Source of the DNA: Microcaldota archaeon
GTDB taxonomy: Archaea > Micrarchaeota > Micrarchaeia > Micrarchaeales > Micrarchaeaceae
NCBI GenBank assembly: GCA_021799475.1
Contig: JAJZAJ010000002.1
Location: 146,855-210,854, forward strand
DNA length: 64,000 bases
Direction of reading: 5' to 3'
Shown here: positions 1-64,000 of the stretch, one piece after another
Numbering within the stretch: position 1 is the stretch's first letter
How the letters are laid out: every line of letters begins with the position of its first letter
Position numbers and translations under genes: made by a program
The notes under the pieces: generated by a model
What the model was told of the DNA's origin: nothing
Database searches by the model: none
What the model saw: the letters and a program-made list of their open reading frames with translations, nothing else

Positions 1-995
1 CTGCCAAGCCTCCTCTCGGGGTTTATCTCTGCGCCAAGCACTCCCTGAAAGCCTTTTAGCCCGAAGCCTATCACAACTCCCTGTTTGTCAAGCTGTGACT
101 TGATTATCTTGCCCGTATGGAGTTTAAAGATTTCTGTAAGGACTGCCGCGCTGCTGACCGATGCGTTCCTTCTTTTCAGCTCGTCCCTTATCCCGAGCAG
201 TTTCTGCTGCCTTATAACTTCATTTTCTATGAATTTGTCAAGCGTGTCCAGCTCCTGCAATCCCTTTATCTCCACCCTCGCCCCTCCCTTTATCGATATG
301 TTGACATCCTGCCTTATTGATCCTATCCCCCTTTGCACCTTTCCAGAAACCCTTAACATTGTTCCAATATGAAGGGCAACCTTCTTTGCAATCTCTGGGG
401 TTGGTATATATGGATCAGTGTCTATCTCGACAAGAGGTATGCCTAACCTGCTTATATCATATGTTATTTCATTGCCAGAATTCGATATAATCCCTGATGA
501 TTCTTCCTCAAGAAATATTGTTGGGATGTTTATTACATGGCTATCAACCTTGATCCTACCATCTACCGCAATCAGGGATGTTCTTTGGAAGGCGCTGGGA
601 TCGCTGCCGTCGACTACCTCTTTCCTCATTGGCTGTATCTCGTTGATCGGCCTCATACCCATCGCTTCAGCAAACGATAGCGCAAGCTGCAGCGCTTCTC
701 TGTTCATTTCGTGTGGTGGCTCCTCGTCAAGCTCAACAAGGCACGCATTCTTATTTACTACATTATAAACGAATTTCCTGCTCTTTGACCCCTCGAACTG
801 TGCTGACGGATCTATCTGTCCAAGCTCCCCCGCCACTGCTCTCTGATATCTTGATACTTTTGCGTTGATTTTTTCCGCTTCTGTGACGTTTGCGGGGCAG
901 GAACAGAATAGTTTTGTATCGGTAGCGAGCCTCTGGTGTATTTCCAGGCCGCACATGAAACCTATTTCCTTGTACTTGTTCTCCGGATCAGCCAT
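1..995 (-). CDS. gatE: Glu-tRNA(Gln) amidotransferase subunit E (3' end outside window)
   Basis: Minus-strand reading from ATG at 995 gives MADPENKYKEIGFMCGLEIHQRLATDTKLFCSCPANV..., with the GatB/GatE GLEIHxQL-type start; next to gatD; frame open to the window edge. Confidence 0.9.
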   Translation of the reverse strand, partial: MADPENKYKEIGFMCGLEIHQRLATDTKLFCSCPANVTEAEKINAKVSRYQRAVAGELGQIDPSAQFEGSKSRKFVYNVVNKNACLVELDEEPPHEMNREALQLALSFAEAMGMRPINEIQPMRKEVVDGSDPSAFQRTSLIAVDGRIKVDSHVINIPTIFLEEESSGIISNSGNEITYDISRLGIPLVEIDTDPYIPTPEIAKKVALHIGTMLRVSGKVQRGIGSIRQDVNISIKGGARVEIKGLQELDTLDKFIENEVIRQQKLLGIRDELKRRNASVSSAAVLTEIFKLHTGKIIKSQLDKQGVVIGFGLKGFQGVLGAEINPERRLG

Positions 996-1010
996 ATTCC
1001 AGCACCAAAA

Positions 1011-2333
1011 TCAGTCGAAGTTCTCCTCATACTCTATCCTCGGTGTTATCTCCCCGGCAAGATCCTTCGGGAGCAGCTCTTTTGCCTGTTCCGGTTTATT
1101 TGCAAGAAGCCATCCGAGTTTTATGTATGCCGTCTCAGGCAGCATATCCTCACAATAAACCACACCTGCTCTGGATATCATTCTAGCAGGCTCGTATACG
1201 TTGGCATTGACCCTTCCGTTTATGCACTGGGTTGTCATTCCAACGATTACACCTTTATCGACCGCTTTCTTTACCCCTGGAAGCCATGATATCCCGGAAG
1301 TTGGGAAATGCCCAAGCCCCGTACCCTCTATTATTATACCTTTATACTTATTTTTCACATAGTAGTCGATTATCTCTGGGTCAGAGTTAGGGTATGCCTT
1401 GATCAGCGCGACTTTTGGTTCAAATTTTGTAGCGAGTTCCGGTTCCGATTTACCTTTACCATTTCTTTTTCTGTAGTTGCCTATATACTGGATATCACCT
1501 TTCATATTCACTGTCGCTATCGGCGACGAATTGATTGACCTGAAGGCATCCCTCCTGGATGAATGCATCTTCCTTGCCTTTGTCCCTCGGAGAAATGCAC
1601 ATTTATCATCTGAACTCTTTGCATGCATGCATATGCCAACTTCTGCAATGTCAGACTTCGCTGCAAGATGCACTGCACAAATGAGGTTCATGAATGCATC
1701 GCTCGATCCCCTATCGCTGCTCCGTTGCGCCCCGGTAAGCACCACTGGTGCATTGAGGTTCTGCAGCATGAAACTTAGCGCGGCACCGGTATAATGCATT
1801 GTATCTGTTCCGTGCGTTATGACTACACCATTGGCACCTTCTTTCAAGGAGTTTGCTGTCTCAACTGCAATCTTCTGCCATTCTTTGACTGTCATGTTGT
1901 CACTCCATATGTTGAAAATGTGTTTCAGCGTGATGTTAGCTATTTCGGCAAGTTCCGGGATATAATATAGGAGTTCGCCCGGTTTGAGTTTTGCTTCTAC
2001 CCCTCCGGTTCGGTATCCTACCTTGCTTCCTATAGTACCACCTGTCCACAGTATAGTAACGTCAGGAAGTAACGGATTCCTCTTCAGCTCTTTCTCGAAT
2101 ATCTCGCTGCTATGTTTGCCTGATGCGATCTTCTCCACTTTCACATCCTTTCCGTAAAGTATTCCTGCGTTATACCCGCTCTTGAGCTTCAGTACTATGA
2201 TATTATCATCGCCGCTTCCGGTTTTTGGCATAATCTCTCCCTCAAATTTCCCTGTGCTAGAGCTAATGCTCACTATATCGCCTATTTCTATACCTTGTTT
2301 CTTGAACAACGCCAGTACTTCCTCCGAATACAT
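1011..2333 (-). CDS. gatD: Glu-tRNA(Gln) amidotransferase subunit D (asparaginase-like)
   Basis: TILWTGGTIGSKVGYRTGGV and VVITHGTDTMHYTGAALSFML asparaginase motifs; likely ATG at 2333 (MYSEEVLALF) inside the longer ORF 1011..2495. Confidence 0.93.
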   Translation of the reverse strand: MYSEEVLALFKKQGIEIGDIVSISSSTGKFEGEIMPKTGSGDDNIIVLKLKSGYNAGILYGKDVKVEKIASGKHSSEIFEKELKRNPLLPDVTILWTGGTIGSKVGYRTGGVEAKLKPGELLYYIPELAEIANITLKHIFNIWSDNMTVKEWQKIAVETANSLKEGANGVVITHGTDTMHYTGAALSFMLQNLNAPVVLTGAQRSSDRGSSDAFMNLICAVHLAAKSDIAEVGICMHAKSSDDKCAFLRGTKARKMHSSRRDAFRSINSSPIATVNMKGDIQYIGNYRKRNGKGKSEPELATKFEPKVALIKAYPNSDPEIIDYYVKNKYKGIIIEGTGLGHFPTSGISWLPGVKKAVDKGVIVGMTTQCINGRVNANVYEPARMISRAGVVYCEDMLPETAYIKLGWLLANKPEQAKELLPKDLAGEITPRIEYEENFD

Positions 2334-2609
2334 TACAACCCCTTGCGATGCTGCATTCCTCTGCCTTAGATGTGTAGGCTTGGAATCAGTATATGTTATA
2401 ACAAATAACAACCTAGTAATAAAAGCTATTCCCTCAACTCGGAGTCGCTGCTTTCTGCAACTGCAGCGTGATTCCCATTGGATGCGGGCATCCATAGGTT
2501 TTTATATGTGCCTGCATTATAATCTAACGGAAGCAGCTGTGCATTCCTCTTGCCGGAGAAAGCTATTTATGCATTTATCGGCAAAGGAAACAACCGCTAA
2601 GGAATTATC

Positions 2610-2846
2610 ATGCCATTGCTTATATGCGAGAGGTGCAGGCAGGAGTCACATATGGTCGAGCAGTGCAACTATTGCGGTAAAAAGATAGACAATAGATGCA
2701 TGAAAAGCTCAAGGCGCATAAGGAAGACCATAAGGCTTGTCATCTGCAAGAGCTGCTGGTCCAATATGAAAAAGAGGAGCGCTTTTAAGAATAACAGGAA
2801 TCTCATTCTGGAAGAGCAGACGGCAAAAATAACGCAAAAGGCATAA
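2610..2846 (+). CDS. Small zinc-ribbon protein
   Basis: 78 aa with CxxC...CxxC...CxxC pattern (ICERC, CNYCGKK, CKSC). Confidence 0.6.
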   Translation: MPLLICERCRQESHMVEQCNYCGKKIDNRCMKSSRRIRKTIRLVICKSCWSNMKKRSAFKNNRNLILEEQTAKITQKA

Positions 2847-2868
2847 TTGCCTGCGTTTATCGCGCTTA

Positions 2869-5800
2869 TCACAGTTTCTTTATCCCTATATTGAACATGT
2901 CCCCCAACACATCCCAGTCCTTGTAGTTGAAGCCGGGCGTATTCCTGGACTGCCTGCTGAGCATTATGTTTTTCGCTTTTACCAGCTTACCTAGTTCCTT
3001 TTCATGCCTCTTCATTATATCAAGCATCCCTTCACTGGCATTTATTTCTACCGCTATATGGTCGAGTTTTGTCAGTTTCGTGTCTTTCCTCATCATTTGT
3101 ATCCTTCTGATAACTTCCCTTAGCATAGTCTCTTCCTTTAACTCTGTGCTTATTTCCTTGTCTACAAAAGCCTTGCCATACCTGAAGAGCACTGCCTCGC
3201 CCTTCTCGACAGCCTGCACGATGGTGAAATGCTCCGGTTTAAGCAGAACTGTGCCTTTTATCGTATGCAGTTCATAGTATCCCTGCCTTGCTACAGAGGA
3301 TTTAAGTTCTTCCGCATTGACTTCTTTCATGGCCTCTGAGACTGCGGAGGCCTTTTCCTTGAAATCTGGACCCAGCCGTGCGAACAGTGGTTTTATCTCC
3401 TCCCTGACACCCCCCACCCTCTTAAGCAGAAGTTTTTTCGCGTTTACCGAGTTCTCTACTATAAGCGACAGTCTTTCCAGTGTCGAGAATGACCTATCGT
3501 CAGTAACCTCTAAAGTGGCGCTGGCTACCGGCCATCTGAGCGATAATCCGGCCTTTTCCCTGCTGTTTAGCAGTGCTGTTATCGACTCCTTTACTATTGC
3601 CATGTCGCTCTCGAGTTCTTTGTCTACCATGTGTTTGGCAGATCTCGGCCAGTCATCCAAAAGAACGCTATCTTTTTCCTGGAACATATCAATATAGATA
3701 TGCTCGCTAGTGAAAGGGGTCACTATAGACATCAGTATTATAAAATTTTTTAATATGTAACCAATAAGGTTAGCAAGCCTTTTCAATTCAGCCTTGCTGG
3801 CCTCTGACACTCTTTGTTTTGCCAGTTTGATGTAAAACCTGCTGAAATCCTCGACCATAAAATCGCGCATTGACACGACAGCTTCATCTATATTATAGCT
3901 ATCCATCTTCTCGTTTACAGTCATAATCAGAGTGTTGAGCCTTGACAGTATCCATCGGTCTTCGCTGTGCAGCCTTGTTGTTGATGGCCTCCGTACATGC
4001 TTCGTATCTAATCCAGAAAGCATGGAGAGCTCTTTTGCCAGTTCGGCAATATTGTACAGCATTATCACGTGGTTGTTCGCTTCTTTCAGCTCGTCCTTCC
4101 TCAGTTTAAGGTCCATATATCTGGGTTTGCTTGCACAAAACAGCCTCCATCCGTCAACCGATGATATTCCCATAAGATCCTGAGGGCTCACAGCATTGCC
4201 ATGGCTTCTGTGCATCTCCTCTCCGAACTCATCCTTCATCATTCCTCCCATGAGAACCCTTTTGAATGGTGTTTTTCCATGAGCTATGACGCCAGTCCTA
4301 AGAAGAGTGGCAAACCATCCTCTTATCTGGTCGAGGCTCTCTGTTATGCAGTCTGCAGGATACAGCTCTGCAAATTCTTCATCGGTGAGGCTTGCAGTAT
4401 GTGCAATTCCGGATTCGTACCAGACATCTATCGTGTCTGGCACCCTTTTCATTGTTCCGCCGCACTTCCTGCAGCTAAACGAAATTCCATCTATATGCGG
4501 TTTATGCAGATCCATGTCCTTCGGCTCATGTGCAAGGCCCGCTCTTTCGACAAGTTCCTTCACGGAACCCATCACTTCAATCTCCTTGCAGCCTGCACAT
4601 ACCCATATAGGTATAGGAGCACCCCAGAATCGCTGCCTTGATATGCACCAGTCAGGTGAGCTTTCGACCGCATCGGCAAACCACTTTTGTCCGAAATCCG
4701 GGTGCCATTCTATTTTTTCATTCTGGCTAAGCATCTTCTTCTTTATCCTTGAAATCTTGACAAACCACTGCTCCGTTGCCCTGTAGATGAGCTTACTATG
4801 GCATCTCCAGCAGTGAGGATATGTATGTGTAATGCTGCCGGAATGGAGCAGGTCTCCGCTTGCCTTAAGGTCAGATATTACGACTTCGTTCGCCTCCTTC
4901 GGCACCATGAGTCCCTTGTAATCTCCAGCTTCTTCCGTATACCTTCCCTCCTTATCTATCGGGGAGAATACCGCAATTTTATTTTTCTTTGCTAGGATAT
5001 AATCCTCTGGTCCGTGCCCCGGTGCCACATGGAGAAGACCGGTTCCATCAGTAACCGTGACAAATTGTTCGCCCAGAATCACCTTGTGGTATTTACTGAA
5101 CTTCTTTTGTATCGCGACTTTGTGTTCCAATGGGCTTGAGTAGGTTGTCCCTTCCAGCTCCGATCCCATTATCTTATCATTTACAACGTTTCCTTTTCCA
5201 ACAGCCTGCATGAATGGAGCAAGCCTCCCTTTAGCAACTACGTAATTAGTACCATTTATCCCAACAACCACGTATTCGACATTTGGATTTACCGCTATTG
5301 ACATATTTGCTGGCAGCGTCCATGGCGTAGTTGTCCATATGACTAGATAGGTATTGCTCGGTAATTTGGCTTTAGGAGAACTCTTTATTTTATATCTAAC
5401 GAATATCGAATTGTCGCTCTCGTCCTTGTACTCCACCTCTGGGCCTTGCGCTGATAGTACGGTGCCGCAGCGCGGGCAATATGCCATGGGCTTTAAATCC
5501 TTGTAGAGCAGTCCTTTGTCATACATCGTTTTGAATATCCCCCAGCCCTTGCTTATGTATTGACTTCGATACGGCACATAATAAGTTTCGAGATCCATAG
5601 TTACTCCGAAACGCTTGAGCAGTTCGACAGATTCAGGCATCTCCTTGTCGACATAATCCTTGCAGGCTTTCACAAATGCGGCAATCCCTACTTTTTTCTC
5701 TATATCGTCTTTAGACGCAAGATTCAGGCTTCTCTCTATTTTGTTCTCTATCGGCAATCCATGAACGTCAAAACCGCCTCTGTCGTGCACATGATAACCG

Positions 5801-6000
5801 GAGAACCTCCTGTACTTGGTTATTGCATCCTTTATCGTATATACCCATAGATGATGGGTTGCCAGCCCATATGCGTTTGGCGGTCCATCAAGGAAATAAA
5901 ACTTCTTCTTGCCCATATTCCTGTCCTTGATCTTTTTGTAGATGTCATGCTCCTTCCAGTAGCCTAACACTTTCTCCTCTCTCTCGTTAAGATTGATCAT
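2869..6000 (-). CDS. ileS: Isoleucyl-tRNA synthetase (divergent signature motifs)
   Basis: 1043 aa; WCISRQRFWGAPIPIW, DQIRGWFATLL, class I editing-domain features (TTTPWTLPAN, GTGLLHVAPGHGPEDY). Confidence 0.93.
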   Translation of the reverse strand: MINLNEREEKVLGYWKEHDIYKKIKDRNMGKKKFYFLDGPPNAYGLATHHLWVYTIKDAITKYRRFSGYHVHDRGGFDVHGLPIENKIERSLNLASKDDIEKKVGIAAFVKACKDYVDKEMPESVELLKRFGVTMDLETYYVPYRSQYISKGWGIFKTMYDKGLLYKDLKPMAYCPRCGTVLSAQGPEVEYKDESDNSIFVRYKIKSSPKAKLPSNTYLVIWTTTPWTLPANMSIAVNPNVEYVVVGINGTNYVVAKGRLAPFMQAVGKGNVVNDKIMGSELEGTTYSSPLEHKVAIQKKFSKYHKVILGEQFVTVTDGTGLLHVAPGHGPEDYILAKKNKIAVFSPIDKEGRYTEEAGDYKGLMVPKEANEVVISDLKASGDLLHSGSITHTYPHCWRCHSKLIYRATEQWFVKISRIKKKMLSQNEKIEWHPDFGQKWFADAVESSPDWCISRQRFWGAPIPIWVCAGCKEIEVMGSVKELVERAGLAHEPKDMDLHKPHIDGISFSCRKCGGTMKRVPDTIDVWYESGIAHTASLTDEEFAELYPADCITESLDQIRGWFATLLRTGVIAHGKTPFKRVLMGGMMKDEFGEEMHRSHGNAVSPQDLMGISSVDGWRLFCASKPRYMDLKLRKDELKEANNHVIMLYNIAELAKELSMLSGLDTKHVRRPSTTRLHSEDRWILSRLNTLIMTVNEKMDSYNIDEAVVSMRDFMVEDFSRFYIKLAKQRVSEASKAELKRLANLIGYILKNFIILMSIVTPFTSEHIYIDMFQEKDSVLLDDWPRSAKHMVDKELESDMAIVKESITALLNSREKAGLSLRWPVASATLEVTDDRSFSTLERLSLIVENSVNAKKLLLKRVGGVREEIKPLFARLGPDFKEKASAVSEAMKEVNAEELKSSVARQGYYELHTIKGTVLLKPEHFTIVQAVEKGEAVLFRYGKAFVDKEISTELKEETMLREVIRRIQMMRKDTKLTKLDHIAVEINASEGMLDIMKRHEKELGKLVKAKNIMLSRQSRNTPGFNYKDWDVLGDMFNIGIKKL

Positions 6001-6180
6001 GATATCAGCAGAACCGAGACAAACCTGAATTAGAGATAGTTACCTTCAAGGATTTAAATCCTTTTGTCCCTGTACCTCTTCTCAATTAGATCGCTGATTT
6101 TGGGACATGCTGTTATTTATTGCAAAGCAGAAGCAAAGTGAACATATTTATCTTTAAAATGCACAATATTTCCGACCAGC

Positions 6181-6765
6181 ATGTTTGGACTTTCGAAAAA
6201 AGATAACTACAGTTATAGCGGAGATGGCTGCTACAAATATATCGAACCTTTAATCAAAAATAGCCATGGGGAATTGAAGATAATATCGCCTTTTATAAGC
6301 GATGGTTATGCAAAAATGCTGATAAATGCATCGAGGAAAAGAAAAGTGTATGTTATAACCTCTGGAAGCACCGGAATTGAAGATAAAAAGACATTAAAGG
6401 AGCTCACTGAAAACAGGAAGAGATACAATATATTACCGCTATTCTACGCTTCTCTTGCTGCATTTGTGCTTTACTCTTTTCAAGAGTACCTTTATTTTGC
6501 GGCTGCCTGCGCGCTTATCGCTGGGATAATCTTCGTTACATACACACTCAATAAAAAGAGGCTTTCAAATTTGAAAGTCAAGGTCGTGACAAATAAATTT
6601 ATACACGAAAAAATGTATATTACTAGAGAGACGGCAATTACAGGGAGCGCTAACCTGACATTTTCCGGAATGCATAGGAATATAGAGCACATAGATGTAA
6701 TAAAAGATGTCTCGAAAATATCAGAGATGTCGAAACACTTCGACTACTTATGGTCGAGATATTAG
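6181..6765 (+). CDS. Membrane-associated phospholipase D-like domain protein
   Basis: IHEKMYITRETAITGSANLTFSGMHRNIEH resembles one HxK PLD motif; hydrophobic hairpin in the middle. Confidence 0.6.
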   Translation: MFGLSKKDNYSYSGDGCYKYIEPLIKNSHGELKIISPFISDGYAKMLINASRKRKVYVITSGSTGIEDKKTLKELTENRKRYNILPLFYASLAAFVLYSFQEYLYFAAACALIAGIIFVTYTLNKKRLSNLKVKVVTNKFIHEKMYITRETAITGSANLTFSGMHRNIEHIDVIKDVSKISEMSKHFDYLWSRY

Positions 6766-6780
6766 ATATTAGATGATATT

Positions 6781-7686
6781 ATGCATGATGTAATAGTGGC
6801 AGTACCAAATGATCCTGCACTTGCATCGTTTATAGGTAAGAAAGGCGCTATCAACAGCATAACATTCTATTATAGGAAGTCGGATGTGATTATAACGGCG
6901 CTTGCACCGACTGATGTCGAGGATAAATTCTATGCAATGGCACAGTCAATGCTCATGGCTGACATCATAGTGATAAGCACTAGGAATATTGACAGCAGTT
7001 TCGGCGAGGCGTTGGTTGCTGCGGCACTTCTGAACAAGAAGACCCTCTTTACCAATGATAATGATATTTTGCAGTATATTGCCAGATCAGGATTGAATGG
7101 CTATGATATTGTAGATAGATCAGTTCTGCTTGACAATATAGAGAGATTTGCAAAAGCAATGACACGCAGCATCGAAGTAAATGCCAGAGTTGACATAGAC
7201 AAAGCCTTTCCAGTAAAAGGCATAGGCACGGTGCTCCTCGGGGTGGTCACAAAAGGAGCTATAAAAAAACATGATAAACTTTATCACAATTCTGGAAAGT
7301 TAGTTGAAATCAGATCTATACAGAGTCATGATGAAGATATTGAAGAGGCATATTCTGGAACTAGGGTAGGTCTTGCAGTAAAGGGTATCGAGGACAAAGA
7401 AGTGGAAAAGGGAGCTGTTCTGTCAACGGTCCGTATTCCCCCTGCAAATACTGTTGCTGTCGATATGGAATTTAGTAATATGGTAAAAAAGCCCGACAGC
7501 CAGTTTGACGCGCTTTTCGTCTCTGGATTCTCATCATCAAACGCAAAGGTAACACAAACCGAAAATAGGTTTATGATAACTTTCGAAAAAGCCCTTGTAA
7601 TAGAAAAGGGAGATATTTTTTTGCTTGTCGGAAAAACCAAACCAAGAGTATTTGCCAGAGGCAAAGTCACTTCAGTACAGCAGTAA
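6781..7686 (+). CDS. EF-Tu/SelB-like translation-factor paralog without recognisable GTP-binding motifs
   Basis: EF-Tu domain II-like segment (FPVKGIGTVLLGVVTKGAIKKHDKL...EEAYSGTRVGLAVKGIEDKEVEKGAVLS); no GxxxxGK[ST] or NKxD found. Confidence 0.6.
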   Translation: MHDVIVAVPNDPALASFIGKKGAINSITFYYRKSDVIITALAPTDVEDKFYAMAQSMLMADIIVISTRNIDSSFGEALVAAALLNKKTLFTNDNDILQYIARSGLNGYDIVDRSVLLDNIERFAKAMTRSIEVNARVDIDKAFPVKGIGTVLLGVVTKGAIKKHDKLYHNSGKLVEIRSIQSHDEDIEEAYSGTRVGLAVKGIEDKEVEKGAVLSTVRIPPANTVAVDMEFSNMVKKPDSQFDALFVSGFSSSNAKVTQTENRFMITFEKALVIEKGDIFLLVGKTKPRVFARGKVTSVQQ

Positions 7687-7774
7687 CCGATTTCTTCAAT
7701 TTGCTAATAAGATGCTAGTATCTTGTATTATGGTTTAAATATTTAAACAACCGTAATTATAATGGGTGGAAAAG

Positions 7775-8047
7775 ATGGCTGGCTATGGAACGGAAATTAG
7801 GGAGAAGGAGCAGCGTGAGGAGGCCATTATAAGAAGGCGCGCATACGCTGCACTGCAGGAGATAAAGCTAGCGCGCATGCTGCAGATTGAGGGAGTAGAT
7901 GGAAACTTCGGAAGTGCCGGAGCTGCAATGAAGGCAGTAATGGCAGAGAGGCTGGCTAAGTTTGCCATAGGCACAATGAGGGTGGCAAGGAAGAAAAGAA
8001 TGAAAATTGGCGCAGCTGCAGTAGTAATTGCCGCAGAGGGCGTCTAG
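7775..8047 (+). CDS. Small Ala/Arg/Lys-rich basic protein of unknown function
   Basis: ORF with GGTGG just upstream of ATG 7775; highly charged and Ala-rich. Confidence 0.5.
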   Translation: MAGYGTEIREKEQREEAIIRRRAYAALQEIKLARMLQIEGVDGNFGSAGAAMKAVMAERLAKFAIGTMRVARKKRMKIGAAAVVIAAEGV

Positions 8048-8155
8048 ATACGATATGCATAGCGGTGCATTGCCAGAATGCCCTATATCTTCTATTATTA
8101 CAGCTAAACCGCAGATAATAATAAGCTATTCTTGTTGAAATACTATGCTATCGGC

Positions 8156-8229
8156 GCGATTGTAGTCTAGCCTGGTTAGGACTTTGCCCCTCCAAGGCAA
8201 AGACCCGGGTTCAAATCCCGGCAATCGCA
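8156..8229 (+). tRNA. tRNA-Gly(UCC)
   Basis: Acceptor GCGATTG/CAATCGC, anticodon arm TTGCC-CCTCCAA-GGCAA, T-arm CGGG-TTCAAAT-CCCG; no encoded CCA. Confidence 0.93.
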
Positions 8230-8230
8230 T

Positions 8231-8348
8231 GGCGGGGTAGCTCAGCCTGGTTAGAGCGCTAGACTCATATGCATAGCATTATGAGTAATGAGCCTTAGGG
8301 CTATGACGAGAAATCTAGAGATCGCGAGTTCAAATCTCGCCCCCGCCA
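8231..8348 (+). tRNA. Intron-containing tRNA with CAU anticodon (Met or Ile2)
   Basis: Acceptor GGCGGGG/CCCCGCC, anticodon arm CTAGA-CTCATA[intron]A-TCTAG, T-arm GCGAG-TTCAAAT-CTCGC; insertion 8270..8312 (~43 nt) at the canonical 37/38 position. Confidence 0.88.
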
Positions 8349-8475
8349 TCCCATTTTTCTGGAAGATTTCTTCGACGGCAAACCGAAACTAAGATTTCTG
8401 CTTGTCGCCGAGGGGTTCAAATCCCGCCGTTTACCGGGAGTCTATACTGATAATTCCGGCTCGTTCGCACTATTT

Positions 8476-8808
8476 TCACAGTACATATCCCCATTCTTCA
8501 AGGGCACGAAGGACATTTGCGACCCCTTCTCCTTTTTTAGTAAGCTTATACGCTATAGTATCGTACCTTACGCTTCGCATTTTTATAATGATGTTTTTGT
8601 CTATAAGGAACGTTAGAACCCTCGCGAGTTCTGTAGAACTCATTTCCGCACAGCTCTTCTTCATCTCATTAAACCTGCTCTGCCCTGCGACGAGGCAACA
8701 TAGGACCTGCATCCTCCGCTTTGAAGAGGTAATCTCTATAGCTTTTGACAAACCCGCCATATTTCTCATAGATAACACCAAAGTTACTATAATGGATTTA
8801 AACAGCAA
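8476..8808 (-). CDS. Winged-helix transcriptional regulator
   Basis: MAGLSKAIEITSSKRRMQVLCCLVAGQSRFNEM...LARVLTFLIDKNIIIKMRSVRYDTIAYKLTKKGE, a wHTH pattern. Confidence 0.65.
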   Translation of the reverse strand: MLFKSIIVTLVLSMRNMAGLSKAIEITSSKRRMQVLCCLVAGQSRFNEMKKSCAEMSSTELARVLTFLIDKNIIIKMRSVRYDTIAYKLTKKGEGVANVLRALEEWGYVL

Positions 8809-8832
8809 CTACTTTATACCTCAGTGATTCAC

Positions 8833-8943
8833 ATGGTCAAAAAGATTTTCGAATGTCAGAATTGCAGTGCGATACAGGAGAAAAATAGGCTAATGACGCC
8901 GATGCATTGTGGCATGCCGATGAGGAGAAAGGATGGTGCTTGA
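8833..8943 (+). CDS. 36-aa zinc-ribbon microprotein
   Basis: MVKKIFECQNCSAIQEKNRLMTPMHCGMPMRRKDGA*, with C-x2-C and H-C ligands; read directly, not in the ORF track. Confidence 0.5.
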   Translation: MVKKIFECQNCSAIQEKNRLMTPMHCGMPMRRKDGA

Positions 8944-8957
8944 TTAGGGGTGTATAT

Positions 8958-9224
8958 ATGGCAAATGACTTGATAGAGTTTTATGGAAGGGAATGCCCGC
9001 ACTGCCACAGGATGGATCCTTTAGTTGTAAAGCTTGAAAAGGAAGAGAAGGTGAAGGTTGAAAAGATAGAGGTATGGCACGACGAGAAGAACGCTGCCTT
9101 ATTCCAGAAAACCGACCAGGGAAAGTGCGGCGGAGTGCCGTTTTTCTTTAACAGGAAAACGCAGCAGTTCATCTGTGGGGAAACCGATTACAGAGGCTTG
9201 AAGGCGTGGGCTACTGGCAAGTAA
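8958..9224 (+). CDS. Thioredoxin/glutaredoxin-like protein
   Basis: LIEFYGRECPHCHRMDPLV (CxxC) and GVPFFF cis-Pro motif. Confidence 0.75.
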   Translation: MANDLIEFYGRECPHCHRMDPLVVKLEKEEKVKVEKIEVWHDEKNAALFQKTDQGKCGGVPFFFNRKTQQFICGETDYRGLKAWATGK

Positions 9225-9240
9225 AAAAGACGGTGCGCTT

Positions 9241-10614
9241 ATGGCAAACATCAAGAAGTTCGATCTGATTGTGATAGGCAGCGGCGCTGGGGAGGATGTG
9301 GCGGTGGAAGCCGCAGGCCATGGGCTGAAGACCGCGGTGATAGAGAAAGGTGCTCTAGGCGGAACGTGCTTGAATCGCGGCTGCATACCATCGAAGATGC
9401 TTATCCATAGCGCTGACGTAGTCGAAGTGATAAAGAGTGCGGACCTCTTTGGGATAAAAGTAAAAGGCTATGAGATTGATTTTTCTTCGATAATAAAGAG
9501 GGTATCAAATGCAGTAGATGGCGATTCAAAAAGTATAGAGAATGCGCTCACGAGCGGGAACAATCCGGTGCTCTACCACAAGGAGGGCGAATTTGCAGGA
9601 AAGAAGACCATCAAGGTAGGGAACGAGATAATCACAGCTGATAAGATATTGATAGCAGCGGGTGCCAGGCCGAGCATCCCAAATGTTCCTGGCCTAAAGG
9701 AAAGCGGATATATCACGAGCGAAGAGGCACTCCGGCTAAAGAAACAGCCGAAGGTCATGACCATAATAGGTGGCGGGTACATCGCTGCAGAGCTCGCCCA
9801 CTTTTATGGTACACTAGGCACAAAGATAAACATAATCCATAGGAACGAGGTCTTGATAAACAGAGAGGATAACGACATTGCGCTCAGACTTACCGAAGTA
9901 TTCAAGCAAAAGTATAACGTTTACACAGGCTGTGAGCCAACAAAGGTATCCAAATCGGGAACAGTCTTCGAAGTCGAGATAAAGGACAAAAGAGGCAAAA
10001 TGCAGGTCTTGAAATCCGATGCATTGCTTGTGGCGACGGGCGTAACTCCATATTCCGACACGCTAAAGCTGGAGAAAACAGGCGTAAAGACCAACGAGCG
10101 CGGTTATATAATCGTTGATGCGTATCTCAGAACCAACGTAGATGGGATATTCGCGCTCGGCGACATTATAGGCAAATATTTGTTCAGACACTCAGCCAAC
10201 CACGAAGCCAGGTATGCAATAGAGAACATGGTCCATAGCAAGCAGATACCTGTGGATTACAGAGCAATGCCACATGCAATATTCACATCTCCACAGATCG
10301 GTTCCGTCGGCAAGACCGAGGAGCAACTCAAGGAAGAAAAGATCGAATATCTTGTCGGAAAGTATGATTACATAAACACCGCGATGGGCTCCGCCATAGA
10401 GGACAGGACAGGGTTTGTGAAGATTCTTGTCGAGAAAAGAACTGGCAAGATAGCTGGCTGTCACATAATAGGCCACGAAGCATCAACCCTGATACACGAG
10501 GTAATCGTGGCGATGAAGAGTGGCAATGGCATGATAGACAACATCACAAGTGCCATTCATATACATCCTGCGCTGAACGAGGTTATATCAAGGGCAACAT
10601 ATAGTATTGAATAA
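9241..10614 (+). CDS. lpdA: Dihydrolipoamide dehydrogenase-type flavoprotein disulfide reductase
   Basis: GSGAGEDVAVEAAGHG, GGTCLNRGCIPSK redox motif, TNVDGIFALGDI, HIHPALNEV C-terminal motif. Confidence 0.85.
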   Translation: MANIKKFDLIVIGSGAGEDVAVEAAGHGLKTAVIEKGALGGTCLNRGCIPSKMLIHSADVVEVIKSADLFGIKVKGYEIDFSSIIKRVSNAVDGDSKSIENALTSGNNPVLYHKEGEFAGKKTIKVGNEIITADKILIAAGARPSIPNVPGLKESGYITSEEALRLKKQPKVMTIIGGGYIAAELAHFYGTLGTKINIIHRNEVLINREDNDIALRLTEVFKQKYNVYTGCEPTKVSKSGTVFEVEIKDKRGKMQVLKSDALLVATGVTPYSDTLKLEKTGVKTNERGYIIVDAYLRTNVDGIFALGDIIGKYLFRHSANHEARYAIENMVHSKQIPVDYRAMPHAIFTSPQIGSVGKTEEQLKEEKIEYLVGKYDYINTAMGSAIEDRTGFVKILVEKRTGKIAGCHIIGHEASTLIHEVIVAMKSGNGMIDNITSAIHIHPALNEVISRATYSIE

Positions 10615-10632
10615 CGATAAATTGGTGATAAA

Positions 10633-10794
10633 ATGAAATGTAAAGCATGTGGACAAGAAATTGGAATGATCCAGGCCCCTTTTCATATGATGGGCATGCA
10701 CGGATCGGCAGACAAGCTCAAGTGCAAGGCATGTGGAAGGTCTTTTGGTTCGCAAGGTGAACTGACGTCGCACCAGCAGAAGGCGCACATGTAA
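10633..10794 (+). CDS. Small C2H2-type zinc-finger protein (53 aa)
   Basis: MKCKACGQEIG...LKCKACGRSFGSQGELTSHQQKAHM; read directly. Confidence 0.6.
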   Translation: MKCKACGQEIGMIQAPFHMMGMHGSADKLKCKACGRSFGSQGELTSHQQKAHM

Positions 10795-10815
10795 TCGTTA
10801 TGTTTGGGTGAAAAA

Positions 10816-10989
10816 ATGGCAGAAAATAAATGTGAAATGTGCAACATGGCTTTCAAGTCTGAAGCCGAACTTATGGACCACAACCAAAAAATACACGGTC
10901 AGGCACCAAAGATCTGCAAGGCTTGCGGCGCTGCATTCAAGTCGGATAAGGCGCTCATGGACCACTCTGCGACCGCGCACAAGATGTAA
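10816..10989 (+). CDS. Small two-finger C2H2 protein (57 aa)
   Basis: CEMCNMAFKSEAELMDHNQKIH and CKACGAAFKSDKALMDHSATAH. Confidence 0.65.
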   Translation: MAENKCEMCNMAFKSEAELMDHNQKIHGQAPKICKACGAAFKSDKALMDHSATAHKM

Positions 10990-11000
10990 TCGGCCTTTGC

Positions 11001-11144
11001 ATGATGAAGGTCTATAAGTGCAGTGTCTGTGGTTTCAGCTATCGCACCAAGAGCCTGGCAATAAAGTGCAAGGCTTATTGCACCAAGCATGGGGTTTGCA
11101 GCAACGAGATAACAAAGCAATCCATAGAGCGTTCTCAGGGATGA
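11001..11144 (+). CDS. Small Cys-rich zinc-binding protein (47 aa)
   Basis: MMKVYKCSVCGFSYRTKSLAIKCKAYCTKHGVCSNEITKQSIERSQG*; read directly. Confidence 0.5.
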   Translation: MMKVYKCSVCGFSYRTKSLAIKCKAYCTKHGVCSNEITKQSIERSQG

Positions 11145-11148
11145 GCGC

Positions 11149-12051
11149 TTGCTGGACCTTGCAGTCTACTGGTTCATGTTTCCCGCGTGTATACTCATAG
11201 CAGCCATGGCTATGTTCACTGGCATAAGCGGTACAGCCATGCTTACGCCGTTCATCATTCTTATCTTTCCGTTGATCGGCGTTCCACAACTTACCCCTGC
11301 CCAGGCGATAGGCATGGCGCTAACCACGGAATTCTTTGGGTTCATCTCCGGAGTTTACGGTTACTACAGGCTAAAGCTCATCGATTACAATATCGTAAAA
11401 AGGCTAACCATTGTATCTGTGCCTGCGATAATAGCGTTCGCGCTCATATCACAGACAATAAGCGGCGTTCTGCTCAAATCGGCTTACGGCGTTCTCATGG
11501 TTGTAATTGCAGCTTATCTCTGGCTGACTGCGAAGAGTACCGTGCGGAACAGAGACCTTGAAGTAGTGCCAAAAGAGGTGTTGCAAATAAAGAGAATTGA
11601 TGAGGGGAAAGTTATTACGCGAGTCAAAACCGCGGATGGCAAGACCTACTCTTATAGGGCGTGCAACACCAAATTAGGACGGTTAGTCACTTTGGTAGGA
11701 GCCGCAATGGAGGGGCTGATATCAGTTGGGCTTGGTGAGCTCGAAATGCCGAATCTTGTGAGGAACTGCAAACTGCCTATAGCAGTGTCGGCAGCCACTT
11801 CTGTGGCCATAATAGCAGTCACAGTCCTGGCAGGCGCATCAGTCGACATGCTTCTCCTGTTTTCTAAGGGCGGCACGGGTGCGATTCCCTACAATCTTAT
11901 AATCTACACTATACCAGGTGCAATAATAGGCGGACAGATCGGCATAAGGCTGCAGGGCAGGCTTTCGTCAAAACACACAGAAAGGTTCATATCCGGTCTT
12001 TTCGCATTGATAGGCATGGCTTTCCTGTACGTGGTGCTGCCTTACCTGTGA
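11149..12051 (+). CDS. TauE/SafE-family sulfite exporter-like permease
   Basis: Polytopic; GISGTAMLTPFIILIFPLIGVPQLTPAQAIGMALTTEFFGFISG; probable TTG start. Confidence 0.7.
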   Translation: MLDLAVYWFMFPACILIAAMAMFTGISGTAMLTPFIILIFPLIGVPQLTPAQAIGMALTTEFFGFISGVYGYYRLKLIDYNIVKRLTIVSVPAIIAFALISQTISGVLLKSAYGVLMVVIAAYLWLTAKSTVRNRDLEVVPKEVLQIKRIDEGKVITRVKTADGKTYSYRACNTKLGRLVTLVGAAMEGLISVGLGELEMPNLVRNCKLPIAVSAATSVAIIAVTVLAGASVDMLLLFSKGGTGAIPYNLIIYTIPGAIIGGQIGIRLQGRLSSKHTERFISGLFALIGMAFLYVVLPYL

Positions 12052-12052
12052 A

Positions 12053-12325
12053 TCAGCTACGCTGCTTGTTTCTATCGGGATATTTCTGTAGATAGCTGAC
12101 AACATAGGGACACTGTGGGTCGACCTTCATCCCGCTTCTCTTGGCAAAATTGAATGCAGCATCTGTAAGCTCTTTTGCAATGCCTTTTCCGCGCTCCTCA
12201 TCAGGCACATATGTGTGATATATCCGCATCACACTGCCAACAATATCATAGCGAAGCTCAGCTTCACCATGCTTCGTCTTGGTGTAAAATCTGCCAGTGG
12301 AATGTTCTATCTCCATATGTAACAT
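12053..12325 (-). CDS. GNAT-family (YjdJ-type) N-acetyltransferase
   Basis: AELRYDIVGSVMRIYHTYVPDEERGKGIAKELTDAAFNFAKRSGMKVDPQCPYVVSYLQKYP. Confidence 0.8.
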   Translation of the reverse strand: MLHMEIEHSTGRFYTKTKHGEAELRYDIVGSVMRIYHTYVPDEERGKGIAKELTDAAFNFAKRSGMKVDPQCPYVVSYLQKYPDRNKQRS

Positions 12326-12554
12326 TAAAAAATCAAGACCTATTTATAATAACCTTTTGATAAAGCGCAGTCCGCATCAGTTGAGGTGGACTTCCAGGTG
12401 GACTTGCCTTCTGGACTGATATCAAACCATATAGATGTATATCAAAGCATACCGTTGGTACATCGAGCATCACCATCAATGAACGCGCTGTCACCACTTT
12501 ATTTGTTGGAAGTCAATAATAGTATCCATCGGTAACGGAAAGGTATATATCTTA

Positions 12555-14765
12555 CTATTCTGGCTGCAATACAATCTTTCTTCTTGCGATAATATTAGAT
12601 CGCCAGATAACCCTGCCTTTTTCATTTAGAAATTCTATAGCGTATCTTCTTCCAGGTAGCAGCTTTACGCAAACAGGTGTGTCAGGAACAGGCTGAAATT
12701 CTAGTATTTCTTCTCCTATGAAATATATTCTTACTTTATGCGGATTCCAATTATCAGATATTGCAACAGTTATTTCCGAATTCAAATACCATTGTTTTTT
12801 ATGCTTAATGTGTTCCTGTACATTCTGCGCTGCCGGCTTATTGAATTCCTTTGTTCTGACAAAAACTGTATCATTTGTGACTTTTTCCATACCTTGTTTT
12901 TGCACGCATGTGAGCGCTCCCACTCTAGAATCAAGGTGCTTAAGTTTCATTATCACCTCCTCGTCCTCTGCATAAGTAAATATCAGATCCTTGGCAGCAA
13001 CTGGTGCAACGTCTGCGGCTTGTTTCAAGTACAGTTTTGTCTGACATAGCCTTCTTACGATTGGGTCTATATCAGTCACATTATGGCATAGCAGCATTAA
13101 GCATACTCCCTGTTTTCTGAAGTCCTGTATCCTTTGCTTTAGGTCAATCGATGCAGTTGACTCTTTTTCCCGAAAGACCAGTTGTGCTTCCTCTATACAG
13201 ATGATCAGATTAAGTTTGTCATCATTTTCTAAACCAAATGCCCTAGCTTGCGCATAAATCTGGTTCAGAAGCAGCGCATACATATACGGTTTCGCACTGT
13301 TGCTGAGGTTTGAAAGATCAAAGACCACACCTTTTTGAATCACTTCGTCAATGGCTATGCCCTCTTTGCTAGAATACTCCGGCCTGGCGATAATGCTTCT
13401 AAGGTTCTCCAATGCAGATCTTATATTTTCGCCGTGTTTTGTATATTTTACCCCTGTATTATTGCGTTTCGCATGAAACTTTAATATAGACTCTTCTATC
13501 TTTTCGTATACCTCCACAGGGTCTGGTTCGTAACTATCGGCATAAGCTGACCTAAAAGCGTTTATCAGGCATTTGTTCAATGGATTCTCATATGGACCAG
13601 CACCGGAAACCGAAGAGATTATCATTGCAAGGTCTTCATAGAACAGCTCTTTGTTTAAGTTATCCGGACATTTGAAGAAATTTATGCTTGTCATGCCATC
13701 ATAGAGCGAGACAAGATTGAGTTTATTCTTTAGGGCAAATGAATTCCATTCGTCCGTGGGCGAGATTATTGCCACTCTTACAACTTGTTGATTTTGATTA
13801 CTGAAGCGCATTGCTGAATCTAAAATTGACATTGCACAGCTCGTCTTTCCAGAACCAGGCAGACCGGATACCATTAGCCCGAGGTTTAGTGTTGATGGGT
13901 CGATCTGCACATCAAGTTTAGTATCGTGTACAGAATCTTTCATGTAAGTACCCAACGGCAGTCCGTCCTGTTGCTTGAAGTTCATTGTACGTACTAAGTA
14001 ATTCAGTTTGTTTGACCAGTTAAGATGCATTGTGCTTATTACGTGTTTTATGCCAAATGGCGGAATCTCTGTCTTTTTAAGTTTTTCAACTAACTCTCTT
14101 AAATCTGCAGCTTTTATGCTGCATTTTGACATTACCAATAACCTGTTTGATATGAACTCGTCAAGTTTATCGATATCTCCTGATAGTAGAAAGGCTATTT
14201 TGTAAGCAGTCCCGTTCTTCAATATAGCCGCGTTTGTCGCATCGAGAAGATCCGTAAGCATCATTGCCTCCTCAGATTCTTTAAAATTCTCGGTCTGTAC
14301 GCTCATGCTGGCTCTCGTTCCCATAAAACTAGATTGTGATGATACAGTATGCCTCATAGCGCGATCTCCTAAATTGGTCTCTATTTTCCTTTTTGCTCGC
14401 TCTAATGCATCGCCATACACAGGAATTACTGCAACAATAATACTGCCGTTGACCCTTCTGGTACTGAATATGTCCTCAAACCATTCCGAACCAGTCTCTC
14501 CAGGTAGTCTATACGCTACAAGAAGCTCGAATCTGGTTGACTCCATTGGCAGGTTTGTGTCTCTCATCTCCATTCCCGGAATCAGCGACTCGATTTCATT
14601 CTTTATAATACTCGAATTGAGTGATGGCAGGCCTATTACTGTTTTCATATCAGATAACGAATAGCTTAGTAAGAATGCACGTTTGCCAATCGCCTCGAGA
14701 ATCTTGGTTTTCTGGATAGGAATATTTGGCATGGCGCATATCTCATAGAAAGTAAAAGTTTCCAT
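12555..14765 (-). CDS. VirB4/VirD4/HerA-like ATPase of T4SS-like cluster 1
   Basis: Walker A GLPGSGKTS, Walker B-like LNLIICIEEAQ, C-terminal beta domain; last gene of an overlapping minus-strand operon. Confidence 0.75.
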   Translation of the reverse strand: METFTFYEICAMPNIPIQKTKILEAIGKRAFLLSYSLSDMKTVIGLPSLNSSIIKNEIESLIPGMEMRDTNLPMESTRFELLVAYRLPGETGSEWFEDIFSTRRVNGSIIVAVIPVYGDALERAKRKIETNLGDRAMRHTVSSQSSFMGTRASMSVQTENFKESEEAMMLTDLLDATNAAILKNGTAYKIAFLLSGDIDKLDEFISNRLLVMSKCSIKAADLRELVEKLKKTEIPPFGIKHVISTMHLNWSNKLNYLVRTMNFKQQDGLPLGTYMKDSVHDTKLDVQIDPSTLNLGLMVSGLPGSGKTSCAMSILDSAMRFSNQNQQVVRVAIISPTDEWNSFALKNKLNLVSLYDGMTSINFFKCPDNLNKELFYEDLAMIISSVSGAGPYENPLNKCLINAFRSAYADSYEPDPVEVYEKIEESILKFHAKRNNTGVKYTKHGENIRSALENLRSIIARPEYSSKEGIAIDEVIQKGVVFDLSNLSNSAKPYMYALLLNQIYAQARAFGLENDDKLNLIICIEEAQLVFREKESTASIDLKQRIQDFRKQGVCLMLLCHNVTDIDPIVRRLCQTKLYLKQAADVAPVAAKDLIFTYAEDEEVIMKLKHLDSRVGALTCVQKQGMEKVTNDTVFVRTKEFNKPAAQNVQEHIKHKKQWYLNSEITVAISDNWNPHKVRIYFIGEEILEFQPVPDTPVCVKLLPGRRYAIEFLNEKGRVIWRSNIIARRKIVLQPE

Positions 14766-15067
14766 TATAACAGCCTGTTCATTGACATAGCTAAGAAGCT
14801 AAGAATAATAGACGACATTATAATAACTGCTAAATTTTTTGTAATGAGCTGCTTGCTATGTGCCTTGTCTGACAAAAGCATAGCAAAAACAAATAGAATG
14901 AAAAGCATTGAATATGCAGCTATAATCATATTTCTAATATAACCGAGAAAAGCGAGTGATTTGCTTAGGATATAAGCAGTGCTTATGAATATTATTGTCA
15001 TGAGAGGCATTGCTTTCGCTAAAATTTTAATGTGGTTTGAGCTTTCCACGTATATGCGTTCAAACAT
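14765..15067 (-). CDS. Small membrane protein, cluster 1
   Basis: Hydrophobic segments; abuts neighbours; likely start MFERIYVE within ORF 14765..15100. Confidence 0.5.
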   Translation of the reverse strand: MFERIYVESSNHIKILAKAMPLMTIIFISTAYILSKSLAFLGYIRNMIIAAYSMLFILFVFAMLLSDKAHSKQLITKNLAVIIMSSIILSFLAMSMNRLL

Positions 15068-15069
15068 TT

Positions 15070-15237
15070 TTACACCGATAGAATGGCACAGATTATACAA
15101 AGAACTGCTCCTGTATAAAATGACGCAGAAGCGGTTTCCACAGAACTACTAGATCTGCCTGCCTTAAATTTAGAAGCAATTGATATGTTGAGTAATAATG
15201 TTCCGGTTACTGCGCCGGCAGCTACAATAGTGCGCAT
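15070..15237 (-). CDS. Small two-TM protein, cluster 1
   Basis: MRTIVAAGAVTGTLLLNISIA...FYTGAVLCIICAILSV; overlaps neighbours. Confidence 0.45.
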   Translation of the reverse strand: MRTIVAAGAVTGTLLLNISIASKFKAGRSSSSVETASASFYTGAVLCIICAILSV

Positions 15238-15245
15238 AATTGAAT

Positions 15246-15941
15246 TCAAGGTATCACTTTTAATCTGCCAGCGCATATCTCAAGCAGCATGCCATTCCAT
15301 CTTCTATCTAATGAAGTGGCAAGGTATGAAAAAAACTTAGCTCCTGAACTGTTGCAAAGTAATAGGCTTCTGCGCTTACGCAATACAGAGGGATATATTA
15401 AGATAGAGGAACCGGAGAATACAGAAATTCCAAGTTTTTTTAACAGCATGTCAGGATTCCTGTCTGGTATATTGTTGGAACTGGTAATCATATAATTATA
15501 AGCCAATTTTGATGCCTTTTTCAGTGTGTCGCCGCTATTGGTGATTGCATTTAAATAGGAGTTATAGCCGTATGCCTCTGCCAGAGCCTTGACTGCAAGT
15601 TTTTTCTCAAAAATAGGAACAGAGTTACTGGAGACAGGCTCTGAAAATACCTCGCTCACAACTTCATCTATAATAGGTGGTAATCCTTTTGTTATAGAAT
15701 GCCTTTCCGCTTTTAGTTGTGCAATCCTAACTGCTTCGTCAAATAGTTTGGCTGGCACTCTTATAGCGCTACTGGTCCCTGATATGGTTCTTATTGTAAA
15801 TTTCCTGTTTAAAACACCTTTATCAGCAGCAAATCTGACAAGTAGGAAAAATAATATTCCGGCTAATATGTAAATATCTGGATCCGTATATTCACCTTTT
15901 GTTCCAGTTTTGGTTGATATATGTGGAGAGCAAGAGGCCAT
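15246..15941 (-). CDS. Cluster 1 protein with N-terminal TM, unknown
   Basis: YILAGILFFLLVRFA TM then soluble domain; likely ATG 15941 (MASCSPHIS). Confidence 0.5.
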   Translation of the reverse strand: MASCSPHISTKTGTKGEYTDPDIYILAGILFFLLVRFAADKGVLNRKFTIRTISGTSSAIRVPAKLFDEAVRIAQLKAERHSITKGLPPIIDEVVSEVFSEPVSSNSVPIFEKKLAVKALAEAYGYNSYLNAITNSGDTLKKASKLAYNYMITSSNNIPDRNPDMLLKKLGISVFSGSSILIYPSVLRKRRSLLLCNSSGAKFFSYLATSLDRRWNGMLLEICAGRLKVIP

Positions 15942-16539
15942 TAATGCCCATCTGCAACAGTTTTTTTGCGCATGCATCGATATTCTGTGATGTGACATTA
16001 GCCCCACATATTTTGTCGAAGAGTTCACAGATGAGATCATTAGTTGCCTTGTATCTTTTCTCCAGTTCTATGATTTTTGCCCATGCATTTGATATCTCCG
16101 ATGCAAGCCTGTAGTTGTTTATACTTGCAGCTTCAAGTAACGCCTCATCCTTTCTTATTTCGCCGGCTTGCACTAAAGTAGGCATCTCGTTACGGAGCGC
16201 TTCAAGTATGTAAGGAAACATGCTTCCGGCATCTATTACATATTCCACATTGAGAGCTGACAGGATACATATGAAAGCTATCAGATTTGTATTGTAGCAG
16301 GAAACACTGGGACTGATGAAATAAAAAGTATAGTCTATACGCTCCTTTCCTATTGATAGAAGGCCCTCATTCCCTTGTTTTAAATCTACTATAAAAGTAT
16401 GCATTGTTCCAGTGCTTTTTTTCCTTAGCATTGGCAGAGCCTCAAGCTTGCATGCTGCATTATCCAAAGTGGATCGCAGTTGGGCCTTTACAGTGAATGA
16501 AGAGCATAGTAAAAGAACACCTGCTTTTTCTTTTTTCAT
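15892..16539 (-). CDS. Cluster 1 hypothetical soluble protein
   Basis: 215 aa ORF packed between cluster genes. Confidence 0.5.
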   Translation of the reverse strand: MKKEKAGVLLLCSSFTVKAQLRSTLDNAACKLEALPMLRKKSTGTMHTFIVDLKQGNEGLLSIGKERIDYTFYFISPSVSCYNTNLIAFICILSALNVEYVIDAGSMFPYILEALRNEMPTLVQAGEIRKDEALLEAASINNYRLASEISNAWAKIIELEKRYKATNDLICELFDKICGANVTSQNIDACAKKLLQMGINGLLLSTYINQNWNKR

Positions 16540-16556
16540 TGGATTACCGATATCTA

Positions 16557-17906
16557 TTACGCTATTTCAACTTGAGCGCTGGATGCCTGTAGCGCTTTTA
16601 TTATGGAAATGTCATCCATTCCCAATCCTTTCAGGCATTTTATTATCTCGATCCTATCTTTACCCAACTCAAAAAGGATAGATATGAAACCTTGTAAATT
16701 AAAACAGCGGTCAGCGCTATCCACTAGCATGTTGATTCTGGATCTTTCCTGTATGTTTAGGCCGAGTTTTTCAATTTCACGGATCAGCTTGTCTCTTGTT
16801 ACCACTATCTGCATATTGTTCACCTTGATTGCATAAACACGCGTTGAAACTCCATCTACTTTGCTTATGAATGCCGTGCAACTATCTGATTTGTCTTTTG
16901 CGGCTGCTCTTACATAACATGATCCCAACTCCAAATCCAGCAATCTATCCTTGCTATCGCTTGGTATAATGTTAAGCTCTGCCAGAACATTTGCATCATC
17001 TTCGCTTTGGAGTCTAAAAACAAATATACATGCAGAATTCGCAAGCAGTTCCTTTCTTATATCAGTTAGCAGCTGGGTAGCCAGAACTGCTCCGATGCCA
17101 TACTTCCTGCCTTCACGGAAAAGCTGCATCAGTTCTTTACTATCGCTAAGAAGTTTCCATGCTTCGTCTAATACGACAAAACTAAGGCATTTGATAGATG
17201 GGCGGCTCGAGTGCATGTGTTCCACAACAAGCCCTATTATTGCATTTGCTATGAATTCCCTTTGGCCATCATTCGCCAGATATGCAAGGTTTATGCTTAC
17301 AGCACCGGAAAATATATCTGCAATTCTGAAACTTGTCTCAGCACTGAATATTGGTGCAGAAAGGAACTCTAATAATTTTGTCCATAGTCTTCTGTTCTCC
17401 CCTTCGAGCGATTTAGAAACTCTATCGAGATTGGCATTGTCCTTCTGATCTAACAGTATTGAATATAATTCAGCACGCTCATTGGCATCCATACTGCTTT
17501 TTTTTGAGATAAGTTCTGTTATGTGCAACGCAGACTTTTTCTTGTCGGGAAAAAGTTCGAATGCATTGACAAACGAGTCCTTTCCCAATTTATATATTGA
17601 ACCTCCCAAATACGTGATGAGTTCATCATATTCTCCATTCCAATCTATTATAAGCACATTTTCTGCCGTGTTGCCAAAACTTCTTGCAAGCAGGCTTTTT
17701 AAAAAAAACGTTTTTCCGGAACCGCTTGTTCCAGCCACAAGTATATGCGGGTTGATGAAAAGCCCATTATCCAGAAAAACAGGCGTCCGATAGATTGACG
17801 TCTTGCCTATGTATGCACCAGTATCAGTTATCCTAGAATGTTCTGTCTGTCCAAATGGGTGCATCATGCCGCTGATTATCTTTGAGTTTGATTTTAGCAC
17901 CATCAT
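16557..17906 (-). CDS. VirB4/HerA-like ATPase, cluster 1
   Basis: NPHILVAGTSGSGKTFFLKSLLAR, IIDWNGEY, SFVVLDEAWKLLSD, REGRKYGIGAVLATQ; clearly paralogous to 36790..38292. Confidence 0.85.
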   Translation of the reverse strand: MMVLKSNSKIISGMMHPFGQTEHSRITDTGAYIGKTSIYRTPVFLDNGLFINPHILVAGTSGSGKTFFLKSLLARSFGNTAENVLIIDWNGEYDELITYLGGSIYKLGKDSFVNAFELFPDKKKSALHITELISKKSSMDANERAELYSILLDQKDNANLDRVSKSLEGENRRLWTKLLEFLSAPIFSAETSFRIADIFSGAVSINLAYLANDGQREFIANAIIGLVVEHMHSSRPSIKCLSFVVLDEAWKLLSDSKELMQLFREGRKYGIGAVLATQLLTDIRKELLANSACIFVFRLQSEDDANVLAELNIIPSDSKDRLLDLELGSCYVRAAAKDKSDSCTAFISKVDGVSTRVYAIKVNNMQIVVTRDKLIREIEKLGLNIQERSRINMLVDSADRCFNLQGFISILFELGKDRIEIIKCLKGLGMDDISIIKALQASSAQVEIA

Positions 17907-18658
17907 GAAAACACCATTGAAGAATCAAACTGCAGAAGTGAAAGCAGTTCTTCCCCTTCCATCTTTTTTGATCTAGAGCCCAGAAGAGCATCAAAGTGGC
18001 TGGAAAGCTCCCTTATCTGTGATTTTGCTTTTTCCTCCGCATCGTATTCATTCTGCGAAGATGCGCTGCTCATCACATAGAAAGAAGCTTTTACTGGGAC
18101 ATCTCCTGAACTTATCCTCATTATGTCGGAATCTATCTGCTCAATCCTTCTCCTGATCATTTCAGTATGCGGTATGTTTTTTTGTTTTTTTACATCTATT
18201 CTGGAAAGCTCTATTTCCAGCATGCTCCTTTTTGTCTGCATTTTATTTAACAATGGAGCCAACTCCATGCGTTCTACCTGAAGTGAAAACTTGAATGGAT
18301 ACGCCGTATGCTGTATTATATTCTCGATTTTTTTACCGTCAAGCTGCACCTCTGTCCCAACTTCTAGATGCGCTGCTGCTACTGCTGAAAATCTGCCGTT
18401 ATAATACCGGATTGCGGCGGAGCGATCATGTTTAAGTTCATAACCACATACCAATTCTATAATGTTTGAATGCTGGAAAACATATGCTTCTATCACATAC
18501 CAAAGTTTATATGCGAATAATGAAACTAGCGTAATTGATGAAGCTGCGACTATCACATATGGATTAAGCGTCGTTATGCTCAATACTGCCAGAAAGACTA
18601 GCATGCTGACGATAAGAGCCGGGACAATTTTCTGCTTAAGAGCCATCTCAGAAAACAT
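17903..18658 (-). CDS. Two-TM protein with cytoplasmic coiled-coil-like domain (PrgI/VirB3-like position)
   Basis: N-terminal hydrophobic hairpin followed by charged helical region; 4-bp overlap with the ATPase gene. Confidence 0.55.
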   Translation of the reverse strand: MFSEMALKQKIVPALIVSMLVFLAVLSITTLNPYVIVAASSITLVSLFAYKLWYVIEAYVFQHSNIIELVCGYELKHDRSAAIRYYNGRFSAVAAAHLEVGTEVQLDGKKIENIIQHTAYPFKFSLQVERMELAPLLNKMQTKRSMLEIELSRIDVKKQKNIPHTEMIRRRIEQIDSDIMRISSGDVPVKASFYVMSSASSQNEYDAEEKAKSQIRELSSHFDALLGSRSKKMEGEELLSLLQFDSSMVFS

Positions 18659-19685
18659 CGAATCTACCAAAAGATATCTCTGAACCCAACAGTCTTGCAA
18701 GTTCCCTTGTTGATACTACCGTAAGCATTACGCTAAGCAAAGGAATGAGAAATACCTCTATTACCATGTATGCGAGGAAATCAATCAGCTCTTGCACCAG
18801 ACCAACTATTCCAGATGTAATTGAATTAGTAAAATCCTGTATGCCACTGATTATCGCATTTGTAGGGTTTATTGAGTTGCTGTTAGAGTATAATGAAAGT
18901 TCCCAGTTCTCCGCGCCATTCAACACTGTCTGATAGGAATTGACTCCTGTTATCGCAGTTTGGTAGTACTGGTTGGATAACTGTGCATCCATCAGATAGG
19001 TCATGGGAAATACCACGTATAAGCCTATCACGAGAGCTATGATTGTGCCTCCTAACGCTCTTGTGAAGTAGAATGTCCTAAGCACTATCCCGACTGGAAG
19101 AAGTACCGGAATAGCAACTGCGGCAATGAAGCTCATAACCATGCCTTGCAGTTGCACGCTGAAGAAGGCAAGAGCTACGCCATCCGTAATATACCGCATC
19201 TGGCTTAGGAAGGGCATCATAGCCTGCGACAACCCTATTGAAAACCCAAATATGTCTATATTGATAGAACCGATAATTCCTGCGCCTATGTCTATTGCAC
19301 TTAGCCCCGCAAGCATTGTAAATGACATCGCTGTAAGAGTTGGATATACGTGGCCATTGAAGGTTATGACTGTAGGGCCTGTCAGATACGAATAAGCGAA
19401 GCATAATGCTGAGTTGTCTTGCATGTAAGCGGAGCATGTTGCCGATGCACCAGAGCCGTTTGTTATACCGTTTATTATGCCTGTCATTATGCCGAATGGG
19501 CTGAATGATAGCAGCAGTGAACCAACTATCACTCCATTGATGGCGGCCTGGATAAGTTCTGTTTTCCCCCATTCTTTGAGTCTTCGGTGGTCTGCAGCAT
19601 ATCCTATGCCTAGAACTATTCCTGCAATGGCTATCATTATGGCTATTATACCGATAGCTGTGTCATAACTGTAAAAGAGTCCCAA
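18648..19685 (-). CDS. VirB6-like polytopic membrane protein, cluster 1
   Basis: Multiple TMs; shared motif GIVLRTFYFTRALGGTIIALVIGLYVVFP. Confidence 0.7.
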   Translation of the reverse strand: MGLFYSYDTAIGIIAIMIAIAGIVLGIGYAADHRRLKEWGKTELIQAAINGVIVGSLLLSFSPFGIMTGIINGITNGSGASATCSAYMQDNSALCFAYSYLTGPTVITFNGHVYPTLTAMSFTMLAGLSAIDIGAGIIGSINIDIFGFSIGLSQAMMPFLSQMRYITDGVALAFFSVQLQGMVMSFIAAVAIPVLLPVGIVLRTFYFTRALGGTIIALVIGLYVVFPMTYLMDAQLSNQYYQTAITGVNSYQTVLNGAENWELSLYSNSNSINPTNAIISGIQDFTNSITSGIVGLVQELIDFLAYMVIEVFLIPLLSVMLTVVSTRELARLLGSEISFGRFDVF

Positions 19686-19706
19686 TATATCACGCAGCGC
19701 TGTTCT

Positions 19707-20090
19707 TTATATCGAATTTGTTGAGTTGGTTGTGTTTACTGTGAAGTTGTTTAGTATATGTGTCGATGCGCTGGCAAGGGAAGACGATGCGAAGCTCAGA
19801 GCACCTACGACTATAGCTCCAATTATTATGTTAACTGCCGTAGTGTGGAACTGAGCCTTCTTGTCAGGAGGAAGGATTTGGCCGAGGGCATATATTATAC
19901 CTGCAACTACGAAAAGCATCGCACTCAGGGCCGGACCGACCTGCATTAGGACAAGACGCACCTGGTCTATTATTGGAGTGACTTGCAGGAAAACAGAATC
20001 CTGTGCACTTGCCAATTTTGCCGCGGCAGATATGATTATCAGCAGCATCCCGGCTATGTATTTTAGATTGCTCAGTTTCATTTGAATCAC
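19707..20090 (-). CDS. VirB2-like mini-pilin/two-TM protein, cluster 1
   Basis: Signal peptide then two TMs separated by a short polar loop (VVAGIIYALGQILPPDKKAQFHTTAVNIIIGAIVVGAL). Confidence 0.65.
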   Translation of the reverse strand: MIQMKLSNLKYIAGMLLIIISAAAKLASAQDSVFLQVTPIIDQVRLVLMQVGPALSAMLFVVAGIIYALGQILPPDKKAQFHTTAVNIIIGAIVVGALSFASSSLASASTHILNNFTVNTTNSTNSI

Positions 20091-20112
20091 TTTTTATATA
20101 CTAAACTACTAT

Positions 20113-20138
20113 AATATTTACTAAAGTAAATATTTATA
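20113..20138 (-). promoter_or_regulatory. Cluster 1 promoter with overlapping palindromic operator
   Basis: AATATTTAC-TAAA-GTAAATATT (20113..20134) overlapping TATAAATA (minus strand) upstream of 20090. Confidence 0.6.
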
Positions 20139-20228
20139 CCTTTTGTATATAGTACCAGAGAACAGATTTGCAATGAGACCTAAAAGCAACAGAATATAAA
20201 GGTTAAACGGAACATACATTACAGTATT

Positions 20229-20303
20229 GGGCTCGTAGCTTAGCCTGGTTGGAGCGCTCGACTGATAATCGAGAGGTCGTGAGTTCAAATCTCATCGGGC
20301 CCA
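20229..20303 (+). tRNA. tRNA-Ile(GAU)
   Basis: Acceptor GGGCTCG/CGGGCCC, anticodon arm CTCGA-CTGATAA-TCGAG, T-arm GTGAG-TTCAAAT-CTCAT. Confidence 0.93.
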
Positions 20304-20398
20304 TTGATGGTTAACAACCCAGGAAAATGCTGGCAAGGCAAGTTCCAATAAATATCAGCATCTTGCCATTTCCGGCTGATTTGCGATTGTTGTGTCGC

Positions 20399-21472
20399 TC
20401 AATCGATTTTAGGCAGATAATATTTGTTTATCCTATCCCTGTCCAACGTCCATGCCGGAATGCTAAATGTCTTCACATCGATGCTCCTTATCGGCAGTTT
20501 TCCAAGGAGCACCTCCTCTATCTCTCCATACTTTAGGTTTATATCGTGGCTTTCGAATACCTTTTTATGGTAGAGAACGTCATACTTGTAAGCGGTCTTA
20601 AAGTCGTCGAAGACACCTATAGCAAACCAGTCATACGAACCTATAAGCGCGGACCCTAATATGTATCTGCTTATTAGAGGGTCATTATCATCGTCCATGT
20701 ACGCAAGTCTGCTTTTTGCACCTATGTTGCTGAAACCTTTCTTTGGTGTAAATCTTGACAGCGTTACCATGAAGCTCAATGGTTTTACATGATCTATCGA
20801 TATAGTAAGCCGCTTTATCAGGCTTTTCTTTAATAGCTTCTTAAGCGCATAGGAAATAGTGCCGAACTTTATACCGAGCCTGTCTGACAGCTCCTGCTGC
20901 GACATCCGCGCATTTTCATTTAGCAGTTTCAATATCTCACGGTCTTTTTTGCTTATCTTGACCCCGTCCAGAACAACAGTCCTTATAGGGTAATATCCGA
21001 GCTGCCTGTGTACTATCTCTGAAGGGAACCATTCGACACCATATTCTGAAAGAAGGATTCTCATTGACCTGTCCCAGTAAGAGTAGTCGGATTTCGAGAA
21101 GGCATTGGCATATATTAGCATGTCAAAGCTCCCCTTTAGCCTGAACGCCATCTGCGGTATATACCATTTTTCGAGTATCTCCTTTATTCTTATCCAGTCG
21201 GGTTTAGTCTTGAATTTTACCAATATAAGATGCGGATTATTCAGCCCGAGAGCCTCCTCGTTGAGCTCTAGAGTATAATGCATATCAAACTCGTCCTGGA
21301 GAGACTTTATCTTCTTTACTACAGTTATTCTTGAAACGCCAAGCTGTTTGGCAATCTCCGATATCGACATTCTGGAGTTATTTGATAGCAATCCCAGTAT
21401 CCTTCTGGCTACCAGGCTATACTTCTTGTTGAACTCGCTCTCTACATGATATTCTTGTTCCGCTGCCATCAT
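20399..21472 (-). CDS. Lrp/AsnC-like regulator with two HTH regions
   Basis: MSISEIAKQLGVSRITVVKKIKSL and LKLLNENARMSQQELSDRLGIKFGTISYALKKLLKK; likely internal start within ORF 20399..21502. Confidence 0.7.
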   Translation of the reverse strand: MMAAEQEYHVESEFNKKYSLVARRILGLLSNNSRMSISEIAKQLGVSRITVVKKIKSLQDEFDMHYTLELNEEALGLNNPHLILVKFKTKPDWIRIKEILEKWYIPQMAFRLKGSFDMLIYANAFSKSDYSYWDRSMRILLSEYGVEWFPSEIVHRQLGYYPIRTVVLDGVKISKKDREILKLLNENARMSQQELSDRLGIKFGTISYALKKLLKKSLIKRLTISIDHVKPLSFMVTLSRFTPKKGFSNIGAKSRLAYMDDDNDPLISRYILGSALIGSYDWFAIGVFDDFKTAYKYDVLYHKKVFESHDINLKYGEIEEVLLGKLPIRSIDVKTFSIPAWTLDRDRINKYYLPKID

Positions 21473-21612
21473 ATAGTCTATGGAGGCAACATTTATAAAC
21501 ATTACAAAATTTCAACACTAAGTAGCAATATTTCTAAATTACGCTGCATTTAAAAACAGGATAATCTGAGTGTATAGTACGTACGATATAAAATCGTAGT
21601 TATGATGACAGC

Positions 21613-22896
21613 ATGGAAATAAAAAATGTAGCATATACGTATTTGGCGCTTGCGATCGTGCTAGGAGCACTTTATCCTGTCGCTCTTTATGTGGCAGGGC
21701 ACAACGGGATGAATATCTTTGAGTTCCTTGTTATTGGATTCACGATGGGCAGTGCAGGCTCTCTCGCATTTGTATTCTTGAGAAACAAACAGAGGAAGCT
21801 GCTTTCCTATCTTTTGAATAAAAAAGATCTCGCCATACTCTTATTTGTTGGACTGCTGACACACGGATTCACTTCTTTCGGGCTATTGTATGTAGAGCAG
21901 CATATGAGTGTGCCGCTTGCAACCGTCATATTCAGGATGCAGCCGCTCCTTATGCTGCTTTTCCTGCCTTTCATATTGAGAGAGAAGGTTACACAGTATC
22001 AGGTTGCAGCATTGGTGCTGGCCGTCCTCGGAATGTCTATTGCAATAACAGGTGGTAGCATCTCAACGTTTGTTGTCAACAACCTTCCTATATTCGGGTT
22101 GTTGATATTCGTAACGCTCCTTGACGCTGTGCTCCCAACGATAATAAAAAGATACGCTTATGATATTGAAAGCTCAGTATTTCTGTTCAATATAGCAGCG
22201 CTCATATTTTTTGTTATGATTTATCTCTCTTATGGTGCGCCGTCTTCTCCGATTGGCACCGCTTCGATTGAAGCACTCGCATATGTGGGAATCTTCTTCG
22301 CGTTCAACCCGTTCTTTTACTATGGTGCTTTCAGGAGGCTGAAGAGCACGATAGTGACGAACACTTATTTCATAAGCCCGTTCCTTACCTTCCTTTTCAG
22401 CGCCGTGCTGCTATCTCAGCCCCTTTATCCTTACTATTTTGTGGTTGCGGCGCTTACCGCAATCGGAGTTTATATCCAGACGCTGGATAAAAAAGGCGGC
22501 ACTTATATTGCAAAAAACAAAGTCGCAAGGCAGCATATCAGCATATACGATGTGACAAGCGCATTCATAAATACGAATGTCGATGCAGTTCACGACGCAA
22601 TGAAGGGCAGCGGAAGAGTGCTTGCAGTAAAGATCGATAGGGAACACTATAATGGCATTAAAGGCATAATAGAAATGATGCGCAGCCAGCATCTTGCAGG
22701 AAAGAGTGCGTCGCTGATATATACGCATTTTGACGGGAATTACATAAATGAAAAAGAGAGTGATTTCATCAGAGATATTATAGGTGTGAAGGATAATGAG
22801 GTAGTGCTCATGAGCGCTGGGGCACCGGAAACAAGCGAAAGGGTATTCGACAGCCTCGTATATGAAAGGCAGGCAGGTTTGGCGCATACTATTTAA
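21613..22896 (+). CDS. EamA/DMT-superfamily transporter with C-terminal soluble extension
   Basis: ~10 TMs in ~300 aa then ~125-aa hydrophilic domain. Confidence 0.7.
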   Translation: MEIKNVAYTYLALAIVLGALYPVALYVAGHNGMNIFEFLVIGFTMGSAGSLAFVFLRNKQRKLLSYLLNKKDLAILLFVGLLTHGFTSFGLLYVEQHMSVPLATVIFRMQPLLMLLFLPFILREKVTQYQVAALVLAVLGMSIAITGGSISTFVVNNLPIFGLLIFVTLLDAVLPTIIKRYAYDIESSVFLFNIAALIFFVMIYLSYGAPSSPIGTASIEALAYVGIFFAFNPFFYYGAFRRLKSTIVTNTYFISPFLTFLFSAVLLSQPLYPYYFVVAALTAIGVYIQTLDKKGGTYIAKNKVARQHISIYDVTSAFINTNVDAVHDAMKGSGRVLAVKIDREHYNGIKGIIEMMRSQHLAGKSASLIYTHFDGNYINEKESDFIRDIIGVKDNEVVLMSAGAPETSERVFDSLVYERQAGLAHTI

Positions 22897-23040
22897 AAGT
22901 TAACGTTGGTCTCCGTCGGAAAGCCAGCGAAAGGTTTATATATCTATTCTTACGTTATATTATTCGCTGATTTTAAATGAACTTGGCATTGATTGCAGGA
23001 GCAGTCGCTGAATATAAATAATATTTGACTTGGTGAGCTA

Positions 23041-24222
23041 ATGGCAGCTAAATCTAAGAGAGCTAAAGAATCCAGAAATACTGGTAAGAAAGTCACAAAG
23101 GGATCAACAAAGGCAAAGGAGAAAAGTGCAGCTCTGCAGAGAGCATCTTCGCAGGGCCCTGCAAGGAAGCTGGTCTTAAAGGACAATAAACTTAACATAG
23201 AATCGGTCACATCTGCTGGAACTGCTGGAGGTGGTTTCGATATAGTTTCAAGGCAGCCCATGCCGAGCCGCCTGCCGCAGACAGGAGGGCAGCAAAGCGA
23301 AGCGAGAGTTCAAGGCAGGTTGCAGAAATGCCCAAGCTGCAGCAGCACAGACCTTATATTCGATAACGAGAAAGGTGAACTCGTATGCAACTCCTGCGGG
23401 CTTGTAATAGAAGAGAACGTAACAGACACAGGACCGGAATGGAGGGCGTTTGATGCCGACCAGAGAAATGCAAGAGCTAGAACAGGAGCACCTATAAAAT
23501 ACACTAAACCGAACAGAGGTCTTGTTACTGAGATAGATCTCTACAATAAGGATATACGGGGGGTCAGAATACCTTCGAAGAGGCAGGCCCAGCTCTACAG
23601 GATGAGGAAATGGCACAAGAGGGCCAGCATCGCAAGCTCAAGCGAAAGAAACTATCTTATTGCACTGCCTGAACTGAACCGGGTTGCGAGCTACTTGGGG
23701 CTGCCAGATAATATAAGAGAAAGCGCAGCACTGCTTTATAGGAAATGCGTGCAGAACAACCTTATACGCGGGCGGCCTATAGAAACAGTGGTGCAGGCAG
23801 TTATCTATGCGGCATGCAGGAGTGCTGGGATGCCTAGGACTTTAGATGAGATATCAAGCATATCAGGTTTGCCGAAGAAAGAGATAGGCAGGGCTTACAG
23901 GGTCATCTCGCACGAGCTTGGCCTAAAAATTCCGCTGACCGATCCTATAAGCTACGTGCCGAGATATGTAAATGCATTGAAACTGAGCGGCGAAGCGCAG
24001 GAGAAATCAGTAGCGCTGCTCAAGGACGCGATGAAGAAAGGTTTGGTATCAGGAAGGAGTCCGACCGGCGTTAGCGCCGCTGCGGTGTACATCGCCGGAG
24101 CATTGGCGGGAGAAAGGAGAACTCAGAAAGAGGTGGCTGATGTTGCCGGAGTGACGGAAGTCACGATAAGGAATAGGTACAGGGAACTCAAGGAACAGCT
24201 AAATATCGACGTAAATCTTTGA
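23041..24222 (+). CDS. tfb: Transcription initiation factor B (TFB)
   Basis: Zn ribbon CPSCSSTDLIFDNEKGELVCNSCGLVIEENVTDTGPEWRAFD and two cyclin-like repeats; Lys-rich N-terminal extension. Confidence 0.96.
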   Translation: MAAKSKRAKESRNTGKKVTKGSTKAKEKSAALQRASSQGPARKLVLKDNKLNIESVTSAGTAGGGFDIVSRQPMPSRLPQTGGQQSEARVQGRLQKCPSCSSTDLIFDNEKGELVCNSCGLVIEENVTDTGPEWRAFDADQRNARARTGAPIKYTKPNRGLVTEIDLYNKDIRGVRIPSKRQAQLYRMRKWHKRASIASSSERNYLIALPELNRVASYLGLPDNIRESAALLYRKCVQNNLIRGRPIETVVQAVIYAACRSAGMPRTLDEISSISGLPKKEIGRAYRVISHELGLKIPLTDPISYVPRYVNALKLSGEAQEKSVALLKDAMKKGLVSGRSPTGVSAAAVYIAGALAGERRTQKEVADVAGVTEVTIRNRYRELKEQLNIDVNL

Positions 24223-24228
24223 TTTTTG

Positions 24229-24275
24229 ATTCTCGCCTTTTCTTTTTCTTTTTTTTCTTTCATTTTCTTTTATCA
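24229..24275 (+). terminator. T-rich archaeal-type terminator after tfb
   Basis: cttttctttttcttttttttctttcattttctttt just after the stop codon. Confidence 0.5.
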
Positions 24276-24420
24276 ATTCCTAGCTATGCAAGCACTTTCG
24301 GTATAGTTAGATAAATAACGAACTTTTTGAATTTCGTAGAACACCTTTATAAAGCAGAACGCAGAAATAACTTTGTAAAGACAGGACAAAGACAGAAAAA
24401 AATAGTATGGGGTGGATGAG

Positions 24421-24663
24421 ATGGGAAATGAACCGGAGTTAGTGGAACTGGGAAGCCTGCACGACGTGCAGGTGGATGCCAAAGGCGCACGGGAGGAGGG
24501 CATAGGCAGGTTGGGCAACCTTGTCATCTTCATCAAGAACGCGAAGACAAGGATAGGCAATAGGTACCGTGTCAAGGTGACGAAGGTATACAGGACATTT
24601 GCCTATGCGGAACTTGCCGATGCATCGAAGAAATTCATCGGAAACGGCAGCCTGTTCAAGTGA
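24421..24663 (+). CDS. Small TRAM-domain RNA-binding protein
   Basis: GARE-EGIGRLGNLVIFIKNAKTRIGNRYRVKVTKVYRTFAYAEL; GTG at 24412 is an alternative start. Confidence 0.75.
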   Translation: MGNEPELVELGSLHDVQVDAKGAREEGIGRLGNLVIFIKNAKTRIGNRYRVKVTKVYRTFAYAELADASKKFIGNGSLFK

Positions 24664-24901
24664 GCAGGCAGCGCGCCTTTGGTTATTTTTTTTTGGCATC
24701 CCGCAGGCAAAGAAAGCCTTTTATACCTATGTTATCTAAAGAGTAGTATCTGTTGACGGTGCGGAGACCGGTATCATTTGCGTTGGGTGCGCAATTGCTT
24801 GATGTTCCGTGGCAGTTTTTTACCATTAGTACTTTTATTATCAGTGTATTTCAATTTTACTTACAGGGTTTCATTATTATATTATCATGTTCGGTGTCTA
24901 A

Positions 24902-25549
24902 ATGGGAAAGAAGGAAGAGGAGGAGACCAAAATATTCAAGACAGGGACGACTACAGTAGGCCTGATTTGCAGTGATGGAGTAGTATTTGGCACGGATACC
25001 AGGGCAACATTCGCATCATATATCGCTTCGGTGGAAGCAAGGAAGGTCTTCAAAATAGACAACACCCTTGCTATGACGATAGCGGGAGGGGTTGGTGACG
25101 CTCAGGAGTTAGTCAGGATCCTGAAAGCACAAAGCGAGATATACAAGATGAGCGAAGGGAGGCCAATGAGCCCTAAAAGCGCTACGACTCTTATGTCGAT
25201 AATACTGCAGCAGAACAAGATGCTGCCTTTCTATGTAGAACTTCTTATGGGAGGGTTAGACGGGGATGTTCCACAGCTTTTCTCGCTCGATCCCGCAGGA
25301 GGGTATTCAGAGGAAACAAGATTCTCGGCAACTGGCAGCGGATCGCTGACTATCCTTGGATATTTGGAGGATATGTACAGGAAAGGGATGAGTACAAAGG
25401 AAGGCGCAAAGAGCGTTGCGAAAGCTATAGCCCTTGCGATGAAGAGGGATTCTGCAACGGGGGACAGCATAAGAGTGGTAACGATAACGAAATCAGGATA
25501 CACTGAATACTTCGGCAAGGACCTCGAGAAGCTTATTGCAGCAAAATAA
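24902..25549 (+). CDS. psmB: Proteasome beta subunit
   Basis: Propeptide followed by TTTVGLICSDGVVFGTDTRAT...KVFKIDNTLAMTIAGGVGDA. Confidence 0.95.
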   Translation: MGKKEEEETKIFKTGTTTVGLICSDGVVFGTDTRATFASYIASVEARKVFKIDNTLAMTIAGGVGDAQELVRILKAQSEIYKMSEGRPMSPKSATTLMSIILQQNKMLPFYVELLMGGLDGDVPQLFSLDPAGGYSEETRFSATGSGSLTILGYLEDMYRKGMSTKEGAKSVAKAIALAMKRDSATGDSIRVVTITKSGYTEYFGKDLEKLIAAK

Positions 25550-25709
25550 TTGCTGCTCAAAATACACGAACGTCATAGACACACAACATATAAACATAAA
25601 ACATATACACAGCGTATGCGTAACATGGCAGCCGGTTTGGCTATAGCCTGGGTTCATTTTGGTATTTTACAACCGATTCGGTTTTTGGTGGATGGGATAA
25701 AACAATAGG

Positions 25710-27725
25710 TTGGTTCATTACAGCCACAGCGATTACTGCGATAAGGCGACAAGTGATTCATTGGAAGAAAAAAACGGGAATGGCAAGAACGACGCCAACA
25801 GGCAGCACACGGAAGAGCTTTTCAAGAAGATAGAGAGCATGCTGCCGGGTGAGGTGGCGTTCCAGAAAGCCGAATTCGAGGGACCGGACATAGTTATATA
25901 TGTAAAAAACCCAAAGGCAGTTTACCAAGACGATTACATCATTAGGAACATAGCCGCGTCGATAAAGAAAAAGCTTATAGTTAGGGGCGATAGCTCGGTG
26001 CTCATGGAGCCGGAGAAAGCGCTCGAGATAATAAAACAGATAGTTCCGCAGGAAGCCGGTATTTCGAACATCAGATTCCTGCCCGAATTCTGCGAAGTTT
26101 ATATAGAAGCGCTCAAACCAGGTCTTGTGATAGGAAAAGGCGGCAGCGTGCTCAAAGGCATAGCAGCACAGACCAACTGGACGCCGAAAGCGTTGAGGAC
26201 ACCCACAATGCACAGCGAAACCATAACGGGAGTAAGGAACCTGATGTACAACGAAGCAGACTTCAGGAAGAAGTTCCTCACAGGCATAGGCAAGAATATA
26301 AACAGGCTGATAATGAAGAGCGAATGGCTCAAGGCAACAGCTTTGGGGGGCTTCAGAGAGATTGGGAGGAGCAGCCTGCTGCTTGAGACGCCGCATTCCA
26401 AGGTCATCATAGACTGCGGGCTTAGCCCGGAACCTTCGATAAAAGGAGTAGATGCAAACTCCGGAGACGCGAATAAGGCGTTCCCTTACCTTGACAGCGC
26501 AAATCTCTCGATTAATGAGCTTGATGCGGTGATACTGACACATGCACACATGGACCATATCGGTTTTGTTCCATACCTGTTCAAGTTCGGATATAACGGG
26601 CCTGTGTACTGCACGCCCCCTACAAGAGACCTTGCGGCTCTGCTGCTGAACGACTATATAAAACTGGTGCAGAGGAGCGGGGGCACGCCCTTATACGAAG
26701 AAAAGGATGTCAGGAAGATGCTGACGCACACCATAACAAGGGATTTCTCGGAAGTTACAAACATAACAGACGAGCTAAAACTTACCTACCACAATGCCGG
26801 GCATATACTCGGCAGCGCTACAGTGCATCTGCATGCGGGGGAAGGCATGTACAATATGGTGCACAGCGGCGATATGAAATATGGATTTACGAGGCTCTTC
26901 GATTCCGCGGTTGCAAAATATCCCAGGATAGATGCGCTATTCATAGAGAGCACATATGGAGGCGCCGGGGATATAACGCCTAACAGGCAGGATGCTGAAA
27001 CCGTACTCCTTGAAACAATAAATAGGACGATAGCCAATGGAGGGAAGGTGCTGATACCTGTCTTCGCAGTAGGAAGAAGCCAGGAGGTAATGATGGCGCT
27101 TGAGAACATGTTCGGATCTGACGCGCAGGCGGGCAATGCGCCTCCAGTCTGGCTTGATGGAATGGTCCTTGAGGCCAGCGCTATTCATACTGCATATCCC
27201 GAATATTTGAAGGAAAGCCTGAAGAACAGGGTGCTCAATAACAGGAGTCCGTTCGAGAGCGGCATCTTCGAAGTCGTGAAAGGAGAGCGTGAGAAGGTGT
27301 TCGAGAAAGGCCCGGGAATAATTTTGGCTAGCGGCGGTATGCTCAACGGAGGAGCAAGCCTTGAATATTTCCGGAGGCTGGCCGATGACCCGAAAAACAC
27401 GATATTGTTTGTAGGATACAACAGCGCCGGGAGCATGGGAAGGAGGGTGCAGAACGGCACTAAGGAGGTTGCGCTGCCCGATGAGGACGGACACTTAACT
27501 CCTGTAAAAATAAACCTGAACGTTAAAACGGTTGAAGGCTTCTCCGGCCACAGCGACAGGAGGCAGCTTATGAGCTACGTGCAGAACCTGAAGCCGAGGC
27601 CTAGGAACATCTTCACCATGCATGGGGAGGAGCAGACATGCGAGGATCTTGCAAGGACGCTCGGCAGGATGCTTCATGTGGAGAGCAGGGCGCCGATGAA
27701 TCTCGACAGCATAAGGCTGAAATGA
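25710..27725 (+). CDS. KH-domain/metallo-beta-lactamase beta-CASP ribonuclease (aCPSF1/FttA-like)
   Basis: Two KH regions, HAHMDHIGF, FIESTYGG, HSGDMKYG, GFSGHSDRRQL; TTG start. Confidence 0.94.
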   Translation: MVHYSHSDYCDKATSDSLEEKNGNGKNDANRQHTEELFKKIESMLPGEVAFQKAEFEGPDIVIYVKNPKAVYQDDYIIRNIAASIKKKLIVRGDSSVLMEPEKALEIIKQIVPQEAGISNIRFLPEFCEVYIEALKPGLVIGKGGSVLKGIAAQTNWTPKALRTPTMHSETITGVRNLMYNEADFRKKFLTGIGKNINRLIMKSEWLKATALGGFREIGRSSLLLETPHSKVIIDCGLSPEPSIKGVDANSGDANKAFPYLDSANLSINELDAVILTHAHMDHIGFVPYLFKFGYNGPVYCTPPTRDLAALLLNDYIKLVQRSGGTPLYEEKDVRKMLTHTITRDFSEVTNITDELKLTYHNAGHILGSATVHLHAGEGMYNMVHSGDMKYGFTRLFDSAVAKYPRIDALFIESTYGGAGDITPNRQDAETVLLETINRTIANGGKVLIPVFAVGRSQEVMMALENMFGSDAQAGNAPPVWLDGMVLEASAIHTAYPEYLKESLKNRVLNNRSPFESGIFEVVKGEREKVFEKGPGIILASGGMLNGGASLEYFRRLADDPKNTILFVGYNSAGSMGRRVQNGTKEVALPDEDGHLTPVKINLNVKTVEGFSGHSDRRQLMSYVQNLKPRPRNIFTMHGEEQTCEDLARTLGRMLHVESRAPMNLDSIRLK

Positions 27726-27885
27726 GAATGATGGATTCAAAGCTAAAGTTCTTCTGCAGTATTCATCAGCATCTATCAATAATCATCGGTAATTTTGATT
27801 ATGTCTTTCCGCGGTTCTCTTTCTCTCTTTCATGCCCTGCTTGAAGGGTTGATTTCCCGCTAACATTGCCAAGTCTCACGCTTCG

Positions 27886-29328
27886 TCACTGCTGCTTCCC
27901 TCTCTTCTCCATAGGAAATAGGATCACCTCCTTTATCGATGTCTTGTCTGTCAGCAGCATCGTAAGCCTGTCTATGCCTATCCCCACTCCTCCGGTTGGC
28001 GGCATGCCCTGTTCCATCGCCTCTACGAAATCCATATCCAATGGTTCTGTTTCCCTGTCGCCCTCTTCCTTCTTCTGCATCTCCTTCTCAAAATTCTGCC
28101 TTTGGATTATTGGGTTATTGAGTTCGGTATATGCATTGCCGAACTTTATCCCGGCAGCCACAGGTTCAAACCTTTCTATCAGGTCAGGATTACCTCTTTT
28201 TGGTCTGCAGAGCGCAGTTGTACCTGCAGGGTAGTCTATTATGAAAGTAGGATCTACTATCTTGGGCTGCACAAGGGTCTTATGCAGCTTGTCGTAAGTA
28301 TGCGCCCTATTGCGCTCCCAGCTCTCCATCTTTATCCCGTGTTTGTCTGCTATGGCGAGAAGTTCCTTGTCGCTGAGTTTTAGAATGTCTTTCCCTACTG
28401 CTTCATTCACGCTGTCGACGAACTTCATCCTTTTGAACGGAGGCTTGAAGCTTATTTTTTTACCCTGATACGTAATCTCGTAAGTGCCGAATATCTCCTT
28501 GACGATATGAGAGAGCATGCGCTCCGTCAAGTCCATCATATCCTCGTAGTCCGCATACGCCTGATACCATTCGACCTGCGTGAATTCCGGATTATGTTTC
28601 GTATCAGCATCCTCATTCCTGAAATCCTTGCCTACTTCAAACACTTTTTCAAATCCTCCGATTATCATTCTTTTCAAGTAAAGCTCGTCCGATATCCTAA
28701 GATAATCATCTTCATCAAGAGTGTTCACGTGCGTCTTAAACGGCTGGGCAGCTGCGCCGCCATATATGGGCTGGATTATAGGTGTCTCGACTTCCATGAA
28801 TCCCTCCTTATTTAGGAAGGAACGCAGCAGGCTTACCAACCTGCTCCTTATTTCAAATACCCTCTTCACTTCCGGGTTCATTATCAGATCAAGATGCCTC
28901 TTCCTGTAGCGCAGCTCCACATCCTGCATGCCATGCCATTTGTCTGGCAAGACTCTTAACGCCTTCGCAAGAAGTTTGCATGATTTTACATTGATGCTGA
29001 TCTGTCCCGGAGTGGTTTTGAATACCGTACCCTCCACGCCTATGATATCTCCGGAATTAAACCCTTTTACGCTAGAGAATGCCTCTTCCCCGAGCTCCTT
29101 GAAATCGAAATACGCCTGTATCTTGCCGCTCTGGTCCTGCACATCTATGAATACCAGTTTCCCGGCACGCCTGACGGCCATCGACCTGCCGGCTATCGAG
29201 ACTTTCTTGCCTTCATAAGCGGAATAGTTCTCCGTTATCTCTCTTGCATGCTTAGTTATTTTATAAGAATATGGGAGGGATGCGATAAATTCACTGAGTT
29301 TCTCTGTTTCTGAGTTGTTGCCGGTCAT
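27886..29328 (-). CDS. lysS: Lysyl-tRNA synthetase, class II
   Basis: FMEVETPIIQPIYGGAAAQPFKTHVN, FRNEDADTKHNPEFTQVEWYQAYADYEDMM, GVGIGIDRLTMLLTD. Confidence 0.96.
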   Translation of the reverse strand: MTGNNSETEKLSEFIASLPYSYKITKHAREITENYSAYEGKKVSIAGRSMAVRRAGKLVFIDVQDQSGKIQAYFDFKELGEEAFSSVKGFNSGDIIGVEGTVFKTTPGQISINVKSCKLLAKALRVLPDKWHGMQDVELRYRKRHLDLIMNPEVKRVFEIRSRLVSLLRSFLNKEGFMEVETPIIQPIYGGAAAQPFKTHVNTLDEDDYLRISDELYLKRMIIGGFEKVFEVGKDFRNEDADTKHNPEFTQVEWYQAYADYEDMMDLTERMLSHIVKEIFGTYEITYQGKKISFKPPFKRMKFVDSVNEAVGKDILKLSDKELLAIADKHGIKMESWERNRAHTYDKLHKTLVQPKIVDPTFIIDYPAGTTALCRPKRGNPDLIERFEPVAAGIKFGNAYTELNNPIIQRQNFEKEMQKKEEGDRETEPLDMDFVEAMEQGMPPTGGVGIGIDRLTMLLTDKTSIKEVILFPMEKRGKQQ

Positions 29329-29414
29329 GGAATCAGATAGGGATTTGCTGGAAAGGCTTATATATAATTCGTGCAGCCCTTTCAGGTTTCAGGATATGCC
29401 AAAAGACCAAGTTT

Positions 29415-29441
29415 TGGAATCTTTTGGAATCGTGTGGAATC
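29415..29441. repeat. Three TGGAATC direct repeats at exact 10-bp spacing upstream of lysS
   Basis: ttttggaatcttttggaatcgtgtggaatcg; copies at 29415, 29425, 29435. Confidence 0.85.
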
Positions 29442-29506
29442 GCCGTAGTTTCTCTGACGGGCTCCTGCTGTATGATGAGATCTGGCGAGGGCAATATGTG
29501 CCCTCG

Positions 29507-30043
29507 TCACTGTGGGGGTGAGACAATTAGCGTATTTGCCGTCGCTTTTCCGGCATCGTACTTATAATAGACCTTATGGCCTAACTGATATCTCTCTATC
29601 AGCCCTGATTTATGCAGCCTGTTAAGTCTTGCCGATGCTGCATTCCTGCCCTTGTAATTCATTGCTTTCTTTACGTCGTCGGCGCATGCCATGTCCTTTG
29701 ACTGTATGTACTGCAGTATTCTCTTATCAAGGTCTGATACGGGCACTACTTTGGCGCCAAGATTGGAAGGCTGATCCTGCAACTCCTCAACCGGGAGTTC
29801 TCCGAGGCCGGTCGTGTCGGCATGGATCTCCGATATCTGATTGGCTAGTTGCTGCAGGATCAGTTTGGTCGTCTTGCTCTCCTCCATCATGTATTTAAGA
29901 AGCGTGAAAAGCCCGGAATTTGTATCATCGGTCTTTGCCTTCTCGCTCATTAGCAGCTTGATCTCGTCCTCTTTGACCTTCAGTACATCAAGCTCCTTTT
30001 TGATTGACAAAAGCTCATTTTTTAATTCATTTTTTGACCGCAT
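29507..30043 (-). CDS. Coiled-coil plus winged-helix DNA-binding protein
   Basis: Heptad-like N-terminus; C-terminal DLDKRILQYIQSKDMACADDVKKAMNYKGRNAASARLNRLHKSGLIERYQLGHKVYYKYD; start assigned to MRSKNELKN. Confidence 0.65.
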   Translation of the reverse strand: MRSKNELKNELLSIKKELDVLKVKEDEIKLLMSEKAKTDDTNSGLFTLLKYMMEESKTTKLILQQLANQISEIHADTTGLGELPVEELQDQPSNLGAKVVPVSDLDKRILQYIQSKDMACADDVKKAMNYKGRNAASARLNRLHKSGLIERYQLGHKVYYKYDAGKATANTLIVSPPQ

Positions 30044-30258
30044 TGTAAACATCCTGCAACACAATCACGAGCAATCCACAGACCAATCATGATTGAATCG
30101 TGATTCTATTATGATTCCCAAAGTATTTAAATATATCTTATTTGCGGAATATTCTGTTGCGGCAGAGAACAGTTTGTATTGCAATCACAGTTACAACATT
30201 TATAGCGGTCACAAATAATATTTCTGTCAATCCCGTCAATCCAAAAAGATAAATATAC

Positions 30259-30822
30259 ATGATAGGCAATACCATAGACAGGTGTTTATTTTTGCAGCAG
30301 GTTCTTATACCATCGGAGCGGCTTGGGCTGCTCATGAAGGATAAAGCGGACATAACTCTAGTCGAGAAGATATGCAAATGTAAGATAGACATAGGCACCG
30401 ATGGAGTGATATCGATAAAAAGCGCGAACGACGATGCCTATAGCGAATTCATCGCTAAAAACATATTCTTTGCATTCGGCAGGGGCTTTGAGATGAGGAT
30501 AGCTGAAAAGCTCGAGCATGATGATTGTTATTTTGAGCTGATAGACATAGCCAGGCTTGGGAGCGAGAAAAGGATAACGCAGATGAAAGCGAGAGTCATA
30601 GGAGACAAGGGAAGGACAAAAGCATACATAGAGAGCGTAAGCGGGGCTAAGCTGGCGGTGCACGGAGATACGATATCATTTATAGGAACTGCTACCCAGA
30701 TAAATGAGGCAAAAACAGCAGTGGATACGCTGCTAAAAGGCAGCACTCACAAACTCGCATACATGAAGATGGAGGCAGCGCACAGGAAAAACAAAAAGCA
30801 AGCGCAGATTGCACCTTTTTAA
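30259..30822 (+). CDS. KH-domain RNA-binding protein (archaeal Dim2/Pno1-like)
   Basis: LIPSERLGLLMKDKADITLVEKICKCKIDIGTDGVISI and RVIGDKGRTKAYIESVSGAKLAVHGDTISFIGT. Confidence 0.85.
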   Translation: MIGNTIDRCLFLQQVLIPSERLGLLMKDKADITLVEKICKCKIDIGTDGVISIKSANDDAYSEFIAKNIFFAFGRGFEMRIAEKLEHDDCYFELIDIARLGSEKRITQMKARVIGDKGRTKAYIESVSGAKLAVHGDTISFIGTATQINEAKTAVDTLLKGSTHKLAYMKMEAAHRKNKKQAQIAPF

Positions 30823-30884
30823 ACTTTTCCAGCGAATTGAGAGCAGGCGCAGGTTCAGTCAGTTGAAACGGTATAGGTGACCCG

Positions 30885-32528
30885 ATGGCAGAGAGGAATG
30901 CTGAAGAGATATTCAAGGAATTCAAGGAGCATTCGATTGCAGAATTCTTCAAGAAAAACAGGCAGATGCTCGGATTTTCCGGCCAGGTAAGATCTCTCGT
31001 AACCGTAGTGCACGAATATGTCACAAATAGCCTTGACGCATGCGAGGAAGCTAATATCCTCCCTGATATATCAGTCAAAATAAAGGAGATTGGCGAAAAC
31101 AGGTACACGGTAACGGTGAAGGACAACGGTCCGGGAATCCCGAAAGCGTATGTAGGAAAATCTCTTGCGACGATACTTGCAGGAACAAAATTTCATAGAT
31201 ATGTGCAGCAGCGAGGGCAGCAAGGCATAGGAGCAGCTGGCTGCACCATGTTCTCCCAAATGACAACCGGGAAGCCGGTGATTATCAAATCCGGAACAGG
31301 AAAGGGCAAAGCATATTCTGCCAAAATCTTGATAGACACGCTAAGGAACAAGCCAATCGTCAACGACCTTGTAGATTTAGAAGAGGCGTTTAGGGGAACG
31401 ATCATCGAAGGAGAGTTTGCGGATGTCAAGTACGAGATGAGTGAGAGAGGGGTTTATGAGTACCTTAAAAGGACCGCGCTCTCTAACCCACATTGTCAGA
31501 TAATGTTTGTTGCGCCGGATGGAAAGGAGAATGTTTTTATCAGGAGCGTAGAAAAGATGCCAGAGAAAAGCAAACCAACACAACCACACCCTTTAGGACT
31601 TTCAGTCAACGATCTCCTTGAATATGCGCACAGCAGCCAGAACAGCAGGAAACTCTCGTCTTTTATTGTAGATACATTCGCAAGATGCACCCCAAACAAG
31701 ATTGCGGAGCTTAAGGAAGTTGATAATGCAATAGATTTTGACAAGGACCCGAAGCAGCTCACGTGGGCTGATGCGGAGCAGCTGATAAAAGCGATAAAGA
31801 AGATTAAGTGGATCGCTCCTGACGCAAGTTCGATAATACCGATAGGGGAGGCACAAATAACCAAAGCGCTGAAAAATATCCTTAACCCGGAATTCATGAG
31901 CGTGGTTGAGAGGAAGCCAAAAGTTTTCCGTGGCGGAGTGCCGTTCGTTGTGGAATCTGCGGTTGCTTATGGCGGCAGCTCCGGTTACATATCTAATGGG
32001 AATGAGGTTTCTGGCAGCATATTAAGATTTGCAAACAGGGTACCTCTGCTCTTCGATGCGGGTAACTGCGCGATTACCGAGGCGGTGAAATCGATAGAAT
32101 GGAAAAGATACAATATAGACCTTGAGGCACAGCCAGTCAGCATCTTCGTCAACCTATCGTCAGTGCACGTGCCGTATTCCGGAGTCGGAAAGGAAGCCGT
32201 GGCAAAGGAGGAAGAGATAATAGAGGAAATAAAGCTTGCGGTTATGGATGCCGCCAGAGGCGTAAAAGACTATATAAGGGGAAAGGAGCATGTTAAGTTC
32301 GAGTCCGGCAGGTACAGGACAACGATGCGTTATGCGAAACAGCTTGCGGATGATTTGCACAGCCTTACAGGAGCAGACCAGAAGCGCATGGAAGAGAAGA
32401 TAGAGAAGCTTGTGGCAAAACACTACCCGCACCTCAAGAAGATGGCCGAGGAAGCGGAAGATGAGCAAAACGAGAGCGACAATGCCGAGGGAAAAACTGA
32501 AAAAGATGAAGAGGAAAGTAACCAGTGA
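30885..32528 (+). CDS. top6B: Type II DNA topoisomerase VI subunit B
   Basis: GHKL ATPase motifs: VTNSLDACEEANILPDI, VKDNGPGIP, QQRGQQGIGAAG. Confidence 0.95.
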   Translation: MAERNAEEIFKEFKEHSIAEFFKKNRQMLGFSGQVRSLVTVVHEYVTNSLDACEEANILPDISVKIKEIGENRYTVTVKDNGPGIPKAYVGKSLATILAGTKFHRYVQQRGQQGIGAAGCTMFSQMTTGKPVIIKSGTGKGKAYSAKILIDTLRNKPIVNDLVDLEEAFRGTIIEGEFADVKYEMSERGVYEYLKRTALSNPHCQIMFVAPDGKENVFIRSVEKMPEKSKPTQPHPLGLSVNDLLEYAHSSQNSRKLSSFIVDTFARCTPNKIAELKEVDNAIDFDKDPKQLTWADAEQLIKAIKKIKWIAPDASSIIPIGEAQITKALKNILNPEFMSVVERKPKVFRGGVPFVVESAVAYGGSSGYISNGNEVSGSILRFANRVPLLFDAGNCAITEAVKSIEWKRYNIDLEAQPVSIFVNLSSVHVPYSGVGKEAVAKEEEIIEEIKLAVMDAARGVKDYIRGKEHVKFESGRYRTTMRYAKQLADDLHSLTGADQKRMEEKIEKLVAKHYPHLKKMAEEAEDEQNESDNAEGKTEKDEEESNQ

Positions 32529-32613
32529 TCCGATCATAGGATCCTGATTCTCAGGAAAATATAGGAAAAAGCATCAGCTGAACGGAGGAATAGAACGGAA
32601 CAAGCGCAAACTG

Positions 32614-35034
32614 CTACGAGGCTGTGCCAGACGGATTGTCAGCATCCATAAGTATTATGTAACCAGCGGATATGTAGAGCTTGATCTGCTCGGCTTCCTT
32701 TGACGATGAATTGTAAATGCTGTTCCTGAACTCCTCAAGCCTGTCGTTGTTCAGGAAAGCAAGATATGTCTTCCCGTTCTTGAAAACCGGTATCTTCCCG
32801 AACCGGCTGGTTTTTGAATATATTATGATATACGCTTTTTCGTTATGTATGCTTGTCACTATATCAGCCACATCGCTCTTGTCCAGATCGCTGAATATCT
32901 GGCCGTTGCTGACAAAATAGATACGCAGCTTCTTGAACACCGCAAGGTATTCTATATCGTGCTTGCTCTGCTCTACCCACTGCTTTGGTGCATACAGCCC
33001 ATCAGCCGTTACTGCATATCCGCGCTCTGCTAGCAAATCAAGCATATTCTCAACATTGTTGTATGTCGGAGTGACAGGCATATTATTGCGGCGCACGCTG
33101 TTTGATATGGCGAAACGGAACTCGTTCTTAGAAAGGGGCATGTATTTCCATCTATAATAATTGTTGAGGCTGTCGAATGCCGACAGTGCTTCGCTACTCT
33201 TAAGCTTTACGCGGATCTTTGCCGGTTCTGGCATTGACGGGACGTCTATGTAGAATTCATCCCTATTCGGTGCCTTGACCAGCGTCACCTCCAGCATCAC
33301 TATTATCAAGGCGATGAAGAATTCTATGTACTGCTTGTTAATGCTGAAAGTTAATGGGCTATATGATGTGTAATAGTGGTATGTGGTTGAGAGCATCTGC
33401 ATCGAGAAAGTAAGATTGCCCGAAGGTATGGATTGCCCTGATGGCATCGTGAACACCATCTGCCCGTCTGTTATGTTTGTGGCTGAATGATATTGGCCAT
33501 TCAGGATAATATTTGCCGTAAGTCCGGAGACAGGCTCTCCAGCCGCATAAACCGCAAAAGTGAAAGTGTCCGTGTTCGGGTTAATGTTTGTAAGCGTCAG
33601 GTTGACGGATGGAACCGTAAAATACGTGCCCCCATACCTCTGGTTCGTGAAACCGTTCAGCTCCGCTATGTACTGACCTGGACCGAGGTTAAGGTTGAGC
33701 GGCTCTATAAATGTATACCCGGGAGTTACGGCATGCGTGAATTGTATAGGTATGGTGTATACGTACTGCATGTCTTTCGTGAATATATCAATATGAGGGG
33801 TGATTTCTGAATTCCTGACGGAATACACGCTTATCGAGCTGTTGTATGTCACTCCCGGTATCACGGAAACGGGAAGCTGTATAGAACCGTTCAGATAATA
33901 GCTGCCGGTGAAGTATATCTTCTCTGCGCGCTTGACGAATGTGCTGGAGGCATGTCCAATTATTCCGTTTGTTGGAGAAGGAGCCGTTGAAAGGAGATAT
34001 AGTTGTACGGTGCCGTATGACCTGTTTAGCTCCGAAAGAGCGTAAGGGAAGTTCGGCAATGGGGGGAAGAGCATTGGGATTCCCACAACGCCGGATTGGC
34101 TGTCATTTGTAAAATTAAGTATTGCCCTGCCTGAGCTGATTTTATTCAGCCAGAACTGGGATTCTATGACGCTTGACAGGTCCGCAGCTGCTGCTTTTGG
34201 GGTTGACCATCCGTCATCCAGGAAGTTGGAGAATGCTATTATGTATCCTCCGGATCCGGCACCTGCGCTTTCATAGCTCACAGCACCGAACGTCTGTCCA
34301 TTGCGGAAGTTGAAGGTGCTTTGGTTAAAGAACAGATACTGGTTTACCGTAGCATTGGCGGTTGTTGTGTTCAAGTATGGCAGCACGTCAGGGTTCGGAA
34401 TTATTGTGGATTGCGGAGAGATGAGCTTGCCGAAAGACCTCCCTATATATATCAGGCTTGTGCCCTTCTGCATTAGCTCATCCAATACCGTGTAATTTGG
34501 CCCAACCTGCTGCATGGTCTGGTTTGGCAGGAAACCGTCCCAGATTATCAGTATAGAGTCATTATTTATTTTAGAGAGCTGTTGTGGCGATACGACTTTT
34601 AGAGGGTTGATGGCATTTGTTACTCCTTGCTGCGCCAAGTCATTTTCAAGATTAAGGTAAACCTGCGGCGCCGTGCTGCAGATAGTGCATTGACCCGTCC
34701 AATTCAAGACATATACGCTTGTAGGAGGTTTTACACTGTAGAGATTCACGTTTATGTACAGGCTCGTCCCGTTTGTCTCGTTATAAGATAACAAGGAGTA
34801 AGGTACGATCCCTGTAGAATTATCGTAACTGAATAGGCCCTGGGATTTGATGCTTGCCGAAAGAGCCGCTACCGAATTCGCAGATGGAGGATGTGACGCG
34901 GAAGAGTTTATTGTTGCACCTAGGATTACCGATATTATCGCAAGTATAACAAACCCTACCAGCGCAAACAATGCAAATATCTTTGTGAGCTTCTTTTGCC
35001 CGTCAGAGAGTGTGCTATATACCGGAATCCTCAT
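32614..35034 (-). CDS. Large membrane protein: N-terminal TM, ~500-aa Asn/Thr-rich exterior domain, second TM, cytoplasmic domain
   Basis: FALFALVGFVILAIISVILGA TM, many NxS/T sequons, IEFFIALIIVMLEVTLV TM, charged C-terminus. Confidence 0.6.
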   Translation of the reverse strand: MRIPVYSTLSDGQKKLTKIFALFALVGFVILAIISVILGATINSSASHPPSANSVAALSASIKSQGLFSYDNSTGIVPYSLLSYNETNGTSLYINVNLYSVKPPTSVYVLNWTGQCTICSTAPQVYLNLENDLAQQGVTNAINPLKVVSPQQLSKINNDSILIIWDGFLPNQTMQQVGPNYTVLDELMQKGTSLIYIGRSFGKLISPQSTIIPNPDVLPYLNTTTANATVNQYLFFNQSTFNFRNGQTFGAVSYESAGAGSGGYIIAFSNFLDDGWSTPKAAAADLSSVIESQFWLNKISSGRAILNFTNDSQSGVVGIPMLFPPLPNFPYALSELNRSYGTVQLYLLSTAPSPTNGIIGHASSTFVKRAEKIYFTGSYYLNGSIQLPVSVIPGVTYNSSISVYSVRNSEITPHIDIFTKDMQYVYTIPIQFTHAVTPGYTFIEPLNLNLGPGQYIAELNGFTNQRYGGTYFTVPSVNLTLTNINPNTDTFTFAVYAAGEPVSGLTANIILNGQYHSATNITDGQMVFTMPSGQSIPSGNLTFSMQMLSTTYHYYTSYSPLTFSINKQYIEFFIALIIVMLEVTLVKAPNRDEFYIDVPSMPEPAKIRVKLKSSEALSAFDSLNNYYRWKYMPLSKNEFRFAISNSVRRNNMPVTPTYNNVENMLDLLAERGYAVTADGLYAPKQWVEQSKHDIEYLAVFKKLRIYFVSNGQIFSDLDKSDVADIVTSIHNEKAYIIIYSKTSRFGKIPVFKNGKTYLAFLNNDRLEEFRNSIYNSSSKEAEQIKLYISAGYIILMDADNPSGTAS

Positions 35035-35063
35035 CTAGTCACTATTTCATAATTGCAGATCTC

Positions 35064-35204
35064 CTAGTATTCCTCCTTCTTGTTCCTTACGAATATCTTC
35101 ATGAAGAGCTTGGTCATGAGGTTGGGGGATCCTGAGCTCTTTTTCAATATCTTGTAGACCTGCCTATTCCTTACCTTTCTGTTTATTCTTACAGCATATT
35201 TCAT
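35064..35204 (-). CDS. 46-aa basic microprotein
   Basis: MKYAVRINRKVRNRQVYKILKKSSGSPNLMTKLFMKIFVRNKKEEY*; fills the gap between cluster genes; read directly. Confidence 0.4.
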   Translation of the reverse strand: MKYAVRINRKVRNRQVYKILKKSSGSPNLMTKLFMKIFVRNKKEEY

Positions 35205-35224
35205 TGGTCCACCGAGTTTGTCAT

Positions 35225-35971
35225 TTATCCTTTAAGCTCCACATATCCCATTGAGACCATCTTGTTTAGTACCTGCTCAACCCTTGGCGGGATTATCTTG
35301 TATGCGTTCGCAAACTCGTTTATGTCTATCGTTCCGTCATGAGATTCTATCCAGTCCTCTATCATAGATATCAGTGAAGTATCGGAATAGGTCTCAAGGC
35401 TCTTCAGCCTCTCTTTCAGCTCCGCGTTCTCACTGCTCAGCATGGATGCCTGAACTGAAAGGTTTTTGTTAGCTCCTGAAAGCTCTATGTTAAGCCTCCT
35501 TATCTCGCGGTATTTGTTGAATAGGGAGTCGTAGCTGTTGAAGAGAGAGCCATAGCTCTGTGAAAGCGAACCTATAACATCATCTATACCGGAATCGAGG
35601 AGCTGGAACACATCTGTACTGTCGATTTCGTATAAATCAGTTACTAGAGACAGGACAGCTATAAAATTCTTCAGCACGTAGAGCCTGCGTATCTTTGAAG
35701 AAGAGTCCTCGCCTATCGAGTAATCAATATCGACCCCGTCTTTCCTGAACGTGAAGATGAAAAACAGGAAAGGCTTCTTCTGTATATTGCGGCTCTCCAC
35801 CCTAAGTATGATAAGGCTATCAGCACTGTTCTTTATCGAGAACATCTGCAGGCTGGACAGCCTGTTGGCCATGGAGTCAAAAGTGCTGTTGAGGCTGCCT
35901 TTGAGATGTATGCTGCTTATCTTTGGTTCAATAGTGCTAGCTTCACCCGCCATCATTCCACCAAAAGACAA
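35225..35971 (-). CDS. Cluster 2 protein with coiled coil and C-terminal wHTH-like domain
   Basis: YDSLFNKYREIRRLNIELSGANKNLSVQASMLSSENAELKERLKSLE; IDINEFANAYKIIPPRVEQVLNKMVSMGYVEL. Confidence 0.55.
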   Translation of the reverse strand: MSFGGMMAGEASTIEPKISSIHLKGSLNSTFDSMANRLSSLQMFSIKNSADSLIILRVESRNIQKKPFLFFIFTFRKDGVDIDYSIGEDSSSKIRRLYVLKNFIAVLSLVTDLYEIDSTDVFQLLDSGIDDVIGSLSQSYGSLFNSYDSLFNKYREIRRLNIELSGANKNLSVQASMLSSENAELKERLKSLETYSDTSLISMIEDWIESHDGTIDINEFANAYKIIPPRVEQVLNKMVSMGYVELKG

Positions 35972-36053
35972 TCACAGGCGCTTGCACCCGCTGACCGTCA
36001 TTATAAATCCAAATAGCGATATAAATATCTTTGCCCGCCCTTACGAGAGTTAT

Positions 36054-36455
36054 CTATTGCCGCTCCCTTCCCGGTTTCGGCATCTGCAGCGATGGAGTGT
36101 ATCCCAATAGTGATATCAGATACGTGAATACTATCACTACAATGCCGTCAAGCACCGCCGTAAGCTTGTCAGGGCCGAATATTATAAGGACGAGGGCGAA
36201 GACCACCCCGAGAGCAACTAGCCTGCCCTGCCTCTTCTGGTATTCCTCTTTGGCTTTTGAGTATTTCGGGAAATCTTCCTTGCAGACGACAAGCCTATAA
36301 CCCTTCTCGTTGTGCAGGATGTTCCTCTTGAAGAGCCTTACAGCGTGTATCACGTGATCCTCTATGACTGGAAGCCCGTTGACATTCCTGCCGCAGTAGA
36401 TGCATCTTAGCGCACTCCTTTTCGCACTATAACCCGCAGTTGTTTTTGCCATCAA
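36054..36455 (-). CDS. Zinc-ribbon membrane protein
   Basis: CIYCGRNVNGLPVIEDHVIHAVRLF then two TMs. Confidence 0.5.
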   Translation of the reverse strand: MMAKTTAGYSAKRSALRCIYCGRNVNGLPVIEDHVIHAVRLFKRNILHNEKGYRLVVCKEDFPKYSKAKEEYQKRQGRLVALGVVFALVLIIFGPDKLTAVLDGIVVIVFTYLISLLGYTPSLQMPKPGRERQ

Positions 36456-36476
36456 ATCACGTTTAATGCTATTCGA

Positions 36477-36782
36477 TCAGAATTCAATGCTGACATCAAA
36501 GAGCCTGCCTGTTTCAGCTATTATCTTTTGCTCATCAGCACTATTTATTACACTCTGTATAGTGAGATCATCCATCCCCAGCCTCCTGAATACGTTTGCC
36601 TGTTTCTCCCTGTCTAGCCCTGACTTCTCCAGCAAAACCACGAATGACAGGACATTCATGTGCCTGTGTGATTTCTCCAACGATTGTAATATACCGTCTA
36701 TGTCCTTTTCTCCTACTCCGAAGGCTGTTAGAACCCTCCTGAACTCAGGCCTTGTTATAGTAAAAGTCTCGCTCTTCACCAT
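36477..36782 (-). CDS. Stand-alone helical module homologous to the C-terminus of cluster VirB4-like ATPases
   Basis: RHMNVLSFVVLLEKSGLDREKQANVFRRLGMDDLTIQSVINS aligns with ATPase C-termini. Confidence 0.65.
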   Translation of the reverse strand: MVKSETFTITRPEFRRVLTAFGVGEKDIDGILQSLEKSHRHMNVLSFVVLLEKSGLDREKQANVFRRLGMDDLTIQSVINSADEQKIIAETGRLFDVSIEF

Positions 36783-36789
36783 TCTATCA

Positions 36790-38292
36790 CTACGACTTCG
36801 ATATTATCCTTGTAATGAGCACATCGTCAAGGCTAAGGCTTTTCAGGAAAGAGGCAATTGTGCTGTTTGATACGCTGTTGCCCTTTAGCTGTGCTATGAA
36901 ATCCATCATCTTCATGTACCTGCCTTGTGACTCCATCTTCTTGAACAGCTCGTCAATGCCCTCTGCAGGGATATTGAACTCTATAAACCTGCTTTTCAGC
37001 TCTTCCTTCTCGAACTGGAAATCTTTCTGGACCACTCCTGCGGCTAGCTCGCTCTGCATCAGCACATCCGTCATGTCTATAGTGTATACATATAGAGGCT
37101 CTTCCCCGTGTATTTTTTCCAGCACAAATGTTTCCGGGAACTTTATCGCGGTTTGGAACGCCATCTCTACGGCTGCCTGACCTACACCGAACTTGCTTAT
37201 CTCGCTTCTTATGAAATCAGAGAAATTCAGCGACCCCTGCAGGTAGTTCATAAACTTCTCGAATTTTATTCTTAGCATGAAGTTCGTTCCTACATTTGAA
37301 AATATCGCTTCGTTTATGTCTGTCGGATTTTGTGACGCAACTATAAGCCCAAACTGGTATTTCCTTCCCTCCCTGACTATTGTTATCGCATCGCTCTTGT
37401 CATCGCTGGCGACTTTCCATGCTTCGTCCAGGACGACGAAAGTCTTGAGCCCTTTTGTCTCCTGGAATCCTTCAGCGCGCATCCTTTCCTTCAGCGTCTG
37501 CAGGATGAACAGCGCAGCCAGTCCCCTGAATTCTTCGCTTGGAAGCCCGGACAGGTCTATCGATACCAGACCGGATTCCGCAAGCTTCCCCAGGTCTATG
37601 CTGCTCTTTCTTGCAAAATAATCCTGGCCTTCCCTCGCAAACTGGCGGAGCCTGTATATAGTGTTCTCCAGTTCCGCCGGGTATTCGTAAGTTCCATCTT
37701 GCAGTTTTTCTTCAAGAAGGTTTATAACATCCTTTAGGGTCGGCGCATCCTTTCCCTCCGGCGCTTTTTCCGATATGATGAATCCGAAATTCACGTATGC
37801 CTGCTCAATGGCCTCCTGCGTCAGCCTTCTCTGCTCCGGATATGCCCCGATATCGGTCAGAATATCCAAGGAGTTTATTATCTGCTTCGCCCTGTCAAGC
37901 GGCTTCATGCCGGACAAATCCATTATGTTCAGGTAGTCGCCCTTCGCCAGCGATACGACTATGCCTCCGCTCTGCTTTACCCATGGCCTATACTCTCCCG
38001 CCCAGTCTATTATTATGGCGTTTGTGCCCCAGACATAGCTTGCGCGTATCAGAAGCGTTTTGACGAAATAGCTTTTTCCTGCGCCGGTTATTCCTACCAC
38101 TGCTATATGCGGATTCGTTAGGTTTGCGAATGTCCATGTGAACGGAACCTTGAAGACCTTCGTAGTCCCGACAAAAAGAGATTCGGTAGGGCTGTTTAAC
38201 AGCACCTCTGCCGGAGGTTCTGGCGGCCTCGAGAGGAAAGCTCTCTTCGCTATTTCATTGCTAAGTATGTGTTGGAGCCGCAGCATCGTCAT
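36790..38292 (-). CDS. VirB4/HerA-like ATPase, cluster 2
   Basis: NPHIAVVGITGAGKSYFVKTLLIR, IIDWAGEY, TFVVLDEAWKVASDD, REGRKYQFGLIVASQNPTDI. Confidence 0.88.
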   Translation of the reverse strand: MTMLRLQHILSNEIAKRAFLSRPPEPPAEVLLNSPTESLFVGTTKVFKVPFTWTFANLTNPHIAVVGITGAGKSYFVKTLLIRASYVWGTNAIIIDWAGEYRPWVKQSGGIVVSLAKGDYLNIMDLSGMKPLDRAKQIINSLDILTDIGAYPEQRRLTQEAIEQAYVNFGFIISEKAPEGKDAPTLKDVINLLEEKLQDGTYEYPAELENTIYRLRQFAREGQDYFARKSSIDLGKLAESGLVSIDLSGLPSEEFRGLAALFILQTLKERMRAEGFQETKGLKTFVVLDEAWKVASDDKSDAITIVREGRKYQFGLIVASQNPTDINEAIFSNVGTNFMLRIKFEKFMNYLQGSLNFSDFIRSEISKFGVGQAAVEMAFQTAIKFPETFVLEKIHGEEPLYVYTIDMTDVLMQSELAAGVVQKDFQFEKEELKSRFIEFNIPAEGIDELFKKMESQGRYMKMMDFIAQLKGNSVSNSTIASFLKSLSLDDVLITRIISKS

Positions 38293-38300
38293 ATTCTCAT

Positions 38301-38358
38301 CTTCTTATTTTGCACTTCTTATTTTACATTTCTTATTGTTGCATTTCTTATTGTTGCA
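38301..38358. repeat. Four-unit 14-15 bp tandem repeat
   Basis: CTTCTTATTTTGCA / CTTCTTATTTTACA / TTTCTTATTGTTGCA / TTTCTTATTGTTGCA. Confidence 0.85.
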
Positions 38359-38443
38359 TTCTTGTTTTTATTCTCTTTTCTCCCCTGCCTTTATTTTTTT
38401 CTTCCATCTTCTATTTTTCCTCTCATCGCTATATCCTTTCGCA

Positions 38444-39280
38444 TTACGTTTGCCTGTCGAAGTTGGTTGCGGCCTCCTCGTATGTCGTCGGCAGGCCGAA
38501 ATTGAATTTAAATAATGTGTAAAGCTCCCTTCCGACTATCCTCAGCAGCTGCACGTCGAGCGAACTTAGCGCTATCTGCAGCTGCTTTATCTGCGCGCTG
38601 AGCGCGTCGAGCGCCGCCTTTTCGCTTACCCCTACAGCAGTGGTCTCCACATACATCAGCGTCGCTATAGGTTTCTCGTCCTGTGATATCCTGTCGATCC
38701 TTGCCTGGATGACGCTTATCTTCCTCTGTATCTCTGCTATAACCGACTCGTTTATGTTAGTGTTCTGCATCGAACGGGATAGCTGGAATTCTTGGTATGC
38801 TCTTTTGCCGTCTAAATCGTCCCTTACGCGCTGCACGTCGAGGCCTGAAGATATGACGTGGAACTTGAAGGGAAAGTTTATGCTCATCAGCGCCCTTTCC
38901 CATGATTCTGTTGCCGATACCTGTTTCTCGTCCTCATTTTCCTGCACCCTTTCCGCCTTAAAGACAAAAGAGAACAGGTTTGCGGTAATGAAACCGGTTG
39001 CATAATAGAGCCCATTGACATTCTTTACTATCGCCTCCTGCCCCTTGGTTATCTTGTAATTCGGATATGGCTGGAAGGTTATGCCAAATAGCCCCGTTAT
39101 AGCCGGGAATAAGACGAAATCTGCAAAATTTATCACAAGTGTCAAGCCTATGCCGATGAATGCGAGAATCAGGGCTATGTAAGTATATATCCCGCCTCCG
39201 AAGCTTCCTACGTTTGCTATTATAAGAACGTAGACGATTGCCGCAAATGTCAGGTATATTATTGCTTCTTCATCCATCAT
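38444..39280 (-). CDS. Membrane protein with hydrophobic N-terminus and coiled-coil-like cytoplasmic domain (PrgI/VirB3-like position)
   Basis: TMs in the first ~75 aa, then helical charged region; directly upstream of the VirB4-like ATPase gene. Confidence 0.55.
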   Translation of the reverse strand: MMDEEAIIYLTFAAIVYVLIIANVGSFGGGIYTYIALILAFIGIGLTLVINFADFVLFPAITGLFGITFQPYPNYKITKGQEAIVKNVNGLYYATGFITANLFSFVFKAERVQENEDEKQVSATESWERALMSINFPFKFHVISSGLDVQRVRDDLDGKRAYQEFQLSRSMQNTNINESVIAEIQRKISVIQARIDRISQDEKPIATLMYVETTAVGVSEKAALDALSAQIKQLQIALSSLDVQLLRIVGRELYTLFKFNFGLPTTYEEAATNFDRQT

Positions 39281-40110
39281 ATCACCTGCTCCCGCACATT
39301 CCTTGCAATCTGTTCGCTTATCGTAGAATACGGTATCAGGAACTCGGGTTCTACGAATTTCAATATAGCATCTCCGGTAACTATGCTTGGAGCAACTCCG
39401 AATATCGACGCGGTTCCGGATATCAGCTCCCTGGCGCGCTGCTGCGCTGCGCTTATCGCTTCGTATTCCTTTACCCCTTTGGCAGAAACGCTGGCGTATA
39501 TCATCAGTTCGAGCGATGTCGCGGCGCCGACATTATCGAGCATGTTGTGCCACATGTTGAGCTGCCCGCGCACTCTCTCAAGTTCATTTTGCGGGGCGTT
39601 GCCTGCTATGAGCTCGCTCTCGCGGTGTTCTGCGGAGCTTATCGTATCCCTAAGGTTCTGTATGTAGAGGTCTTTGTTCATCACATACAGCAGGCTGGTA
39701 AATCTTGCCGGCTCTTTGCTTGTTCCGACAAGCCGGCTGACCTGCTTGGTAAACTCAAGTTTTTCCTCGCGCGTCATTTCCGTGCCTGACCTGTACAATG
39801 GGATCTTAACGTAAACAGTAGCGGTAAACTCATCGTTCTCCTTGTGCAGTATAGCATCAGACGAGCCCGATAGCCAATATGCGTCCTCGTTGTTCAGCAC
39901 AACATGCCTTTTTCTCTGCGTGATCAGCGGCATCATTATGTATGTGTAAAACCTTGATGAGAATGCAAGCACATCGAAGAATACGACTAGCAAAAGCAGC
40001 AGGATCTTATAAGGAGGGGCTAAAGCGGAATTTGAAAAGGATATGTCTACGATAAGCAGGAATATCGATATCCCTAACAGCCCCAAAAACACGAATATCT
40101 TCTTGTCCAT
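39277..40110 (-). CDS. Paralog-like two-TM plus cytoplasmic domain protein, cluster 2
   Basis: MDKKIFVFLGLLGISIFLLIVDI...ILLLLLVVFFDVLAFSS then soluble domain; 4-bp overlap with next gene. Confidence 0.55.
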   Translation of the reverse strand: MDKKIFVFLGLLGISIFLLIVDISFSNSALAPPYKILLLLLVVFFDVLAFSSRFYTYIMMPLITQRKRHVVLNNEDAYWLSGSSDAILHKENDEFTATVYVKIPLYRSGTEMTREEKLEFTKQVSRLVGTSKEPARFTSLLYVMNKDLYIQNLRDTISSAEHRESELIAGNAPQNELERVRGQLNMWHNMLDNVGAATSLELMIYASVSAKGVKEYEAISAAQQRARELISGTASIFGVAPSIVTGDAILKFVEPEFLIPYSTISEQIARNVREQVI

Positions 40111-40216
40111 GCCATCCCCTTCTGGTTTTCCACGCAAGACACAACGAGAAAACCATCAATAACACTCTAATAATAAACGGGAGAGTTTAAGAACGCTGTG
40201 GTATATCTGTCACTGT

Positions 40217-41272
40217 TTAGATGAAGCCCCTTATTCTGCCGCCTATGCTGGTTGACTGCCCTATGAAGCCAGATACCTGTGTTATGAAGGTATAGGTCAG
40301 TGCAATGATAAGAGGAGGGTAGAAAAGGATTATCAGCCAGAAGTTCGATATGTAGCTGTTTAACTGCTGCAGCTGCGCAGGCAGCGTACCGGATGGAAGG
40401 CATGCGACGGTGCATGTCTGCTCGAATGCGAAGGCGAATAGCGTCGGCATGACCAGGTATAGCGCTATGCCTGTGGCAATCAGCGCCGCGCCGAAACCCC
40501 TTGTTGGAAATATCGCGCGGAAGACTACGCCGGCAGCAACAAGCACTGGGCCGACTACAGAGAAGAACTGCATAAGGTAGTACTCCGACCACAGTATATA
40601 TATGCCGTCAATCAGGAAACTCGCTATCGTGGATACGGGCAGTACAACAAAGGCGTACAGAGGCAGGGCAAGCCCTATATTTGCCAGATTGAACGTCTTG
40701 TCATATGCTTTGATTACCTGCACGCCTCCGGCGAATTGCGGCGGTTTGTCTATCATGACCTGCTGTGTTATATGGTAGGTGTTCCAGAGATAACCGCCCT
40801 GCACTACGAGCGTCGTGCTGTCAAACAGGTTGGAAAATACCGTAGAAGCCTGGTTTATAGTCGTTGTTATTCCCGTGCATGCAAGGGTGTACGGATCAGG
40901 CACATTCAGCACCGATGGGATTATCACAAGCATCGAATAGGCTATGTAAAGGAAGAACGCGACTATGAGTGCGCTCGCAAACGCCTCGTAGAGTTCGCCG
41001 ATGCCGAAGTTTCTCAGCTTGTCGCTCTTCAGCATTATGCCGACGATAAAGAAAAGTGCTGCTATTGCAAATGCAGCAAGCACCGCGACCAGCATCACTG
41101 GCAGGTCGGCATTGTAAGCGCTCGTTATGCTGGAGAATGTAATCTGGCACTGTGAAGGCGTGCCTTGCGCAGATGCGATTCCCGATATTTGAATCAGCAT
41201 AAGCGCTGCTGCGAAGATAAGCGTTGCCTTGCGCGCCACACCTGAAATTTTTCCGTTATCGTGCATTTCCAA
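40217..41272 (-). CDS. VirB6-like polytopic membrane protein, cluster 2 (copy 1)
   Basis: Signal peptide; GVVFRAIFPTRGFGAALIATGIALYLVMP. Confidence 0.7.
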   Translation of the reverse strand: MEMHDNGKISGVARKATLIFAAALMLIQISGIASAQGTPSQCQITFSSITSAYNADLPVMLVAVLAAFAIAALFFIVGIMLKSDKLRNFGIGELYEAFASALIVAFFLYIAYSMLVIIPSVLNVPDPYTLACTGITTTINQASTVFSNLFDSTTLVVQGGYLWNTYHITQQVMIDKPPQFAGGVQVIKAYDKTFNLANIGLALPLYAFVVLPVSTIASFLIDGIYILWSEYYLMQFFSVVGPVLVAAGVVFRAIFPTRGFGAALIATGIALYLVMPTLFAFAFEQTCTVACLPSGTLPAQLQQLNSYISNFWLIILFYPPLIIALTYTFITQVSGFIGQSTSIGGRIRGFI

Positions 41273-41290
41273 TCACATTATGCTAATAGC

Positions 41291-42373
41291 TCATATGCTG
41301 AAGAAAAACGTGAAATCTATTTTCTCCCCTATCGCCTTGGAGAAGTCCAGTATGAATGTCTCAACCAATGTAAAGTTCAGGAAAGGTATGAAAGTAAGCC
41401 CTGCGCCCAGCATCGCAAGCTGCCCCACCCATGCGCCGCCCGTGAATCCCTGGTAGGTTATCAGGCCGGCGAAGGAGCTTATCAATGATGCTGTCAGCGA
41501 GACGGTGCACCCGCCGAGCCCGGATGCCGTGCACCCAAGCTGCACCAGCTGCGTGTCTATATACCCGTAAGTCAGGCTGACCGCAAGAGGAAATACAAAC
41601 CCGAGACCGAGACCTATCGCTATCATTGTTCCGCCAAAGCTCCTTGAGAATCCAAACGACCTGGCGATCAGCCCTAGGGTAAGGAAGAATGCGATCCACA
41701 TCAGAGATCCCGCAAGGATAACGAGCTGTACCTGGTTTAGCAAAACCGTCACTATTATCGCGGAAAACGTAAAGCCCAGCATGGTTTCGGCGCCTACGGG
41801 GAATATGCTTGGCAGCGCCAGCCCTCCGCCCGCATCAAGATTGGTTGCTGCTGCCCTGGTAGGGGAGAAATTGACGTTTATCCCGGAAGTCATCCCGAGG
41901 AATGTTGCGACATTGAAAACTGAATAGAATGCTCCGAGAGCGTTTGCATTGAATATTGCAAGGTCGCAGGTAGCCAGCTGATATAAGTCTGAGGCAGTGC
42001 CGCAGCCGTAGCCTCCAGGCGGCAAACCTACCGAGCCGAAAGGCCCTGATGGGGATATGAAGAACAATGTTGCAAAAACAAGGAACAGTATTAGCATGAA
42101 ACCGGACAGCATCGCTTCGTATATCTGCACCCTTGCCCAATTGCGCGCCGCTGTGCTGTTTATCGTTCCGCTAAGACCGTAGACTATGGCAGCCACAATA
42201 AACACACCGAGTATACCGAGCACTGCAAGATAAAAGAGGCCGCCGGCAGGGAGGAGCGGAAGCCCTGATACAGGAGCGGAGAGGATTGCGGCGCTTAGCA
42301 TGCTCATTATGCCTTGGCTGTGTGCACCGAAAATGCCGAGCATCGCAATTGTCATATCTGACATGTTTATCAC
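41291..42373 (-). CDS. VirB6-like polytopic membrane protein, cluster 2 (copy 2)
   Basis: GLIARSFGFSRSFGGTMIAIGLGLGFVFP. Confidence 0.7.
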   Translation of the reverse strand: MINMSDMTIAMLGIFGAHSQGIMSMLSAAILSAPVSGLPLLPAGGLFYLAVLGILGVFIVAAIVYGLSGTINSTAARNWARVQIYEAMLSGFMLILFLVFATLFFISPSGPFGSVGLPPGGYGCGTASDLYQLATCDLAIFNANALGAFYSVFNVATFLGMTSGINVNFSPTRAAATNLDAGGGLALPSIFPVGAETMLGFTFSAIIVTVLLNQVQLVILAGSLMWIAFFLTLGLIARSFGFSRSFGGTMIAIGLGLGFVFPLAVSLTYGYIDTQLVQLGCTASGLGGCTVSLTASLISSFAGLITYQGFTGGAWVGQLAMLGAGLTFIPFLNFTLVETFILDFSKAIGEKIDFTFFFSI

Positions 42374-43494
42374 ACTAGTTTTTTAAGGACGTTCTTTGAT
42401 GAGAGGCTTGGGCTTCCCAGGAAATCTCCCATCGTCTCTGTAAAGTCATAGGATATCATGAAGGAGAGGACGGCTGCCATTATAAGATAGAAGGACTGCC
42501 CTATAACAATTGTTATGAAGTCATAAGTCTGGTTCATTATCTGTATCGCCCCCTGGGAGAAGAAGCTTGTCAGGCTATTTACATCACCGGCTCCGATGTC
42601 AAATCCGCTCGATACAGAGCTTATAGGTATGCCTGGGTTCGGCTGCACCGCGGATACGGATATTAGCATATAGACAAGCAGAGGGAACATTATATAGAAG
42701 CCGATGAACAGGCCGAGGAATGCTCCTCCTGCCGCACGCGTCCACGGGAAAGACCTTAGTATTATGCCGACAAACAGGAATATCGGGAAGAGAACATAGA
42801 AGATCCCTATTATCGCCGCTAGCACAAACAGCACGCTGAACACGGCTCCTGTAATCGTGACCATTGTTCCAATAAGCGAATATGATATAAGGGAAAGTCC
42901 GCTAAGGGGCACTACATTGCTCAACCCCCAGTACGTAGTCATGAAATGGAAGTTCAGGCTCGACATGAAAGCTATAGTCTGCTGTGATATCATTAGCCCC
43001 CAGAGCTGTGACAGTATATTCGTGCCTGCGGTGGAAAGATTATTGCAATCGGAATAGAATATGCCGCTGTTCAGTCCGCCGTTTATGTTGCCTAACGAAA
43101 ACAGGTTGTTGGATGCGATGCCGTTGATGAGATAGAAGGAGCCGAGGAAAACAAGCACTACTATTACCGTAACGGCTATCTCCCCGATTTCGGTCTTTGA
43201 GAAGCGGAGCAGCTTGTCTATTCTGAAGGCATATCCGAAGAGATAAAGGATAGACACTACGCCTATCATTATCAGTATTATCACTATGCTTGCCAGCAGT
43301 ATTCCCTGGAATCCGGCACTGCCGCTGCCGAGTATCGGCGGCAGGTTCGGGCTCGTTATCAGGCTATCGCAGAAGCTGTTGGCTGCAGAAGCGTTAAGCG
43401 CGAAGGCGAGGATGACAAGGGAGAGCAGCGCGGTTTTCGCTGCCTGCGGCAGAATGTGCGAAGCGCCATCCTTCCTTAAGTTCTTTTCATTCAT
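42370..43494 (-). CDS. VirB6-like polytopic membrane protein, cluster 2 (copy 3)
   Basis: GIILRSFPWTRAAGGAFLGLFIGFYIMFP; likely start MNEKNLRKDG within ORF 42370..43563. Confidence 0.7.
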   Translation of the reverse strand: MNEKNLRKDGASHILPQAAKTALLSLVILAFALNASAANSFCDSLITSPNLPPILGSGSAGFQGILLASIVIILIMIGVVSILYLFGYAFRIDKLLRFSKTEIGEIAVTVIVVLVFLGSFYLINGIASNNLFSLGNINGGLNSGIFYSDCNNLSTAGTNILSQLWGLMISQQTIAFMSSLNFHFMTTYWGLSNVVPLSGLSLISYSLIGTMVTITGAVFSVLFVLAAIIGIFYVLFPIFLFVGIILRSFPWTRAAGGAFLGLFIGFYIMFPLLVYMLISVSAVQPNPGIPISSVSSGFDIGAGDVNSLTSFFSQGAIQIMNQTYDFITIVIGQSFYLIMAAVLSFMISYDFTETMGDFLGSPSLSSKNVLKKLV

Positions 43495-43519
43495 CGTATC
43501 ACATATTCGCATATCATGT

Positions 43520-44893
43520 TTAGAACAGTTTCGAGAGCCCGGCAAGGTCGGTATCACCGCCAAGCATTCCGGAGAGCGCCCTTATCGCGGTAAATGCTAT
43601 TATCAGGTTCAGTATAGGCAGGAAGAACCCTGTAACTCCTATCGCGCCATAGGCATTGAACAGGCCGAGGACTGTGCCGAGGGCCTGTGGTGGAGTGCAG
43701 GTGAAAGGTATGAATGAGTTTGGAGTGTATATGAACAGAGAGTTTAGCGGCCCGCCAGGCTCAACCACGCCTCCGGAGAATATAGTGTATATCTGTGATA
43801 CGATCGGTCCGCCGGTCGCAAGATACCCTATGTCAAGGCTTTCTTCGCCCAGCAGCCCTGCCCCGGGCCAGCAGCCCTGCGACATTGCTATCGACTGAGC
43901 GCTTGGCTGGTTGAACAGGTCTGCGCCGGAATTCTGTACAGACACATATTCCATAGCAAACAGAGTTGGATATACCAATACCGCTACCACGGCTATGGCG
44001 ATCAGCAGGCCTCCGAGCCTCCTTGTGAATGGAGTGCCTCTTAGCGCTATCCCTAAAAAGAGAAGCACAGGCCATATGTACAGCAGTATCGATGAAGTCA
44101 TCATCTCTGCTATGAATATCCCGAGAGCTGTCGACATCAGGGTCGCAAGAGTACCCAGCGAGCCCGATAGCATATCATATCCATCATATGGGTAGCTTGA
44201 GAGCTGTATGTAAAAGGTATAATTTATGTTTGTGACTCTCGGCGTGCACGGCGATTTTCCTACTGAAGTTAACCCTCCAGGCGCTATTATTTTGAAAGGC
44301 GAAGCTAGAGGATTGGATTTCGACTGGTACATCTGCCCGCAGTAGCCTATCGTGGGCTGGAGTTTTGTCAGGAACCGCATGTACGAATCTACCAGATAGA
44401 CGGAATTCAGGTTCAATGCGGTAGCGTATGCAGTATATCCCGTTATAACTGTGCTTGCGGCTAATGGATAATCGACTTGCGAGGTGACGCCGCTCTGCTG
44501 CGGGTTGCTGACCAGCTGGCAGGTGTTGAAAGGAGTGGAGAGCAGGGCACCTATCGCAAGAAGGCTGCTTTGCCCCTGCAGGGCGGAGCACGCGGCGGAT
44601 ATTGACTGTGTGCTGAATGGCCCCGTTCCGGTAAACGACTGCGTGAACACGGTAGCCGCTATGTATATGACACCGACGACCAGCAGCACCAGTATAGCTG
44701 TGCCTACGAACTGGTACAGCTCCCCTATGGCAGACTGCTTGACTGATGAATTGCTTATTATGACTCCTATCAGGTACCACAATACCACTATGACGAAATC
44801 AAGGAGCAGAGCAGCCAGGATCAACGGCATCAGCTGTGACTGCGCAGAGCCGAAAGTAGTCTGTAGCATCAGATTTGTCATCAATTGTGTCAC
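43520..44893 (-). CDS. VirB6-like polytopic membrane protein, cluster 2 (copy 4)
   Basis: GIALRGTPFTRRLGGLLIAIAVVAVLVYP. Confidence 0.7.
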   Translation of the reverse strand: MTQLMTNLMLQTTFGSAQSQLMPLILAALLLDFVIVVLWYLIGVIISNSSVKQSAIGELYQFVGTAILVLLVVGVIYIAATVFTQSFTGTGPFSTQSISAACSALQGQSSLLAIGALLSTPFNTCQLVSNPQQSGVTSQVDYPLAASTVITGYTAYATALNLNSVYLVDSYMRFLTKLQPTIGYCGQMYQSKSNPLASPFKIIAPGGLTSVGKSPCTPRVTNINYTFYIQLSSYPYDGYDMLSGSLGTLATLMSTALGIFIAEMMTSSILLYIWPVLLFLGIALRGTPFTRRLGGLLIAIAVVAVLVYPTLFAMEYVSVQNSGADLFNQPSAQSIAMSQGCWPGAGLLGEESLDIGYLATGGPIVSQIYTIFSGGVVEPGGPLNSLFIYTPNSFIPFTCTPPQALGTVLGLFNAYGAIGVTGFFLPILNLIIAFTAIRALSGMLGGDTDLAGLSKLF

Positions 44894-45110
44894 ATTCGCA
44901 CCATAGCAATATTTTATCCCATATTCCTGTCCATTACCTTCCTAATCGTTCGTGTCATCCGTCATAAATTTTCTATCTTTGTTATCTTTCTAACTTTGTT
45001 TCTGTCTTTGTCCCTTTCGTTATTTTTATTGTTCCTGTCATTATTTCTTTCCTGTTGCCTTTTTCTGTTATCTGTTTTTATCATTTTTTCCCCATTTCTT
45101 GTTATTCTTT

Positions 45111-46304
45111 TCATAAGCCGCTCCAGAAGCTTCCCGCTCCTTCGATGCCGCTGCTCAGCACCTTTGCGAGGTTCATCGCGAATGAAAGAGTTATCGCGAA
45201 ATCCAGGGTCGACATCATGAACGCTACGAACATGAACACTGCTGTCTGGCCAATCGCGCCATCCATGTCATCCACTGCTGATTGAGGATACAATGTCTTC
45301 AGCAGATCCGAGCTCACGCCCCCGCTGAATACCTGGCCGGGATCCGGAGTGCTGATTCCGAAGAATGTCTGCGAAAGCCCGGGCACTTCCATCTGACCGG
45401 CAGATACTATTGGGCCTATATGGCATGCCGATACGGTGCCTGCGGTGCCGGATACGCACAAGAGCGAGTCCGCATACACTGCAGACGGGTTGCATGTGCC
45501 GGGAACTGCTCCGGTAGTGCATTGCGTGAATGTCCAGTTTATCGCATAAGAATCGAATGCTATTGTAAGAGGGAATACTATGTATCCGGCTATCGCGAGC
45601 GCGAGGACGCCGTTTGCCGCATTCCTGAGGTTTGCCCCGCCGAAAGGCAGCACGCGCATTATGAGCGCGACGGGCAGGATTATAGTGAATGCGCTTGCCT
45701 GCACAAGCACCAGCAGAAGATACTGTATGTATATCAGCGCTGCGGCTACCATCACTATAGGAGCCATGACGTCTATGTATATTCCGCTCAGTATTCCGTA
45801 TGCTATGGAAAGGTCGTAGCCCAACGGGAATGAAACTGATAGTGTTGAGCCTACCTGTGCCGCGGTAGGAAGCCATGCACCTATGAAGTCAGCAAACCTG
45901 CTCCAGATTCCGGCAACTACGGCAGTGGCGAAATGCTGCGCATACAGGTTCGTCAGCAGGCCTATCCCTCCGTTGCCCACAAGGCTTACTAAGTAGCCTT
46001 CAGCAAAAGTTATAGGATCCTGACCTGGGGAACTGAGCCCTGACGTTATCTGGCACGCTATTCCTGAAGCCGCCACCAGTATTATGATTATAACTATAGA
46101 GACTACTGTTATTATCATTTCACTCTTAAGCATCCCGGTCAGCTTTGATGACGTGGTACGGGGCAGGAACTGGTTTAGTATGTAGACGAGCGCTATCGCG
46201 GCTAAGCTTATCAGTATTACAACCAGGCTCGCCGGAAGCCAGTTGTTCACGTATGTTGAAGGACCGTAAAGCGCGCAAGCATTCAATATCGACATGTTCA
46301 ACAC
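45111..46304 (-). CDS. VirB6-like polytopic membrane protein, cluster 2 (copy 5)
   Basis: ALIMRVLPFGGANLRNAANGVLALAIAGYIVFP. Confidence 0.65.
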   Translation of the reverse strand: MLNMSILNACALYGPSTYVNNWLPASLVVILISLAAIALVYILNQFLPRTTSSKLTGMLKSEMIITVVSIVIIIILVAASGIACQITSGLSSPGQDPITFAEGYLVSLVGNGGIGLLTNLYAQHFATAVVAGIWSRFADFIGAWLPTAAQVGSTLSVSFPLGYDLSIAYGILSGIYIDVMAPIVMVAAALIYIQYLLLVLVQASAFTIILPVALIMRVLPFGGANLRNAANGVLALAIAGYIVFPLTIAFDSYAINWTFTQCTTGAVPGTCNPSAVYADSLLCVSGTAGTVSACHIGPIVSAGQMEVPGLSQTFFGISTPDPGQVFSGGVSSDLLKTLYPQSAVDDMDGAIGQTAVFMFVAFMMSTLDFAITLSFAMNLAKVLSSGIEGAGSFWSGL

Positions 46305-46307
46305 GGT

Positions 46308-47714
46308 TTATGCAATTTTCATCTTTCCTATTCCCAACTTTATCGTGCCGCCGAGCATCTTCGCGGCCCCGTTGGTAAGGGCGTATACTATTATCAGGTC
46401 AAACACCAGCAGCAGGAACTGCAATATTACAGGTATCGAATATGTCAATATAGAATTGATTGACGGCAATATTCCTGAAAAGCTGCCGAATACCCCTGTT
46501 TCATACCCATTGGCCAATGGCCCTGTCGGTCCGCCGAATGCCGCATCTATCTGCGTTATGAATAGTGGGTCAGTGGCGAGCTGATTTATATAATCGCATA
46601 GGCCGCCTATTCCAGGAAGAGACCAGATGGCGCTGCAGTCCGTTGCTGAAGGTGGACTGAAAGGATAGAACTGCTGTGTCGATATGTTAGGGGCGAATAA
46701 GTTGCTTATAGGTATGTTGAGCGCTATAAGTGTTGCAGGATAGAATATCGAGAATGCCAGGCCTAGCGCTAAGAGGGTGCCGCCGACTCCGCGCAGGAAT
46801 GGTATCGCCCTCAGGATTATGCCGAGAGGAAGGAAGACGCCCAAACCGGCATATGCCAATGCGGGCAAGATGGCCAGCTCAGCCCCAAGTATAAGGAAAG
46901 TCGGAACGATCAGCATATTCAGAGTGTTAGCCGAGAATCCTTTGCCCGATGCCGTGCCGACAGACAAAAGATCGCTCTGGTACAGGCTTGCGTTGGAGCC
47001 GAAATCCACCGCACCTATGTAGGCGCAGCCTGGAGGTATCACAGGACCCGCATACGCCTGGCCTCCGATAGTGGCTAACGCAGGCAGATTGAACGGACAT
47101 GACTTAGTATTAGGGACACCGGCTGGCACGAAATATACAGCGATAGATGGAGTCGGGGGTTCGGTCTCTGTGTCTAAATAGCTGGTGGAAAACACCTTGT
47201 AATAATAATACGTGCTTATCCTGATGCTCGAAAGATAGTTTATCCCCAATGATATGCCTAGCATGTTATCGAACGCATTGCTCGCTATGCCGAACTGGTT
47301 CGCCAGATAATTCTCCGATGAGCTGTACATGGTGCCGAGATTCAGGTTGGTGTTGCTCTGCCCGTTTATTGATGTGGCTATAGCTCCGAGTATTATTATC
47401 AAAGAGAATATCACGGCCACAAGAAGGAGCGTTTTTGTTATCTCCCATACCTCTACCTTATACCATCCTTTAAGGCTCGATATGCCGAACACCTCTCCTA
47501 TAAGATAAGCTATAGCGATTATGGCGAATGACAGGAGCAGCGCAATCACGACATATGGCACTACCGTACCAGTTATGCACGAGTTTATCGCTGAATCCGT
47601 TATTGAGGTTGATGAACCGGTGGAAACGCAGTAGAAGCTTTGCGCTGAGACGTTCCCCAAAAGCAGGAAAATCGCCATGGCTCCTAGTATAACATATCGA
47701 ATATTGCCGAGCAT
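46308..47714 (-). CDS. VirB6-like polytopic membrane protein, cluster 2 (copy 6)
   Basis: GIILRAIPFLRGVGGTLLALGLAFSIFYP. Confidence 0.7.
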   Translation of the reverse strand: MLGNIRYVILGAMAIFLLLGNVSAQSFYCVSTGSSTSITDSAINSCITGTVVPYVVIALLLSFAIIAIAYLIGEVFGISSLKGWYKVEVWEITKTLLLVAVIFSLIIILGAIATSINGQSNTNLNLGTMYSSSENYLANQFGIASNAFDNMLGISLGINYLSSIRISTYYYYKVFSTSYLDTETEPPTPSIAVYFVPAGVPNTKSCPFNLPALATIGGQAYAGPVIPPGCAYIGAVDFGSNASLYQSDLLSVGTASGKGFSANTLNMLIVPTFLILGAELAILPALAYAGLGVFLPLGIILRAIPFLRGVGGTLLALGLAFSIFYPATLIALNIPISNLFAPNISTQQFYPFSPPSATDCSAIWSLPGIGGLCDYINQLATDPLFITQIDAAFGGPTGPLANGYETGVFGSFSGILPSINSILTYSIPVILQFLLLVFDLIIVYALTNGAAKMLGGTIKLGIGKMKIA

Positions 47715-47743
47715 GATGACTCGATAAGTGATGGTTTAATCAC

Positions 47744-47752
47744 ATATTTATA
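47744..47752 (-). promoter_or_regulatory. TATA box candidate for the VirB6-like run
   Basis: Minus-strand TATAAATAT ~30-40 bp upstream of ORF start 47714. Confidence 0.5.
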
Positions 47753-47794
47753 CGTTCTTTTGGGCTCTTTTCTGTTTGCAAACAGCAGGAAAGC

Positions 47795-48526
47795 CTATCC
47801 TTTTAGCAGCTTGAACCTGCGCATATACATCTCCGCCTGAAGCACAACCAGGAAAGGCATTATGAAAAGGGCATTGAATACCAGCATAACATACCTCGAT
47901 ATGTCTGCGCTTGTCAGGCTGACGAACACGTAGTCAAAAGCGCTCAGTACCACAATCGCGATCGCAAGCCACAGAAGGAAATAATCCAGCCGGCTCATGA
48001 AGAAGCTTATGCTTGCCTGTATCGACCTGATTACCCTCTTGTCATCTATCACTATAGACGCAGGGGCGTAGAAGAAAAGGGGGGTGAATGCGAGCGCGAT
48101 CAGGGATGCGACAGCAGACGGAATGCCTGAGATATATGAGAATATCTGCAGCACAAGCACTATCAGAGCGTACAGGAGCAGTACCAGGAACACTTTTGCA
48201 GTGTACTTCTCTATCCCGTCCATTACCTCTTTTGCGATTTTCGTGTATGTCCTGCTGTGCTTTACTATTATGCATATTGCGACTATCGCGAAGCTGAGGA
48301 ACAGTATCGAGAAAAGGGTTGAAAATACGATGATTGCGCCGTTTATGTAATCGATGTTCAGGAATACGCTTGATGTCCTCAGGAACAGAGCTCCCATATC
48401 ACCGTATGTGGGAAAGGAAGCAAACACCGGTATCAAAAGCGCTATTACGAATGATATAGAGAACAGCAGTATCATAGGCAGGTGCCTGCTGTAAGTCTCA
48501 TACGAATGCCCAAGAACCGAAGCCAT
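47795..48526 (-). CDS. Polytopic membrane protein, cluster 2
   Basis: ~6 hydrophobic segments; no recognised family. Confidence 0.6.
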   Translation of the reverse strand: MASVLGHSYETYSRHLPMILLFSISFVIALLIPVFASFPTYGDMGALFLRTSSVFLNIDYINGAIIVFSTLFSILFLSFAIVAICIIVKHSRTYTKIAKEVMDGIEKYTAKVFLVLLLYALIVLVLQIFSYISGIPSAVASLIALAFTPLFFYAPASIVIDDKRVIRSIQASISFFMSRLDYFLLWLAIAIVVLSAFDYVFVSLTSADISRYVMLVFNALFIMPFLVVLQAEMYMRRFKLLKG

Positions 48527-48547
48527 GCAGCCACCCAGCTAATACAC

Positions 48548-48650
48548 TATACTTTACAGGGAAAAGAATAAAAAGAGATGTAAAAACGAAAAGGAACGAA
48601 AAGGAAGGGAAAAAGAAAAGAAAATTGGAGAAAGCACCTGTGCGTGCTTT
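48548..48650 (-). terminator. Pyrimidine-rich terminator downstream of mini-pilin gene
   Basis: Minus strand TTTTCTTTTCTTTTTCCCTTCCTTTTCGTTCCTTTTCGTTTTTAC. Confidence 0.4.
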
Positions 48651-48669
48651 CTACCATACTGGATGCCGC

Positions 48670-49056
48670 TCAGCAGGTGAGTCCTGCTGGCAGCGCGGTT
48701 ATGCTCGTGTTCCCTGATATTATCTGTAGTATGTACGGTGACAACACGGCTATTATTACTCCGATTATGCCTCCCAATATCATACCCATGCCATAGCCTT
48801 GGAGTGAACCCTTGCTGCTTCCTGGAAGCAGGTGTGCTCCAGCATAGAGCGCGCCTCCAAGCAGCATCAAAGCCACGCCAAGTATGAATATCGCAGTCTG
48901 TACAGTCTGGAATACGCAGTATATTGAGTTTGTCGCATTATTAGCGTACTGAGCGCTTGCGAGAGTTATAAAGCTCATCGATGCCAAAACAATCAGCATT
49001 ATCCTATAGTACCTGTTTGCCTGCAGGGACATCATCCTGTACATTATATTGTTCAT
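48670..49056 (-). CDS. VirB2-like mini-pilin, cluster 2
   Basis: Signal peptide; YCVFQTVQTAIFILGVALMLLGGALYAGAHLLPGSSKGSLQGYGMGMILGGIIGVIIAVLSPYILQIISGN...LTC. Confidence 0.75.
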   Translation of the reverse strand: MNNIMYRMMSLQANRYYRIMLIVLASMSFITLASAQYANNATNSIYCVFQTVQTAIFILGVALMLLGGALYAGAHLLPGSSKGSLQGYGMGMILGGIIGVIIAVLSPYILQIISGNTSITALPAGLTC

Positions 49057-49100
49057 TTTACCACTTGACTGGGTCTACGCCCGCTACATATCTGATGCTT

Positions 49101-49112
49101 TATATTTAAATA
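49101..49112 (-). promoter_or_regulatory. TATA box candidate for mini-pilin gene
   Basis: Minus-strand TATTTAAATATA ~45 bp upstream of ORF start. Confidence 0.5.
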
Positions 49113-49321
49113 CCTTGCTTTTTGCGGCACATGAAATATAAATGCCTTTTGGCATCGCATATAGACGTATTGCCATACGACGCAACGCCCGAAGGCATTG
49201 ACGCACCGGTGAAATCAAAAGATCATCGAAATACCCAATACGCAATACACAATACCGATATTACTGATTACTGGTATATGGTGATATTATGCGATGATAT
49301 TATGAATTATGATATGAGCAA

Positions 49322-49780
49322 TCACTTCTTTGATGAGAACTCAAACCCCATTGCGGCTGCGGCTATTGTAACAAGCACTATCTTTATCCACGAGGCAATG
49401 CCCGATTCTAATATCGTAGTAAGGGACACGGATTGGGAATACTGCGAAGGTGCAGCGCCGAGCTGGCCATAAGACTGTGCGAATGCGGCAGAAGACTGCG
49501 CCAGCACCAGTATGAATATTATTGATATGGCGCCGATTGCCAGAGATAGTATAAACCCATTAATGAGCGCTACTTTCATATAGTCGCCCATCACTTTGAA
49601 CGTCCTCCTGCCTACCCATATGCCGAAAATAACGGCAAAGAATATCGGGATGTCACCCAACAGCAGCTCGACCGAAGTATTTACCAGCTGGGTAAATCCC
49701 ATTATCAGCGCGACAGCCATGTACGCTAACCAAAGCGCGAGAGGCAGCATCAGTGCAGCCTTGAAACTTCTTTTGTTCAT
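49322..49780 (-). CDS. Small polytopic membrane protein, cluster 2
   Basis: ~4 hydrophobic segments. Confidence 0.55.
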   Translation of the reverse strand: MNKRSFKAALMLPLALWLAYMAVALIMGFTQLVNTSVELLLGDIPIFFAVIFGIWVGRRTFKVMGDYMKVALINGFILSLAIGAISIIFILVLAQSSAAFAQSYGQLGAAPSQYSQSVSLTTILESGIASWIKIVLVTIAAAAMGFEFSSKK

Positions 49781-50014
49781 AGCACCACAGGACTGAAGCT
49801 CAGCCTGTATTTAAATAACTTGCGCTGCATGCGCGTTCTGTTTTGTTTCCTGTACAGCATTACACAGCTGCAATCTGCCCGGTTCCCTGTGACTATCAAC
49901 TTACTGAAAGATATAGGTTCCGAAAAGAAGTGACATCCTCCCACCCATAAACGGAGTGGGCTTCCCCTGCGTTAAGAAATATTTTCAACAGTCGGACGCA
50001 GCATGCCTGATATC

Positions 50015-52078
50015 TCATGGACAAGCGGCTGTTATTATGCTCTGCAGGCTCGGGCTGCCGATTATTATCTGCAGCACCCATGGTGCGACGACTGCTATTA
50101 TAGCCCCCACTACACCTCCCATGACCATTCCCATCGCATAGCCCTGTATTACGCCGCGGGTTGATCCGGGAAGCACATTGGCTCCAGCATATACTGCCCC
50201 TCCTATTATCATGATAGTAAGCGCCAGTATGAATAAGACCGTGTTTATTATGAAATATACGCTGCATATCGCGTTAGTGGCCGCGCCTATGTTTACGGGA
50301 GGCTGTGAGCCAGATATGCATGCAGGGTTATTTGTGCCCGGAGGGCAGATGGCGCCGCCGCCTCCGCCGCCGCTGCCGCCTGATGTTGACACTTGCAGCG
50401 TCTGTGATGCTGAAAGAGATAGCGATGGCAAGAAAGTGCAGATTCCGATTGATGTACCGTCAGGCGTATTATCAGTAGTGAAGGTCTGCTGATACTGGTA
50501 AGCTGTTTGTGGCCCTTCCAATACGCATGCCTGGTTATTGTTTGCTTTCAACATAGCAGATAGAGATGTATGGTCAGGAGCTGCCCCTGGGCTGCATATC
50601 GGAGTCGTAGGCGTAGGCTGAACGCAATCAGGAGTCTGTCCGGACATAGGAGCTATTTCCGTATAATATGTAGGGCAGACCACTACGCCTGCACTATTCG
50701 TGCTGCATCCGTTTCCTTGTGGGCTTGATGTTACTGTCACTAGAGTATTCGGCACGGCGGGATTTGGAGCAACATTCAGATACATCCCTCCAGATGTTGA
50801 GGAGCCGCCGACCTGCAATGATAGGTTATAGTAATCAGGCCATATTCCAGGATAAGGACTGGATTGGGCTACCCATGTTGATGGATTGCCGCTCAACTCT
50901 GGCATGTTGTAATCAGGCGAATAGTACACGCAGAACATTTCATGTGGGTTTATCGCTGATACCGGGGCAGGATCGGTAGTGATGCTGATCAAGTATGGAG
51001 GGGTTATACCTGGTGGTGTATATTCATTAATCTTTGCGTTGCCGCCAGCGGCGGAGAACAAACAAGGTACTTCCTTCTGAGCACCGTCCAGCGCAACTGA
51101 TGTAACGCACCATGGTGGATTCCCACTATTTATCAGACCTAGTGGGGACACACACGGCGTAGTATAGCTGTTAGGAGTAAACTCTATTATAGGGCAATTG
51201 CCGTAATTCCCTTCTGTTCCGCACTGCGCCGGAGGCAATGTTCCACTAGGATTGGCGAAAGTGAAGAAAGCATTTACATATACGTCTGAGCCGGGAGCTA
51301 CCTGGCTTGCAGGATATATTGATGCTGGGGAAACAGTAACAGTTGGATTTACATATACAGAAGCTTGATCTGTGTAATACGTTCCGGGACCGGTGTTGCA
51401 ATTTGTGCAATACTGTGAGGGATTATAAAATGCGACGTAATAGTTTGTGCCGGGATAGGCTGACTGGGCATCCCACGTCCCCATAACGACGCCCTGATTA
51501 TTCTGCGTTTGCGGGAGAATCAGCTCACAGTAAGCGGCTACCTGGAGGAGGGACGTAACACCTGGGCTGATTAGCGCACCTGATGAAGTGTAACATTGCA
51601 GGGACATGCTCTTTAAACCAGATGTTGTGCCGTAATAATTATCGGGAGAGACAAAAACGCATCTGCCTTGTGAATCGTTGCTGTTGTACGGCGCGGTGTT
51701 GCAGAAATTATTGTTGTTGATCAGATTCTGTATTACGGTGCCCGGATTGCTTTGCAAGTCGCTCAGTGACGTGGAAGCAGTAGATGCCGGGACAAAGACT
51801 ATTCCGAACTGAGCATTGTTATATACGTTCTTGATTCCGAGAGGGTCATCTACACTTCCTACTGTAAAAGTCATGCATGGATATTGACCGTCTGTGAATA
51901 GAGAAGCAGGGCCGCTTGAAGCATATCCTATTCCTTGATAGATAGTATCGGGGCAGCTTATTCCAGATGCGCTGAATGTCTGCGTCCAAGGAGGCGCTGA
52001 GGCAGGACTTGCAAAGCTTGAGTACTGCAAGGCGAGAGTGGCTGCGACTACGAACAGCAGTATGGCCGAAATCCTCAT
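50015..52078 (-). CDS. Large secreted protein with C-terminal VirB2-like pilin hairpin
   Basis: Signal peptide MRISAILLFVVAATLALQYSSFA; ~570-aa exterior domain; SGGSGGGGGG linker; C-terminal 85 aa nearly collinear with the 48670..49056 mini-pilin. Confidence 0.75.
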   Translation of the reverse strand: MRISAILLFVVAATLALQYSSFASPASAPPWTQTFSASGISCPDTIYQGIGYASSGPASLFTDGQYPCMTFTVGSVDDPLGIKNVYNNAQFGIVFVPASTASTSLSDLQSNPGTVIQNLINNNNFCNTAPYNSNDSQGRCVFVSPDNYYGTTSGLKSMSLQCYTSSGALISPGVTSLLQVAAYCELILPQTQNNQGVVMGTWDAQSAYPGTNYYVAFYNPSQYCTNCNTGPGTYYTDQASVYVNPTVTVSPASIYPASQVAPGSDVYVNAFFTFANPSGTLPPAQCGTEGNYGNCPIIEFTPNSYTTPCVSPLGLINSGNPPWCVTSVALDGAQKEVPCLFSAAGGNAKINEYTPPGITPPYLISITTDPAPVSAINPHEMFCVYYSPDYNMPELSGNPSTWVAQSSPYPGIWPDYYNLSLQVGGSSTSGGMYLNVAPNPAVPNTLVTVTSSPQGNGCSTNSAGVVVCPTYYTEIAPMSGQTPDCVQPTPTTPICSPGAAPDHTSLSAMLKANNNQACVLEGPQTAYQYQQTFTTDNTPDGTSIGICTFLPSLSLSASQTLQVSTSGGSGGGGGGAICPPGTNNPACISGSQPPVNIGAATNAICSVYFIINTVLFILALTIMIIGGAVYAGANVLPGSTRGVIQGYAMGMVMGGVVGAIIAVVAPWVLQIIIGSPSLQSIITAACP

Positions 52079-52275
52079 GTAAATTTCCCGTTTATATTAT
52101 TTCAGAAAGGTATTTAACAGGCTATTCCTGCATCAGCCCTGACAGCATCCGCCAAGCCTATGTAGTGTTGCCCTGTCAAATATATATACGTTATCATACA
52201 GAAGACATACCGTATCTTGAAAAGTGCATGTGCGCTCTGCTGAAGCGCGGCGCATTTGACTGGACTGATGTTATT

Positions 52276-53988
52276 ATGTATACGATAGGAGTATGGGACG
52301 GGCACGATTCAGGGGCGGTTCTTCTGAAAGACGGCGAGATAGCATATGCTGCGAACGAGGAGCGCTTCACAAAAAGAAAACTGGAGATCAATTTTCCATC
52401 CAATGCAATCTCCGCGGCTATAAGGAATGCCGGGATAAAGCCCACAGACATAGAGAGAGCGGCATTCACCACCACCGAATTCTCGAAGACTATTGAGAGA
52501 GTTTTCCCAATTATAAAAGAGAACTACTACCAGTTCAGAAGAAGGAAAATGCTCAAACCAGGACCGTTCGACATAAAGCACAATCACTGGCTAAAGTACG
52601 CGATGACCTCCATAGGTCCGCTGCCGGGCTGCGTTGCCGTCAGCAGGGCATCCATCGCAAAAAATCTCATGAAAAGCGGGATCGGAAACATCAAGATAGA
52701 TACAGTAGAGCACCATACAGCGCACGCGGCGACAGCAGCATTCACTTCCGGGTTCGACAGGGCGCTTGTGATAACCCTTGATGGAGTTGGCGATGGGCTC
52801 TGCGGAAGCGTCAGCACGTTCGAGAATAAAAAACTCGAAAGGAGACTATCGATAAATGCCAGGGATTCCTTGGGCATGTTCTTCGAACAGGTGACAAATA
52901 TAGTCGGCATGAGGGAACTTGAGGATGAAGGCAAAGTGATGGCGATGGCCTGTTATTCATACCCGTTCCAACAGGAAGAAAACAAGCTTCATGGCTTCTA
53001 TGATGTTACAGGTACAAGGATAAGGGCAAGATACGGCTGGCACAAGCAATACAGGATGCTTGAGAATATAGCATGGAGCATGCCGAGAGAACAGTTCTCG
53101 TATATGGCCCAACAGATTCTCGAATCCTGCCTTGTAAAGTTTATAAGCAACTGCATAGACAGGTACGGCATAAGGAACATAGCACTTGCGGGAGGGGTAT
53201 TTGCGAATGTGAAGGCCAACATGCTCATCAGGAGGATGGATAATGTTGACAAGTGGTATGTTTTCCCCCATATGGGCGACGGCGGAATCGCACTTGGCAG
53301 TGCATTGTATTCTGAATACCTGCATACGGGCAAATGCAGCTATAAGTTCAGCGCATATACCGGTGAAAGCTATACGCAAGACCACACCGAGCAGATAGTA
53401 AAAAGCGACAGGAGCCTGTCTTACAGCCTTGAAACGCCAATGGAGCAGGCGGCGCACGCAGCCGAGCTTATAAGCAAAGGCAACTACCTGATGTGGTTCC
53501 AGGGAAGGATGGAGTACGGTCCGAGAGCGCTGGGGGACAGGAGCATAATCGCGCCTGCCGATTCGGAGTCGGTGAAAGAGAAGCTCAACCTGTACGTTAA
53601 GAAAAGGGAATGGTACCAGCCCTTTGCGCCGTCCGTACTGGAAAGCGAGGTGAAGAACATAGTCGAATATGACGGCAAGGGCTATGACAGGTATATGACG
53701 ATGGCCTACATGGTGAAGAAGGATTTGCGGGACAAGCTGAAATCGGTCATCCATATCGACGGCAGCGCAAGGCCTCAGATGGTCGGAGCTGAAAACCCGA
53801 CATACATGGAGCTGCTCAAGAAAGTGAGGAAGGAGACGGGTTTGGGGATAGTGCTGAATACCAGCTTCAACCTGCATGGGTTCCCGATAGTCATGACCCC
53901 GGAGGACGCGATAGCGACGATGAAGGCGACAAAGACGCGCTACATGTTCATGAACAACCTCTTCATAACCAACAAGGCAGGGGTCTGA
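52276..53988 (+). CDS. NodU/CmcH-family carbamoyltransferase
   Basis: GVWDGHDSGAVLLKDGEIAYAANEERFTKRK, HHTAHAATAAFTSGF, ALAGGVFANVKANM, GRMEYGPRALGDRSI; ATG at 52276 inside longer ORF. Confidence 0.93.
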   Translation: MYTIGVWDGHDSGAVLLKDGEIAYAANEERFTKRKLEINFPSNAISAAIRNAGIKPTDIERAAFTTTEFSKTIERVFPIIKENYYQFRRRKMLKPGPFDIKHNHWLKYAMTSIGPLPGCVAVSRASIAKNLMKSGIGNIKIDTVEHHTAHAATAAFTSGFDRALVITLDGVGDGLCGSVSTFENKKLERRLSINARDSLGMFFEQVTNIVGMRELEDEGKVMAMACYSYPFQQEENKLHGFYDVTGTRIRARYGWHKQYRMLENIAWSMPREQFSYMAQQILESCLVKFISNCIDRYGIRNIALAGGVFANVKANMLIRRMDNVDKWYVFPHMGDGGIALGSALYSEYLHTGKCSYKFSAYTGESYTQDHTEQIVKSDRSLSYSLETPMEQAAHAAELISKGNYLMWFQGRMEYGPRALGDRSIIAPADSESVKEKLNLYVKKREWYQPFAPSVLESEVKNIVEYDGKGYDRYMTMAYMVKKDLRDKLKSVIHIDGSARPQMVGAENPTYMELLKKVRKETGLGIVLNTSFNLHGFPIVMTPEDAIATMKATKTRYMFMNNLFITNKAGV

Positions 53989-54055
53989 AAACCTCCTGCT
54001 TGCCATCTTCTTCCTGCAGTTGCTGCGGTATCTCCCTTAATCTTTTCTTCTATCT

Positions 54056-54793
54056 TTATTTTTCCCGCTTCTTCGACCATACGAAGTAATAAGGGTAATA
54101 CACAAGGAAAGAGGCATGCAGCAGCGTCTTGACAACCAGTTTCTGCGGAGAGCTTTTCCTCATATAGCCATGCTCGCCCTTTATGTATTTCGTAACGTCA
54201 GAGGCTCTTGGCATATTGCCAAACCTGCGGCTTCTGAATGACTTGATGTATTTCAGATCCTTCTGCTTGCCTATCATTTTTTCCCATAACGAGGGTCTTG
54301 CGCCATAGAGGTTCTCGTAAAACAGCACGCTGCCCCCGCTTTTCAGGTGCGCCGGCACATCCCTATAGAACCTAGAATGTATCTCCCATTTCGGATCGTA
54401 AACGCGCACGTCCTCCACATAATCCCTGTATTTGCCGTCGAAATGCGGCGGGTTGCTTACTACCAGGTCCCATTTCTCTGATTCCGGTACATTTGAAAGA
54501 CCATCCGAAAGATACACGCGCACTTCCGTTTTCAGCCCGTTTTCCGCTACGGTTTTCCTTGCGATCCTGACCGCTTCCGGATTTATATCTATAAGAGTAA
54601 GCCTCTTGCAGAGCCCATTCGCAAGCAGCGAGAACCCGATAAACCCCGGGCCGGCGCCGAACTCGCAGATATGATCCACTTTCCCGAAAAGCCGTCTGAC
54701 GACTTTTATGTAATCCTGCCCGAAGGTAAGCCCTCCGCCTTCCAGATGAGGAAGATAAAACACCCTTATATTGCGGTAATTGACGTGGAGCAT
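54056..54793 (-). CDS. Class I SAM-dependent methyltransferase
   Basis: VDHICEFGAGPGFIGFSLLANG...LTLIDINPEAVRIARKTV...WDLVVSNPPHFDG. Confidence 0.85.
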   Translation of the reverse strand: MLHVNYRNIRVFYLPHLEGGGLTFGQDYIKVVRRLFGKVDHICEFGAGPGFIGFSLLANGLCKRLTLIDINPEAVRIARKTVAENGLKTEVRVYLSDGLSNVPESEKWDLVVSNPPHFDGKYRDYVEDVRVYDPKWEIHSRFYRDVPAHLKSGGSVLFYENLYGARPSLWEKMIGKQKDLKYIKSFRSRRFGNMPRASDVTKYIKGEHGYMRKSSPQKLVVKTLLHASFLVYYPYYFVWSKKREK

Positions 54794-54849
54794 TGTACCA
54801 TAGTCGATTATTTGCGCAGTAATAAATACTTTGTCAGCCAGGTGTCTTC

Positions 54850-56598
54850 ATGTTCCTCAGTGTCAGCTCCGAAGAATACCTGTTGGCAGCGGGGCTTCTT
54901 GCCTCGTTCATAGGCCTGCTTGTTTCGCTGTTCTACTCGAGAAGGGATATTGCAGATGCGCTGCGCACCTCGGGTTTCAGGCTTCCGCAGCTTATTGCTG
55001 CGCTGATAGTTGTCCTGCTGTTTGTCGTAGTGGAAGCCTACACCGTGAAGCCGACCCAGCTCCTGTTTTTCGACGACGTGATATACCAGAATATGGCGAT
55101 GGAACTGCTGCATATAGGCCAGGCCGTGATGTGCAATTTTGGGACCCCCACTTCATGCTTTGCAGGGCAGATCTTCCATGAGCCGGTCGGCACGGCACTT
55201 AACCTCGCCATAGGATATGCGATAGGAGGGATGCATCTCACGACTACCTATGGCACAGACCTTGCCATCAGCGCGCTTGCTGTCTTCATGACCATCATAT
55301 GCGGATCATTGCTGTTCAAAAATAACTCTGCTGCGCTGTTCTCTGGTATATTCATGGCATTGGCGCCCATAATGCTGGTATGGGCCCTGCCGACTACGTC
55401 AGATATGCCGGCGCTGCTCTATGCGCTTATCGCCCTGTTCTCGCTGCTTGTATTCGTCAAAGCCAGAAGCAATGCCTCTTTCGCGATGCTGCTCTTCTCA
55501 AGCGCGCTGCTCACATACATGAAAGTCGATGCTATAGCAATGCTGCCAGTGCTGCTTATCGGATTCTTCCTCCTTTCCGGCAGGAATCCGATAAGGCACA
55601 TAAAATCGCTGTACAGCAAGAAATACAGCGACATCGTCTACATCCTTGTAATAATATTCCTGGCGCTTGTTGCTATAAGCGCCGTGTACGTATACTCGGA
55701 ATCCTTGGTTGATAACTTCGGATCGCAGGGAACTGTAGTTCCGAACAGCTGCGGGTTTTCGCAGTCAATCACCGCGACAGGCCCTTTCAGCAGCAAGATA
55801 TTCCTGTCAAACATTTGCGCAAATGTCGGTTTTTTCCTCGGTAGTTACAACAGCCAGCGCATTATGCAGCCTGCGCTGTATGCCGTGCTGGCAGCTGTCG
55901 GAGCGGCTGTTATGCTCCGTGAGAGGAAAGGAGCATTGCCCTTCGTTTTCCTGTGGTTCATAGTATTCTTCGTAATCTACACCGCATTTTATGCGGGAGC
56001 CGTTACATTCGGTATTGACTGGAGATTTATGCTGGCGGACATTGCTCCGTTATGCCTCGCTGCAGGATATGGCGCAGAAAAGCTTTCAGCGCTCTTTGCG
56101 GAAGATCTCAGGTATGCCGCAAGGAAGACAAAATCCCTATTTTCGCGCCTTTCCGGGGAAAGGGCGGTAAGAACGGCAGTAAGGGGCGGGATTCTCCTGC
56201 TTGCATTGTATTCTTTCATAGGATTCATTCCTGCCCTATCAATACAGCCGTCGCAGATACAGCAGGCCGGCGATGCAAGATTCTATGAGAGCTTCGTATT
56301 CAACAACTCTGATGCAATACCCGCATCTTGCCTGGTATTCAGTTATGATCCGACGCTCTTCCTGATAAACAACAGGTCGTCTGCGCAGATGTTTTACCTG
56401 TACAACAGCACATTCATGCAGAACGCAACGAAGCACTACAGCTGCCTTGTCGAAGATAGGGGTTTCTGGTGCTATACTCCGAACAACCTGTGTACCAATA
56501 TCAACAAGACATATGATGCCACGCCGATAGTGACTGCAGAATATGGGCAGCAAGGCAAGACATTCGGCTTCTACTACCTGACCCCTTCCCGCAAGTGA
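54850..56598 (+). CDS. Polytopic GT39/PMT-like glycosyltransferase
   Basis: Many TMs, FFDDVIYQNMAMELLHIGQA acidic loop motif, soluble C-terminal region. Confidence 0.6.
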   Translation: MFLSVSSEEYLLAAGLLASFIGLLVSLFYSRRDIADALRTSGFRLPQLIAALIVVLLFVVVEAYTVKPTQLLFFDDVIYQNMAMELLHIGQAVMCNFGTPTSCFAGQIFHEPVGTALNLAIGYAIGGMHLTTTYGTDLAISALAVFMTIICGSLLFKNNSAALFSGIFMALAPIMLVWALPTTSDMPALLYALIALFSLLVFVKARSNASFAMLLFSSALLTYMKVDAIAMLPVLLIGFFLLSGRNPIRHIKSLYSKKYSDIVYILVIIFLALVAISAVYVYSESLVDNFGSQGTVVPNSCGFSQSITATGPFSSKIFLSNICANVGFFLGSYNSQRIMQPALYAVLAAVGAAVMLRERKGALPFVFLWFIVFFVIYTAFYAGAVTFGIDWRFMLADIAPLCLAAGYGAEKLSALFAEDLRYAARKTKSLFSRLSGERAVRTAVRGGILLLALYSFIGFIPALSIQPSQIQQAGDARFYESFVFNNSDAIPASCLVFSYDPTLFLINNRSSAQMFYLYNSTFMQNATKHYSCLVEDRGFWCYTPNNLCTNINKTYDATPIVTAEYGQQGKTFGFYYLTPSRK

Positions 56599-56662
56599 AT
56601 GCGTGGCTCCAGCGCATGAAGAAAGTGTTTTATATTCCTGGCAGCATATCCTATTGGTCAAT

Positions 56663-57733
56663 ATGGAATTTCAAAAGCTTGCTGGAATAGGCCTTACAGC
56701 GCTAAGGAGTAATCTCGGTCCGCTGAAAAAACCGTACAAACTTACGTTTTCCATTACGTATATGTGCCAGAGCAGGTGCGTTACCTGCAATATATGGCAG
56801 ATCAAACCGAAAGATGAAATGAGTATAGATGAGATAAGGGAATTCGCGAAAAAGAACACTTATTTCAGATGGCTCGAGATAACCGGCGGGGAGCCGTTCC
56901 TGCGCAGCGACATAGTAGATATAGTCAAGGCCTTCTCGGAGAACAACAGGGGCCTTTACCTGCTTACCATGCCGACCAACTCTTTATGCAACCCTGATAT
57001 GGTGATCGGCAAGGTCGAGCAAATCCTCCGGTTAAATATACCTAAGGTTGTTATAACGCTTAGCCTTGACGGTTACAGGGAGATGCACGACAAAATCCGT
57101 GGCATACCTGGCAATTTTGACAAGGTAATGAACATGTACAGGAGAATTCAGGCGCTGAAGAACAAGTATTCCAACCTTTACCTATTCTTCGGGTACACGA
57201 TAAGCAAGTTTAATCAAGGGCAGTTCAATATGTGTTTTGACGGAGTAAAGAAAGAGCTGCCTGAAATAACTTACAATGACTTCCATATCAATGTGGGACA
57301 GCTATCTGACATATATTACAGCAACACAGGAGGGGATTTCGTTGCTGACAGGGCAGCGATAGCCAATGAAGTAAAGGAAATAATCAGAAAGAGAGAGCGG
57401 CAGTTCAATCCTGTTCTTGCAGTGCAGTCATCTATAGAAAATGCGTTCCTCAAAGGGCTTGTAGACTATGTAAACACGGGGAAACCTCCGATGAGGAGCA
57501 GGAGCCTCGATGCCTCTCTTTTCATGGACAGTTTCGGCAACGTCTACCCGTCGATAATGTGGGGCAGGAAAGTCGGGAATATAAAAGAATGCAACTACTC
57601 TCTCGATCCCATATGGGGCAGCAAGGAGGCGGAAGAGATAAGAGCGCTGATTAAAAATGGCCATGAGCCGTGCGGGTGGACTGCATGCGAAGCATACCAG
57701 ACAATAGCAGGGAATGTCATAAGCCTGCTTTGA
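56663..57733 (+). CDS. Radical SAM protein
   Basis: TYMCQSRCVTCNIW (CxxxCxxC), EITGGEPFLRSDI; ATG at 56663. Confidence 0.88.
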   Translation: MEFQKLAGIGLTALRSNLGPLKKPYKLTFSITYMCQSRCVTCNIWQIKPKDEMSIDEIREFAKKNTYFRWLEITGGEPFLRSDIVDIVKAFSENNRGLYLLTMPTNSLCNPDMVIGKVEQILRLNIPKVVITLSLDGYREMHDKIRGIPGNFDKVMNMYRRIQALKNKYSNLYLFFGYTISKFNQGQFNMCFDGVKKELPEITYNDFHINVGQLSDIYYSNTGGDFVADRAAIANEVKEIIRKRERQFNPVLAVQSSIENAFLKGLVDYVNTGKPPMRSRSLDASLFMDSFGNVYPSIMWGRKVGNIKECNYSLDPIWGSKEAEEIRALIKNGHEPCGWTACEAYQTIAGNVISLL

Positions 57734-57752
57734 CAACCTGCTTCTTGCGGCA

Positions 57753-58433
57753 TCAGCCGATATTCTTCAGCACCGTCAGCAATATCGCCCATCCATCCCT
57801 GAAAGAGTGCAGCTTTCCTTCTCCGTGCCTTCTTTTCTTCTCGAAACTTGGAACCTCCAGCACTTTGAGCTTCGCCTTCTGCGCTTTTATGTTTATTTCT
57901 GTTTCTATCCCGAATCCTTTTTCTGTCAGACGCAGCTTTTTCAGGGCGCGCCTCGAGAAGCTCCTGTAGCCGTAGCACATATCTGTATATCTCGAACCGT
58001 ATAGCAGGTTTACCATTGCGACGAAAACTTTGTTGCCGAACACCCTGAAGAAGGGCATATCTGACGTGCCTCCTCCCGAAAGGAAGCGGGAGCCGACGCA
58101 CATGTCGTAACCTGAAGCTATGCCGGATATCAGCAGCCGCAGCTCCTTCGGCTCATGCGACAGATCCGCATCCATTGATATAATAATATCGCCCTTTGCA
58201 GTTTTGATGCCTTTTATCAGTGCCGAGCCTTTTCCCATATCGTCATACAGTATTTTTGATCCATGGCGCTTGGCTATTGCTACAGTACTGTCGGTTGAAT
58301 GCCCTCCAGGCCCACCGTCGACGATAAGCAGCTCGTACCTAATTCCTTTGAGCTCCCGCTTTATGCCTGAAAGAAGACTGCCTATATTTGCCTCTTCGTT
58401 TAACGTCGGTATTACTATGCTAACAGTTACCAT
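57753..58433 (-). CDS. Family 2 glycosyltransferase (dolichol-phosphate mannosyltransferase-like)
   Basis: VSIVIPTLNEEANIGSLL, VDGGPGGHSTDSTVAIAKRHG, IISMDADLSHEP. Confidence 0.9.
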   Translation of the reverse strand: MVTVSIVIPTLNEEANIGSLLSGIKRELKGIRYELLIVDGGPGGHSTDSTVAIAKRHGSKILYDDMGKGSALIKGIKTAKGDIIISMDADLSHEPKELRLLISGIASGYDMCVGSRFLSGGGTSDMPFFRVFGNKVFVAMVNLLYGSRYTDMCYGYRSFSRRALKKLRLTEKGFGIETEINIKAQKAKLKVLEVPSFEKKRRHGEGKLHSFRDGWAILLTVLKNIG

Positions 58434-58589
58434 ATGCTTCTTATATCACTGTCGTATTTAAAAATACCGAACCATGCGCCGTTTCGGCCAGGCGAGTACG
58501 TCCCTGAGGATGTAAGCGCAGAAAAACCATGACCATCATATCTAAATATCTCTTTATTTCCAATAGAGTTCATCAAATCAAGTGATATC

Positions 58590-59285
58590 TTGCAGATAAA
58601 AAAACGCGAGGTAGACATATGGGATTTCGGTTCGGCAGAACGTGAGTTTATAATTTTGGCCCTTCTGGGCGGCACTGTGCCTGCAATAGATATGGCTTAT
58701 CTTGGCAGGCACATTATAGAGAGGAGCACGAAAATAAAGACAGATACTGAAGTATCAGAGATGGAGCGTATGATTGCGAAGGCAGCGGCTCCGGCCCTGA
58801 ACTCGCTTCTTGGATCAGGTATCGTAGTCAAGATTGCAAAGAACAGGGAGTTGGCTCCTGCGGGTGAAAGGACTTTTACGAATAAAAGCGCTACAGCAGT
58901 ATACTTGGCGCTGGCAAGCAGGATCAGTGAGGCAAATGACTACATCGCACATGGCACTTTGGGCAAGCCGCGCTTATCGCATTTCGGCCTGCGGACTACC
59001 GTAAATAAACTGCTCAGAGATAAGGAGAAAAAGGAAAGAGAAGAGAGGTTAAGCTTGCTCAGGAAAGGCAACGTTTACGGTTATTTCGCCAAAGTTCCCA
59101 ATGATATGACGGTATTGGACATAAGAAAAGAGTTCCTTTCTAAAGGCAATAGACGTGCGCTTGCCGCGCTTGTGAAATATCACGGTGGCGCGACCGATAA
59201 TGATTCGATCACGGATGCCATCCGCGGATGGGATGAATGGATGGGACGCGGACCACGAAAGGAGAGAATATTAGGAGGTATTTGA
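58590..59285 (+). CDS. Hypothetical protein
   Basis: 231 aa ORF with IILALLGGTVPAIDMAYLG; next to the island boundary. Confidence 0.5.
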   Translation: MQIKKREVDIWDFGSAEREFIILALLGGTVPAIDMAYLGRHIIERSTKIKTDTEVSEMERMIAKAAAPALNSLLGSGIVVKIAKNRELAPAGERTFTNKSATAVYLALASRISEANDYIAHGTLGKPRLSHFGLRTTVNKLLRDKEKKEREERLSLLRKGNVYGYFAKVPNDMTVLDIRKEFLSKGNRRALAALVKYHGGATDNDSITDAIRGWDEWMGRGPRKERILGGI

Positions 59286-59391
59286 TCTACAAAACGCAAC
59301 GTTGAGATATGCCTCGGCCAAACAATCTATACATCGATAAGTGGCGAAACTGCTCTACGGATTCGAGCTCTTGTCTCTCTGTCAGAAAATG

Positions 59392-59422
59392 TTGGTGCAG
59401 GGAGAGAGATTTGAACTCTCGC
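59392..59422 (-). repeat. tRNA-Leu 3'-end direct repeat, copy A
   Basis: ttggtgcagggagagagatttgaactctcgc. Confidence 0.95.
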
Positions 59423-59480
59423 AGCCCTAAGGCAACAGGTCCTAAGCCTGTCGCGTTTGACCATGCTCCGCAATCGGTAA
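59393..59480 (-). pseudogene. tRNA-Leu(UAG)-like sequence with unmatched 5' acceptor strand
   Basis: Minus strand TTGCGGAGCATGGTCAAACGCG-ACAGG-CTTAGGA-CCTGT-TGCCTTAGGGCTGC-GAGAG-TTCAAAT-CTCTC-TCCCTGC-A-CCA; expected 5' GCAGGGA is absent. Confidence 0.65.
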
Positions 59481-59518
59481 ATCCACTAGGAGAGAATCTG
59501 TTCTTTCTCGCTCTGGCG

Positions 59519-60199
59519 CTATTTGATCGCTTGCTTCAACTTCTCGATAACTTCGTCCCAGTTGGGTCTTTTTTGTACAGGTATGTATGCATTTGCAATC
59601 TTCGGAACGTTTGTAGTTGAAAGCGCCTCCGCGAACTTTGTCTTATATTTTATCCTGAATTCATGTGGATACAACTCGTGCATCCAGTATAAATCGTAGA
59701 TATCTTTCCACTCCCTCCTTTCTTCAAATGCAGATTCCTTCTGGTGATTGAGTTCACTGAAACAGTACATTGGCGCTATTTTCGATACTGGTATAAAATC
59801 AGATGCTGCTCGCCTCTTTTCTATTTTGTTTTTTATCCCAAATGAGATGTCAAGTCTGACTACGTCTCTGATGCCATCAAACTTATACGCCATCGAGAAG
59901 CCAATCGAATGTTTTGTGAAAAATTCCTTCTTGATTTCCCATCCAATCTGTTTGATATATTTTTTGGCCTCGTCTCTATCTAGAGCAGTGTCATAATCTA
60001 AATCCTCAGAAAACCGCTGGTGACTACCCAGATAGCCTTTATTTATGGCTGTACCGCCCTTCAGCACGAACTTTTCCGTCCCCATGGATTCCATAAGCTC
60101 AAAAAGGAAGGCCTCCTTGACCACGAAATTCAAACTTAGCCCATCTCTTGCTGCATAATCCTGCAACTCGTCGAGTTTAAAAGCTATTGTTGCCACCAT
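59519..60199 (-). CDS. AbiEii-type nucleotidyltransferase toxin
   Basis: KFVLKGGTAINKGYLGSHQRFSEDLDYD; KDIYDLYWM; start MVATIAFKLDE. Confidence 0.88.
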   Translation of the reverse strand: MVATIAFKLDELQDYAARDGLSLNFVVKEAFLFELMESMGTEKFVLKGGTAINKGYLGSHQRFSEDLDYDTALDRDEAKKYIKQIGWEIKKEFFTKHSIGFSMAYKFDGIRDVVRLDISFGIKNKIEKRRAASDFIPVSKIAPMYCFSELNHQKESAFEERREWKDIYDLYWMHELYPHEFRIKYKTKFAEALSTTNVPKIANAYIPVQKRPNWDEVIEKLKQAIK

Positions 60200-60900
60200 G
60201 ACAGAATCACCTCTTTGCCTATGTTGTCTATAATTTTCCATTCTGGTATATATGTGCCGCTGCGTTTCCCGCTAAGATATGCGTTTGCTTTTATCTTTTT
60301 CCTGCAGAATGAGAGCATTTTTGACTTTTCCTTATCAAGTTTTGGAAGAAGGGACAGAAGATATCCAAGCCTTTGAAAGGATGCGGAGTTTTCTGCGTCG
60401 CATAGCTGAATCAGCTTGCCAGAATCTATGTCTGCATAGTACAGTACTTTTGCAAGCATTGTAAAATTCGTTAAGGATAAGTGCATTAGGGAATCGCTGA
60501 TTGCTTTCTCAACCGAAGCGAGTGGGTAATCGCCTTTCTCGATACCGGCATAATTACGTGCCTTGAAGTAAATGAATTCGAGGTTCCCCATCTGCACGGA
60601 TTTCCTAACGTTAGACGCAACAAAAACCGTAAACGGAAATTCTTCGATTAGGTGGTGGAGATAGAAAGCCGTAGAGAGAGATATATAGCCCGCGTGCAGT
60701 TGGCATGCTACCCAAAACATATCCGCATTTTTTGAAACATATACGCCTTTAATCGGGTTGTATATTTCGCCGGCTTTGACCAGTCTGTTAAGCGTGACCC
60801 GCAATGAGTTCTCAGAAGTTAACGAAAGGCTGGCTAGGAGGGGAAAGTAGGTTAGCTTTGCTGAATTGATATATCCTTTTATCCTTGTTGTCAATTTCAT
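60184..60900 (-). CDS. AbiEi-type antitoxin/wHTH regulator
   Basis: N-terminal HTH (LASLSLTSENSLRVTLNRLVKAGEIYNPIKGVYV), YISLSTAFYLHHL, DYPLASVEKAISDSLM; overlaps the toxin gene. Confidence 0.82.
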   Translation of the reverse strand: MKLTTRIKGYINSAKLTYFPLLASLSLTSENSLRVTLNRLVKAGEIYNPIKGVYVSKNADMFWVACQLHAGYISLSTAFYLHHLIEEFPFTVFVASNVRKSVQMGNLEFIYFKARNYAGIEKGDYPLASVEKAISDSLMHLSLTNFTMLAKVLYYADIDSGKLIQLCDAENSASFQRLGYLLSLLPKLDKEKSKMLSFCRKKIKANAYLSGKRSGTYIPEWKIIDNIGKEVILSWWQQ

Positions 60901-60903
60901 AGT

Positions 60904-60924
60904 ATATTAACTAAATGTTAATAT
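60904..60924. promoter_or_regulatory. Palindromic operator candidate at the AbiE promoter
   Basis: ATATTAAC-TAAAT-GTTAATAT 3 bp upstream of AbiEi ATG, next to TATA-like TTTATATAT. Confidence 0.6.
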
Positions 60925-60955
60925 ATAAATACTTTTGCAAAAAGAGCTTTTTGAA

Positions 60956-60986
60956 TTGGTGCAGGGAGAGAGATTTGAACGCTCGC
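60956..60986 (-). repeat. tRNA-Leu 3'-end direct repeat, copy B
   Basis: ttggtgcagggagagagatttgaacgctcgc (one mismatch to A and C). Confidence 0.95.
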
Positions 60987-60993
60987 CGTTCTC

Positions 60994-61033
60994 ATTATAC
61001 AAACCTTTATAATACTTTATTGTATAATTATAC
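60994..61033. promoter_or_regulatory. Promoter with GTATAAT-type inverted repeats
   Basis: ATTATACAA(17 nt)TTGTATAAT plus overlapping GTATAATTATAC palindrome, TATA-like tttataat between. Confidence 0.55.
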
Positions 61034-61041
61034 TGGATGCT

Positions 61042-62187
61042 ATGGCAGAATTCATACTCACACCGGCAATAGGGGACAACTTTATAGGGAGAGAAACGTT
61101 GGTACAGGAACTCGTTGAAGAACTACATAATAAGAAATCACACATAGGGTTTTGCCTGTATGGTAGGCGCAGAGTCGGGAAGACTTCTATTCTGATAAAG
61201 GTAAGGCAACTGCTTGAAGAAGATAAGAAGCTAGTCGTGGCTTATTTATCATTATACGATATTGCAGACTTATCGCCCACAACCTTTGCTGAGGAATTGA
61301 TGGATGCCATAGTGCATGCATATCAGGAAAAGGGGCTTTTGCCACTAAAAATCAGGATAAAGGACCTCCTTAAGTCACCACTCAGCATTGCCTCAGAATT
61401 ACTGAAGAGCGTAAAGGTAGAAGGAGTAGTTGCCGAACATATAAAACTGATTCTTGAATTTAAAAAAGAGAGGGGTGACGATAACAATTATTCCGAGTAC
61501 ATACGGCAAGCATTCAATACGGGGGAGGTGCTGGCGAAATCCACTTCGACAAAGTGCATAATAATTTTGGATGAATTCCCAGAGGTTGTAAAATTCAAGA
61601 ACGGCCTGCAGTTGGTGAAGATGCTAAGAACGCAGTATGAGCTGCAGAGGGCGACTGCAATTATGATCTCTGGCTCTATAAAAAGAACCTTGGATATAGT
61701 GGCTCTTTCGGAAGGCTCTCCGTTCTATAAACAGCTGGTGCCAAAACACCTATTGCCTTTCACGGAGCAAGAAACGGCCGAATTTATCAAATCTTATATC
61801 GGCAAAGTCGGGAAAAAAGAAGTAGAAGAGCTGTATGATATCACGAGCGGGCTGCCATTCTATCTTCAGTTTATCGGACGATCCACAAAGTATGCTGGTG
61901 GGATAAGAGATATTATTGACACTTTCATAGCGCAGGAAGGCGATTTGTTCTTTAGGGAGGAGTTTGAAAAACTGAGCGACAAAGAAAAGATAATTGTAGC
62001 CGCATTGGCAAATGGCACTGAAAACCTTGTCGGAATAGCAAAAAACATAACTGAGCCGGCAACCACGGTAAGCAGGTACCTCCCAAATTTAATAGAAGAG
62101 GATATTGTAGAAAAGAAATCGCGTGGCACATATGCACTGGTAGATAAGCTATTTGCTCACTGGCTGAAGAAGCGTATTGTCGAATAG
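61042..62187 (+). CDS. Archaeal ATPase (Arch_ATPase-type STAND/AAA) with C-terminal wHTH
   Basis: FIGRETLVQELVEEL, CLYGRRRVGKTSIL Walker A, CIIILDEFPEV Walker B, TTVSRYLPNLIEEDIVEK. Confidence 0.88.
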   Translation: MAEFILTPAIGDNFIGRETLVQELVEELHNKKSHIGFCLYGRRRVGKTSILIKVRQLLEEDKKLVVAYLSLYDIADLSPTTFAEELMDAIVHAYQEKGLLPLKIRIKDLLKSPLSIASELLKSVKVEGVVAEHIKLILEFKKERGDDNNYSEYIRQAFNTGEVLAKSTSTKCIIILDEFPEVVKFKNGLQLVKMLRTQYELQRATAIMISGSIKRTLDIVALSEGSPFYKQLVPKHLLPFTEQETAEFIKSYIGKVGKKEVEELYDITSGLPFYLQFIGRSTKYAGGIRDIIDTFIAQEGDLFFREEFEKLSDKEKIIVAALANGTENLVGIAKNITEPATTVSRYLPNLIEEDIVEKKSRGTYALVDKLFAHWLKKRIVE

Positions 62188-62218
62188 TTGGTGCAGGGAG
62201 AGAGATTTGAACTCTCGC
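62188..62218 (-). repeat. tRNA-Leu 3'-end direct repeat, copy C
   Basis: ttggtgcagggagagagatttgaactctcgc, identical to copy A. Confidence 0.95.
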
Positions 62219-62261
62219 CCTATTAGAGAGAAGCATCGGAATAAAGGTTGATTATCCGTAT

Positions 62262-62822
62262 ATGAACACAGAGGTGAAGGCATTTGCCAAAACTCTTGAA
62301 GCGGAAGAAAACGTCGTAGCGAGGATGATACCCGGTGGCATATGGGATACGCATCCGGACAATGTGCGAAATAAGCGAAGCGGCCCGTGGTACCCCTTCG
62401 GAAAGATGACTCTACGGCGCGCATTCCATAACGACTTGCCGAGCCAAGTTATATCAAGAAGAAAAGCGGAGATACAGTTTGGGTCGGGAACGGATATACT
62501 GAGAAGGGAGTATCTGCCTAGGACTGTGGATTACAAGGAAGTGATGGAGTTAAAGACAGATAGCGGAGAAGGTGAAATGCATTTCAGGGACCGTGCACAT
62601 GCCGCCATGTACAAAATATATCGAGACGAAGGCTTTAAGCCAAGGGCCCCATTAGCCGGCGAGACGAAATGTGACTGGTGCCATGGCGGGATACCGCCGA
62701 AACCTGATGGAACAGAAGGCACTCACTGCTATACCTGCGGATGGGATGATGCTGATAGATCCAACGACGAAAGTTGGATAGATGTACTTAGAATAGCAAA
62801 GCCAACCAAAACTAATAAATAA
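62262..62822 (+). CDS. Hypothetical protein with C-terminal zinc ribbon
   Basis: CDWCHGGIPPKPDGTEGTHCYTCGW. Confidence 0.55.
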   Translation: MNTEVKAFAKTLEAEENVVARMIPGGIWDTHPDNVRNKRSGPWYPFGKMTLRRAFHNDLPSQVISRRKAEIQFGSGTDILRREYLPRTVDYKEVMELKTDSGEGEMHFRDRAHAAMYKIYRDEGFKPRAPLAGETKCDWCHGGIPPKPDGTEGTHCYTCGWDDADRSNDESWIDVLRIAKPTKTNK

Positions 62823-62833
62823 TGTGAAATAAG

Positions 62834-63187
62834 ATGACTATTGAGAGTATGACAGAAAACAAGGCAAAACGGGCGGCACCTCGTAAGAGTACGGGTCTGT
62901 CTTATGAGGAATTGAGACGTGCATATTTTGAGAACAACAGAGATAATCCGGTTGTTAAGTCGGAATTGAAGGAGAAAGCAGGGGACTTCGAAGGTGCTGC
63001 AGCTGAGATTGATAAAGCACTAAAAAAGCACCCTGATGACAGCTTCCTCGCTTCATACAGGGATGATTTGGTTCGAAGAAAGCTACTTTTCCGTGGTGAA
63101 GGAACCACCGTCCCGGTAGTTAGAGACGCAGACTGCGAGCATCCAAACGGAGTACATATAAGAAAAACAGATGGAGTACCTGCCTGA
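62834..63187 (+). CDS. Small protein, possibly TPR-like
   Basis: LKEKAGDFEGAAAEIDKALKKHPDDSFLASYRDDLVRR. Confidence 0.45.
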   Translation: MTIESMTENKAKRAAPRKSTGLSYEELRRAYFENNRDNPVVKSELKEKAGDFEGAAAEIDKALKKHPDDSFLASYRDDLVRRKLLFRGEGTTVPVVRDADCEHPNGVHIRKTDGVPA

Positions 63188-64000
63188 TTACTTCACGTTC
63201 TTGATTCGTTCTATCCTAGCGAGTAACTCTTCTTGATTGAATGCATGGTCTATGTTATCATATAATTCCGTCTTGTCCTTGCTTATATAGCACATTGTAA
63301 TCGACGGATTGCTATGTCTGGCAAATCGGCTGGCTAATACTACATTGCCATTCGTTGCCTTTGAGAAGCATGTTATTGCATAGTGCCTGAGGCTGTGCGT
63401 TGTGAGCCTGTGCAGTGCACGAGGTCTGCCTTTACGCATAGTCTCGTCAGAATAGCCATATACTGCTTCAAGATTAGATTTCTGAATTGTTATTCTAAAC
63501 ACTTTCCTAACGTAGTTAGAGTCTATGAAAGGCTCTTTGTTGTGGCTTCCGTGATCCTTGAAGAACAGATAGCCTGTCGCCTGTTTTATTTGATTCTCGT
63601 TCTGGCTTATGAACGATAATGTTTCCTTGAATAATTCTGATGGGATAAGCATAGAATCAGTCTTCCTTCTTTTCTCGCTTTGTATCATCAGCTCCCGTTT
63701 CTCAAAGTCGATGTTGCCTACGTGCAACTTTGTGACTTCTCCGATCCTGAGACCTAGATGCGCCTGATACTTAAAAATAAGCCTGAACTTGTCGTTAGGA
63801 ACATTTCTGAGGAAATGCCCCAGTTCAAGTTCAGTGAAGCCCTTGTTTACGGATCCGTACTTCGGCTCTCCTGACTTCTGCTTGAAGCGCTTTACGTAGA
63901 CTTTGTGTATTCTTGACTTCAGCTCTATCATTTCATGGAATGATAGAGACTTGCTTTGTTCCTCAACAGAGGCTAGGAATTTCTCTACGGATTCGAGCTC
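63188..64000 (-). CDS. Tyrosine recombinase/integrase (N-terminus outside window)
   Basis: GLRIGEVTKLHVGNIDF, THSLRHYAITCF, RHSNPSITMCYI (R-HxxR-H-Y); frame is open upstream of the listed Met to 64000 (ELESVEKFLASVEEQSKSLSFHE). Confidence 0.9.
   Translation of the reverse strand, partial: ELESVEKFLASVEEQSKSLSFHEMIELKSRIHKVYVKRFKQKSGEPKYGSVNKGFTELELGHFLRNVPNDKFRLIFKYQAHLGLRIGEVTKLHVGNIDFEKRELMIQSEKRRKTDSMLIPSELFKETLSFISQNENQIKQATGYLFFKDHGSHNKEPFIDSNYVRKVFRITIQKSNLEAVYGYSDETMRKGRPRALHRLTTHSLRHYAITCFSKATNGNVVLASRFARHSNPSITMCYISKDKTELYDNIDHAFNQEELLARIERIKNVK

Follow-up and report, generated by a model that had tools for sequence, protein, structure and literature searches.

The window analysed here, a stretch of 64,000 nucleotides, belongs to an 814 kb, three-contig Micrarchaeota genome and is chromosomal. 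Positions 40217-47714 are filled by six consecutive minus-strand open reading frames (ORFs), exactly as delimited in an earlier sequence-only reading that had described six tandem VirB6-like proteins at this place. We named them B6a to B6f following the order of transcription, i.e. from 47714 down to 40217:

46308-47714, minus strand: B6a, VirB6-like, array position 1; 468 aa; motif GIILRAIPFLRGVGG..P
45111-46304, minus strand: B6b, VirB6-like, array position 2; 397 aa; motif degenerate
43520-44893, minus strand: B6c, VirB6-like, array position 3; 457 aa
42370-43563, minus strand: B6d, VirB6-like, array position 4; 397 aa as called; likely ATG start near 43494
41291-42373, minus strand: B6e, VirB6-like, array position 5; 360 aa
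40217-41272, minus strand: B6f, VirB6-like, array position 6; 351 aa; modelled with AF2

The long overlap of B6d with its neighbour arises because the ORF caller took a TTG start; the ATG at about 43494 removes it. Orthologues of B6a occupy position 1 in all complete related arrays, and position 3 (B6c) is the most variable in length. Transcription of the region would run from a pilin candidate and a conserved membrane protein through the six B6 genes to two paralogues, the ATPase and three small genes:

48670-49056, minus strand: VirB2/TrbC-like pilin candidate; 128 aa; weak TrbC/VirB2 matches under the Pfam cut-off
47795-48526, minus strand: conserved membrane protein, directly upstream of B6a throughout the window's taxonomic order; 243 aa; family not recognised
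39277-40137, minus strand: paralogue of the VirB3/VirB4-N-terminus-like protein; 286 aa; hhalign 97.6% to 38444-39280; synteny conserved
38444-39280, minus strand: two N-terminal helices plus a VirB4 N-terminal-like domain; 278 aa; encoded apart from the ATPase
36790-38292, minus strand: VirB4/HerA-like ATPase; 500 aa; Pfam DUF87, AAA_10 and TraG P-loop, VirB4-type NCBIfam matches
36477-36782, minus strand: small conserved protein downstream of the ATPase (synteny)
36054-36455, minus strand: small membrane protein, conserved downstream of the ATPase (synteny)
35225-35971, minus strand: 248 aa protein, conserved downstream of the ATPase (synteny)

The ATPase also matches the CedB/CedD models and, in PDB profile searches, the VirB4-like protein 4ag5. 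Its Walker motifs are intact, with G-x-G-K-S and L-D-E-A-W invariant in nine diverse members. We detected it in 201 of the 224 genomes of the phylum at E-values below 1e-40, with identities of 63-81% in the window's taxonomic order and down to about 45-60% in other families; its relatives are Candidatus Micrarchaeota records including Ca. Micrarchaeum A_DKE, a Ca. Mancarchaeum MAG and ARM-1. Its near-universal presence in the phylum argues for a resident core gene and against a passing mobile element. A search of plasmids for close homologues turned up nothing nearer than distant VirB4/HerA relatives with less than 60% identity. For the product of 38444-39280, the AF2 model (pLDDT 85) shows a pair of long N-terminal helices ahead of a mixed alpha/beta domain, and chains of the inner-membrane complex of the R388 type IV secretion system (T4SS) take the first seven places among its PDB matches. 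Since their E-values are 0.03-0.18, the model is only suggestive of a VirB3 plus VirB4 N-terminus encoded separately from the ATPase; PDB profile searches and hhalign against single R388 proteins gave no VirB4-N identity at the sequence level.

A second locus (12555-20090) contains the same kinds of parts as the array operon, in single copy:

19707-20090, minus strand: VirB2/TrbC-like pilin candidate; TrbC E=4e-5 and T4SS_pilin E=1.6e-4, both under the Pfam cut-off
18648-19685, minus strand: solo VirB6-like protein; hhalign 95.7-98.4% to array members
17903-18700, minus strand: VirB4-N-terminus-like protein; hhalign 98.1% to 38444-39280
16557-17906, minus strand: CedB/VirB4-like ATPase (profile matches)

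The pilin candidates of the two loci are related to each other as well (hhalign 92%).

By profile-profile alignment, the six array ORFs and the solo ORF are members of one protein family: every pair of array positions is joined at a probability of 96-99.6%, and the solo protein is joined to each array member at 95.7-98.4%, despite sequence identities of just about 20-26% to one reference member in the window. The signature motif that the sequence-only reading had attributed to all seven is borne out by an alignment of 336 family members: 329 of them retain the first R, 319 the second, 300 the G and 335 the P that closes the motif. Conservation across the family is highest in this near-invariant R....R..G...P core. 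A chance motif was ruled out by this alignment and by the contrast obtained with a strict regular expression, which matches 200 of 343 family ORFs and 18 of 1,740 other ORFs (at least 150 aa). In its proposed form the motif describes the family core well and fits two window members less closely, B6e reading GLIARSFGFSRSFGG and B6b having the degenerate ALIMRVLPFGGANLRNAANG...P. It is present at all six positions and most degenerate at position b, where R, R and P are nonetheless kept in nearly every genome and other families come nearer to the normal form.

Whether these proteins are VirB6 is less easily settled by sequence. Pfam and NCBIfam models gave no VirB6/TrbL match for any of 29 family members or for the scanned window proteins; PDB profile searches found no match to a solved structure, and an hhalign comparison of the B6f profile with R388 TrwI alone was empty. 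The family is polytopic, with 4-10 hydrophobic segments by hydropathy (mostly 5-7). The AF2 model of B6f, built from 58 sequences, is all-helical (mean pLDDT 80.3, pTM 0.73), and among 350,542 PDB chains Foldseek placed R388 TrwI/VirB6 chains at ranks 1, 2, 3 and 5; the matches themselves are weak (probability 0.41-0.90, E 0.14-0.44, TM at most 0.40). Furthermore, B6b and B6d resemble VirB2-like pilins over their N-terminal hairpin in profile comparison, and the same VirB2-VirB6 relation has been reported for CedA1/CedA (PMC9905601). From fold, operon context and this resemblance, the VirB6 assignment of the earlier reading is likely, short of proven because of the weak fold E-values.

The number of genes in the array is fixed. 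All 62 arrays with both flanks intact, from twelve family groups, hold six VirB6-like genes, never five or seven, the fourth gene being frameshifted in one of them; one array that runs into a contig end after five genes is left out of this count, which covers arrays complete on both sides. In the window's taxonomic order, all 35 complete loci have the six genes arranged a to f, each matching its own positional counterpart best, and 30 of 31 named records, which overlap this set, show the same arrangement (the remaining one has the six as broken pieces). Two relocated arrays likewise have six genes arranged a to f; one belongs to the complete genome ARM-1, where array and ATPase gene lie about 76 kb apart. 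A further family shows the same six genes in the same order in all four of its arrays, and nine further family groups contribute 17 arrays with six intact genes, the one with the frameshifted fourth gene and three more with six. No seventh full-length profile-positive gene adjoins any of 57 rescanned arrays (flanks of at least 1.5 kb); the only additional profile matches nearby fall in short ORFs (105-194 aa) whose size and position mark them as pilin candidates. It has to be noted that most of these genomes are metagenome-assembled and that arrays were counted within the Micrarchaeota. About seven draft genomes of the window's order show the solo copy only, which may reflect loss or missing contigs, and in the families f21-f26 no array was found. 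T4SS parts including VirB4 stand beside the B6 genes in the window's order and in one further family. In most other families the ATPase operon has no B6 neighbours and the B6 genes lie elsewhere, usually as two separate arrays, so that their pairing with this ATPase is an assumption there. Giant proteins encoded beside the arrays were also seen; they gave no Pfam match.

In a tree of 114 proteins from 19 arrays, sequences group by array position and not by genome: 8 label changes suffice, compared with a minimum of 5 and with 74.5 after shuffling. A more careful tree of 93 proteins that includes the solo copies required 7 (minimum 6; shuffles 63.3). Here positions b (support 97/92), c (89/92), e (99/97) and f (72/96) each form one group, as do all solo copies (97/95), and positions a and d are each split in two. 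Position-specific profile HMMs from the window's order, pooled and applied to other families, rank the collinear assignment first of 720, although on single arrays of those families the result is often ambiguous. Recent lineage-specific duplication was ruled out, as the positions are orthologous across families. Several families carry two complete arrays per genome, and both array types fall inside the position lineages, in separate subclades within most positions. The six genes therefore predate the duplication, which took the six as a block with all of them kept in both copies.

The proteins themselves appear to be oriented with the motif loop (17% K+R, 1% D+E) and the first turn (12% K+R) towards the cytoplasm and the loops at profile columns 92-104, 130-165 and 255-295 (2-4% K+R) towards the exterior. 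These predicted outside loops, poor in K/R, have lengths between 0-24 and 108-245 residues and account for the larger part of the length variation, mostly in position c, in keeping with the divergent exterior loops described before.

In most known cell-to-cell transfer machines, the VirB6-type channel protein comes from a single gene. VirB6 paralogues of Ehrlichia reportedly interact (Bao 2009). The premise of the earlier reading, one VirB6 per typical T4SS, holds broadly and fails for the Rickettsiales: Rickettsia has five tandem, strongly diverged paralogues (RvhB6), one of them lost in R. massiliae (PMC2653234), and Anaplasma and Ehrlichia have four, with all four Anaplasma copies cotranscribed (PMC7648143). 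The arrangement thus has a bacterial precedent, though one with changing number, and this is the nearest one: in both cases, divergent tandem VirB6 paralogues lie in a T4SS operon with VirB3/VirB4 and have variable flanking regions, in host-dependent organisms of reduced genome. The Rickettsiales, however, are diderm bacteria with VirB8-B11 and a copy number that differs between lineages, whereas the archaeal array always has six genes, whose positions can be traced across a class, and has been duplicated as a whole. Among archaea, the Ced and Ted systems for DNA transfer (CedA/TedA, CedA1/TedC, CedB/TedB; PMC9905601) are similar in being chromosomal T4SS derivatives with VirB2-, VirB6- and VirB4-like parts, but each has one VirB6 homologue, compared with six here plus separately encoded VirB4-N-like proteins. 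The solo locus is closer to Ced/Ted than the six-gene array is, and no sequence link of the array proteins to CedA was found. The near-universal, chromosomal T4SS of Patescibacteria likewise belongs to small epibiotic cells; it is bacterial and of the MPF-FATA type, and the sections consulted do not describe VirB6 arrays (PMC12102498). In the open-licence literature that we searched, neither VirB6 arrays nor a T4SS were described for Micrarchaeota.

We propose that the six genes supply the membrane channel, the VirB6 component, of a T4SS-like machine encoded on the chromosome of Micrarchaeota. Fixed number, fixed order, joint retention through duplication and, in the window's order, a single operon argue that the six products are probably obligate, non-interchangeable partners in one complex, for which a hetero-hexameric ring on a hexameric VirB4 would be the most likely form. 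A ring matched to the ATPase is suggested by comparison with R388, where a VirB6 pentamer sits above a hexameric inner-membrane complex (PMC9259494); the array has six different proteins instead. R388 TrwI/VirB6 provides the best fold matches of B6f, and the R388 inner-membrane complex those of the neighbouring 38444-39280 product; on the other hand, TrwI comes from one gene giving five identical copies in a diderm envelope, with no detected sequence similarity to the array. According to our proposal, the ring would contain one copy of each B6 protein, lie above the VirB4 hexamer as channel and pilus base, and have six unlike subunits in place of the five identical ones of R388. The conserved RxxxxTRxxGG loop, as it seems to face the cytoplasm, would probably meet the ATPase, and the variable loops, as they seem to face outside, would probably meet the partner cell. 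The cargo would most likely be DNA or proteins passed between the archaeon and its host or kin; cell-to-cell transfer is the likeliest use given host dependence and the reported contacts of micrarchaeal cells with larger Thermoplasmatales cells via pili-like structures (PMC5498576). The fuller version, an obligate hetero-hexamer with fixed positions, symmetry-matched to VirB4, of which many lineages run two, perhaps for different partners, is put forward more tentatively, at somewhat less than even chances. If this is correct, Micrarchaeota would have the first known T4SS whose channel ring combines dissimilar subunits from separate genes.

Of the two interpretations in the sequence-only reading, the hetero-oligomer gains indirectly from the invariant six, their order, the ancient lineages and the block duplication, and the pore or ring is what we infer beyond these. 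Alternative subunits specifying partners or substrates found no support: if the subunits were interchangeable, their copy number should fluctuate as it does for the pilin genes (1-3 copies at array loci), and for the VirB6-like genes it never does.

The known VirB6 and DotA rings are pentamers, which counts against a hexamer. A hetero-pentamer with the sixth protein, B6b or another, as an accessory or regulatory factor would agree with the five subunits of the R388 ring (PMC9259494), and of the six positions, b departs furthest from the motif and usually encodes the shortest protein. Yet B6b keeps its R, R and P nearly everywhere, has a motif closer to normal in other families and was duplicated and retained together with the other positions, which makes this arrangement unlikely. 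We consider it somewhat more doubtful still that each protein forms a homo-oligomer of its own with its own substrate or partner. The strong divergence between positions and the variable outside loops would suit such parallel channels, and multiple diverse uptake channels have been suggested for Rickettsia (PMC2653234), but single gains and losses would then be expected, whereas the number is always six with pilin copies varying, block duplicates are whole, and in the window's order the six share one VirB4 gene and a single compact operon. That the six belong to some other polytopic membrane family, with no relation to VirB6, and lie beside a VirB4-like operon by chance is quite improbable: the failed sequence searches, the non-significant Foldseek E-values and the separation of array and VirB4 in other families would allow it, but VirB6 chains make up four of the five best PDB matches, the solo member adjoins a TrbC-like pilin, a VirB4-N-like protein and a CedB-like ATPase, and the pilin-like hairpin of B6b and B6d recalls the VirB2-VirB6 relation reported for CedA1/CedA (PMC9905601).

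Returning to the preferred hetero-oligomeric complex, a phylum-wide T4SS-like machine with a six-part channel would offer a defined gene set for the question of exchange between DPANN archaea and their hosts, and this set occurs in the named organisms A_DKE and ARM-1. Solved VirB6 rings consist of five identical subunits over a six-fold ATPase; six unlike subunits fixed by evolution would make the role of each position separately addressable and put T4SS architecture to the test.

Evolutionary rates were compared as well. The B6 proteins have diverged far more than the ATPase (median distance 1.2-1.6 versus 0.43). In an exploratory analysis, the rates of the six B6 proteins vary together above background (mean residual correlation about 0.31), and their correlation with VirB4 and its partners is near zero. 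Pairs that would be ring neighbours covary no more than other pairs (0.30 versus 0.32), so that neither a ring nor a ring order is indicated by this measure. The adjacent membrane protein partly shares the residual rate variation of the B6 proteins.

Besides the array of six VirB6-like genes, the window holds:

38444-39280 and 39277-40137, two paralogous VirB3/VirB4-N-like proteins alongside a single ATPase
50015-52078, a 687 aa protein encoded upstream of the pilin gene
12555-20090, a Ced-like locus comprising a solo VirB6-like protein, a TrbC-like pilin, a VirB4-N-like protein and a CedB-like ATPase

Across the window and loci L084-L112, two VirB3/VirB4-N-like paralogs per single ATPase were found in the window's order and in one further family; outside these, mostly one such protein is present. 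The array has been displaced from the ATPase operon in some of the order's genomes: L077 (G040), L187 and L219 (ARM-1). The distance between array and ATPase amounts to ~76 kb in the complete genome ARM-1, where the VirB4-N-like genes likewise do not adjoin the ATPase.

The number of VirB6-like genes is constant, whereas that of the VirB2-like pilin genes differs among loci, with one to three in tandem (48670-49056 in the window; L040, L043, L080). For the 687 aa protein, no Pfam match was obtained. The related locus L039 has as many as four ORFs homologous to it, and at many other loci a counterpart is missing or unrecognisable; it resembles a variable surface protein. In the genomes with two arrays, one of them is directly followed by a gene for a giant protein of ~1,200-1,700 aa (L200, L202, L204, L208, L209, L212, L215). 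This protein contains roughly one membrane segment, lacks Pfam domains and may be a surface or host-contact protein.

The Ced-like locus represents a second T4SS-like locus, built of single-copy parts, in a genome that also carries the six-gene locus. Class-wide, the solo VirB6-like copies form a separate group of their own.
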